A model generated the notes under the pieces. It was not told the DNA's origin. It worked only from the letters and a program-made list of their open reading frames with translations, and did not search any database. Below are positions 1 to 64,000 of a stretch of 64,000 nt of DNA, one piece after another. A program made the position numbers and the translations under genes. The stretch is from positions 38,674,671 to 38,738,670 of the forward strand of contig CAIIXF020000007.1 of NCBI GenBank assembly GCA_903813345.2, written 5' to 3'. Source of the stretch: Owenia fusiformis. Lineage: Eukaryota; Annelida; Polychaeta; Sabellida; Oweniidae. Position 1 is the stretch's first letter. Each line of letters begins with the position of its first letter.

Positions 1-740
1 ACCAATTCTATGTTTGAAGGAAGTTTTAGACCCCTTGTTGAATAATCTTTTCATGCAATAAAAAGTCAGAAAAAGGAAGATCCTCTTTTGAGTAAATACT
101 GGTTCAACATTTTGAGAAAAATGTTGACATGGGGTCCCTATTCATAGTTTTTTGAATTGTTTGATTGATATTGAAAGAAAACATATTGTTAATCAAAATC
201 ACTGTATTTATGGCCAGAGAGTACTCATGGTGAAAGATATGACTGTTAATTTGCACTGGTGACAACAGACATATACTTCCCAAAGCATTATGGAATCAAT
301 CTTGAAAATATTTAATGATGTCAAGCTGACCTTATTTTCCTATATGATTAGTGTCAGTTCTTTCCAAATCCAATGCAGTATCTGCTGAGGAGGAAACCAC
401 GAATTAGCTTCACTTTATCATTTATAGCATTGTACAGCTTAGCTCAGAACTTAATTAATTCTGCTTACAATATCACCCGTCTGTGAGGTAATAAAAAGAT
501 TCAGCCCAGCATCCTGTATTTTGAAATAAAAGATAAACTTCATGCATGTTTTTTTGCCATGGAATTGCCCATCAACAATTTTTGAACAAACAAATACTAC
601 AAAATGTCTGACTGAGCCAATTCTCATATAGGGTTCATAGTGGTAGTTTACACCATTTTTTCGTACAGGGTGATCCTTAACTCAATAGTGCTTTACTTTG
701 AAAAGTGACACACAATTTAAGAGAAATCCCTGATCACTTG
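1..740. other. Non-coding, presumed RAB5 intron
   Basis: No exon, RNA gene or clear repeat structure is seen. The stretch lies upstream of the first RAB5 exon in the window, and that exon begins inside the GTPase domain, so it is most simply intron of RAB5. This is inference, because the upstream RAB5 exon is not in view. Confidence 0.4.
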
Positions 741-1887
741 TTAAGGGGCGGGGTCAAAATATCAATGTTCATATGGAGACGAAAGTAATTTCGTTTGGAC
801 AACAACCCCTCCACCCCCCCTCTAGACGAAAGCTTAGGTCACTTCAAAAAAACATTGATATAATCGTATCCTATTTGCCGGGTTATTATTACGGTGAATT
901 AACACACATTCGCAATTTAACTGCATTGAACTCTTCAAAAAGAGGAGGGAAAAGTACGGAATTTATTTGAAAAATGATCGAATTATCGTCTTTATCTACT
1001 AGTGGTTGGAAGACTGACTCGTGTACTCGAGTTTTACTCGCATTTGTCCTAAAAATCAATTGATCGAGTTGAAAACTTGAACTCGCGATTTGAAATGTTT
1101 ACCAAAAATTATTTTTCACTCGTTTTCACCTTACCTTGACTCGCGATTCGTCTCTCCTATTTGCAATTTCCATGCTTATAGTTGTAATGTTCTGCTTAAT
1201 CTGTATAGAAAACAACTTATTTTCTATTTAATGCCATGTGCGGAAGACAAACATACTCGGATTTTATTCTGCGTTCGTTATTTTTATGCAAAAGTTTCAT
1301 TTCCGGTTTGATGCATTCTGGGAATATCCAACAGCCGGGAATTTTAAAATATTTGTCTACCGCGATGCATCCTGGAACTTTCTGGATTGACGAAGTTGTT
1401 TTCACTATTTATTCGGTAAGTTTTACTATCTATATGGGACTAGGGGTGAACTTTAACGATCTATAGGGATGTGCAATACGATTTAGACAATAAAAAGTAT
1501 AGAGGCACTTGAAAGACTTGATCAAATTGATGAATTCTGCCGCTACTTCGGAAACTGAAACCGGAAGTAACTCAACTAAGTCAAATCGCGATTATAATCG
1601 TGGTTTTTCATGGCCCACTCGAGTGGAGATTTTCAGGCGAGTCCGACCACTATTATCTACCGATATTTTGGACCTATCACACAAAAAAGCTCACGAACTA
1701 TTGAAAACAAGCCTTTTTATCAGAACATAGTGCCAGAAAAAGTGGGTAAGTCCAATTATTTTTTGTATGTCAGATCCGAATTATCGATGTTTTTTGGTCA
1801 ACGAAAGTGCCCAAAAACCCCCTCCCCCTCGCGAAAGTACTTTCGTCTCCATATGAACATCGATATTTTGACCCCGCCCCTAAATCA
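741..1887. mobile_element. TIR element (MITE-like) split by a nested hAT-like MITE
   Basis: The left end GGGGCGGGGTCAAAATATC, continuing through a 'catatggagacgaaagta' segment, is repeated in inverted orientation at about 1828-1881, giving roughly 45-bp terminal inverted repeats. The interior is interrupted at 1000-1652 by another element; without it the host would be about 480 bp. No transposase is seen. A clean target duplication could not be read. A diverged lone terminus of the same family lies at 32262-32325. Confidence 0.7.
1000..1652 (+). mobile_element. hAT-like MITE, copy 1 (TSD TTATCTAC)
   Basis: The element starts TAGTGGTTGGA and ends TCCGACCACTA, short imperfect inverted repeats of hAT type. 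It is flanked by a perfect 8-bp direct repeat TTATCTAC at 992-999 and 1653-1660, which is the target duplication length of the hAT superfamily. It is 653 bp and shares nearly its whole length with the inverted copy at 45459-46133. It has no transposase; the short ORFs inside it are not conserved protein families I recognise. It sits inside the 741-1887 element, so it inserted later. Confidence 0.9.
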
Positions 1888-1900
1888 TTATCCTTTTCAT

Positions 1901-3530
1901 TATGTCCCCACCACATAGTGTGGGGCCATATTGTCGGCCTAGGCGCGTCCGTCCGTCTGTCCGTCTGTCTGTCCGTCCGTCCGTACGTCCGGCAGTTTTC
2001 TCCAAAACCGCTACCGATATCACCTTCAAATTTTCAGGGATAACTTATGAGTGCATACAGATGTGGACGAAAAAGTTTCAAGTCGATACCTACTTCCTGT
2101 CGGCCATTTTGAAGTCAAATGCTAAAATCCTTGTCTGCAAACTTTAAGAAAAATGGCCTCACTGTTGCTTTTAAAACGTTAACATCCTGTTCAGCTCACT
2201 TGATTCTAGATCTGATTAGGTTTTGGACCTGTTAGCCCAGTCATGGCAGCCATTTTGAATGTTTTAAGAAAAGTTAGCGTGCGATAATACTTTGTATCAT
2301 ATTGAATGGTGTTTTTGAGTTTTCATACTTAGACTATTTAGTAGGTTTATAAAAAATTTCAGGTGTACTTTATTGTAAAAGCCTATGTTATTGTTAACAG
2401 TAGTTATATGTGCTCATTTTGTAAAAAGAAATCAGCAAAAAAGTATAATCACTTTTTTATTGTCGGCCATTTTGGATTTTTCCATCCTAAAATTTTGTCT
2501 GTAAAGTCTTGTCTATGCGTTTTCAGGCGAACCGTTTGGTAGATCATTTTCAAATTTTCAGGGATGATTATTAGTATGAAAATCTAGATCTGATTAGTTT
2601 TTGGCATTCTGGGTAAATGTCAAGGCAGCCATTTGGGATTTTCCGTCCTAAAATCTTGTCTGTGAAGTCTTGTCTACGCGTTTTCAGGCGAACCGTTTGG
2701 TAGATCATTTTCAAATTTTCAGGGATGATTCTAAGTATGAAAATCTAGATCTGATTAGTTTTTTGGCATTCTGGGTAAATGTCAAGGCAGCCATTTTGGA
2801 TTTTCCGTCCTAAAATCTTGTCAGTAAAGTCTTGTCTATGCGTTTTCAGGTGAACCATTTGGTAGATCAATTTCAAATTGTCAGGGATGATTCTTAGTAT
2901 GAAAATCTAGATCTGATTAGTTTTTTGGCATTCTGGGTAAATGTCAAGGCAGCCATTTTGGATTTTCCGTCCTAAAATCTTGTCTGTAAAGTCTTGTCTA
3001 CGCGTTTTCAGGTGAACCGTTTGGTTGATCAATTTCAAATTTTTAGGGATGATTCTTAGTATGAAAATCTAGATCTGATTAGTTTTTTGGCATTCTGGGT
3101 TAATGTCAAGGCAGCCATTTTGGATTTTCCGTCCTAAAATCTTGCCTGTAAAGTCTTGTCTACGTGTGTTCAGGTGAACTGTTTGGTAGATCAATTTCAA
3201 ATTTTTAGGGATGATTCTTAGTATGAAAATCTAGAACTGATTAGTTTTTAGGCATTCTGAGCAAATGTCAAGGCAGCCATTTTGGATTTTTCCGTCCTAA
3301 AATCTTGTCTGTAAAGTCTTGTTTTCTGGTTTACTGTTTGACGGATCAATTTCAAATTTTCAGGGATGGTTCTTAGTATAAAAATCTACAGCTGACTAAT
3401 TTTTGGGGCATTCTTGGTAAATTTTAAGGTGGCCATTTTGCATTTTCAATTCCAAAATTGTAACAGTAAAGTCTTGTCTACTCATTTTCAGGATAACCAT
3501 TAGACGGGATCACCCATTGGTGGGGACATA
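1901..3530. mobile_element. GTCC-microsatellite element with 162-bp core repeats
   Basis: The left end is a hairpin-capable terminus (TATGTCCCCACC... with CCCCAC/GTGGGG arms, about 1901-1927) followed by a (GTCC)n tract (about 1948-1990). A tandem array of core repeats follows, and the right end is TGGTGGGGACATA at 3519-3530, matching the left end in inverted orientation. The plan (terminal hairpin, ACGG/GTCC microsatellite, about 160-bp core repeats) resembles the pearl-type, Helitron-associated non-autonomous elements known from bivalves. The family assignment is by recollection of structure only. Confidence 0.6.
2462..3500 (+). repeat. ~162-bp tandem repeat, about 6-7 units
   Basis: The landmark TTCCGTCCTAAAATCTTG recurs at about 2480, 2641, 2803, 2965, 3127 and 3290, a spacing of 161-163 bp. 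The last unit is diverged. Each unit carries 'ggcagccattttgga' and 'gaaaatctagatctgatta'. The array is the core of the 1901-3530 element and is non-coding. Confidence 0.9.
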
Positions 3531-4536
3531 TTGTACACATTTGTGTTCTTGTTTAATATTACAACTTAAGCATTGTGAGGTCCCTGATTATTATTTGATG
3601 AACATACAGACTGAGGGTTGAACAGATTGTCTATCTGTGATAGATTCCCTGTAATTATCTGAGACGTTCATCACCATAGGCATACATAACACAGGCCTCA
3701 TTTGTGGATCTCTAGATTGCGTAGTATTAAGTAGCTTGATCTATTCACTGTTCACCACATTCAAGATTGATGTATAACCGCATCATTTATGTTTCCAGCA
3801 TCATTGCATTAACTAGCGCTGACTTAACAAATTTACATTGCTGTTGGTTCAAATTTTTTATTTTGCATGTCTAATAATGATTTTAGTCATAGCTGGTACA
3901 GTATTGCATCTTGCCCTTGTTCTATATCCCTTTTATATATGTCTTCTCTAAGTCAGAGCTGAGGAAGATATTGAAGGAGATCTATGCGTTCTACTGACAT
4001 GATGCAAGACTTATCATCGGCACAGTTTCGAGAATGAATTTATAATGAGACAATTTTTTTGAGAAATGTCAAAATTATTCAATTTGCATAGCATTATGTT
4101 AATAAGACATGTTTCGTAGAAAAGATAATGGATTTGGAGATTGATTTCCAGATCTTGTTTTTTTTTTATTTAGGATCCATTTTGATCATTAAGAATCATA
4201 TATTGATGCAAATATTGATTAGTTTGCAGCTATAAATCCCACTTGATTTGTTATCATGTTTCTGCATTGGAATGCTCAAATTATGAAATATTTATGTCTA
4301 GTTAGGTTGTGAATTTCCAAATTCACAAAACCTGTGTGCAGAGATGCGAAACCGGAGACAAAATAATTGCAAAAGGAAGGATAATCTAAATGCATTAATC
4401 CAAAATGGAATAAACAGTAGCTTTGATTATTGTCAAAAGGATGAAAACTTTTTGGTCAATGGATTTATAAATTTTGGGAATTCATAGATATGATTGAATA
4501 TGGTTAAAATGACATAATTAATTGAATTAATAGAAT
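3531..4536. other. Non-coding stretch, no feature seen
   Basis: AT-rich sequence with no exon, hairpin or repeat that I can support; presumed RAB5 intron. Confidence 0.4.
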
Positions 4537-5144
4537 TACCGTATTCTCTGTAATTAGCGCCCAGGGCGTTTAGAAAATTAAAAATACATTATTTAGACCA
4601 TTCTAATAAGCGCCCATGTATGAAAGAAATCAGAAATCCCGAGGAATTTCATGTATGGCAATTTTTCTTGACAAGAATGCATTTTCTTCAACATATTTTT
4701 ATAATAATATGACAAGTGCTGTTATTGGAGAGAATACGGTAAAGATCGCTTAGACAATATTGACAGTGGTTGAAGACCTGTCTATGTCTAATTTATTTCC
4801 GGCACACCCACTTTGTCATTATCGCCGATTACCTTCAATATTTCCACTAGAGACTGCTGGATATCGATCTAAAGTTATACATTATTTCTAATTTGATGAG
4901 AGATCATCATTATTCGTGCAAAAGTCGTGTTAAAGTCGAGAAACATTAAAAAGAAACCAGAAAGTTCACGACCTTGACATGCGCAGAACATCTGCGCAGT
5001 AGCTTTTGAAATTTCTGAATGCCGATAAAGAACAATTCCTTCATTCATTATGGATTATTATGATTCCTCGATGTTTCTTGAACTTTGTGAAGCGGGGTGG
5101 GTGCTTATTAGAGAGTGGGCGGTAATTACAGAGAATACGGTAAT
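4537..5144. mobile_element. MITE with 27-bp TIRs (TACCGTATTCTCTG...)
   Basis: The left end TACCGTATTCTCTGTAATTA followed by GCGCCCA is matched by its inverted copy at about 5117-5144 (one mismatch, G/C). A third partial copy of the motif (GAGAGAATACGGTAA) sits inside at about 4726-4742. The outer TA could be a TA target duplication as in Tc1/mariner-type insertions. No transposase is present in 608 bp. Confidence 0.8.
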
Positions 5145-5441
5145 ATAAAACTATTGTAACTGTTATTATGTCAGTCAAAATAATTGCAACAATTGAATAA
5201 CATTCATATTGCATGTAGAAGTTACGTAGGCTTGAATATTAAAACATTGTGATGTGATTAATTACAATAGGAATTGGATTACAAGCAGGGTGATTATTAC
5301 AGCATTACAGCCATCATTTCTTGTCTATTGTGAGAGTATTAGGTTAAGTTGACTAAATTCCTGTTATTGATCACTGGTTTGGGTTTTTATTTTGTCTTTA
5401 CATTTTTAAATTTGGTCAAGTTCCTCATTGTCATTATCTGC

Positions 5442-6324
5442 TACAGTAAAACCTGTTTATCTGAACACCTCACTTATCTGAACACCTCTTAATATGAACA
5501 CTTTTCTTCCAGAGTTCTGGATTAAGAAAAATTAATTTTAGCCAAAGTGGCTATTTTCTACCCCCGGAAAATTTTGATATCTTCATCGAAATTGGTGCAT
5601 TCTGAGCATTTCTGTGGCTCATTTTGAAGCTTTGATTTCAAGGTTTTTATCTTGTATTTCTTCAAAATTTCTAAAAAGATATTTCTGAACAACCAATTTT
5701 TTACATCAAAATCATGTATTACGTTTGTCACCACCACCGTGCGTTGCCTGCTCCTTGTATAGCGCGCAAAACATGTTGTTGTTGTCCTGACACTTCAACC
5801 ATGGTCTCCCGTAACACCACTCTTCTCTAAACTTGCGTTTTTTTGCCACTGACTGCATTATCCTTATATTTTTTCACATTTTTTCCATTTCCACTAGGAC
5901 CGAAGTGAATCGATGACACGCCCAATATTTTTATACAATTGAACCGTACCTATGTAAAATTCCCCATTCCGTGAATCTTTTACTAGTCGTGTCATCAGCA
6001 CAGGACGAAAGTAAATATTGAAAAACTTAAAAATATTTTATCCCGACATAAAAGCATTTTTGAGATAGATAGAAGGAATGGATTACTGGGAAACTTTCGG
6101 CAGCTATTGGTAAGTTTACCACTAATGGATCTGTGCTCACGGTAGGATTTATTCGCCAAACTTGCGACTTATTTTGTAAAAATGTTCGCAAGCCTTCACC
6201 AATTATTCGCAAATTGAGAGTGGCGAGCGTTAATTCGGAACTCTGTTTTCTTCATCCCAAATTGAAAATATGAACACCTGCTTTGGCCAGTCCCAGTGGC
6301 ATTTGGGATAAGACAGGTTTAACT
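5442..6324. mobile_element. pogo/Tigger-like MITE
   Basis: The left end TACAGTAAAACCTGTTTATC is mirrored by GATAAGACAGGTTTAACTTA at the right. Terminal CAGTAAAACCTG is typical of pogo/Tigger-type elements. The 880-bp interior has no transposase ORF. A much shorter element with the same termini is at 41253-41431. Confidence 0.65.
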
Positions 6325-7754
6325 TAACCATCATCTTAAAGTAGAAGGAAATGGTAATTAAGAGGAACTCTTTTTTAAACAGTACATAGATTTATAAACT
6401 CAATAAGAAGTGAATCACTTAAAGTTAAATAAAGGTTGTAAAATAAAGGTTGTGAAAAGAAGAAAAGAATAGCTTAGTGCGCAGATTTGTTCTAAAAGGC
6501 AGTCTACTAAGTACATGTGCTCTGGTATGGATTCTGACTAAAGATACATTGTCTACATTAATTCATGTGTTATATAAGTTTGGTTGGTCATGTGATATAT
6601 GTTACTCATGTTTCCTATGTGTTAATAATTCCAAATCACAGTTTAGTTGTGTCATTTTGATTGGGATAAACAATTTTCAGAGTTTATGATTCATTGTCAC
6701 ATTATAGGATATTCTAGAATAACAAATAAGGTTATATTACAAGCATGTGCATGTTGTAAACAAAAATAGAATCAGTTTTTTCCAAAGTTTGTAAACATTG
6801 ATAAAAGTTTCAGAGATTATGGATCATATTTGGCAAAGAAAGTTCAACATCGAGATGAATCGTGCTAAGTGAAACTGAACTTTGGACATTGAAAATGACA
6901 CTTGAAGGTTTTTTGTTTACAAATTCTATAATAAACTTGAAAGAAGTGAATCACTTACTAGTTAACTAGGTTTTGGATTAAAGTTTGGCACCTTTGATTG
7001 CTTAACCTAAGTTTTGAATTATAGTTATATAAAAGGAGTAAATCCTATTGAGTTTTTGCCATCCAAAACTGTTTGCAGTAAGACCTTGTAAATTTATACT
7101 TCGTATACTCAGACAACTCAACCACTGGAAAGCTTTATCATTTGTTTGAATTCTTATATCATTCATTCAGCATTCATTAAAATCAAGTATAAGTGATGGT
7201 AATGGATACGTTTTCGACGGTTTCAGTGGGCTAGGGTTTGAGTTACCATTCTTAGCAAAGGACCTTATACACCCTCCATTGGGATCTCCTAATGGGAAAA
7301 AAATATTCATCTGATTTTTCAAAATGAGTATTCTGCTTCAATTATTACATTTATATTCACACTAGTATCTTGTTGACCTATATTCAGCACTGTATTGATG
7401 TATAGGCCACTTATTAGGGTCATAATTCAATCATGAAGTGTAGAGGCATAGATTCCAAACCAGGAAGTATTTTTGTCTGTCAAAATCCATTTACATCCTA
7501 CGCATCCCTGCATCTTATCCAAATATGTTACTACATAATGAAATATAATAGTATAATCTTTGGTTTTACAAACTTGTATGATATTTGATAAGTGTAAAAG
7601 TTGTTTTTGGAGCATTTTTCTATAGCCATTTTGTAGGGAAAAAAATGATGAAAAAATGTACAAACTTTTAATTTTAAGTATGACCTGAATCGATTGCAAA
7701 CTTCATATTTGCACATTTGATGAGATAAACCATTTGTGTTGTATTGTGAAATTA
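6325..7754. other. Non-coding stretch, no feature seen
   Basis: AT-rich sequence without a supported exon or repeat; presumed RAB5 intron. Confidence 0.4.
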
Positions 7755-8944
7755 TTATCCCATCGAACGAAGTTCGGAGGGATATAGGGAACGCCTCCGT
7801 CCGTCCGTCCGTCCGTCCGTACGTACGTCCGTCCGTACGTACGTCCGTCCGTCCGTCCGTCCGTCTGTCCGTCCGTCCGGGCAATAACTCAAATACCGTT
7901 GGCCCGATTTTGTTCATATTTTGTTCACATATACCCTATGGGGGTAGAAGTTCTGCTCGAAAGCCGATTTTCAAAATGGCCGCTCATTTCAAAATGGCGG
8001 CCATTTTAGTGCCGATTTTACAGTAATTTAGGTGTAATATGTAAAACTGTATTAGCAATATGTTTCAAATGTAAAAAAATATAAAGGACATTAATAATGC
8101 TACAAATGTAGATATTAAAGAAGCACATGGCAGCCATCTTGAAAAATGGTGGCCTTTACTCGTCATTTTACGATTTTTGCTATAACTCAAAAAATAGTGG
8201 AGCGATTTTGTTCATATTTGGTATGTGAATACTATAAACATTGCACACTGTCTAAAAACACTTTTGGTAGAAGGCGGCCATTTTGAAAAATGGCCGCCAT
8301 TTTAACGTATTTTACTATAACTCGAAAAGTAGCGGAGCGATTTTGTTCATATTTGGTATGTGAATACTATAAGCATGGCAGACTGTCCTATGACACTTTT
8401 GGTAGAAGGTGGCCATTTTGAAAAATGGCCGCCATTTTAACGTATTTTACTATAACTCGAAAAGTAGTGGAGTGATTTTGTTCATATTTGGTATGTGAAT
8501 ACTATAAGCATGGCACACTGTCTATTTCTAATGACACTTTTGGTAGACGGTGGCTATTTTGAAATTATGGCCGCCATTTTAACGTATTTTACTATAACTC
8601 GAAAAGTAGTGGAGCGATTTTGTTCATATTTGATATGTGAATACTTTAAGCATGGCACATTGTCTAATAAAACTTTGGGGAGTAGTCGGCCATTTTGAAA
8701 AATGGCCACCATTTTTATGTGTGTAATTTTACAAGTACGTGTGCGATTTTCAAAAATTTTAGAGGTGGCTTCTTAAAAGCATATTATTTCTTCTGATGAC
8801 AACTTGGCTAGTGAGCAACCATTTTGAAAATGGTGGCCTTTCTGGTGTGTTGTTTTATGATATTTGCTATTCGTTTGTAAAAATCCCAGCCATTTCTGTT
8901 CGATGGGATTCGCTACGCTTTGGCGTTGCCGTTGTTCTGGTTAA
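7755..8944 (+). mobile_element. GTCC-type element A with GGCCATTTT core repeats
   Basis: It begins TTATCCCATCGAACGAAG; the first ~30 bases can form a hairpin (TATCCC/GGGATA outer arms, CGAAC/GTTCG inner arms). Next come a (GTCC)n tract at about 7798-7880 and several ~135-140-bp core units, each carrying a palindromic GGCGGCCATTTT/AAAATGGCCGCC module and 'gagcgattttgttcatattt'. The right end contains GTTCGATGGGAT, the inverse of the left ATCCCATCGAAC. Copies B (17139-18721), C (55255-56404) and D (26330-28868) are in the opposite orientation. ORFs through the GTCC tract are repeat artefacts. Confidence 0.75.
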
Positions 8945-9374
8945 GTTTGCAATCGATTCAGGTCATACTGTATTTTTGGTATTTCTGTGATAATCAATGG
9001 AAACCAATGGCCTCTATTGGGATCTGCTGATATCCTCATGTTAAGTCAATGGTGCACAGGCCCATGTAAGTCAATACAACCTTACTGAACGAAATGATCC
9101 CTATCTCAGCTTATGTGTGTCCGAGCACTTTAATATTTTCCAAAGTATTATATGACATTTTATTCTTCATGTTACACCTACGAATGATTCATTTTGACCA
9201 TAGGGATATTTGCCAATAATTGCACCTTGTCCTTTGACTGAAAGGTTATTTTTATTGGTATTATAATAACCGAAATTGTAGAAGTAACAGGTCTTGTCAT
9301 CAGCTTGAGCGACGAGTAAAGTTGGCCAAATTTCCCCTACCTCTTATTTAAAGAATAATTTTGTGTATTTTCAG

Positions 9375-12300
9375 CTGCATTTCTAACACAGACAGTTTGT
9401 TTGGATGATACCACAGTAAAGTTTGAAATCTGGGACACAGCGGGCCAAGAACGCTACCACAGTCTCGCACCTATGTATTATAGAGGTGCACAGGCGGCCA
9501 TTGTTGTATATGACATCACAAACCAAGTAAGTGCACCATGTCCTTTTACAGGGTGGTCCACAAAAAAGTGAAACCTTGTAATAAGCTATATCTCCGTTGT
9601 TACTTGCATTAATGGGCTAATATTCTCACATGTTTTAGATGTAGGTCTAATGTTCTGTTTTTATGGCTACCATAGGGACACTGTAGAAGTTACATGGCAT
9701 CAGCAGACATAACTGATTAATAAGTGATGTGCTCAATCCGTGCTCCACAGTTCTGGACAACTGTTTCAATGCGTATGTTGAAGTTGTTCACTGCTCAAAA
9801 AACTTTAGATAAACAGCCAATCCACATGAAACCAATGCTGCAAGGATCCACATGGAATCCTTGCGAAATCCACGTGGAATCCATGTGAAATCTTCATGGA
9901 TTTTAGGCATGTGGATCCACTTGGAATTGGGAAAGTTTTCCATGTTTATTTGCATGGAATCCATGAAAAATATCCACATTTAAACATGTGACAATCATGT
10001 AGATCCATGTAGAATCCAAATGGATCAAATCCATGTGGAAATAGTGTGGATTCTATGTGGAATCTATGTTGATTGCCACATGTATCCAATTGGATTCCAT
10101 TGGGATCATATTGTGGGTGTACAACAATTATTTTCCCTTAAAATAAAGAAAAATGCTGACAAAAATGTATGTGAGAATATTAGCTGAGATATAGCTTGTT
10201 GCAACTGGGTTCACTTTTTGGACCACCCTGTAATTAAATGCAATAAACTTGGATATTGTAAATCCTCTCTCACCTAAATGCCATTCAATGTGAATAACCA
10301 CAGATCACCACTGATGTCATAATAATTAATAATATAAGGGTTGGAAGATGGACCAAATTGTATTTAGGAGGTCAGTAGAATGAATATCTGACTTAGATTA
10401 TGTTGTTGGGAAAGGAGTTAGTTTGATAAGATGATACAATAAGGCTTGAGTTGAATCCATATGTTGGAGTTGAATCCATACACTGAAATTGAATCCATAT
10501 GCTTAATATGGGTATGTTAAGGTAGACAATTTGCTTTTATGTAAGAACAATGCTCAAAGATTGTTTCCATTTTTCAGGACACATTTGGGAGGGCAAAGAC
10601 TTGGGTGAAAGAACTACAGAGACAGGCCAGCCCTAATATAGTCATAGCGTTAGCAGGGAATAAGGCAGATCTGGCAAACAAACGCATGGTGGAGTACGAC
10701 GTAAGTAACAACAATCTTGTTAAAGTTGATTTCTGTTAATTCCTCAGGTATTCTGAGGGACATTAAGTCAATGGTACCCAGTTGAAAATAGATTTTTTAA
10801 TAAGAACAACTGAGTATTAAATGATATTGAGGTCAATTTTGAATGGTTCTTGGGATATTAAAAGTAAAATGACGTGTATTGCATCTCTGAAAGAAAATAA
10901 GTGAGAGGTATGCAAGGATTTCACTAGAAATTCTCACAACAAGCTAAATAAATGAAAACAACAGGCAAAATTAATGGAAATCATTTTAACATGGAAAAGT
11001 TGAAAGGTCCTCAAAAAGAACATGCGATTTAGTGAAAACAACCAGTGAAAATTGCCTGTTGCCTGCTGCTAATTCCCTGGGTATGAAATACTGATAGATG
11101 ATATATTTTTCATGTAACAAATCTCTTAACTCGAGTCATTTTTAAAATCAGCTCAATCATATCGGCAACATCTCAAAAGGGGTGACCTTAAATCGGAGTG
11201 AAGATGTTGTATGTTCATAAGCAGGAAAGTTCTTTAATCATTTGTCATACGTCCAACTACAATGTTACTATGTTTTCTCAAGTACTTTCTAATGTCAACA
11301 TTACTTTGGCCCCATATATCAAATTATGAAATCAGAAATGACAGATCAAGTTTAAAAATAACTTTGCAGTGACATTTTAAAGAAATTCCATTTGATATGC
11401 TCGCTACTTTTGTCACCAACATAAAGTAGTGGCGTGTATCAATATTTTGTATCTGTAACACCCTGTTACAATTTTGTTATTTTTACTAAGTGGTAACCAA
11501 TTTTAATATTCACACATCTCTTTATTTTTCAGGAAGCCCAAGCATACGCAGAAGAAAACAGTTTACTATTTATGGAAACTTCAGCTAAAACAGCTATGAA
11601 TGTAAATGATATATTTTTGGCAATAGGTAAGTAAGAAAATTTACCAACATGAATCTTATGTGGAGGTTTCATTAGATTCCCTTGGACAACAGATAAAACA
11701 AAATCGTTGGAAATACTAGTAATAGTTTAAACATGGAAACAATTGCTGAATTGCAAAAAATATTTTAAAAAATGAACATCGATCAATTTTGGTAAAAATA
11801 ATATGAAAATTTGCCTGCTACTCTTATGCATGTACTTTTGAAGTGTGCCTCATAAGTCAGATTTTTGGGTCTGATTATCCAGGTATTATCCATATCCAAT
11901 ACATCCTCGAAGGGGTTCAGAAACTTAAATGCTGAAATGTGAATATCATAGTCCAAGTCATAATCTGATAACACTTCAAGTTATAAAATATTATGTGTAA
12001 AAATAGTGCCAAAGTATAGGTTCACTATCAGCTTATAGGTCTAAGCTTAAATATGTCTGTACTTTGTGACATGTAATATATGAAAATATATAGAACTTAA
12101 AATAAGTTGTAAATTAGATATTTGTTGTACATTCATACCAAATGACCCTAGAAAATATGAAGTTTATAAGTTTTGTAACTTTTCAACTCGGGTGAGGTCA
12201 ATATTGTCCCAGGGTGAGGGATTTTTGACCAAGACCATCATCCTGGGAGTAGACACTTTTGAAATGCATATTCTAATGAATTGGAATTTTTACCAGCTCC

Positions 12301-12491
12301 CCGGGTGGAGACATTAACCCACAAGGCTTTTGAGTGACGCATATTTGCTAAGAAATCATCAGATATTTATCTTAATTTCAGCAAAGAAACTACCTAAAAG
12401 TGAACAAGGACAAGCCTCACAACCACGACAAAGAGGAGTAGATTTAAATGAACAGAACCAATCAAGCTCAGGCGGCTGTTGTAAATCATAA
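9375..12491 (+). CDS. RAB5: RAB5 small GTPase, exons 2-5 (5' exon outside window)
   Basis: Four coding exons join in frame with GT-AG junctions: 9375-9526, 10578-10700, 11533-11626 and 12382-12491 (stop TAA 12489-12491). The product matches RAB5 closely: [20 protein letters not shown], switch [21 protein letters not shown], the NKAD guanine-binding motif, ETSAK, and a C-terminus ending GGCCKS. The CC pair is the geranylgeranylation site. RAB5 controls early-endosome tethering and fusion. The first exon in view starts after the IGA of the effector loop, so the P-loop exon lies upstream of base 1, implying an intron above 9.3 kb. The intron after exon 9375-9526 holds a MITE (9547-10232). Candidate polyadenylation signals AATAAA are at 14875, 15524 and 16172; which is used cannot be told. 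Confidence 0.96.
9547..10232. mobile_element. MITE with TACAGGGTGGTCCA termini in RAB5 intron
   Basis: The left end TACAGGGTGGTCCACAAAAA is matched by inverted TTTTTGGACCACCCTGTA at the right, with about 26-bp TIRs and flanking TA, as in Tc1/mariner-derived MITEs. The second half (about 9820-10110) is a dense set of degenerate ATCCACATGGAT-like palindromic words, probably an older internal repeat. It is non-coding. Confidence 0.8.
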
Positions 12492-13237
12492 GACCATATA
12501 AGGACAGTTAGTAATTCAAACTGCGGTCTGATGAAATGGAATTTTAAAATCGAAAATTTGTATAGAGATATTGAGTTGGCTGGCACGATGTGAACGCGGG
12601 ATCAAGTGGAATATTGAAGACTAAATCAATAATTATCATGGATTATAATATTATAATTATTACATCATGCAGTTCATTATGGTGATACAGAACGGCAGAG
12701 ATCAATGCGACAAAGCTGAGCCTTATATACTGGCGCCATCTATAGCTGCTTGAAGTCACATTAGTGCAAACAGTATTCAAAACATCAGTTGTAGAATTGG
12801 GCATTAAGATGGCATCATACAATGTAGGGAAGCAAAAAGTTAAATCATATTAACATTAAGGAAGGCAAAATAGAATGATTATGTGAAGTCATTCATGCAC
12901 AAACAGATCAAGGATCATCCTTAGACTCATCAGAATTTAAAAGATTATCTTTTAATAACATTTCAAGTGTGACTGAGTTTAGGCATCAGCTTTCATCTGT
13001 TATATCGACACTTTAGTGCTTAGCTGTAAAAGCAGGTGAACCAATGGTGTGCTTGGCCAAATATGTTATTTTACAGAATTGCACTAGGAGGAGGGAATTA
13101 CCCAGAGTTCAAAGACAAACTTGTCCTCATTTAAAATTGAACCTGGAGGTTCATATCTACATAATGGTAGGTTCATCTATGAATTCTAGGTAATTTTGCC
13201 CTCTTATAGCATTGTAGAATTTTGAAATACAGCCATC
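12492..13237 (+). other. Likely RAB5 3' UTR
   Basis: Unique AT-rich sequence follows the RAB5 stop with no new exon. No AATAAA occurs here, so the transcript probably extends to one of the signals at 14875, 15524 or 16172. The UTR assignment is inference. Confidence 0.4.
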
Positions 13238-13670
13238 TTAGGGGAGGCATCAAAAGTTCGATGTCGGATCGGAAACTAAATAAATCTAGTTTTGACTCAG
13301 ACCCCCCCCCCCCCCCCCCTCCCCCCCAAAACTAAATATCGCGAAAGTTGATCGCTTACTTCCGGTTTGAGAATTTGAAAAATTATTGCTAAACACGATC
13401 TAGTTTTTGTTATTGTTAATTCCTATTGTAATTTGCGGCTTTTAACAACTATTGATAGAATATAATCCATTGGAATGATCTTGACGAAGAAAGCATCAGG
13501 TAAAATCTTTATTTTTAAACCATTCCAAGGCATTCTGAGTTGAAATTGCCCAAAATTTGAAATGTTGAAATTTGTCGGATAGCAAACTGAAATGGGGTTG
13601 AACCCCCGTCCCCCCTAACTAGATTTATTTAGTTTTCTATCCGACATCGAACTTTTGATGCCTCCCCTTA
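13238..13670. mobile_element. Foldback MITE with poly-C tract
   Basis: TTAGGGGAGGCATCAAAAG and about 30 more bases are repeated in inverse at 13612-13670, ending CTTTTGATGCCTCCCCTTA, so the arms are about 50 bp. A poly-C run of roughly 25 bases with one T lies at 13303-13327. No ORF is present. Confidence 0.8.
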
Positions 13671-13675
13671 CTTAG

Positions 13676-13880
13676 CAGTGATCTCAACAGGATGTTTTCT
13701 CAAGTGGGTGCAAAATTCTCATTTTCACTGTTTAGACCAAAATTGGTCAAAATATGCCAATTTTTCATGATCTTGTCATTTTCAAGTGGGTGCAAATGGA
13801 TTTTCAGGTGGGTGCAAGCCTATTTTCAAAATCTCAAGTGGGTGCTGCGCCCACTTGATTTAATACTGGGCAGATCACTG
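13676..13880. mobile_element. Short hAT-like MITE (CAGTGATCT termini)
   Basis: CAGTGATCT at the left and AGATCACTG at the right are flanked by CTTAG on both sides, consistent with a short target duplication. The interior repeats 'caagtgggtgca'. The surrounding 35-bp segment 'tagcattgtagaattttgaa...' occurs both before the neighbouring MITE (13207-13241) and after this one (13883-13917). Confidence 0.5.
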
Positions 13881-14185
13881 CTTAGCATTGTAGAATTTTG
13901 AAATACAGCCATCTTAGCCATGTGTATTCAACAGAAACAGCATAACTGTGAATATTTCTCAAGCTTCCCTACTGGCTTTAATCAACCAATGTGGAAGAAA
14001 CTTCATTTGTTTTATAACAATACAATGTCTCACCAAGGCCTAAAATATGGAAGCTAGTAAAATATTTTTCAGTGGCTAACTTGAGTGTGGGGTTCATTCA
14101 CGCTTGTCAATCTGTGAATGATTTATCTAGATTTAAATCATGCTTCTTAATTGGCTTAATAGGTTACACGCTAGTAAACATTTCA

Positions 14186-14490
14186 CATATGTGTGACATG
14201 TTTTGTCAACAGTTGCCTAATTTGTGACATGTTCACAGAATGTGTGATATGTTCAGTGAATGTGTGTTATGTTCACAGAATGTGTGTTATGTTCACAGAA
14301 TGTGTGTTATGTTCAGTGAATTAGCTCATTGGTGACATGTTTAGTGAACAGGTGAATTATGGATGACAGTTTAGTAAACAGTCACAGAATGTGTGACATG
14401 TTCATTGGTGACAGGTTTAGTAAACAGTTACCAAATATATGACATGTTTAGTGAACAGGTGAAATATGGATGACATATTTAGGTGTAGAA
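14186..14490 (+). repeat. ~20-bp minisatellite (GTGTGACATGTTCACAGAAT)
   Basis: Degenerate tandem units around GTGTGAYATGTTCACAGAAT repeat for about 300 bp, with alternating CACAGAAT and CAGTGAAT forms. The repeat is in the probable RAB5 3' UTR. Confidence 0.8.
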
Positions 14491-16210
14491 TTGTCTGAAG
14501 AGTATTATGCTGAGTAAATAGTTGCCTAATAATGATTCAACATTTGGTTTGAACTTTCAATGTGCCAGCTCTGCCTGTGTAAACTGTAAATTCTGCATTC
14601 TTGTGGGGGCTACTATCAAATTGTAATATATTCTCCAGATAGAGCCAATTGTACATAGAAAAACTAAACCACAAGAATAATGCAAATGATGTATAGTATG
14701 ATCAAACTAGGGGGAAATGGGACAGACAAGAGGGTGGGGAGGGGGGCTTGTATTATAATTGTAATTTATGTCACACATAGAACATCCTATGCTTTATCCG
14801 TATTTATAGAAAATATGTGAATAGCTTTCGACTGGATTTTTATGAAACCTTTCAATGTATAAATTGCTAGCTGTAATAAACATCAAAACCTGTTTTTCCA
14901 ATTTTCATATTTTTAAGAAAACGTGCAAGTGGATTAGGTCAGTGAGTCCTGCAAAGTCAATATAACATTTGTCTTTGCATATACAACTCCTCAATTTTCT
15001 TTTCCAAGTGCCGCAATGGGGGATCATCTATCCCAGAATGCATTACTGATACAGGCTATTGTATTGAGATATCTGGAATTGATGAAGCTCCCCTGATGTA
15101 CTTTGCAAAATTGACTGAGAGGGTGTATATGATTAAATAATATTCACTACTCATTGTTTTAACTCCAAGCATAGCACTTTAAGCTAAATACAGATATATT
15201 TCTTACATAGTGTATCGATATCCATCAAATGTCTAAAATATTTTAATCTTTCTTTAAGGAACCGCAATCTGTCTTCTCATGTTTGGGGTTCACTTTATTT
15301 TACATGAAATGTGTTAATTCCTGATTTGTTAATTTCATTTCTTTCAATGAATGAGTGGAGAAAGTATTTGTATTGTAGCCATGTTCTGAGTTATCTGTGA
15401 ATATTTGTATCGTGTCAAACACAGAAATGTGCAGTGCAGTATGGGAGTGAGATTACATTGCAAGAGAGGTTGTTAAATCCCATGGTTCAACAGTGATGTA
15501 CTCAATGATAACATTAATAATTGAATAAATCCTAACTTTACTTTGAGTAAAGGAATGGGTGTGAATGTTTATTTGTGTCATAAGCTTGCTAGGCCAAACC
15601 ATTCAAATATTTGTTTCTTTGCTTAAAGGCTAATGGAAAATGTTTTATGATGTCCTTATTTATTATTATCTAATAATCATAAAATGTTAAATACAGCTCA
15701 CTTTAAAGTAATTGTAGCATACTCTATTTGGTACTATTTCTACTTTGGCATTGTCACTGGGTTTTAAAGGAAATAAATGCAAACCTTTGCCACTATCCAA
15801 TTTTTGATAACACGTATTTATCATGTTTTACTGTTTAGGTGCAATGTCAAAAATCTGTGAGGGTGATGTATGCTACATTGGCTTTGAAATGTTATATCAC
15901 ATTGGCTTAATTTTTTTTCAAAATTTCAATGCAAAACATTTTTAAATATAAAACGTAAATCTGGTGAGATTTGTGTGTTCTAAACCTTTATTTTCTAAAC
16001 TGTCTTGTGTTTTTGGAATTCATATTTTAGTTGATCAATACAGGATGGGACTACATAAATGTCATATTTACCGCTTTGATGTTTTCAGTGATGGAGAAAA
16101 TGCAGTGCAACTTTGTTAATTTATAAAGGGTATATCATTGCATGAAAAAAAAACATTGGAGAAAATAATGTAATAAACACATAGAAATGAATAAACTATA
16201 ATATTGTATA
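14491..16210 (+). other. RAB5 3' flank with polyadenylation signals
   Basis: No exons are seen. AATAAA occurs at 14875-14880, 15524-15529 and 16172-16177. The next convergent gene (TAF5) ends at 19066, so the RAB5 transcript can end anywhere here. Confidence 0.35.
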
Positions 16211-16815
16211 AAAATATTTAAACATTTATTATTTTTTGTCACTTGTACATCATAACAAATAAAAATGTCACATTGAGTTTACACCCAGTTTAGTCCAGTT
16301 CATTCCTTCATTCCATTCCTTCATTCCATTCCATAGTTGTTGATATGAGGTCCACAAAAATCGTAGTTAACAAAGTCCATCTTTCAGAACTTTTAACATA
16401 AACTTGTATCGAAGAGTCGAAGAATATATGAGGTACTTCAAAAGCGGTGTGTGTGTTTGCAATTTGCTAGTCAGGTAACTTTATGGTAACTAAGATCAAT
16501 TTAACCTCTTGACTCCCTGAAGTGACGAGATTTGTCACCTCAGAAATGACCTTGAAACCCAGAGGGACGAGAAAATGTGTCGCAAAAATCTTCCCTAAAA
16601 TTGCTCTTATTTGAACAATTTACACAAAAATGTGTAGAAATGATCTCTGCCATCTAATTTTACTAAGTTGAGCATCTAAAGTTGTATAAGTAAAATGTCA
16701 AAAGGTGGCAAAAATGAAAAATATAGAATAGAAATATCACCCAAATTAAATTATGTATATTCAAAAGAGGACATTTAAATCTAAAATATGTAAAAATATC
16801 AAAATTGTTCGAAGG

Positions 16816-16898
16816 AGGCGGTGCAGTAGACTGATACAATAAAAAACCAAGTCTCGGTTTGGAGAATGAAGTTCATCAGCCTACCGTCTACTGCACTT
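16816..16898. other. Hairpin-forming segment (GTGCAGTAGAC arms)
   Basis: GTGCAGTAGAC pairs with GTCTACTGCAC about 70 bases on. CTGAT/ATCAG and AACC/GGTT can pair inside, giving a nested stem. It could be a small foldback repeat or a structured RNA. There is no tRNA or snRNA signature. Confidence 0.3.
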
Positions 16899-17138
16899 AT
16901 ATTTTTTTAATGAAAAATATAGAAATAACACCCAAATTAAAAAATTATGGATATTCAGAAGATATTACTAACAATTATGCATAATAATATCATTTCATCA
17001 TGATCATGGACTATTCAAAGGAACTGAAGTACTGGAGTATGTGAAAGGTTGAAAAACCCTGTCATAACTTGTATATTTTCAGTAGTATCACATCAGCTGC
17101 TGTACTTGTTACACCTAGGATTTAGTCCAGATCATTTT

Positions 17139-18721
17139 TTAACCAGAACAACGGCAACGCCAAAGCGTAGCAAATCCCATCGAACAGAAATGGCTGGCAT
17201 TTTTACAAACGAAGTATATAGCAAATATCATAAAACAACACACCAGAAAGGCCACCATTTTCAAAATGGTTGCTCACTAGCCAAATTGTCATCAGAAGAA
17301 ATAATATGCTTTTAAGTAGCCACCTATAAAATTTTTGAAAAATCGCACACATGTACTTGTAAAATAACACACATAAAAATGGTGGCCATTTTTCAAAATG
17401 GCCGACTACTCCCCAAAGTTTTATTAGACAATGTGCCATGCTTAGAGTATTCACATATCAAATATGAACAAAATCGCTCCACTACTTTTCGAGTTATAGT
17501 AAAAAATGTAAGAATGACAGCCGTTTTTTAAAATGGCCGCCCACTATCCGAAGTGTCATGAGACAGTGTGCAAGGCTCATGAGTATTCACATATCAAATA
17601 TGAACAAAATCGCTTCACTACTTTTCAAGTTATAGTAAAAAACATAAAAATGGTGGCCATTTTTCAAAATGGCCACCTACCACCCAAAGTGTCATTAGAC
17701 AGTGTGCCATGCTTATAGTATTCACATGTAAAATATGAAACATACCAAATATGAAAAAATCGCTGAACTACTTTTCAACTTATAGTAAAATACGTTAAAA
17801 TGGGGCCATTTTTCAAAATGGCCACCTTCTACCAAAAGTGTCATTAGACAGTGTGCCATGCTTTTAGTATTCACATACCAAATATAAACAAAATCACTCC
17901 ACTACTTTTCGAGTTATAGTAAAATACGTTAAAATGCTGGCCATTTTTCAAAATGGCCACCTTCTACCAAAAGGGTCATTCGACAGTGTGCCATGCTTAT
18001 AGTATTCACATACCAAATATGAACAAAATCGCATTACTATTTTTCGAGTTATAGTAAAATACGTTAAAATGGCGGCCATTTTTCAAATTTTTTTTCAAAA
18101 TGGCCGCCTTCTACCAAAAGTGTCATAGGACAGTGTGCCATGCTTATAGTATTCACATACCAAATATGAACAAAATCGCTCCACTACTTTTCGAGTTACA
18201 TGTATAGTAAAATACGTTAAAATGGCGGCAATTTTCCAAAATGGCCACCTTCTACCAAAAGTGTCTTTAGACAGTGTGCAATGTTTATAGTATTCACATA
18301 CCAAATATGAACAAAATCGCTCCACTACTTTTCGAGTTACAGCAAAAATCGTAAAATAACGAGTAAAGGCCGCCATTTTTCAAGATGGCTGCCATGTGCT
18401 TTTTTAATATCTACATTTGTAGCTTTATTAATGTCCTTTATAATTATTTTACATTTAAAATATATTGCTATTACAGTTTTACATATTGCACCTAAATTAC
18501 TGTAAAATCGGCACTAAAATGGCCACCATTTTGAAATGAGCGGCCATTTTGAAAATCGGCTTGTGAGCAGAACTTCTACCCCCATAAGGTATATGTGTAC
18601 AAAATATGAACAAAATCGGGCCAACCGTATTTGAGTTATTGCCCGGACGGACGGACGTACGTACGGACGGACGGACGGAGGCATTCCCTATATCCCTCCG
18701 AACTTCGTTCGATGGGATAAT
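17139..18721 (-). mobile_element. GTCC-type element B with GGCCATTTT core repeats
   Basis: Same family as element A in inverse orientation. It begins TTAACCAGAACAACGGCAAC with GAATCCCATCGAAC nearby, continues through about eight ~135-150-bp core units with palindromic GGCCATTTT modules, then a GGAC tract at about 18640-18680, and ends at the hairpin terminus TTCGTTCGATGGGATAA. It lies between the 3' ends of RAB5 and TAF5. Confidence 0.75.
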
Positions 18722-19065
18722 TAAATACTAAGTCTTGTGAAAACTGGCACATTCATACAAAGCTACTCCATTTAACTATTCTTGAAGAATATCTGCCAAT
18801 GGTACGCCACATATGACTGAATGAGTATGTTACTCAAATTTATGTGGTTCACATATATCCAGCCAAGATTTCATCAGATAATCATCCATGGCTGGGCTGA
18901 CAACAATCACTATTGAAGAATGATTGGTAATCCAACCATTCATATTGATCCAACTGCTACTATTCAATAGCATTTGCCCATATATGGTCATCAGATTATC
19001 TGTATCAGAATCATCTGTCCAATCATCCATGTTGGATCAAATAGCTATCTTCCATAAGCTGTTAT
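18722..19065 (-). other. Probable TAF5 3' UTR
   Basis: Follows the TAF5 stop on the minus strand. No canonical AATAAA is seen on the minus strand before element B, so the polyadenylation site is unresolved. Confidence 0.35.
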
Positions 19066-22000
19066 TCAGGACCGTTTGCCCATAAATGGTCCACTTGCTA
19101 AGAGAAGGTTACGTCTTGTGAAATGAAGATCTAACACAGGCGAGTTCTTTGTCTTCTGGGAACCAATCAACAGCTTGGTGTCCTCACCAGTGCTGAAGTT
19201 ATAAGAAACATGTAAATATGTAAGTATAGTCTTGATCAGATTACTAGTTCAGTGTTGTTTTATTTTCAAATTAAAAGTCATGCTTTCCTTGTTACAATGG
19301 ATGTATGCTCACAAAAATGAAGTCTTATCGTTTTTCCATAGCACTCAGGGACTTAAGTCAGAGTATAACCATGTATAACTATGTTCTAAGGGATAGACTC
19401 AATGTCTAATACCCCTCCTAAAAGAAGACTGGCTAGTTTCATCAATAAACAAATGAATTAGTTTGACGTACATGTTTGCTACAGTAGCAGTCCCAGGGGC
19501 AGTGTCCGAGTCTTGCTCTTCAAACACCTTAGCGACATCCCATAATAACACTTGGTCATCAATGCCACCTATAAATACAGAGAAACAACAATGTTCATTC
19601 CACTCTTTTCATATGAACATGTACATGTGCTTCATTCCATGCTTATTCAATTCTTGCATTTTTAATATTTTCTCAAAAGGCTGAGTCAGAATAGTGTATT
19701 TTAACGGTACTACAAATACTTTTACTGAATTATAAATCTTAAAATTAACTCTCAGCAGAGTAAATCATTTCAGTTCTTAATTTGACATCAATCTATAATT
19801 TGTAAATCTGTAATTTATTAGAAATCAATGATCAGGTTAGTAGCCAGGGGGAAGGGGAGGGGGTTTGGGCAAACCCCAAAAATCGTGCAGTTTTTCATCA
19901 TATTGATCACACTTTGAGTAATTTTGGGACAAAATTTCTCAAAGATCCCCCTTGATTCTATGAGAAACTGACCCCCTGGCAAATGCTAGCTATGGCCCTG
20001 AATGATGGATTTACCTGATGCTAATACAGCCCCCTCTCTACTGAAACACAGTGAATATACAGTGTTTGTGTGGCCCTGACCCTGAATGATGGATTTACCT
20101 GATGCTAATACAGCCCCCTCTCTACTGAAACACAGTGAATATACAGTGTTTGTGTGGCCCTGACCCTGAATGATGGATTTACCTGATGCTAATACAGCCC
20201 CCTCTCTACTGAAACACAGTGAATATACAGTGTTTGTGTGGCCCTGACCCTGAATGATGGATTTACCTGATGCTAATACAGCCCCCTCTCTACTGAAACA
20301 CAGTGAATATACAGTGTTTGTGTGGCCCTGACCCTGAATGATGGATTTACCTGATGCTAATACAGCCCCCTCCCTACTGAAACACAGTGAATATACAGTG
20401 TTTGTGTGGCCCTGACCCTGAATGATGGATTTACCTGATGCTAATACAGCCCCCTCCCTACTGAAACAGAGTGAATATACAGTGTTTGTGTGGCCCTGAC
20501 CCTGAATGATGGATTTACCTGATGCTAATACAGCCCCCTCTCTACTGAAACACAGTGAATATACAGTGTTTGTGTGGCCCTGACCCTGAATGATGGATTT
20601 ACCTGATGCTAATACAGCCCCCTCTCTACTGAAACACAGTGAATATACAGTGTTTGTGTGGCCCTGACCCTGAATGATGGATTTACCTGATGCTAATACA
20701 GCCCCCTCTCTACTGAAACACAGTGAATATACAGTGTTTGTGTGGCCCTGACCCTGAATGATGGATTTACCTGATGCTAATACAGCCCCCTCCCTACTGA
20801 AACACAGTGAATATACAGTGTTTGTGTGGCCCTGACCCTGAATGATGGATTTATCTGATGCTAATACAGCCCCCTCTCTACTGAAACACAGTGAATATAC
20901 AGTGTTTGTGTGGCCCTGACCCTGAATGATGGATTTACCTGATGCTAATACAGCCCCCTCTCTACTGAAACACAGTGAATATACAGTGTTTGTGTGGCCC
21001 TGACCCTGAATGATGGATTTACCTGATGCTAATACAGTCCCCTCTCTACTGAAACACAGTGAATATACAGTGTTTGTGTGGCCCTGACCCTGAATGATGG
21101 ATTTACCTGATGCTAATACAGCCCCCTCCCTACTGAAACACAGTGAATATACAGTGTTTGTGTGGCCCTGACCCTGAATGATGGATTTACCTGATGCTAA
21201 TACAGCCCCCTCCCTACTGAAACACAGTGAATATACAGTGTTTGTGTGGACCTGACCCTGAATGATGGATTTACCTGATGCTAATACAGCCCCCTCTCTA
21301 CTGAAACACAGTGAATATACAGTGTTTGTGTGGCCCTGACCCTGAATGATGGATTTACCTGATGCTAATACAGCCCCCTCTCTACTGAAACACAGTGAAT
21401 ATACAGTGTTTGTGTGGACCTGACCCTGAATGATGGATTTACCTGATGCTAATACAGCCCCCTCTCTACTGAAACACAGTGAATATACAGTGTTTGTGTG
21501 GCCCCTCAGTTGTCCAATCTGGTTCCCATTGGCCAAGTCCCACAACAGAACAGTCTTATCTGCCCCTGGATAGTAGGATTGGTTATTTAATTTTCAGATA
21601 CACTCCTCTTCATAAGTTTGGAAACTGGAAGTTTTCATTGGAGAGAATATTAAAGCCAATCAAAATCTTAGTTTTGTTCCTAATTACAAGTTTAGAAATT
21701 CTTGTAAAAAGTCACTGAATTTTTTTAATTGGCAAACAAAAGGCTTTAATAAGTGAACAAAAGTGAGACTTCCAGTTGCCAAACTTATGGAGAGGAGTGT
21801 GAGATTGACATTCTACAGCAATATTTACAATTGTTAACTATCTACTTACTTGCAAGATTAACTCATTTAAGACTGATATTTTAAATATAAAGAAGACAAT
21901 TTGAAGCATCATTTGGCATATACAGTTATGATGATAATGATGATTCTTTTGGTACTTACAATATACTTCAAAAATGTTTTTGGCTACTGTTTACACAGTT

Positions 22001-25000
22001 TACCTGCTGATGCAAGATATCTGCCATCTGGTGAGAATCTGAGACACTGAATTGCACCTTTATGACCTGACATCTGGCGGACACATTTGCCATTCAACAT
22101 GTCGTAAAGTCGCACAAGTCTGTCACTACAGCCTGTCGCTACATAGTTACTGTTGGGATGGAACTGTACACACTGAAAAAGCAATGAAATGTCACGATTT
22201 TAAAAGTATAATCAAATGTAGCAAAATCGCATCTATCAATAATGGATACATGCTTTTATGCTATTACCATGAAGTTTGTGTCTAAAGAATACTAGTTTCA
22301 ACATTTTCCTACTTGTCAAATCTTAAACATTGTTTTTATGTGAGGACAATAGATTGGATTCTTGGGTCTTGATGACCTTTTGACTCGTTAATATACATTA
22401 TTCCACAGGAATTGAAAATTCAAAAAAGTTCTGAGGCTATTCTGTCACAACATCAAATACAGTTTTACCTAATTTCTAGATTTGTCATTATAAATATCAT
22501 GATGTAGAAGACCAATAATATGTCTAAAACAAATTAGAATCATCCTTTAATGTTGTCACATTTTCAAATGAAATATGCAAGCAATTAAAATGCAACAAAA
22601 AAGTTTTCATTTTCATATCGCAATACAGATTTTTAATATACATGCATGTATAATGAACTTACATCAACATCTGATAGATGACCAGCAAATATCCTTAATG
22701 GCTGATAATGGTCTGTAGACCAGATTCTAGCTGTTCTATCATGCCCTCCAGACACGAAATAATGGCCATGGGGACTAAACTGTACACTCCATACTGGATA
22801 GTTGTGACCTTTGTATACCACTAGATTAGTCCATGTTTTTAAACTCCAAAGACGAACTGGAAGATAAAGGTTATCATCATAGAATAATGTGCTAGGGGCT
22901 AATCACATATAATAGCTTGTGTGCCATGTTCCAAAACTCCAAAGATGGAAGATAAAGGTTATCATCATAGAATAATGTGCTAGGGGCTAATCACATATAA
23001 TAGCTTGTGTGCCATGTTCCAAAACTCCAAAGATGGAAGATAAAGGTTATCATCATAGAATAATGTGCTAGGGGCTAATCACATATAATAGCTTGTGTGC
23101 CATGTTCCAAAACTCCAAAGATGGAAGATAAAGGTTATCATCATATAGAATAATGTACTAGGGACTAATCACATATAATAGCTTGTGTGCCATGCTCCAA
23201 AACTCCAAAGACGAACTGGAAGATAAAGGTTATCATCATAGAATAATGTGCTAGGGGCTAATCACATATAATAGCTTGTGTGCCATGTTCCAAAACTCCA
23301 AAGATGGAAGATAAAGGTTATCATCATAGAATAATGTGCTAGGGGCTAATCACATATAATAGCTTGTGTGCCATGTTCCAAAACTCCAAAGATGGAAGAT
23401 AAAGGTTATCATCATAGAATAATGTGCTAGGGGCTAATCACATATAATAGCTTGTGTGCCATGTTCCAAAACTCCAAAGATGGAAGATAAAGGTTATCAT
23501 CATAGAATAATGTGCTAGGGACTAATCACAAATAATAGCTTGTGTGCCATGTTCCAAAACTCCAAAGATGGAAGATAAAGGTTATCATCATAGAATAATG
23601 TGCTAGGGACTAATCACATATAATAGCTTGTGTGCCATGCTCCAAAACTCCAAAGATGGAAGATAAAGGTTATCATCATAGAATAATGTGCTAGGGGCTA
23701 ATCACATATAATAGCTTGTGTGCCATGTTCCAAAACTCCAAAGATGGAAGATAAAGGTTATCATCATAGAATAATGTGCTAGGGGCTAATCACATATAAT
23801 AGCTTGTGTGCCATGCTCCAAAACTCCAAAGATGGAAGATAAAGGTTATCATCATAGAATAATGTGCTAGGGGCTAATCACATATAATAGCTTGTGTGCC
23901 ATGTTCCAAAACTCCAAAGATGGAAGATAAAGGTTATCATCATAGAATAATGTGCTAGGGGCTAATCACATATAATAGCTTGTGTGCCATGTTCCAAAAC
24001 TCCAAAGATGGAAGATAAAGGTTATCATCATAGAATAATGTGCTAGGGGCTAATCACATATAATAGCTTGTGTGCCATGTTCCAAAACTCCAAAGATGGA
24101 AGATAAAGGTTATCATCATATAGAATAATGTGCTAGGGGCTAATCACATATAATAGCTTGTGTGCCATGTTCCAAAACTCCAAAGATGGAAGATAAAGGT
24201 TATCATCATATAGAATAATGTGCTAGGGACTAATCACATATAATAGCTTGTGTGCCATGTTCCAAAACTCCAAAGATGGAAGATAAAGGTTATCATCATA
24301 TAGAATAATGTGCTAGGGGCTAATCACATATAATAGCTTGTGTGCCATGTTCCAAAACTCCAAAGATGGAAGATAAAGGTTATCATCATAGAATAATGTG
24401 CTAGGGGCTAATCACATATAATAGCTTGTGTGCCATGTTCCAAAACTCCAAAGATGGAAGATAAAGGTTATCATCATATAGAATAATGTGCTAGGGGCTA
24501 ATCACATATAATAGCTTGTGTGCCATGTTCCAAAACTCCAAAGATGGAAGATAAAGGTTATCATCATATAGAATAATGTGCTAGGGGCTAATCACATATA
24601 ATAGCTTGTGTGCCATGTTCCAAAACTCCAAAGATGGAAGATAAAGGTTATCATCATAGAATAATGTGCTAGGGGCTAATCACATATAATAGCTTGTGTG
24701 CCATGTTCCAAAACTCCAAAGATGGAAGATAAAGGTTATCATCATAGAATAATGTGCTAGGGGCTAATCACATATAATAGCTTGTGTGCCATGTTCCAAA
24801 ACTCCAAAGATGGAAGATAAAGGTTATAATCATAGAATAATGTGCTAGGGGCTAATCACATATAATAGCTTGTGTGCCATGTTCCAAAACTCCAAAGATG
24901 GAAGATAAAGGTTATCATCATAGAATAATGTGCTAGGGGCTAATCACATATAATAGCTTGTGTGCCATGTTCCAAAACTCCAAAGATGGAAGATAAAGGT

Positions 25001-28000
25001 TATCATCATAGAATAATGTGCTAGGGGCTAATCACATATAATAGCTTGTGTGCCATGTTCCAAAACTCCAAAGATGGAAGATAAAGGTTATCATCATAGA
25101 ATAATGTGCTAGGGGCTAATCACATATAATAGCTTGTGTGCCATGTTCCAAAACTCCAAAGATGGAAGATAAAGGTTATAATCATAGAATAATGTGCTAG
25201 GGGCTAATCACATATAATAGCTTGTGTGCCATGTTCCAAAACTCCAAAGATGGAAGATAAAGGTTATCATCATAGAATAATGTGCTAGGGGCTAATCACA
25301 TATAAAAGCTTGTGTGCCATGTTCCAAAACTCCAAAGATGGAAGATAAAGGTTATAATCATAGAATAATGTGCTAGGGGCTAATCACATATAATAGCTTG
25401 TGTGCCATGTTCCAAAACTCCAAAGATGGAAGATAAAGGTTATCATCATATAGAATAATGTGCTAGGGGCTAATCACATATAATAGCTTGTGTGCCATGT
25501 TCCAAAACTCCAAAGATGGAAGATAAAGGTTATCATCATAGAATAATGTGCTAGGGGCTAATCACATATAATAGCTTGTGTGCCATGTTCCAAAACTCCA
25601 AAGATGGAAGATAAAGGTTATCATCATAGAATAATGTGCTAGGGGCTAATCACATATAATAGCTTGTGTGCCATGTTCCAAAACTCCAAAGATGGAAGAT
25701 AAAGGTTATCATCATAGAATAATGTGCTAGGGGCTAATCACATATAATAGCTTGTGTGCCATGTTCCAAAACTCCAAAGATGGAAGATAAAGGTTATCAT
25801 CATAGAATAATGTGCTAGGGGCTAATCACATATAATAGCTTGTGTGCCATGCATTTATTCTCAACAATGCATGTACGAGAATAAAATAATTGCAGTCTCA
25901 ATTATGATTTAAGAGTTTTTTAATGCTGTGTCAAATTGAAACTGCAATCCAATAAAACATTACACGTTTAGATCATAATGCCTACAATATCAGGGTGTGT
26001 AAGTTTCATTCAGTTCTTGCCAATTTAGCCATGGCCATAACCGACAGAAATAATAGTAATAACCTCATTTCAGCAGGCAACATAGTGAAATCTTGGCCTA
26101 TTGGCTGACACTATGTTGCCCTTTGAAATGAGGTTATTGTTTTATTGCCACAAGCAGAGTATGACATCATTAACCTTGCCAATAATACAATAGTTTCATA
26201 GGTTGTCCAAAAGGGTCAGAATTTTTTAACAGTCTCTTGCAATGATTTAGCAAATGAATGTATGCATGATGGAAGAAAAGCTCATAAATACATGTACAGC
26301 TGTAAATATCACTGTATATATCACATTATTAATGTCCTATAAAAAATTTTTACAACTGAAACATATTGCTATTACAATTTTACATGTTGCACCTAAATTA
26401 CAGTAAAATCGGCACTAAAATGGCCCCTATTTTTAAATGAGCAGCCATTTTAAAATTGGCTTTCAAGCAGAACTTCTATCCCCATTGGGTATATGTGTAC
26501 AAAATATGAACAACAAAAATGGGCCAACGGTATCTGAGTGATTTCCCGGATGGACGGACATACGTACTAGGGGTGTGAATTTTTAATCGATCATCGATTA
26601 ATTGATCGACACAAGTTTAATCGATTAAGATTCTTAATACTCAATTAACTGATTCTAAAAAAGATAATCTTCAATATCCTGCCGTGATTAAACTTATTTG
26701 ATTTCACTGACTGATTGAGACCTAATATGTCAGGTTGACATGCCAAGCTTAAAACTCAAACTGCCAAACACACTAATTCCCGTAAACCTGACGCTTACCT
26801 TTGTTGTTTTTGTGTTTTACTGATGGGCTTGAGCAAGCTATTGGTAGCACTTTTAGTCCCATAGAAGTGGATTTTCAAACTTGCTAGAAGAAAACATTTT
26901 CCTGAATCATAATTTTACTTAATGTCTTACCTTTCATTTTTTATTGACCCAGAGATAACTTTTTGCATCGATATTGAAAAAAATCAGGATGATATTACAA
27001 GCCCCAACTTTGGCTCTTCGGAAAGGACACACACATAATTGCAATTATAAATCATTACAAAGTCCTTAATAATGTTTGATTATATATGAGACAATCATGA
27101 TAGTATATATGTGTACCATATGACGAAACTACACTTGTCCAAAGCTCTTCGGAAAGTACATTTTTTAGTGTATTGCTAAATACTGTTTAACAGATTGAAT
27201 TTGAGGGAGCAATTTTTGGAGATTGTACATTTGTTTCTATTCAGGTATTCATGTTTTCGAGATTTACCACTGATTACATCATTAACTGTGATTTTTCATA
27301 GGTAAATATATGGGCGATAATATGGCAAAACATCATTAAAGTCATCACTTTAAGGTTATCATGAATGTACTTGTAGTTTTTTAGTTGCTGGGCTGGGGAC
27401 ATGTAGGCCTATGAAACAGCATTATGCACAGAAACGACTCAATTGTTGGTGGTAATTGTCAGTGAATTGAACCTATTATCACAGGAAAAATAGTGATGAA
27501 GATACAATTTTATATTTGCGGCATTCTTCATTTGCAATTTTACACTTGAGTGTTTTAAAGGGTTTTACAGTACTGTTCAAATCAAGATTCAATGTAATAT
27601 TTGTAAACATTGTGCTAATGCCTTTATACATCAGTAGAAAAGTTAGTTATAGACATCCAATACAGCATTCCTAATCAGAGACTGAATTGCTCTTCGGAAA
27701 GGACACATTTACTTTTGTAGTTCCTGTTTAAGTCTTAGTTACTTCAGTAAAGATATTTTATGTATAAAAGTTCATCAGAAAATATATTCCGGTGTGTTTC
27801 TCTTCAATATTGTTGGTAAATGCACTGTTTTGACAGAGTTAGTCTTTTCCGAAGAGCTCTTCGGAAAGGACTTTTTTCTTGTGTCGGAATTTTGAAATTG
27901 ATTTTACAGGTATATATGACAGATCAAAGCTATTTATTTGTTTTGAATATTCAAGAAACTAAATGCATTTTGTTTTAAAATAGTTTTTAGGGTATCATTA

Positions 28001-31000
28001 CTTCAGTCTTAAAATACACATGCTCTTCGGAAAAGACATTTGCGTGTCGGAAAATCAGTTAGTTATTTTGAGAGCCAATATCTCAGGAACCACTACATCC
28101 TTTTCTATAATTTTTTTAGTGACAGAATTTTAACATTCCGTACTTTTGATATCATCTTAAAAAAACTGTAAGCAAAGATTGGAAAATATGTTGAAAAATT
28201 CAGTCTTTTTTAACATAAAATTTACAACGAAATGTTACAAATGTTATAAAAACTATTATGGACACACTTGTTGCATATCATTTTAAAGCAAATTCCTTAA
28301 TCTTTCCAATGCAGCCAAATTACTTTAACTTACTCTATTCAAGTATATGTTTGAAGTATGTATGTAAAGGTAGATTTTTTCTTGGGAATTTGTTACATAG
28401 AGAATAAGGCATATTTTGATACATGAAAATTTATAAAAAAAATTATCATTCATCTTTCAAAAAAATGATATCTTCCTCAGACATATAGTGGGTATACCTA
28501 ATTAAAAAGACTGATTTCCCATCTGTATCTTAAGCCTTGCATTTTTTCTGGGTGCCAATATGAAAGTGCTACCAATAGCTTGCTCAAGCCCTGATACATC
28601 TTATTTATATATATATATATATTCAATAGAGGTATGCAATCAAATCAAACGAATGAATTATCGCCTACTACTAATTTAAAGAATTAGAAAATTGTAGGGA
28701 AATTATCTCCATCATTTATATAAGAATGATTAATCGATGATTAATCGATTAAAATATTTTTTTGATCGATTAAGTGATTTATCAACAGTGCACACCTCTA
28801 ATACGTACGTAGGGACGAACGAGGCGTTCTCTATATCCCTCCAAACTTCGTTCAATTGGATAATAAACAAGCCCAGAGTGACCCACCAAACACTTACTTG
28901 TTCCATCCTCTGAGCCTGATATAAGATAATGTTTGTCAGGAGAGAAGCTGGTTGAATAAACTGGCCCAGAGTGACCCACCAAAAGACTTACTTGTTCCAT
29001 CCTCTGAGCCTGATATAAGATAATGTTTGTCAGGAGAGAAGCTGGTTGAATAAACTGGCCCAGAGTGACCCACCAAAAGACTTACTTGTTCCATCCTCTG
29101 AGCCTGATATAAGATAATGTTTGTCAGGAGAGAAGCTGGTTGAATAAACTGGCCCAGAGTGACCCACCAAAAGACTTACTTGTTCCATCCTCTGAGCCTG
29201 ATATAAGATAATGTTTGTCAGGAGAGAAGCTGGTTGAATAAACTGGCCCAGAGTGACCCACCAAAAGACTTACTTGTTCCATCCTCTGAGCCTGATATAA
29301 GATAATGTTTGTCAGGAGAGAAGCTGGTTGAATAAACTGGCCAAGAGTGACCCACCAAAAGACTTACTTGTTCCATCCTCTGAGCCTGATATAAGATAAT
29401 GTTTGTCAGGAGAGAAGCTGGTTGAATAAACTGGCCCAGAGTGACCCACCAAAAGACGCGATTCGGAGGCTGATCGATCATCCATCATCCTCTCTAGAAC
29501 ATCATCTGGAAATAGAAAACAAATAAATGAGACATTATTTAAACATAAACAAAATAATGGTACGTGATTGCTGCTCCAAATTGTTATCAATTTATTTCAG
29601 AGACTCCCCACATAGGCGGGGGGCCGGAAATTTGAATGGTTTATGGTCCCAGGGGTTGGTTGAGTTCTTTGTCCTGGAAGTATTGAGAGGCAGATATGCA
29701 TGATTGCTGTACTAAGTCGCCGATTTAGTATGTTAATGTAATATACATGTACATACTAAAGGGGTTAACTTGTTCAACTTACCTTTCAAATAACATGAGT
29801 TAATAACATCATGTATGTACTTGGGCATTGATAAGTATAAAACAACAAGTATAGAAAGGTTACTACAACATTTATCATATAACATGATGTAATTTGTCTG
29901 CGGCAAGGAAGAAAAGACCTTATAAAAGCTGTCCTTTTTAAACATCATGGCAGTGATACCTGTGGTTGACTTTAATGATTATGGCCTCCATATTGATGCT
30001 GAGCACAGCCCAACTGATGAACAACTACAAGAGCTTGCAGAGGATGTGTATAAGGCATTCTCTGGGGTGGGCTTTATGTATATCAAGAATCATGGCATAT
30101 CAGCTGATTTGGTGAGAAATGTTAACTACATGTACATGTGCAGTTATATCAAACCATTCACTGGCTAATTAATATAACAAGAACTTGCAGAGGATGTGTA
30201 TAAGGCACTGACTGGGGTGGGCTTTATGTATATCAAGAATCATGGCATACCAGCTGATTTGGTGAGAAATGTTAACTACATGTACATCTGCAGTTATATC
30301 AAACCATTCACTGCCTAATTAATATAACAAGAGCTTGCAGAGGATGTGTATAAGGCACTGACTGGGGTGGGCTTTATGTATATCAAGAATCATGGCATAC
30401 CAGCTGATTTGGTGAGAGATGTTAACTACATGTACATGTGCAGTTATATCAAACCATTCACTGCCTAATTAATATAACAAGAGCTTGCAGAGGATGTGTA
30501 TAAGGCACTGACTGGGGTGGGCTTTAGGTATATCAAGAATCATGGCATACCAGCTAATTTGGTGAGAAATGTTATATGTTAGCTGATGTCATATGCATGT
30601 ATTTGTCATTGCATTAATTCAACTGCCACGATGTGCTTTTTTCAATCTAAAAGAATTTTGTTTCAGATCAAAAGAATGGAGAGTATTGCGAAGGAGTTCT
30701 TTAACTTACCAAAGGAAGAAAAAGAAAGTTTTGCTTTACTGCAGATCTCAAACATGGATATACAGGGATTGGAGGACAAAAGTGTGTATTTGTGTTTTGT
30801 TAAAGTTCCAAGATTTTTTCTTGCATGTTTTTGTATTTATCAATAATATAACACAAACACAATTCAGATTGATGTGGAGGACCTTTGATTGGGAAACATT
30901 ATTGGCCCCATCGACATATTAACTGATGACAAGAGATTTTCATACAAAGTGGTCTATGAATCTTTTCTTCATAATGTGATTCTTCAACCTAAATTTCTGA

Positions 31001-34000
31001 AAGCTGCTGTAACTGCTAGCAATTAAAAATTTCTCATTACTCGTTTCAGGTTAGGTGAATCCTTTGATGTAAAAGAAACTTATGATTTTGAATATTGGCT
31101 CCCTCCAGTAAGTATGTAAAAGAGATTCCAAATTTGACACATATGTTTGGCCATCAACTCTTCTCAATTCATCATACATTATAACTGAAATTTAGACAGT
31201 TTTCAACACCATTGTACAGGTCAAAGCTGAGAATATAATGCCAATTGCAAGCAATTAATCACACTCATTCATTACAACATATGAAAAAACAATGAACTAT
31301 AATATTCCAATTGAAAAGAACAGAAATATTGATGAATTTACAAAAAGAATAAATAATTCAATTGCACAAATGCGCTATTTTATTCAGAAATGGCCCAAGA
31401 ATGTGACTGGTTTTGATGAAGGATTTACAGAAATATTCAAAGAATTTTCCAATTTGCTTAAGCGAGTACTGGGGGTGATGGCATTATCATTACAACAGGT
31501 AGATAACAAGGCAATGACATGCAAAATGTCACAGCCTACCATTTGTTACAGATGCCAAACACTGAACACCATCAATAAAAAATGAGTTGGAGACTATAAC
31601 ATACATCTACAGGGGGTAAGAAAAATATTTAGGATATCCTCAAAATAAAAGCAGCTCTATAGATGACTGATACACAACTTATATTGTAGTCTTACCCAAT
31701 GTTATCAAGGTGTGATATGTGAAACTTGTTTTTTAATTTCAAAAAGTGGTTTTTGAAGGACTTTTTGAATTCATTAAACTTAAAGCATAATATATTCTTC
31801 CTTTTAACCCAGTGTCACAATCGACATCGGTTTAATTTTGAAGTTAAGCATATTTAGAAAAGATTAACAAATAAAAATAATTTTCAATTTTTTCAAAAAG
31901 TTTTTGCCACCTGAATAAGTCATAATGACATCACTTAGGTTCCAAAATATTTTTGATATGCTTAAACATTGAAGTTGCACATTAGATATGGCATTTTATT
32001 ACTGAAATAGTGTGTCCTTTGTTCAATCGTTGCACTGGTGTTAAAAAATAATCTTTTTTGAAATGTATGGTTGAATATTTGATGATTAAAATATTTCAAC
32101 TTTTTTGAAAAATGGTGGGAAATTTGAATATTTGAGAAATACTTTTTCAATTTTTTTTCTTCAAAAATCTCTAAAATAACTTTTAAAAGTCATGATAATT
32201 AGTAAATTAAGTAAATGAATGATAAAAACATATTTTCAAACTTTACACGGGGACTTTTAAGGGCAGGGTCAAATAATTGACATCCATATGTCGATGATAG
32301 TACTTTCGCAAGGGGTGAATGGTTTTTTCTTAAAAGTAATTTTGTATACCTTAAAAATTTGCCCTACACCATTTCATTGGTATATTCTCAATATTTTATA
32401 TTAAAAAAATGTTTATTTATAAATAAAAGCTTTACAACAGATTAAAAAGACATTTTTATCAAATCCACTAAGGTTATCTTGCCATAAAAGTTGTTTGTAT
32501 GTTACTAGTATTTTCTGAAGGAGATGGTTTTGACTTTTTGCCTCTGTTATATGTAAACATCAAGTGTCTTGGTGGAAAGTCATGATAATGCAATTATATG
32601 TATATGTACAGAGTAACACAGCATAGAAATATCCATGACTGGGAACAAATCTTGGTGGGGTTTGTTATAGAAAGTAGTTAGAATCTTTAATTTCAAAACA
32701 AACAGATTTAACCTTGCCAAAATAATATCTTATTCTGAGGAACACATTGTTGGGCTCTGAGATGGAAGGTTAGACAAAGATAAGGTTCTATAATTAAAAA
32801 AAGTTGGAAATATAAGATTGGAGTTGAAATAATAAATAAAGAAAAGACAAAAACAACTTTGTTTTGTGTTCAAGGAGTTTGAGTTTAAAAATACTTCTAG
32901 GTGAAAATGGACAGAATTATAACAAAAACTTCATCCAACAATTGTTATTTTTCTGTAAAGGAGAGAACTCTCTTCACCAAGCTCCATAACACTTTAACAA
33001 AGAAGACGAGGACACAGGTGAGAATATTAAACTATCCAAAGATGCCAGAAGATTTTACAAAGACTGAGAATCAAATGCGCCTAGGGGAACATACAGACTG
33101 GGGCACTGTCACCTTCATTGCACAAGATAATATGGGTGGCTTGCAAGTAAGTGCAAAGTATTTGAAAACATAACTACTTGACATTTTACTCTATCAAGCC
33201 ACAAAGATGGTTGCATCGTAGTTCTGATTTTATGTTTAGGTGAAATCACGCTCTGGAGACTGGATTGATGTCACACCTAAAGATGGTTGTATCATAGTTC
33301 TGATTACATGTTTAGGTGAAATCACGCTCTGGAGACTGGATTGATGTCACACCTAAAGATGGTTGTATTATAGTTCTGATTTTATGTTTAGGTGAAATCA
33401 CGCTCTGGAGACTGGATTGATTACACACCTAAAGATGGTTGTATCATAGTTCTGATTACATGTTTAGGTAAAATCACGCTCTGGAGACTGGATTGATGTC
33501 ACACCTAAAGATGGTGGTATGATAGTTCTGATTACATGTTTAGGTGAAATCACGCTCTGGAGACTGGATTGATGTCACACCTAAAGATGGTTGTATTATA
33601 GTTCTGATTACATGTTTAGGTGAAATCACGCTCTGGAGACTGGATTGATGTCACACCTAAAGATGGTTGTATTATAGTTCTGATTACATGTTTAGGTGAA
33701 ATCACGCTCTGGAGACTGGATTGATGTCACACATAAAGATGGTGGTATTATAGTTCTGATTACATGTTTAGGTGAAATCACGCTCTGGAGACTAAATTGA
33801 TGTCACACCTAAAGATGGTTGTATCATAGTTCTGATTACATGTTTAGGTGAAATCACGCTCTGGAGACTGGATTGATGTCACACCTAAAGATGGTTGCAT
33901 CATAGTTCTGATTACATGTTTAGGTGAAATCACGCTCTGGAGATTGGATTGATGTCACACCAAAAGATGGTTGTATTATAGTTATGATTACATGTTTAGG

Positions 34001-37000
34001 TGAAATCACGCTCTGGAGACTGGATTGATGTCACACCTAAAGATGGTGGTATTATAGTTCTGATTACATGTTTAGGTGAAATCACGCTCTGGAGACTGGA
34101 TTGATGTCACACCTAAAGATGGTTGTATAATAGTTCTGATTACATGTTTAGGTGAAATCACGCTCTGGAGACTGGATTGATGTCACACCTAAAGATGGTT
34201 GTATCATAGTTCTGATTACATGTTTAGGTGAAATCACGCTCTGGAGACTGGATTGATGTCACACCTAAAGATGGTTGTATTATAGTTCTGATTGCGGAAC
34301 TCATGCAGAGATGGACTTCAGACAAATTCCAAGCTAATGTGAGACATTGTTAAGGACGTGGTGGACTAAATAAAGCAAATTTTTAATTTTTGTAAAATGT
34401 ATTTTAAATGAAAGATCTTTCAATTTCCTACAAAATAAGACCAAAAAAACAATATGCTTCCGACTTAGTTTTTTCGTTACAGGCCTTGCAAAAGTACCTC
34501 CAAAACACCTTATTTCGCACATTTTTATGGGCAAAAATGTGCTTCCCATGTTATTTCAATGGGGATTTTACTGTTAACAGCACTGTTTTTACATTAATAA
34601 TTCTTAACTTTCAAAATTTTTAAATTTTCCTAAATTTTAACAAGTTTTAGAGAATATCAAGTAGATTCAGATAAAAGAATAAAAAAATGGGGTCACTGTC
34701 TTTGTTTTTATGCTAGAATCATTCTCATGGAACCTATTTTAAGGTATTTTTCTCACTTTTAATACATTTTAGGTGTTTTGCCAACACAGAGACTGAAGCA
34801 TCATATTACTTGTGAACCTCATCTCACCGACATTTAATAAAAAATATTCCGATTGATGTCTTCTTAGATTGTCACAGTTTATATTCACATGATACTTGCA
34901 TTGCAGAAATCACTATAGCCTACATGTACATCTGAAATATGGTTGCTATGGCAACGGGAACTCGAATCTCTTATGGCCCATTTTTATGTGTATTCATTTT
35001 TAGTATAGTACATAAATTATGTTATGTCATGGATAAAATGTCGAGGTTTTACCTTTAATACCAGTGAAAGAGCAAGTTGATTATGGCAGAGGCAAAGTCA
35101 TTAGATGCAGAACTGTCAAACTTCTTTTGTTTCCATGGTAACATGTTAAATATGTGAAGAACTTTTGTCAAGAGCTCTAATTGCTGGTTAATATTTGTGA
35201 ATGGAGCTTTAGACCGTATCTGTAATCATGTATCATCACAAAACAGCTCTATTAACTTGCCCAGGGACATTTTATCCAAGATAAAATTACTTTCAATGGT
35301 TGCCATGGAAACAGTTTGTTTATTGTCTCTTGAAAATAAGATGTTGCATCTTTTATATAAGATCTTTTTACTACTTCCATTGCAAATAATGTAATACTTC
35401 TAGGAGAAATGAAAGAATCCCCTCGCCTAATCAAGGAGCCCCTATTTATTTTACGTGCACTGAAATGATAACCAGTTCATTGTTACCATTGCAACTAGTT
35501 TGTTAATGAATATTGTTTCAATACAGTCTAGACATAATATAATTGATTACACTTTTTGGAATATACTTTTATTGCAAAACTTATTCTGTAAAATACCCAT
35601 ATAAACATAGGCAATCATTAAATACAGATATATCGATAAACAGTGATATTGACAGTCATCATATGCAGTGATATCAACAAAAAATATGTAGTTATATTGA
35701 CAATCACTATGTACAGTTATATTGACAATCATTACTTACAGTTATATTGACAATCATTATGTTCAGTGATATAGACAACCACTATGCAGTTATATTGCCA
35801 ACCATTGTGTATAGTTATATTGACAATCATTATGTTCAGCAATATAGACAATCACTATTTTCAGTTAAATTGACCAACTTTACTTACAGTTATATTGACA
35901 ATTATTCTGTACAGTTATATTGGCAATCATTATGTTAAGTGATATAGACAACCTCTATGTACAGTAATATTGACAATTATTCTGAACAGTTATATTGAGA
36001 ATCACTATGTACAGTAATATAGACAATCACTATGTGCATTATGTTGACAATCATAACATTCAGTTATCTTGACAACCATAATGTTCAGTGATATACATGT
36101 AGATAACCTCTATGTAGAGTTATATTGACAATCATTACATTCAGTTGTATTGACAATCATTCTGTGCAGTTATATTGACAATCATTATGTTCAGTGATAT
36201 AGACAACCACTTTTGTACATTTATATTGACAATCATTACTTACAGTTATATTGACAATTATTCTGTACAGTTATATTGACAATCACTATATACAGTAATA
36301 TTGACAATCTTTATTAACAGTTATATTGGCAATCATTCTGTATAGTTATATTGACAAGGATTGTGTTCAGTGACAATCACTATGTTAAGTAATATTGACA
36401 ATCATTACTTACATTTACATTGGCAATCATTCTGTACAGTTATATTGACAACCATTTACCATTGTACTCAGTGATATTGACCTGTTAAAAATCACTATTT
36501 ACAGTAACAATATTGACAATCATTACTTACACTTACATTGACAATCATTCTGGACAGTTATAGTGACAACCATTGTGTTCAGTGACAATCTCTATGTTCA
36601 GTAATATTGATAATCATTACTTACATTTACATTGGCAATCATTATGTACAGTTGTATTGACAACCATTGTGCTCAGTGATATTGACAATCACTATGTACA
36701 GTAACACTATTGACAATCATTACTTACACTTACATTGACAATCATTCTGGACAGTTATATTGATAACCATTTTACAAATACAAATACAAATAACCATTTT
36801 GTTCAGAGATATTGACAATCACTATTTGTTGAAATATCGACAATCATAATCTACACTAATGTTGACAATTGCTGTGTTCGGTGATATTGGAGTCCACGTT
36901 TGGAGGTTTCTATTAGACTAAGACTTGAATGTCTCCGACAATGTTACTATTCTAACCTCTTCAATCTCCTAAAGCATTATGAAGATGAAATCTGGAAATC

Positions 37001-40000
37001 AAAAACTCCATATCATGTTTATAATGTACATGTAAATTCAGAATCCCATAATAATAGCTTTATTGATGTGTATAGAAAATTTTACTGTGGATGATTACTT
37101 GTCAAGTTGAAAGCCCATGCTAGAGGGTTTTTCAAGCTCCATGTTTGTTCAAGCTTCATGTTTGTTCAAGCTTTATGTTCCCTGCATTTCTAAATTCCAA
37201 GGATATTACATTTTATCATATCATTGTTAGAAATTCCTACAGGCTGCGGGCAATACTTTTTGCAAAAATCATTAAAAGATGTAAACAGGTATTGCCCTCC
37301 ATAGAATGAAATATTTGGTTATAGCGCATATTTAATTGGCAATTCTATAAATTATAGTTGCTCAAGATTGTAGAAGTATATTGTATTATTGTTACATTTT
37401 ATTTTCGTAATGCATCGTATCACAGACAAAACAACTTTTAATAACTTACTTGCATTTGCATTTCACAAATGTGATGTGATCTGCCATGACAAGTGACTAA
37501 TGCCAATGATGTACTTGTATTCTTCAATAGGAGAGAACTGGGGACTGATAAACATTGTCATGGAGAGAGAGTTTCATTGCAATCAAAATAGTTGAGGTCA
37601 GGTGCATTCTCCTCATCCGATTATTTTGGATACATTGATCTGACCCAGCTGTACTGCTACTGTACATCCGTTAGTGGTATGTGTACATGTGCATCTTCAT
37701 CTTGAAGGAGGGTCATGATTTACTACAAAATCAATAACATATCACTGTACATGTAGATTTACCATTACAATTATATATTTCGAAAATAAATGAAAGCACT
37801 TGCACGTGGCCAATTAGACAGGGAATTCAGCATGTTTAGCTGAGGAAGAAAAAACAGTCAAAAATAAAATATTCAACTTTCTGAACTAGGCCTAAAGCTA
37901 TGGAAAAAGACACTGTATCGACGCATTGTGCAGCGATTATGAAAGAACTTACCTTGTTTGAGATATATGAAGTGTAATTTCATCTTGAGAATGTAGAAGC
38001 TTTTGAATGAGAGCCAAAAACCGATCAGATTTTGATTTATTTTTTAGTTAACTTTTTGTTCCTCTAGTTTGAAGAGTTTTGACAAATCTAGGTCATGGCA
38101 AGAAATCGACTAATTTTGACTCAATAAACTTATAAAATGGCTTGTAAAATATCATAACATAAGTAAATAAATAAGTTAGATAAAAGAGTTCAAATAAATC
38201 GGGTGTAGCTTGAAACTAAGAGAAAGAAAAAAGAAATTTATGTGCTTTTTGTAGATCTAACCAGGAAGTAAAGTTTACCGGTGGCATTTCAAGCTAACTA
38301 GGAGCGATTGCATTTGTTACATACCTTCTGTACAGCTTCTAGCGGGCACTTCTGACTTTATTCTTGGTCCTCTTGTCCATTAGGCGCCCATTCAACGCCC
38401 TCCCGTTCGCGAATTTTCACATTAGACTGGGATAAATTTTGGCTGAATTTTGTTTTTTACTTTCACTTCCGTAATGGGGAATATCGATTTTACGACTTCA
38501 TCAAGAGGAGATTGAGATGTTTGAGCCATGTAATATTGCAAAGAGGAGTCCATGACATTTAATATACACAAAACACAACGTATTACCCATACAGATGTTT
38601 TTATTGAGCACATTTATTGACAACGGGCACCATAGTTTTACGACATTGCCATAAAGTAGTTCTCGTATCATAACAATAACACGATGACGTCACGCTAGAT
38701 TTGATTTAGTCCACCACGTCCTTAAATAGCAAAAATACAAGTTTAAGTTATGGCTACATGAGTTATTGCAAAGATATTGTATATCCCAAAATAAGCCAAA
38801 AGATCAGGGTCATCATAAATTGACATTATTACGACAGGGAGAAAAACATACCTTTCTCCATCATCCTACATATTTTGTAAAACTGGGAATTGTTTGAATA
38901 AGCATTTGTAATTTTTATGTTTATTCCAGCCACACAGGGTGGTGAAGCTGCCATGTGAATCAGAGAGCATTAAAGGAGGAGAAAAGTCTAGATTCAGTAT
39001 GATCTACTTTGGAAACCCTGATTGGGATGCAGTTATTAACAGCATTGATGACTCCAAATATGAACCCATTAAAGCAAATGACCACTTAGATGAACTTTGG
39101 AATGAATCATTTGGAAAATATTGAGATAAACCAAAATAAGAACACACATTTGTATAAACTACAGGAACAATCATATAACAAAACTGTAGATAAATATTAA
39201 TTAGACTAAAAACATCATTATATGGTATGCTCATCAGAGCATTGTTTACACTTCTGCATATCAGTCCTTAATAAAATAAAACACAAAAAAACTCTGTAAC
39301 ATTAAATTATGATTCATAAGCACAGTATAAAAAGGCATAGTTGACTTCATATGTTAAGTCCTTTTGAGTATTGAATGGCACTGTTTGAGTCTACTGTACC
39401 ATATTTCACTGTACCCTTAGTTTTATTGTAGCCAAAATGATACCATAGCAGTGTAGTGCAGAGATAAGTTGTATAAAGTGAAGATTGCAACTTTCAATTC
39501 AATAAAGTAAAACCCATCAATTAAACTTTAATATTGTGTGAATTTATTTTCATATTTAGTGTAATCTCACTGAATTGAAAGTCTAATTTTTGTGGATATC
39601 TGCATCTTTTAATCATCAAAGACTAAAATTTTCTTTCATTTGATGACAGAATGGAATCCTGTATTGATTTTTAAATTTTTTGACGAAAGGGGAAATATCC
39701 CCATTGGAAAAATGTTAAGGAAATCTTTCAAAGTTCATTATATCTTTTTAAGTTTAATCACAACCTGCATGCCAACAAAACCGTTGCACGCTAATTGAGT
39801 GTTATATTAATCTTATTAGCAAGATTAATTAACTGACTCTTGCCATAGTAATAGTATTCTTTCCAAACCAAAACCTCTACTGCCATCTATTTATCCATGT
39901 ATCTGAGTTATCAAATATTACATTTTTTACAAAAAATGGTAGTCATTTTGAAATACAGTGGACACATTGAAATTTTTTCTTGAGTACCCTTCCTATGTCC

Positions 40001-43000
40001 CCAAGCATCAGCATACCAAATTTTAATGCAATCTCTCAACTGGTATTTGAGTTATCAAAGATAAGATTTGTTACAAAAAAATGGTGGCCATTTTGAAATT
40101 AAGTGCCATCTTGAAAGATATTTTTTACAAAAAATGATGGCCATTTTGAATTGAGCAGGCACATTGAAAATTGTTCTCGAGCAGAGGTCTTTCACCCATA
40201 AGCATAAGTGTATAAACAATTGGATGGACAACTTAATAGACTGCTTCCCTACAAACTTTGTTCAGTGGGATGATCACATTAGCATGGTGAGAGTTTCATT
40301 TCAAATATCTATTATCGAAAAACAATGTTCTAAAGTAGATACACTTAACCCAGAGATTTATGTTATGTTGTGTTTTGTTTACTACAAAAGTTTTAACCCT
40401 TAATGAACTTTTTATCAAAAGCAAATTTAAATGTTCTATTGGCAAGGTCAAATAGACATAAAACAGCTGTTTACTTTCAAAAGTTAAGGTTATTAATACT
40501 TAACTTATAAATGTATATGCATTCTAAGGAATATGGCAGAAACTCCTATAGTTGACTTCAAGGATTATGGCCTCCATATTGATGCTGAGCACAGCCCAAC
40601 TGATGAACAACTACAAGAGCTTGCAGAGGATGTGTATAAGGCACTCTCTGGGGTGGGCTTTATGTATATCAAGAATCATGGCATACCAGCTGATTTGGTG
40701 AGAAACGTTAACTACATGTACATGTGCAGTTATATCAAACCATTCACTGCCTAATTAATATAACAAAAGCTTGCAGAGGATGTGTATAAGGCACTGACTG
40801 GAGTGGGATTTATGTATATCAAGAATCATGGCATATCAGCTGATTTGGTGAGAAACGTTAACTACATGCACATGTGCAGTTATATCAAACCATTCACTGC
40901 CTAATTAATATAACAAAAGCTTGCAGAGGATGTGTATAAGGCACTCACTGGGGTGGGCTTTATGTATATCAAGAATCATGGCATACCAGCTGATTTGGTA
41001 AGACTGTTAACTACATGTACATCTGCAGTTATATCAAACCATTCACTGCCTAATTAATATAACAAGAGCTTACAGAGGATGTGTATAAGGCACTGACTGG
41101 GGTGGGCTTTATGTATATCAAGAATCATGGCATATCAGCTGATTTGGTGAGAGAGGCTAGCTGCATGTATGCCAAATCTATTTATTCATTTGGTAAATAT
41201 TGAACAATGTACATCCTACATAATCATTTCCCTTTCTGAGCTACCACATGCATACAGTAAAACCTGTCAAATCCAAACGCTCTGGGACAAGCATAAAGTG
41301 TTCAGATAAGCACATGTTCACATTTCAAAGTTTTATAAACATGTATGTCAACGGGACATGACAAAATTGGAAATGAGAAAAAAAGTTCACATTTAGAGGT
41401 GTTTCGTTATACATGTACAGGTTTCACTGTATCTCGTATAATGATAATTTTATGCAATGCATTCCAGTTCAAGAGAATGGAGAATATTGCAAGGGAATTT
41501 TTCAGCTTACCAAGGGAAGAGAAGGAGAAATGTGGCTTCACAGAAGATGGGAAATATGGCTATTCTGGTGTTGCAGAACAAAAGTATGATGTTTTTAAAA
41601 AACACCCACTCATAGATTTTTTAATAGTTAGGGACGTAATATATGTTCTAACCCAGAGATTTACAAACTGAATTAAGAAATCCCAAATTTAATGTTTGAA
41701 CATCTGAAATAAGGATGAGTGATTTATTGGTATCATATCTGAGCTATTAGAGAGGTTAAGCAACACTACTTTTTACAATGTAAACCTAGAACGGGAAGGC
41801 GCACACAGTTTTTTCGCAGGATGTAATGTCATATTGTTCTACTTTTTTCCCAGTTTACGTACATCCAAACATGAAAAATCAAAGTCTAGGTAAGTCGTTC
41901 CATAAAGGATTTTTCGTACTTTATCAAGTTCGATTGAGATAAATATGATATAGGTCGAATGCATAAATATGTTTGACACAAATCTGTGTATATATCGAGA
42001 TCATTTGTTTCCAATCTAATCAAATATAACTTGAATATTGAGCCACCTATTTCAAATGTAAAATCTGATCAGATTACATGCATGGCAATAGCCCACATGT
42101 CAACTCATCTTAATTCTACTATACATATTGTGACACTATAGTAATAAAACTACGAATGCTTTAAAGAATTTCAGATATTATTGCGTCCTGTAAGATTCAA
42201 GATGTCATAGAACACTGCCAGGCTGTAAAACATCTCCTTTGTTAACACTTTCATCAATTTGTCAATAGAGTAATATTTTTACACTTTTAAAGTAGAAAAT
42301 AAAACGAAAGGCCACTAAGAAAAAGAAAAAAATCATTTTGAGGTTTGCGTTTACGTTACGTCTGAAGTGCTCGGCTTAAAGCACTTTTGTTCATAGTACA
42401 TAAATGGGAACGTTAAGGTTTAAACTTGCCATTCACGTCATAAAAAATCATCTTGCTTAACCTCTCTATTGCAACATTTGAACACATGATCACTACTACA
42501 GACTACTACATCTAAAACTTTATTTAATGATGGATATCTCTTTTTGACAAGAAATACAGTTCAACAGTTTTCATTCTGCCTCCATTAAATCAGCCATTTG
42601 CAACAGTCCTCTTACCAAACTTGGTATTTTCACAACACCTCTATTCATTTAGCCATTTTAGTCGTCTCACCAAACTTGGTATTTTCACACCGCCTCCATT
42701 CATTTAGCCATTTTAGTTGTCTCACCAAACTTTGTATTTTCACACCACTTCCATTCATTCAGCCATTTGCAACAGTCATCTCACCAACTTTGGTATTTTC
42801 ACAACACCTCCATTCATTTAGCCATTTTAGTCGTCTCACCAAACTTGGTATTTTCACACCGCCTCCATTCATTTAGCCATTTTAGTTGTCTCACCAAACT
42901 TTGTATTTTCACACCACTTCCATTCATTCAGCCATTCGCAAGAGTAGTCTTACCAAACTTGGTATTTTCACAACACCTCTATTCATTTAGCCATTCGCAA

Positions 43001-46000
43001 CAGTCGTCTTACCAAACTTGGTATTTTCACAACATCTCTATTCATTTAGCCATTCGTAATAGTTGTCTTACCAAACTTGGTATTTTCACAACACCTCTAT
43101 TCATTCAGCCATTCGCAACAGTCATCTCACCAAACTTGGTATTTTCACACCACTTCCATTCATTCAGCCATTCGCAACAGTGGTCTTACCAAACTTGGTA
43201 TTTTCACAACACCTCTATTCATTCAGCCATTTGCAACAGTCGTCTTACCAAACTTGGTATTTTCACAACATCTCTATTCATTCAGCCATTTGCAACAGTC
43301 ATCTCACCAAACTTGGTATTTTCACAACACCTCCATTAAATCAGCCATTCGCAACAGTCATCTCACCAAACTTGGTATTTTCAGGTTGGGTGGATCAGTT
43401 GATGTAAAAGAACTTTATGATTATGAATACTGGCTCCCTCCTGTGAGTACCTCAGTTATTAATAATCTTTAGGTTGATGTGACTTCTTTCCTTTAAATAC
43501 ATATCTTTAATTACATTGGATCTACTACTCTTGGAATCTCCAACCTAAGTTTGTAATTTCTTTAATTGTTTGACATTGAAATTCAAATTTATGCAAGTAA
43601 CTGAAGTATTACTAGTATATACCCCAAGGTATACTCATACTGTAAAATATAACAAATAATTTACTTAACAGAAATGGCCTGAAAATGTAAATGGTTTCAA
43701 AGAAGTCTTTACAGAAATGTTCAGAGAATTCACCAAATTGTTTGTGAGAGTGCTTGAGGTGATGGCATTATCATTAAATCAGGTTTGTACAAAAAAGTAA
43801 ATGTATTAAGTCATACTATAAAATGATTTAGGTTTTCTATGTTGTTTTTGATAAGGTTGATGTCACAATAAAGTAACTTATTAACCACATCAACTGTATC
43901 CAAAAAATAAGTTTCTATAAAAATGTTTTAGTGAAAAGTTAGAACACCTAAGACACAACATGTGAAAGCACTTTGACAGAAAGGTTATAATTATCAGCAG
44001 TATGACAAAGAAAAATTGCTTCTGCCCACCAAACAATTTTGAAAACATACAATATGAAGTGTATGCTCATAATATTCTTATTTCCATGCGTCTAAAGGAG
44101 AGAACCTTCTTTACAAAACTCCATAATATTCATACCAAGAAGTCAAAGACCCAGCTTAGGATATTAAACTATCCAAAAATGCCAGAAGATTTTAAAAAGA
44201 CTGAGAATCAAATGCGCTTAGGAGAACACACAGATTGGGGTACAGTCACCTTCATTGCACAGGATAGTGTAGGCGGGTTTCAGGTGAGTCAGTAGTTTCA
44301 TGGAAATGAGTGCTTTTGGAGATACAGAGTTAAACATATGACTTGCCTAATTTCATGTACATGTATATAGGTTTGAGAACTTTAGGCATAGAGTTAAGTG
44401 TTATCTTCATGTTAACCATATTTTCATGTTTAGGTGAATTCACGCTCTGGAGGCTGGATTGATGTCACACCTAAAGATGGTTGTTTTATAGTTCTGATTA
44501 CATGTTTAGGTGAAATCACGCTCTGGATGCTGGATTGATGTCATACCAAAAGACGGTTGTGTTATTGTTCTGATCGCGGACCTAATGCAGCGATGGACTT
44601 CAGACAAGTTTCAGGCAAATGTGAGACATTATTTCAATCTCTGAGTCAAGGACAGACGATAAGGTGTATTCAAAGTGATTTATTTTTTTATTTGGGAGCA
44701 CCTTAAACAAACCGTGGAATCATTTTGTATTATCATTTGTGTTATTATTTCCATCACATTGAATTTCGCAATGGGTTCATAGGAACTTGTGACAAAGTTT
44801 GATTTTTAGTTCATAGATGTTTGAAACTTAGGTCATAATAATCTTGAATACTCTACAAATTGCTTACAAATACAGAAATCTTAGAATAAATACTTCTGTT
44901 ATGCTGATATCATCATAAGGGCAGAATGTTTTGGGAACTTGCAGCTTTGTTTACTGTAGACATTGAAGATGCATCATTTCTTGGCATGTGGATATAAACA
45001 ATTTTCGAATAAGACATCATAATGTAAAACAAGAAGAAATTGTTCACTTCCATTTAATTTTTGTGAAATTAACTGAGGCTTCTAAGATGGAAAATGTTAT
45101 TAATTTAGTAATTTATCAATATTACCTTGAACTCAATGACACAATCTTAAACTTCTATGGATGTTGCAGAATGCTAAAGTTAAACTTAGATAAAGATAAC
45201 TTGCATTCAATTGAACATGTTTTATAGTAAGGACTGATGGTAGATTTGACAGGTAAATCACATAGCCAATGGCAAGAAGTGGTTCCAAGAAAGGGGGAAG
45301 TCTAGTCTATTGAGTGACAGTATAACTTTGAATGAAGCCAAGAAGCTATCATATTCAATTAATGATGTTTTGTCTAGCTTCCATAGATTCATAAACATAT
45401 TGGTATATGATGTCATTTTTGTAAAACAATAGGATATGATAAATTGATGGGTGATGATTAGTGGTCGGACTCGCCTGAAAATCTCCACTCGAGTGGGCCA
45501 TGAAAAACCACGATTATATTCGCGATTTGACTTAGTTGAGTTACTTCCGGTTTCAGTTTCCCAAGTAGCGGCAGAATTCATCAATTTGATCAAGTCTTTC
45601 AAGTGCCTCTATACTTTTTATTGTCTAAATCATATTGCACATCCCGATAGATCGTTAAGGTTCACCCCTAGTTCCCTATAGATAGTAAAACTTACCGGAT
45701 AAATAGTGAAAACAAACTTCGTCAATCCAGAAAGTTCCAGGATGCACCGCGGTAGACAAATTTCAAAATTCCCGGCTGTTGGATATTCCCAGAATGCATC
45801 AAACCGGAAATGAAACTTTTGCAAACTGGAAATGAAACTTTTGCATAAAAATAACGAATGCAGAATAAAATCCAAGTATGTTTGTCTTCCACACATGGCA
45901 TTAAATAGAAAATAAGTTGTATTCTATACAGATTAAGCAGAACATTACAACTATAAGCATTGAAATTGCGAATAGGAGAGACGAATCGCGAGTCAAGGTA

Positions 46001-49000
46001 AGGTGAAAACGAGTGAAAAATATTTTTTTGGTAAAAATTTAAAATCGTGAGTTCAAGTTTTCAACTCGATCAATTGAATTTAAGGACAAATGCGAGTAAA
46101 ACTCGAGTGCACGAGTCAGTCTTCCAACCACTAGTGATGATGGACAAATTGACCAAAAACCAGTATTTTGTAAGTGAAATATACATTTTGATGTATGAAA
46201 AACATTGTAATGTAATTGTATAAGGAATTTGCTAACTTTTATTGTTTAAAATATTATAAAACATGTATTTTAAAGAGATAATGACTAAAATGGTTTAAAT
46301 GAGTAGGGTAAAAAGTTCATGAGAATTGTCTGAACCGAGGTTCTGGGATTCAGTTATTAATCATACCTGTCTCAAAAGTTTCAACAAAAACTGAAATAAA
46401 TGGGAACTTTTCAACTTTTTAGAAAATAATGTGGGCAGAAATTTGGCATGTTGATAATTAATCTTCATATAATTTTTCACACTTCTTTCCGGCCAATTCT
46501 TGTTAATGGGTTTTTAGGGATTTCATTGGATAAGACCCCTTATTTTGGCGGCGACAACATAAAAAAAAATTGGGTATAAAAGGGGCAATTTTGTCTGAAA
46601 TCCTCGGAACCTCGTTGCGTGAACTCGGGACAAACTAAAAACTGTAAGTAGCCGATTGAAATGATATTTTTGGACTTTAACTTTTCTTGAATAAATTAAT
46701 ATTTTAAACTATATTTGTTTTCATGTTTTGTAAAAGATAGAGAGACTCAACTACGCCACAAACTCTCTTGAAAAATATTACAATAAACTGTATCCAAATA
46801 TTCCAAAGATTGAACTCTGTTTAATAATGTTAATATTCTGATCTTTTCCAGCCACACAGAGTGGTGAAGCTGCCATGTGAACCAGAAGACATGGAAGGGG
46901 GAGAAAAGTCTAGATTCAGTATGATCTACTTTGGGAATCCTGATTATGATGCAATGATTAGCAGTATTGGTGACTCAAAATATGAACCTATTAATGCTGG
47001 AGACCATTTTGAGAATCTTTTAACCAAAACATTTGGTTACTAAAACCAATCATATTGATACTAAGACTAATAACCATGTAGATTATAGGGAACCATTTCA
47101 TATTATTTCATAATTGTGGTCCAGAATTAATATGACATATGCTAAACAACTAGAAATTGACAGCTCCACGGAGTAGCTAATCCCAACGAACACTATATTC
47201 ATGAATCTGTATATGTCACAATGTAATATTTACCAACTACCCTTGATTAAATTGGCAGATATTAAAAGACATCCATTCATGGGCGTAGCGCCCGGTACAC
47301 CTAGTACTCACAGGCGTACCAGATGATTGCAAATACGCTCCAAATACAACCAAAAATCCAAAATTTTCCTAGGGGGAGAACCCCCAGACCCGCCTGAACT
47401 CTCGTTTTTTGCATTGTTCAAATAGCTAGCGTACTACTCATAAAAATAGCGCTTTGCCCATGACATTAGAGATTTATTATCAATATTTGAGTATAACATA
47501 GCCATACTTTGAAGAGGTCAGAAAATTATTGTGAAACCCCACATAAGGTGGCCATTTTGAATTTTACGAGATCCGATTCAGAAAAATGATACAATATATG
47601 CTATCTGCTCCTTTAATTTGAGTATAATAAAGCTATACTTCAGAAAGATCTCAATATTAACAAAAATTCCTGTTTTCCCAATTTAGCATACAGAGTCCAT
47701 GGGGGGTCAGGTTGAAAACATGGAATGTATGTGAAATGAATATATGTCGTGAAAACACTACCAAATTTTCAATGATCAGTAATATTTATTGTTACTTTGT
47801 TTGAAAATGAAACTTAGATTTTTGCGAAATGTTCCTGCCATTTTTAAAGCGACAGCCATCTTGGGATTTTTTGCATAGAACTATTCACCAGTCTTTCCAC
47901 TAAATATGAAGAAAATCCTTCTACTATAGTACTCGAGTTATCTTCCGGACAGACGGACGGATGACTGATGGACGGACAGACAGAGAGCTTCACTATATCC
48001 CTACAGAACTTTGTTCATTTGGATAATGAATCATAAAATAGGCCTACCTGCTTCGATGTCTATTATACTGAGATCTGTTGGTCCCTTTACTGTACGAAGT
48101 CTATTTGGAGTGAGGCTCCATATGCGTATAGAAGAGTTAGAAAAACCTGCAGCTATTAGAGATGAATCTTCTGTGAACTCAATACACGTCACCCTACAAC
48201 ATTAGGAAGTGGGTTATACAATATGAAAAGCTTAAACACAGTCACAACATCAGTTCTATTAGATTTACATTTGCATTGGATGATTTACCTACTGGATTAT
48301 CTCACTAATTATTTGAGGTCTCTCGGGCATTTTTCTTAACATATTTTACTGCACATATTTTTACCCCCAAATTTTTTGAATAGTAAGTATGTAGCTTCAA
48401 TTTACTCATCCTGGTTCTAACTTACTCATGGTATCCATTGAGGAATGTATAGAAACATATAGAAGGTTGAGTAGTTGGTCCTAACTTACTCATGGTATCC
48501 ATTGAGGAATGTATAGAAACATATAGAAGGTTGAGTAGTTGGTCCTACCTTACTCGTGGTATCCATTGAGGAATGTATAGAAACATATAGAAGGTTGAGT
48601 AGTTGGTCCTAACTTACTCGTGGTATCCATTGAGGAATGTATAGAAACATATAGAAGGTTGAGTAGTTGGTCCTACCTTACTCGTGGTATCCATTGAGGA
48701 ATGTATAGAAACATATAGAAGGTTGAGTAGTTGGTCCTAACTTACTCGTGGTATCCATTGAGGAATGTATAGAAACATATAGAAGGTTGAGTAGTTGGTC
48801 CTAACTTACTCATGGTATCCATTGAGGAATGTATAGAAACATATAGAAGGTTGAGTAGTTGGTCCTAACTTACTCTTGGTATCCATTGAGGAATGTATAG
48901 AAACATATAGAAGGTTGAGTAGTTGGTCCTAACTTACTCGTGGTATCCATTGAGGAATGTATAGAAACATATAGAAGGTTGAGTAGTTGGTCCTAACTTA

Positions 49001-52000
49001 CTCATGGTATCCATTGAGGAATGTATAGAAACATATAGAAGGTTGAGTAGTTGGTCCTAACTTACTCATGGTATCCATTAAGGAATGTATAGAAACATAT
49101 AGAAGGTTGAGTAGTTGGTCCTAACTTACTCATGGTATCCATTGAGGAATGTATAGAAACATATAGAAGGTTGAGTATTTGGTCCTAACTTACTCATGGT
49201 ATCCATTGAGGAATGTATAGAAACATATAGAAGGTTGAGTAGTTGGTCCTAACTTCACTCTCTTCATACTTTCTCTGTAGAAGTTAATCCGATCAATCTT
49301 GTCAACATCTTTCCTAGAATGTCAAAGTAAAAATGGTATTTTTGTGAACCAACAGTACAAAACATATAATTTTAGCAAATTTTTACTTTAAATACAGCTT
49401 TTAAGATATGGTGCCATATCAAATGGTTAACAGAATTTTCAAAATGAGGCTGACAGAAACAATGTAAGTACACTAAAACACCTAATCTAAACACCTCTCA
49501 ACACCTTTTCAATACTTTTTCTTGGTCCCAAATTTGTTATCTCTCATTGACATTATTTATTAAACCTTGAAATGTGAGCCCCCACTGTTCAGATTGGTTT
49601 TACTTTAAGTGTATAATGTTGTGAAGGCAGTAAAAATTAGATATACTTCCCACCAACTTATAGTAGCATTTACAGAAAAATAAGACAGCACAATATGTAA
49701 TTGGGACTTACATTTCCGGAAGGGGGATCCTGTTATTACTAGGAGCATTTGGGTCACTCTTTGACTTTTTCATCAACAATGGATCCTTCTTCGATTTCTT
49801 TTTCTGGAATATATACAAAACAAACATGAATAGCAAAGTCCCTCTAAAATCATCAGTTTAAGACATGAATAGCAATTTGTCCCTCTAAAATCATCAATTT
49901 AACCTTTAGCATGCTGCCGGCGAGTGTATCCGCCCGTGCTTTACTATCCCAAGTGACTGCCGGCGGATCCATCCACCCGATTTCAAACTTTTAAAAACTT
50001 TACTTTTTCGCGCCATTCTTATTATCCTATTAGATTGCAGGATTTATTCAATGCCTTACATGACTTCCTGTTGACCTAGAATGGCGATCTTTTGAAAAAT
50101 ATTTCCCAATTCAACAATTTAAACAGAGTTTTAGTCGTTTTTAGTGAACAAATCACACAAAATGGCGGCCAAATACGATCACAACAAAAATGTGGAGGAA
50201 ATGGATTGCGATTTTGAGCTCTTAAGGCTCTTGGAAACCGATAATGGTCATTGAAAATAGAAACTAAAATATTTTCTGAACTGAAAAGTTGAACATTCGA
50301 TCGCTGGAAATTCAGTGTTGGATTCTGAACAGACGTTGAATCTTCCCAGGGGCGAAGAGTACTTACAGTATTTTTATGCCCAGTCATGTTTATTTACGAA
50401 AAAAATTCATGAGAATTTTTTTTCATGAGCCAGGCCAGTGTATCTTTCTTTTGTGAAAATTTTATTCAGATTCATTCAGCAGTTATTGAGATATTAATTT
50501 TTTAGTCCAGGCATATCATTCTTTGCACTCTTTGAAAAATAAGCCAGTCGTGTGGGATATATTTGCTGAAATAAGGCAGCATGCTAAAGGTTAAGGCATG
50601 AATAGCAATTCGTCCCTCTAAAATCATCAGTTTTAGACATGAATAGCAATTTGTCCCTCTAAAATCATCAGTTTTAGGCATGAATAATGCAAGGTTTATG
50701 ATAAATATCATACCTAAAATAGAGAAGTTATGATTGAAAAAACAAAGTACATGTACAGGTAGAATTCCCAAAAAATCAGGTCTCCTGAAACATCCTGAAA
50801 ATTTGAGTAAAATATAAAGTATAAGTAAAATGAAACTGAAACAAGATAAGATCAATTTTTTGGGTTTGTTTTTTTATTATGAATTTATATCAGTAAATGT
50901 TACATTGGGTAGTTAAGTTATTCTCAAAGAAGCATCTTCAAGTGCTAATCGCCATATAAAAAAGTTCATGGGTCATATATTCTCTTCTGATGGGTATTCT
51001 GTTGAACCAGACAAAATCTCTGCTATAATAATGAAAATGCCTCAGCCCCAGAATAAGACTGATATAGACTGAATGGGACCAAAAATCTCTGACATTCTTA
51101 AGCCGATAGGTCAACTTATGAAAAAGGATGTAGACTTCAATAAAGGAGTTAAGCCTAGCTAAATAGTTGAAAATACTCTATAAACAGCCAATAGATGTCT
51201 AGCCCATTTTCAGGAAAAGAATCTTAGGGTAGAAAGCAACTTACTTTTTCACCCATTGGAATACATGTAAAATTGACAAAGTTCAAATCATAATTTCTCA
51301 AATCCCAGCCCATCGAATCCTCGCATCCATTCAGATCATGTAGTCCTATTCAAAAACTTCCCGTTCGGTTATATGGTGAAAAAAATATTCCACGAACAAA
51401 AAAAGATTTTGCTACATTTATAAGCGAGCATTGATTTCTGGATCTGTAAAAAGCACGTAGGACCTGATTACCCCATTGATTTACTGAGACCGCCAAAAAT
51501 ATAATTCAATTTTTTGGTTCCAAATTATAATCTGTCAGCGGTCCCTTACACTCCTACTAGCTATTACCAAACATTAATTGTCAATACATGTACACATATA
51601 CGTGCCATACATCTACAAAGTAGCAAACTAGTGTTTTGAGTACTACTTTTCCTATACCATGAACAAAACAAATCTCAAGTAGGTTGTATTGACCCTATTA
51701 GTGTCATGGTTGACTGAATATGCATTTTGTTCAATATGAATTTTAAAGTTTGGGGTTTTATGAAGTGATATGTACATTTTTGCTCAAACCCCCTCAGCAC
51801 TTTTGATTTTATAGGGTTCTCTTGACCCCTTGGGTTATTATATTTTGTGACAATTTATTCCAATCTAAATGTAGTTATTTTTGTCATTAAAATAACTTTA
51901 GAGAATTAGAGAAACGTTCAGGAAAAGTTGCGCTATCCACAAGACTTCTTGTCACTGCACTTATAAATGTAGCAAAATAGGCAAAATAATTCAGCCTTGA

Positions 52001-55000
52001 GCATGCAAAATTTGATTTTTTGGACAAATTTTGGGTTATTTTGGGGGATTTTTGCCCATAACGATACTAATCTACTTAAAACAACTGTTTAAAGTTGCAC
52101 AAATTGCACAAGTGATTTATATTCTCTCATGAGTATGACTATTTGCTACTTTACTAAACTGAAAATCATTGGTTTTTCATTTTTCATGAAGTTCTGATAG
52201 CTAGTTCAAGTAGCATTGTCTTTTGTGCAGGTTTACTGAATACGTCCCTTTAAAATTGGGTCTTTTTGGGTTTAAAGGGTCAAAATGTTGGAACTTTGCA
52301 CACTGTGGAACATTTGGGGTATGTTTCCTTTAATTTGGCAAGAACTGCATCAAATTACTTGATAAAAGAGCAGAAATGTATTAATTTAGGCTGAAAAGTA
52401 CTGTTTTCAATGAAAAAACGAAAATTGCTGACTCAGCAAAATTTATATCGTCGTCTCCAGAATTTTAGGGGTTAATTTGCAAAACTGTAAATGGTTCCAT
52501 AGAAAGATATGCGAAATATGGCTAAATTCGACATATTTCTCTAAATTCACTGATAAATGTGGTTGATATTAGGTAGAAAGCAACTTACTTTTTCACCCAA
52601 TGGAATACATGTAAAATTGACAAAGTTCAAATCATAATTTCTCAAATCCCAGCCCATCGAATCCTCGCATCCATTCAGATCATGTAGTCCTATTCAAAAA
52701 CTTCTCGTTCGGTTATATGGTGAAAAAAATATCCTACGAACGAAAAAAGATTTTGCTACATTTATAAGCGAGCATTGATTTCTGGATCTGTAAAAAGCAC
52801 GTAGGACCTGATTACCCCATTGATTTACTGAGACCGCCAAAAAAATAAATCAATTTTTTGGTTCCAAATTATAATCTGTCAGCGGTCCCTGACACTCCTA
52901 CTAGCTATTACCAAACATTAATTGTCAATACATGTACACATATATGTGCCATACATCTACAAAGTAGCAAACTAGTGTTTTAAGTACTACTTTTCCTATA
53001 CCATGAACAAAACAAATCTCAAGTAGGTTGTATTGACCCTAGGCCTAAAGCAGTTCCCCATTGAACCAACATCACATATTTTATACTATGATTTTAACAT
53101 CATAATGCTACCATTTCTGTTTCCTCATTCATCCAGAAAATCATCCAGAAGATCTTTAGCTAAGATCTTATATTTCATTGGTATGAAGTTTTTTAGTCTT
53201 CTAAAACAACATAAATAATGGAAAATAAAGATGAATATTGGCTATTTTGTTTAAAATATTTGGCTTGATGTTGGTCAGCTTAAATCACCAAAATGACCTG
53301 GGGTCAATAAGTCTATATAGCCACCAGTAAGATACTGCTTGTTTTAAGTGCAGCTTGTTTTAAGTACTATTGTCCACATACTGATACAGGATAAAAGGTT
53401 AAGTTAGCTAGATAGTTAGAGATCATTCAGATATTTGATGCAGGATTTGAGAGTTTACATTCAGACATAGTTTTCTAACTAATCCAAAATAATTTATTTG
53501 CAGACTCAGAAACTGATCCAATGTGCCAACTTACACTTATATTTGACATCATTGAAAATGTTTCTAAAGTTTTTTCTCCAGACATTTTTATTAATGAATA
53601 CTACAAAATGTAATTATAGATGTTAGATATCTTGTACTTTCAGAAGAAATACTAAGACGAAAGTAGATTAACTAATTCACATGTAATGTATGGCCCTGTA
53701 GTGACCCTTGACCAATAAGTCATTTTCCGTTAAATAACAGTTGGAAAAGATATATCTTTGATGTCTTTAAATAGATAACAATCTTATCATCAGCTTTTCA
53801 AAAGATGAAAGATCTTGCAACTAAAACTCCTATTCTTAGGTAATATGATTGTTCTAAAGAATAAGTCATTCAATGTGAGGCTACTGGATTAGACGCAGTG
53901 CCAATTGCATAAATCTCAACCAATATTGATACTCTCTCTAGAGCATACTTAACTGACACTGAAAATGTTGACATTCAAGATCAATTATCCAGTAAATCAG
54001 TACCCTGCGTGCAGAGTCTAGTTAAACTACACTCTGCCTAGTAGAGACCATATTACAGTTTAGTAGCCCTGCCCCCACGATGGGTACCGGTGACAGTTTG
54101 AGTAATAAATCACTTCTGACCTACGCGCTGACCTTTCTTCCACCATTCAGCGAGCTTGAAGAAACACACGCCAAATGCGTTCTAATTAAATATGCTCATG
54201 TCATTGGTCAATTCCGGGTCAACGATGACATCAGAAGGAATGACCATATATAGAACGTCGGTCAAATTTGGCCGACGAACACTGATTGGCGCGGTGAGTT
54301 CACAGGTTTATTTTAGTTTGAAAGAGTGAAGACGAAGCTCTCTTTTAAGAAGTGAAGTCAAACGAATGCAAAGGGTAGTAAATCAGGTATCTTATTTTGC
54401 AATCACTGATCATAGACTAAATGAAATCAAGAGTCATACTGACAAAGACGAAACTCTACAAATTCTTAAAGCCACTATACTTGATGGGTGGCCAGAATTT
54501 AAAAAGGACCTGAATAATTCCCAAATTCATCCTTATTTCAACTTTAGGGACAAACTTGTTGTCCAAGATGGTCTGATTTTTGAGGAAAATCGTGTTGTTA
54601 TTCCTTTGACTCAAAGACAGATCATAAAACAACAAGGTACAGGGTGAACAATATCGTACCAAAAATATAGCAGTGTAGGCTTGTTGACCCAGTAAGCAAG
54701 ATGGCTTCCAAAAAGTTCTAGAACTTCTTTCCATGTAACCTGTATAAAAATTTGATCAGTTCAGTGGTTTTCCTGGAATCACGATGACAAGATTATTCAA
54801 AAACTTCGAATATATAAGCGACCGGCGATTACTAGAGTGCTGCTAACTCGATAAACGGCTGGCGCTGGCTAGAATTGTCTATGGTTCTAGCCAGGATAAA
54901 GATACCAGTTCTTCAACTCGACAATGGGAAGAACTGCTCTACCTTAATGACTAATATGTCATGATATGACATCTAAAAGAGTCAATAAAAGATATATATA

Positions 55001-57868
55001 TAAGCACAAGTGCCATTGGAAAGGTTGACTAAAAACTTTAAAGAAACCCAACAAGAAAAGCAAACTCTGTGTCAATCTGTCATAAGAAAAGTAGACCCTA
55101 TATATCCCAAAACCATGATCTAATATGAAAAGAAACAATGTCTAATATCCCCCTCCCCCCTCCAATCGAGAACCAATATCACAATCCAGGACCAGAACAC
55201 CAAGGGACATTTCATTCATACTGAAGTCATTACAATACATGTTGGAGAAAAATTGAAACCAGAACAACGGCAACGCCAAAGCGTAGCGAATCCCATCGAA
55301 CATTTTTCAAAAGGGGCACCTTCTACCAAAAGTGTCATTAGACAGTGTGCCATGCTTATAATATTCACATATCAAATATGAACAAAATCGCTCTACTACT
55401 TTTTGAGTTATAGTAAAATACGTTAAAATGGAGGCCATTTTGAAAAATGGCCGCCTTCTACCAAAAGTCTCATTGGACAGTGTGCCATGCTTATACGGAT
55501 TCACGTACCAAATATGAACAAAATCGCTCCACTACTTTTTGAGTTATAGTAAAATAAGTTAAAATGGCAGCCATTTTTCAAAATGTCCGCCATTTTTCAA
55601 AATGGCCGCCTTCTACCAAAAGTGTCATTAGACAGTGTGCCATGCTTACAGTATTCACATACCGAATATGAACAAAATCGCTCCACTACTTTTCGAGTTA
55701 TAGTAAAATACATTAAAATGGCGGACATTTTGAAAAATGACCGCCCTCTACCAAAAGTGTCATTAGACAGTGTGCCATGCTTATACGTATTAACATACCA
55801 AATATGAACAAAATCGCTCCACTACTTTTCGAGTTTTAGTAAAATAAGTTAAAATGGCGGCCATTTTTCAAAATGTCCGCCATTTTTCAAAATGGCCGCC
55901 TTCTACCAAAAGTGTCATTAGACAGTGTGCCATGCTTATAGTATTCACATACCAAATATGAACAAAATCGCTCAACTACTTTTCGAGTTACAGCAAAAAT
56001 CTTAAAATAACGAGTAAAGGCCGCCATTTTTCAAGATGGCTGCCATGTGCCTTTTTAATATCTACACTTCTAGCTTTATTTATGTCCTATATAATTTTTT
56101 TTACATTTAAAACATATTGCTATTACAGTTTTACATATTGCACCTAAATTACTGTAAAATCGGCACTAAAATGGCCGCCATTTTTAAATGAGCGGCCATT
56201 TTGAAAATCGGCTTTCGAGCAGAACTTCTACCCCCATAGGGTATATGTGTACAAAATATGAATAAAATCGGGCCAACGGTATTTGAGTTATTGCCCGGAC
56301 GGACGTACGTACGGACGGACGGACGTACGTACGGACGGACGTATGTACGGACGGACGGACGGAGGCGTTCCCTATATCCCTCCGAACTTCGTTCGATGGG
56401 ATAAAAATTGATATCCAATACTCATAACATCGAAAATAAAAAGATTCAGCATTCAGTAATGAAAATGGCCACCAGAAAGCAAAATGGCCATTGAAAAGTT
56501 AATCAGCTCTAGAACTTCTTACCATGTAACATGTGTAAAAAGTTGAAGTAATTTTGAAATGCGGTATGTATATACTCAAATTATAAATGTATATACTCAA
56601 ATTATAAATGTTGAAAATTTCAGATCTATCATAATATCAGAGGAGACATCCCGGAAATTTGAATACTATATAGTATTAAACCACACTTAGGTAGCAACAC
56701 AATAGAATGAACCATATTTTATTTTTAAGAATGCCCAGCTATAAAAAAGGGAAGTGCATTATTTTTTTTTTTATTGTTTTTAAAGAATGTACACACCAGT
56801 GTCCACTAAAGCTTAATTAATTATACCCTATTCACTTTTTCAATAGTTGAATAGTAAACACAAAAGAGATCAAACTTTAAACTGTGCATGCCCTGTTGCA
56901 TACTGTGCACTGAAGCTGACCTAATTACACCCACTCACTTCTCAATACACTTACCTCATAGTCAATACAAAACAAATTGGTTTTTCCTAAAATTGGATTA
57001 TGTACAATTAACCTTACAAAGGAGTCTGAGTACCCATTGTGTGGTTTAAGTTAGATAAACAATTCGTCTTGGGTCTTAGGCTACGCCCCTTGGCCATTAC
57101 TTTTCCTAATCCCCAAGACTGATTGTTTATCCGTTACTTAATAAGAAAGACGAGGCTTTGCAGACAGGATTTTGGGACTGAAAATCCAAATTGGCCCAGT
57201 TGATGGACATCTATATCAAACCTAAATCTGAGCAATGATAAAAATATAATTAAATGAATAAATAAAATCAATTCAGAGTATTTAAGGCCGTGGGTGGCAA
57301 TAATATAAAAGTCAACAGAAAAGTAATATAAATAAAATACGATAAAAACAAATCTATTTCAATTCTTCAAAAATCATGTTCTGTACAGTCTATGTATAAG
57401 CAACAACTGAGGCTGGGCCAACACCCAAACTCAAGTGAGTGAATGTTTTCCATATATGGCAGTTACACAATACAAAACAACATTGAAAATACAACATGAA
57501 AAGCTAAAAACTGGTTTGAAACAAAAGATAGCAGGTAAGGCATGGCAAACAAGAGGATTAAAACATTTGGCACTGATACAATAGTAACCTAGGGACCTGT
57601 TAAAATGAGAATAAGTGAAATATATAGGACTGATCAATATAAAAAGTGAGAAATATGAAAGTATGAAAATGGCCATGTTACATTAACAAAAATATACCAA
57701 AAAATGCATCTAATCTTTGGCATACACCTAACAGTCCAGTCACTACATGGAGTTAAGAGATGCCATTAAAGGTGCAATATGGAATACAGGGGACATTCAG
57801 GGATTTTTCTACCTTTCGAGCTATCAGCTCATCATTTGCTTCACCATCTTTTCCTTCAGACCCATTTT
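19066..57868 (-). CDS. TAF5: TAF5, TFIID subunit (C-terminal linker and WD40 domain; N-terminal exons not found)
   Basis: Minus-strand exons that splice in one frame, in transcript order: 57813-57868 (acidic linker, less certain), 49712-49803, 49194-49313, 48048-48193, 29368-29505, 22663-22856, 22004-22172, 21443-21565, 19472-19568 and 19066-19192 (stop). Phases agree throughout and give about 419 residues. The basic linker KKKSKKDP...NRIPLPE leads into seven WD blades, including GHSGPVYSTSFSPDKHYLIS, GHNYPVWSVQFSPHGHYFVS, FAGHLSDVDCVQFHPNSNYV, GHKGAIQCLRFSPDGRYLAS and a C-terminal LDLHFTRRNLLLASG that matches the end of TAF5. TAF5 is a scaffold of TFIID; the propeller contacts histone-fold TAFs. 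The LisH/NTD2 half (about 380 residues in vertebrates) was not found up to 64000. The donor of exon 19472 (AT|gtacgt) is weak. Four junctions carry exon-derived tandem arrays. The intron 29506-48047 contains two plus-strand oxygenase genes. Confidence 0.93.
19993..21503 (-). repeat. 84-bp exon/donor tandem array, 18 units, open in frame (TAF5)
   Basis: Donor landmarks recur every 84 bp from 21439 down to 20011, 18 copies. Each unit holds 63 bp of the WD exon (GHTNTVYSLCFSREG...LASG), the donor CATCAG|gtaaat and about 21 bp of intron ending ...cattcagggtcag. Because 84 is a multiple of three and neither part has a stop, the array is open for more than 500 codons in the TAF5 frame, repeating a 28-residue unit with linker KSIIQGQ. 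Unit differences are few: CAC/CAG, GCC/GTC, GGC/GTC at the linker end, and one unit near 20854 where the donor GT became AT. Confidence 0.97.
22842..25850 (-). repeat. 88-bp acceptor-derived tandem array, ~34 units (TAF5)
   Basis: The landmark AAAACTCCAAAG recurs about every 88 bp (some units 90 bp because of an extra AT). The unit consists of the first ~16 bases of the exon 22663-22856, its acceptor and about 70 bp of upstream intron. The true acceptor reads cttccAG|TTCGTC. Only one further unit, near 23205-23222, keeps this; the rest have lost five bases and read cttccATC, so the AG is gone. Confidence 0.95.
26058..26139. ncRNA. 82-nt hairpin, pre-miRNA-sized or foldback
   Basis: AATAACCTCATTTCAGCAGG... 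pairs with ...CCTTTGAAATGAGGTTATT, arms of about 30 nt with a few mismatches and a ~21-nt loop. Size and shape fit either a microRNA precursor or a tiny foldback element. It is in a TAF5 intron. No homology to a known miRNA was recognised. Confidence 0.25.
26568..28800. mobile_element. hAT-like non-autonomous element, 2.2 kb (TSD ATACGTAC)
   Basis: It starts TAGGGGTGTGAATTTTTAAT and ends GTGCACACCTCTA, inverted termini rich in AATCGATTAA words. It is flanked by a perfect 8-bp direct repeat ATACGTAC at 26560-26567 and 28801-28808. There is no transposase ORF. An inner inverted repeat at about 26825-26853 and 28562-28591 (GCTTGAGCAAGCTATTGGTA) suggests a second element nested inside. Between those arms the 17-mer GCTCTTCGGAAAGGACA occurs about five times with small changes. 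Confidence 0.88.
26825..28591. mobile_element. Nested inverted-repeat element with GCTCTTCGGAAAG motifs
   Basis: A ~28-bp inverted repeat pair (GCTTGAGCAAGCTATTGGTA and flank) bounds 1.77 kb of AT-rich non-coding DNA. GCTCTTCGGAAAG occurs at about 27014, 27145, 27686, 27851 and 28022; the fourth is extended into a 22-bp perfect palindrome centred on GAGCTC. The motifs could be transposase-binding subterminal sites, although their spacing is wide. No clean target duplication was found. Confidence 0.5.
28869..29456 (-). repeat. 94-bp exon/donor tandem array, 6 units (TAF5)
   Basis: The donor landmark cttacttgttcc recurs at 28893, 28987, 29081, 29175, 29269 and 29363, exactly 94 bp apart. Each unit carries 90 bp of the exon 29368-29505 (GHSGPVYSTSFSPDKHYLIS...EDGT) plus the first four intron bases, then restarts at GTCTTTTGGTGGGTC. 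The unit nearest the rest of the exon supplies the true donor. A read-through from it reaches a stop within the next unit. Confidence 0.96.
30031..30580 (+). repeat. 150-bp exon/donor tandem array, 4 units (oxygenase copy 1)
   Basis: The landmark CTTGCAGAGGATGTGTATAA recurs at 150-bp spacing (about 30034, 30184, 30334, 30484). Each unit has 81 bp of exon 1 (LAEDVYKALTGVGFMYIKNH...), the donor TTG|gtgagaaatg and about 69 bp of intron. The first unit is the real exon end. Every later unit also has a potential acceptor, cttgcag. Confidence 0.95.
32262..32325. mobile_element. Solo terminus of the 741-1887 TIR family
   Basis: 'ttttaagggcagggtcaaat' and 'catatgtcgatgatagtactttcg' match the terminus of the 741-1887 element with several substitutions. 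No partner end was found nearby, so this is a remnant in the fourth oxygenase intron. Confidence 0.5.
33230..34293 (+). repeat. 76-bp acceptor/exon tandem array, 14 units (oxygenase copy 1)
   Basis: tgtttag|GTGAAATCACGC recurs at exon-start positions 33240, 33316, 33392 and so on to 34228, every 76 bp, 14 copies. Each unit is 66 bp of exon 6 (VKSRSGDWIDVTPKDGCIIV...) plus the 10-bp tract acatgtttag containing the acceptor. Only the last unit continues into the rest of the exon; starting at any earlier acceptor gives a stop within the second unit. Confidence 0.97.
34354..38721. mobile_element. TTAA-flanked 4.4-kb non-autonomous element
   Basis: GGACGTGGTGGACTAAAT at the left is matched by ATTTAGTCCACCACGTCC at the right, and TTAA flanks both (34350-34353 and 38722-38725), the target duplication used by piggyBac-like elements. 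No transposase is visible; much of the interior is a minisatellite. The last intron of oxygenase copy 2 lacks this insertion, so it is younger than the gene duplication or was lost there. Confidence 0.75.
35630..36880 (+). repeat. ~24-bp minisatellite (cagttatattgacaatcatt)
   Basis: Degenerate tandem units of roughly 22-26 bp around CAGTTATATTGACAATCATT, alternating with CAGTGATATAGACAATCACT, run for about 1.25 kb inside the TTAA-flanked element. The open frames here are repeat artefacts. Confidence 0.9.
39125..39889 (+). other. Intergenic between oxygenase copies, copy 1 3' end
   Basis: Contains AATAAA at 39270-39275 and 39501-39506, the probable 3' end signals of copy 1. No other feature is seen. 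Confidence 0.45.
39890..40285 (-). mobile_element. Degenerate GTCC-type element remnant
   Basis: Two to three diverged repeats around 'ctgagttatcaaa...ttacaaaaaatggtggccattttgaaa' are followed by CTACAAACTTTGTTCAGTGGGATGA, an eroded form of the hairpin terminus of elements A-D. It lies just upstream of oxygenase copy 2. Confidence 0.45.
40533..47043 (+). CDS. 2OG-Fe(II) oxygenase, copy 2 (intact)
   Basis: Seven exons splice in frame: 40533-40697, 41468-41583, 43385-43442, 43672-43782, 44098-44283, 44510-44620 and 46852-47043, giving 312 residues, the usual size for isopenicillin-N-synthase-like dioxygenases. Visible parts are the N-terminal domain (TPIVDFKDYG...VGFMYIKNHGIPADL), then the FKRMENIAREFFSLPREEKE helix, DVKELYDYEYWLPP, the iron ligands in RLGEHTDWGTVTF and in PHRV, and RFSMIYFGNP with the Arg-x-Ser that binds 2-oxoglutarate. 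The enzyme would couple 2OG decarboxylation to oxidation of an unknown substrate, probably in the cytosol (no signal peptide). It is a tandem duplicate of 29947-39124 with identical exon phases, and both lie antisense inside one TAF5 intron. No clear AATAAA follows the stop closely. Confidence 0.92.
40617..41150 (+). repeat. 150-bp exon/donor tandem array, 4 units (oxygenase copy 2)
   Basis: Same unit as in copy 1: landmarks at about 40617, 40767, 40917 and 41065 (spacing 150, 150, 148). The first unit is the real end of exon 1. Units are nearly identical to those of copy 1, including the intronic part 'tgcagttatatcaaaccatt'. Confidence 0.95.
41253..41431. mobile_element. 179-bp pogo/Tigger-like MITE
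   Basis: TACAGTAAAACCTGTC at the left and ACAGGTTTCACTGTA at the right form inverted ends like those of 5442-6324. It lies just before exon 2 of oxygenase copy 2. Confidence 0.65.
42590..43384 (+). repeat. ~55-60-bp intronic array ending at an acceptor (oxygenase copy 2)
   Basis: ACCAAACTTGGTATTTTCAC recurs about 14 times from 42615 to 43364 with 55-60-bp spacing. The final copy reads ACTTGGTATTTTCAG and is the acceptor of exon 3 (43385). All other copies have CAC where the acceptor has CAG. The exon itself is not repeated. The equivalent intron of copy 1 has no such array. Long frames through it are artefacts. Confidence 0.93.
44434..44575 (+). repeat. 76-bp acceptor/exon repeat, 2 units (oxygenase copy 2)
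   Basis: Two units, tgtttag|GTGAATTCACGC at 44434 and tgtttag|GTGAAATCACGC at 44510, match the 14-unit array of copy 1. The second unit is the true exon 6; the first has diverged (GGAGGCTGG against GGATGCTGG). Confidence 0.93.
45459..46133 (-). mobile_element. hAT-like MITE, copy 2 (TSD GTGATGAT)
   Basis: Inverse copy of 1000-1652, 675 bp, starting TAGTGGTCGGAC and ending TTCCAACCACTA. It is flanked by perfect GTGATGAT at 45451-45458 and 46134-46141. It contains a short internal duplication ('gcaaaagtttcatttcc') absent from copy 1. It lies in the last intron of oxygenase copy 2. Confidence 0.93.
47274..47466. mobile_element. Small MITE (ATGGGCGTAGCGC termini)
   Basis: ATGGGCGTAGCGC at the left and AGCGCTTTGCCCAT at the right form imperfect inverted repeats around ~190 bp. 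The interior includes 'cctagggggagaacccccagaccc'. Confidence 0.5.
47480..48025 (-). mobile_element. Degenerate GTCC-type element remnant
   Basis: 'gtggccattttgaat', 'cgacagccatcttggg', a broken GGAC tract (about 47945-47985) and CTATATCCCTACAGAACTTT follow the order of elements A-D at the microsatellite end, with heavy decay. It ends about 20 bp before a TAF5 exon. Confidence 0.5.
48411..49256 (-). repeat. 64-bp exon/donor tandem array, 13 units (TAF5)
   Basis: CTTACTCATGGTATCCATTG recurs every 64 bp from 48421 to 49189, 13 copies (CTCG or CTTG in some). On the minus strand each unit is KLGPTTQPSICFYTFLNGYH-coding exon sequence ending at the donor GA|gtaagt, and the next unit restarts two bases into 'gtaagttagg'. 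The unit at 49189-49252 is the real end of exon 49194-49313. Confidence 0.96.
49813..50690 (-). repeat. ~40-bp intronic repeat, about 4-5 units, interrupted by a piggyBac-like MITE
   Basis: 'acatgaatagcaatttgtcc' followed by 'ctctaaaatcatcagtttta' occurs before 49899 and again after 50591. The repeat starts about 25 bp from the acceptor of TAF5 exon 49712-49803 without including it. Confidence 0.8.
49903..50590 (+). mobile_element. piggyBac-like MITE with an N-terminal ORF stub (TTAA TSD)
   Basis: CCTTTAGCATGCTGCC at the left and GGCAGCATGCTAAAGG at the right are 16-bp inverted ends, with TTAA on both sides (49899-49902, 50591-50594). These are hallmarks of piggyBac-like elements. A 30-codon plus-strand ORF at 50162-50254 starts MAAKYDHNKN and is acidic, as the start of a piggyBac transposase often is; this suggests derivation by internal deletion from an autonomous element. 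The deletion origin is inference. Confidence 0.88.
50951..51162 (+). pseudogene. Ty3/gypsy reverse transcriptase fragment
   Basis: The translation includes KKFMGHIFSSDGYSVEPDKI, MKMPQPQNKTD and SDILKPIGQLMKKDVDF, the end of the gypsy RT domain (FLGH...PDKI...MP.P) and the start of the RT/RNase H connection. An in-frame TGA at about 51069 interrupts it. Two later fragments of the same pol (53793-54030, 54363-54650) follow in order, so this is one decayed copy inside a TAF5 intron. Confidence 0.8.
51224..53041. mobile_element. Element bounded by 474-bp direct repeats (LTR- or TRIM-like)
   Basis: 51224-51697 and 52569-53041 are nearly identical direct repeats, differing at a handful of sites. 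They begin TTAGG(G)TAGAAAGCAACTT and end TATTGACCCTA. The 871-bp interior is AT-rich and non-coding. It interrupts the gypsy pol relic. The repeat ends are not TG...CA and no target duplication was readable, so a terminal-repeat retroelement and a segmental duplication both remain possible. Confidence 0.6.
53793..54030 (+). pseudogene. Ty3/gypsy RNase H fragment
   Basis: The frame AFQKMKDLATKTPILR, then YDCSKE, VIQCEAT and DTLSRAYL follows the gypsy RNase H order (FQKLK...PVL, YDP.K, IQCDAS, ADTLSRA) but has three in-frame stops and a large internal deletion between the core and the DTLSRA end. Confidence 0.7.
54031..54362 (+). other. Insertion with promoter-like sequence inside gypsy pol
   Basis: This ~330-bp GC-richer segment separates two consecutive pieces of gypsy pol. 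It has a TATA-like CCATATATAGAA at about 54243 and CpG-rich surroundings. It may be a solo LTR or another insertion; no boundaries were resolved. Confidence 0.35.
54363..54650 (+). pseudogene. Ty3/gypsy pol fragment before the integrase
   Basis: The ORF beginning MQRVVNQVSYFAITDHRLNE and continuing LDGWPEFKKDL, FRDKLVVQDGLIF, RVVIPLTQRQ matches the stretch between RNase H and the integrase zinc finger in gypsy pol. It breaks off before the HHCC finger. Confidence 0.85.
55255..56404 (-). mobile_element. GTCC-type element C with GGCCATTTT core repeats
   Basis: Starts GAAACCAGAACAACGGCAAC and GAATCCCATCGAAC, continues with about five ~135-170-bp core units, the single-copy 'tactgtaaaatcggcactaa' part and a long GGAC/GTAC tract (56296-56362), and ends with TTCGTTCGATGGGATAA. 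Structure is the same as elements A and B. Confidence 0.75.
56405..57812 (-). other. TAF5 intron, one small foldback
   Basis: No exon is seen. A foldback with arms GATAAACAATTCGTCTTGGG and CCAAGACTGATTGTTTATC occupies about 57053-57145. Confidence 0.4.
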
Positions 57869-58279
57869 CTTAAAATGTATAGATATGTCCACATATATCA
57901 CTATTTATACTTGAAAATTAAGTTTGAAATGGAGAATTGAAAAAGTGGACGTCAACTTTTTCAATTTTTGAATTTCTTGCTTCAGAACACCTGGTGGAGA
58001 TAATTTGAACTAACAAAATAGTTCGTTCAGTGCACCAAATAACAAAACAAACAAGGCTCTGAGATTTGAAAGAGTTATGCACTTTTCATTTTATTTTTGT
58101 ATCGATAGATAGGTGCTTAAAATAGATATTTACTTAGTATTTTCGAGTCGAGAAAACTCTGATTATGTGAGTATTTTAATGAAACCCTTTCTAGTAGAAA
58201 GCATAGTAATCATTTGAAGATGAATATGAAGCATTTAGAGTTGAATCTATCGCAAAATTTGAAATAAAAGTGATTTTGG

Positions 58280-58425
58280 TTTGGCGCGTTTGTTCTTCCG
58301 TGTCAAGCGCCCTCTGTTGAGTAATTTTTCGCAGAATATTTATCTGTGCATGCGTGGTGGGAAATTCAAAATAATGGCGGAGATGAAGAAGCCGGAAGAT
58401 AAAGATGATTTTCTCTTTTGTCAAT
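58280..58425 (+). promoter_or_regulatory. Possible transcription start / 5' exon region
   Basis: A locally GC-richer segment (tggcgcgtttg, caagcgccctctgttgag, gcatgcgtggtggg) precedes ATGGCGGAGATGAAGAAG at 58374, a frame of 17 codons ending in TAA with no strong donor. This looks like a 5' UTR and start region, but no convincing continuation was found. It could also be an unrelated repeat. Confidence 0.2.
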
Positions 58426-58967
58426 AATTTAGAATTATCAATCTTAATACTTATGACCTATTATCCAATGATGTTATATAAAGTGTTTAAAAACACGATT
58501 GAGTAGGAACTTTTATTTTAACCACTCAAAATGTTGTTCAACGCGTTGGTTAGTGGTGCAGGGTGACATCCTGGGGGGAACATGGGCCAACCAGGGGTTA
58601 AACTGCATCATTGACTAACATAGATGATTGTTATAGAGATTAGACACATTGAACCTGAATACCAATAATAGCAAACTCTCCCTTCAAATGACTCCCTTTT
58701 TCTTTTTCTTTTGTACCTTTTCTATTTCCAATAAACATTTATTAAAACTATTGTGTAATTTAATACACTTATTTTAAGTGTCATTGCATTTTCATTATTT
58801 TTCCATAAAAACTGTATGTAAATGTAAAAATTGACTAAACTGAAATATATATTATTATTATATTATTAAATAAGGTATGTGTACAAATTCTGGTTGCATA
58901 ATTAAAAAATACGAATACATATATTTATGAATGTCATAGCGTGTTCAAATCTTTCTTTTTATGACAG

Positions 58968-59046
58968 ATCCATGATCGTTGGATAGAACTTGACGCTATT
59001 TATTCAACCTTTAAAGCACTCACTCAGGCATTTGATTCATTAAAAG
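58968..59046 (+). CDS. Orphan exon candidate, unidentified protein
   Basis: A polypyrimidine tract and acceptor (ctttctttttatgacag) precede 26 open codons coding IHDRWIELDAIYSTFKALTQ..., and a donor AAAAG|gtttgg follows. Composition and boundaries look exonic. I do not recognise the family. The 22 bases starting at the donor are tandemly duplicated (aaggtttggcttgcttttca twice). It may belong to a gene starting near 58374, or be chance. Confidence 0.3.
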
Positions 59047-59698
59047 GTTTGGCTTGCTTTTCAAAGGTTTGGCTTGCTTTTCAATTCAATTCAATTTCAA
59101 TTCAATTCAGCTTTATTTCCTTACATGTAGTGGTATTTACAAATTTCTACTTGACACCCTAGTGGATGTATATGGTATAAAGACCTGTGTTTAATTATTT
59201 TAAAACTTTTAATTACTATATCACTAATTAAATGCCTAATGTAAAGCTCAATTCACTAGTCTACTATCTCAGTAAAACCTAAAAAATAAGAAATCAAAAG
59301 ACAATCGTGCAATAATATATGGAAAATTGTATTTAAATTGTACATGAATGACAATTGTATATTTCATATTATTTAGTTTTGTGTGCAGTAAGCCTCTTGT
59401 AATTTGAGGAGTTAAACCCTTTTGTAAACACAGTTGACTGAACAAACACACATGAATCACATACTCCCTGGCAGGGCTAGTTTTCAACACTGCATGAGAT
59501 TTGGCATGAGTCAGTGAATATAAGGAGTGCCATAAGTGTATTTCATAAGTTTAAGGTGTGTTGGCAAAATACTCATAGCAATTTAAACGTTGAACTGTAC
59601 AGATCAATGAATTTATGATTTCAATGTGCTTTTAATATCAATGAGCTTTTTTGATTCAGCTGACTCTGTACACTAAAAAATCAAATTAAAAATAGTAG

Positions 59699-64000
<4,302 letters not shown>

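Follow-up and report, generated by a model that had tools for sequence, protein, structure and literature searches.

Tandem repeats that extend over exon-intron boundaries are known from amphioxus, where they have been called mirages; the available text of the main report gives repeat units of 10-72 bp in Adh3 and of 150-160 bp in globin genes, splice signals in many but not all of the units, and a concerted evolution that spares the edges of the clusters (PMC3087553). The same text describes length and somatic instability of these repeats and indicates that regular splicing is unaffected as judged by RT-PCR, with the extra sites regarded as potential cryptic sites (PMC3087553; undisturbed splicing also in PMC3902484). 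Troponin C is a further host, and imperfect repeats are mentioned in PGBD5, in the accessible part of a second report (PMC3902484). In the open-licence literature, junction arrays were found for amphioxus only and none for annelids or Owenia; the available text of a study on earthworm metallothionein reports intronic minisatellites, junction arrays not being described there (PMC12783039).

The window analyzed here is a stretch of 64,000 nucleotides from the annelid Owenia fusiformis (C7:38674671-38738670) that contains a gene read on the minus strand and identified as TAF5, an identification already proposed by the first-pass annotation and upheld by the following data. The joined translation of three exons matches solved chains of TFIID subunit 5 (6f3t_A being the best, E 2.3e-58), general WD40 chains scoring higher, and database protein matches to the joined exons have TFIID subunit 5 records on top, the best one being P0001, a partial O. 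fusiformis protein of 401 aa. The TAF5 exons of the window, nine in number between 49803 and 19066, reproduce P0001 exactly over 401/401 residues when spliced at their first donors. They include Eb (about 49312-49193), E1 (29368..29505), E2 (22663..22856), E3 (22004..22172), E4 (21443..21565, 123 nt), E5 (19472..19568, with its acceptor directly upstream of 19568) and E6 (19066..19192), the last coding exon, all on the minus strand. Further 5' exons of the gene lie on the same strand at C7:38801485-38804845, 77 kb upstream of the first TAF5 exon of the window; they align to residues 97-265 of a TAF5 homologue, and their joined translation finds proteins with PF04494, which places the N-terminal NTD2 region in the same gene. 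No deposited Owenia protein is named for these 5' exons among 69 matches. The contig of P0001 (39,792,004 bases) and C7 (39,776,147 bases) may be two versions of one chromosome.

Array A (19990..21501, minus strand) is composed of 18 units of 84 bp, each made of the final 59 nt of E4 and of 25 nt of the next intron. Examination of the window with TRF returned the interval 19996-21504 with a period of 84, 18.0 copies and 98% matches, and the 17 intervals between units are all exactly 84 nt long, with anchors running from 21501 to 20073 in the minus-strand reading. Unit 1 is the genuine 3' end of E4 (21565-21443), whose donor GT is at 21442-21441. The donor, CATCAG/GTAAAT (the slash marking the junction), recurs in 84-nt steps on the minus strand (20013..21442) and is intact in 17 of the 18 units, the sole broken one being that of unit 8, where GAT replaces GGT at 20854. 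The idea that each unit ends in the same donor thus applies to 17 units as regards the donor itself and needs correction as regards its place, since it stands 25 nt before the end of the unit. Mean pairwise divergence is 1.2% over the first 17 units (1.15% in the exon part, 1.35% in the intron part), in agreement with the very high identity noted at first sight, and unit 18 passes into other intron sequence over its final few bases, near 19995; array A therefore combines homogenised units with a diverged edge at the 3' end of unit 18. It is a genuine feature of the window and has the anatomical features of a mirage. In the intron directly upstream of E4, a 33-nt inverted repeat (21600-21632 and 21768-21800, 94% complementary, arms 135 nt apart) resembles a small inverted-repeat element.

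Misassembly of tandem repeats happens easily and the copy number comes from one consensus, so that an array inflated or even created by the assembly has to be envisaged. However, the broken donor, the A/G variants and the diverged last unit are interspersed in a way unlike mechanical duplication, and seven arrays with different units occur in this one gene. If the window belongs to the published assembly, the PacBio reads, whose N50 of 25.75-30.75 kb is given in the available text of that study, are far longer than the 1.5 kb of the array (PMC9977687). Taken together, these observations make an assembly origin very improbable. Most likely, array A is a mirage-type minisatellite grown over the 5' splice junction of TAF5 E4, the copies of which are mostly or only removed with the intron. 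A stretch reaching from inside E4 to 25 nt into the intron would have been duplicated in tandem, presumably through slippage or unequal exchange, and then multiplied and homogenised. As the array extends into the intron, the exon-side copy is unit 1, and the spliceosome would use the first donor (21442) mostly or only, the remaining copies leaving with the intron, as suggested by the deposited protein and by the sister arrays of the gene.

The reading frame of array A opens another perspective. When any of the 18 donor positions, of which 17 are intact, is spliced to 19568, one open frame results that reaches the natural stop at 19066, and the unspliced read-through frame (19986..21593, minus strand) is open for 535 codons, running through the intron end, E4 and 17 added 28-residue modules before a stop. 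These results corroborate the first-pass annotation on an 18-unit array of 84 bp with junctions in frame and no stop in the exon or intron part of the unit, as well as on the singularity of array A, the other donor arrays of the window never being both in frame and stop-free. From there, the same annotation went on to propose TAF5 isoforms with n x 28 extra residues, and this part finds no support: P0001 has n = 0, the 120 listed homologues are without the module and the frame is at chance level, as detailed below. A working isoform generator, in which distal donors would be used at a meaningful rate, nevertheless has several arguments on its side, namely 17 intact donors with CATCAGGTAAAT in common, all in the frame of the next exon, 18 units without indel or stop, and a deposited protein of another gene that suggests the use of a last-unit donor (see below). 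The donor of array A is also not weak, with 5.3 bits vs 1.9-5.9 for other TAF5 donors on a position matrix, and E4 with one extra unit would be 207 nt long, which is close to the 194 nt of E2. Splicing of mini-introns via cryptic acceptors inside the unit was considered and discarded, the best such acceptor shifting the frame as read by eye.

The module encoded by one unit is GHTNTVYSLCFSREGAVLASGKSIIQGQ. Its GH...LASG portion is half of a WD40 repeat, and the rest is replaced by KSIIQGQ, seven residues derived from the intron; its best stretch matches positions 2-29 of the 39 positions of the Pfam WD40 profile and thus falls short of a full-length blade. Its description as WD40-like is consequently right for these profile positions and not for the remainder of the blade, which is absent, and a single-sequence structural model with five added modules looks beta-helix-like, a propeller being also possible. 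In two comparisons, no WD40 chain appeared among the 50 matches listed in each, and stacked modules may still form a propeller. Because each module duplicates the two strands with which a blade begins, n of them could be accommodated as a loop between blades, the last blade staying intact. On the other hand, P0001 reads LASG/GIDDQ at E4/E5, i.e., n = 0 without extra module, and this one deposited protein therefore carries the regular E4/E5 junction of the host gene. The module is likewise absent from all 120 listed homologues of 2806 matches, a check in which candidates of about 293-933 aa cover n <=17 on the 401-residue fragment and n <=about 9 on full-length TAF5; P0042 has ASGKS once, and longer module words are absent from it.

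The weight of P0001 depends on how gene models were obtained. According to the available text of the genome study, the O. fusiformis annotation relied on STAR, StringTie, Portcullis, Trinity, Mikado, Augustus and PASA, with RNA-seq support for 31,678 of 31,903 transcripts, and its gene models combined short-read data with ab initio prediction and hints from Capitella (PMC9977687). We assume that P0001 derives from this RNA-seq-aided annotation, and models based on short reads could hide 84-nt increments. Extra protein modules from array A are possible on the strength of the sequence, but we judge long TAF5 isoforms to be rare or absent.

Array A is one of seven junction arrays of TAF5, four of which are in the window and three in the 5' exons outside it (locus L032, G000:C7:38800800-38805300). 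Five are donor arrays (84 x 18, 94 x 6.4, 64 x 13.2, 125 x 4.4 and 74 x 2) and two are acceptor arrays (88 x 33.8 and 53 x 8.6). Within the window, array C (28862..29457, minus strand, 94 bp x 6.4) is on the donor side of E1 and has six intact donors, array I (48412..49260, minus strand, 64 bp x 13.2) is on the donor side of Eb, and array B (22858..25851, minus strand, 88 bp x 33.8) is on the acceptor side of E2, with an exon-like stretch in its unit as seen by eye. The arrays of L032 are a 125-bp donor array (C7 38803790-38803238), a 74-bp donor array (C7 38802387-38802238) and a 53-bp acceptor array (C7 38802019-38801564). In arrays C and I, too, P0001 uses the first donor, and in array B the last acceptor, at the exon end. 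The periods of the four other donor arrays (64, 94, 125 and 74) are not multiples of 3, so that one extra unit shifts the frame, and in the 125-bp array the CAG codon of unit 1 is replaced by TAG in units 2-4, which leaves unit 1 as the only coding one among these. Judging from these sequences, first donors must be the rule in the four other donor arrays, because an extra unit shifts the frame and the downstream 125-bp copies carry a stop. Free use of distal donors would hence damage the protein at the sister arrays of the same gene, which speaks against the isoform generator. TAF5 is essential in other animals and yeast; given this and the out-of-frame sister arrays, the choice of the first donor would be expected most of the time in array A too, and we see no reason for an exception. 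On the acceptor side, TATCTTCCAG is retained in 2/34 copies of array B, one of them being the true site at 22866, and the other 32/34 copies are without the AG of the true site and show TATCTTCCA followed by a base other than G. These decoy acceptors look as if they had been silenced once, the silenced form then spreading.

The singular frame of array A was confronted with chance expectation, by computing for each donor array the probability that a random donor and intron start of the same length would be in frame and open. For seven donor arrays (five of TAF5, one of a 2OG-Fe(II) oxygenase gene, whose paralogue was not counted, and one of an esterase-like gene), these values range from 0.06 to 0.25 and sum to 1.06 of 7 expected; one was observed, and the probability of at least one is 0.69. 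For the TAF5 donor arrays alone, 0.80 of 5 are expected (P 0.59). One observed case for 1.06 expected sets the in-frame property at chance level, so that chance accounts for both the period of 84 and the lack of a stop. Selection for the frame is unnecessary as an explanation, 1.06 of 7 donor arrays being in frame and open by chance. Furthermore, we give little weight to the absence of stops and indels, because so few mutations separate the units; at about 1.2% divergence few stops would, in our judgement, be expected anyway. With a deposited protein at n = 0, the module in 0/120 listed homologues within the limits of n given above and a frame at chance level, the isoform generator appears unlikely.

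An indication in favor of distal donors comes from another part of the window. Two paralogous 2OG-Fe(II) oxygenase genes (30027-39121 and 40530-47037, plus strand) are nested in a TAF5 intron, and both have a donor array of 150 bp and an acceptor array of 76 bp, the donor units being at most 97% alike between the two genes. In the first gene, these are array D (30027..30574, plus strand, 150 bp x 3.7), with a stop in the intron part of its unit, and array F (33203..34293, plus strand, 76 bp x 14.4), the last copy of which (34228) is crossed by P0121. Their respective counterparts are array E (40613..41152, plus strand, 150 bp x 3.6) and array G (44425..44574, plus strand, 76 bp x 2). P0130, a partial deposited Owenia protein, starts in the last unit of array D (30487-30570) and is joined to the exon of the paralogue at 44510; it represents either a chimeric transcript, the use of a distal donor or a faulty model. 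As it joins the last unit of array D, P0130 counts against a strict first-donor view and suggests that distal donors may be used at times. Two more arrays are on the plus strand, namely array H (42579..43383, 59 bp x 13.9), which ends at an acceptor by visual reading of the junction and has no visible exon sequence, and array J (63689..63965, 57 bp x 4.9), a donor array at an exon of the esterase-like gene, also assigned by eye, whose read-through stops at the first donor. Separately, related repeats of ~135 bp with AAAATGGCCGCC motifs occur at 8164-8715, 17453-18347 and 55301-55998, apparently in both orientations, and are probably one dispersed satellite-like element.

One may also wonder whether the arrays act in cis, as donor decoys, by slowing splicing or through intron retention leading to a truncated TAF5, without production of isoforms. 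Seven arrays are indeed an odd decoration for a single gene, and with the intron retained, translation would continue across 17 added modules before meeting a stop, as in the 535-codon frame. However, the arrays are dissimilar in period, in copy number and in the side, donor or acceptor, on which they lie, and the 76-bp arrays F and G of the two paralogues have 14.4 and 2.0 copies, respectively, in one haplotype. Both features look like drift and render a cis-regulatory role most improbable. Our preference thus goes to a mirage whose copies leave with the intron.

The window as a whole is unusually rich in repeats of this kind. High-identity minisatellites, defined by a period of 40-200, at least 3 copies and at least 85% matches, cover 16.9% of it with 11 arrays, vs 1.3-3.5% with 10 arrays in four other sample sets of the same genome (271 kb in total, with some overlap). 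Nearness to the chromosome end finds no support as a cause, coverage being 1.7% in six 5-kb samples taken from the terminal 1.02 Mb of the contig vs 3.5% in six internal ones. Nine of the 11 arrays of the window touch a splice junction, A, B, C, F and I according to deposited proteins and D, E, H and J by our own reading. The mere overlap between arrays and junctions does not reach significance (4/14 arrays vs 2.42 expected, P 0.21; 5/14 with a tolerance of 5 nt, P 0.08). When a junction is required to be at most one unit from the edge of an array, the 22 junctions of deposited models give 4/14 vs 1.01 expected (P 0.014), array I falling short by 6 nt. Inclusion of the four self-read junctions of D, E, H and J, which is a biased addition, gives 8/14 vs 1.15 expected (0/20000 shuffles), and 8/14 vs 2.57 (P 0.0011) with 34 further dummy junctions.

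A comparison was made with 62 loci from myosin, kinase and Rpb2 families. Exon-edge copies of at least 22 nt occur in 5/62 of these loci, only L008 having at least 3 copies, which are intron-only by our own reading, and in 6/9 TAF5 exons of the window, four of them with at least 7 copies. Many-copy exon-edge arrays are found for 4/9 TAF5 exons of the window and, as arrays with exon content, for 0/62 other exon loci (Fisher 1.3e-4, or 6.1e-4 counting L008), in a comparison where many of the kinase loci have the appearance of long single exons, ten myosin loci overlap in four groups, L001 and L032 (TAF5 itself) are left out and an exon-bearing array of L020 is missed by the test. This L020 array (2031-3237; G000:C4 24504887-24506093) is a 122-bp x 9.9 repeat in a myosin gene, in the unit of which an entire small exon flanked by its two splice sites seems to be contained, with a stop in some copies, and the junction-array phenomenon may on this account reach beyond the TAF5 locus. 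Elsewhere in the genome, twelve successive matches to one and the same N-terminal part of the myosin head, about 330-1940 bases apart (G000:C9:37986009-37994334), are arranged like a cluster of mutually exclusive exons.

Constructs are the usual means of studying how the splicing machinery chooses among many near-identical donors. TAF5 of O. fusiformis offers a native test, with five donor arrays of about 2, 4, 6, 13 and 18 copies, one of which is in frame, and two acceptor arrays, and long cDNA reads of this gene can reveal how donor choice depends on position. A bolder scenario, which we hold to be distinctly unlikely, is that Owenia TAF5 varies in length by 28-residue steps, through choice among 17 identical donors together with heritable or somatic copy number, and bears a beta-helix-like spur on its propeller in TFIID. 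If true, a mirage array would be a reservoir that adds a repeat domain to an essential protein without a new exon.

With respect to known systems, WD40 repeat families grow by duplication of whole blades, whereas the module of array A is a partial blade followed by KSIIQGQ. The ABCA7 VNTR resembles array A in being a tandem repeat within a gene that is linked to altered splicing, but the available text presents it as intronic, while the units of array A each copy the true donor and coding sequence (PMC5954066). The closest relatives are the amphioxus mirages of Adh3, troponin C, BflGb6 and BflGb9, whose units, as far as their published descriptions in the available text extend, contain like array A an exon end and the adjoining intron, with many intact AG or GT signals. 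As in array A, units are homogenised with the edges excluded, and as among the Owenia arrays at large, both donor and acceptor sides are affected. The amphioxus host mRNA is reported to be normal. Differences from what that text describes reside in the annelid host, in the copy numbers (up to 34, vs 6 and 3 in two haplotypes of BflGb6) and in the seven arrays of the single gene TAF5, one of which is in frame and stop-free for every unit. The mirage phenomenon is thereby extended to an annelid, within a local minisatellite hotspot over TAF5, and array A is a new case of the known mirage mechanism in a gene unusually rich in such arrays.
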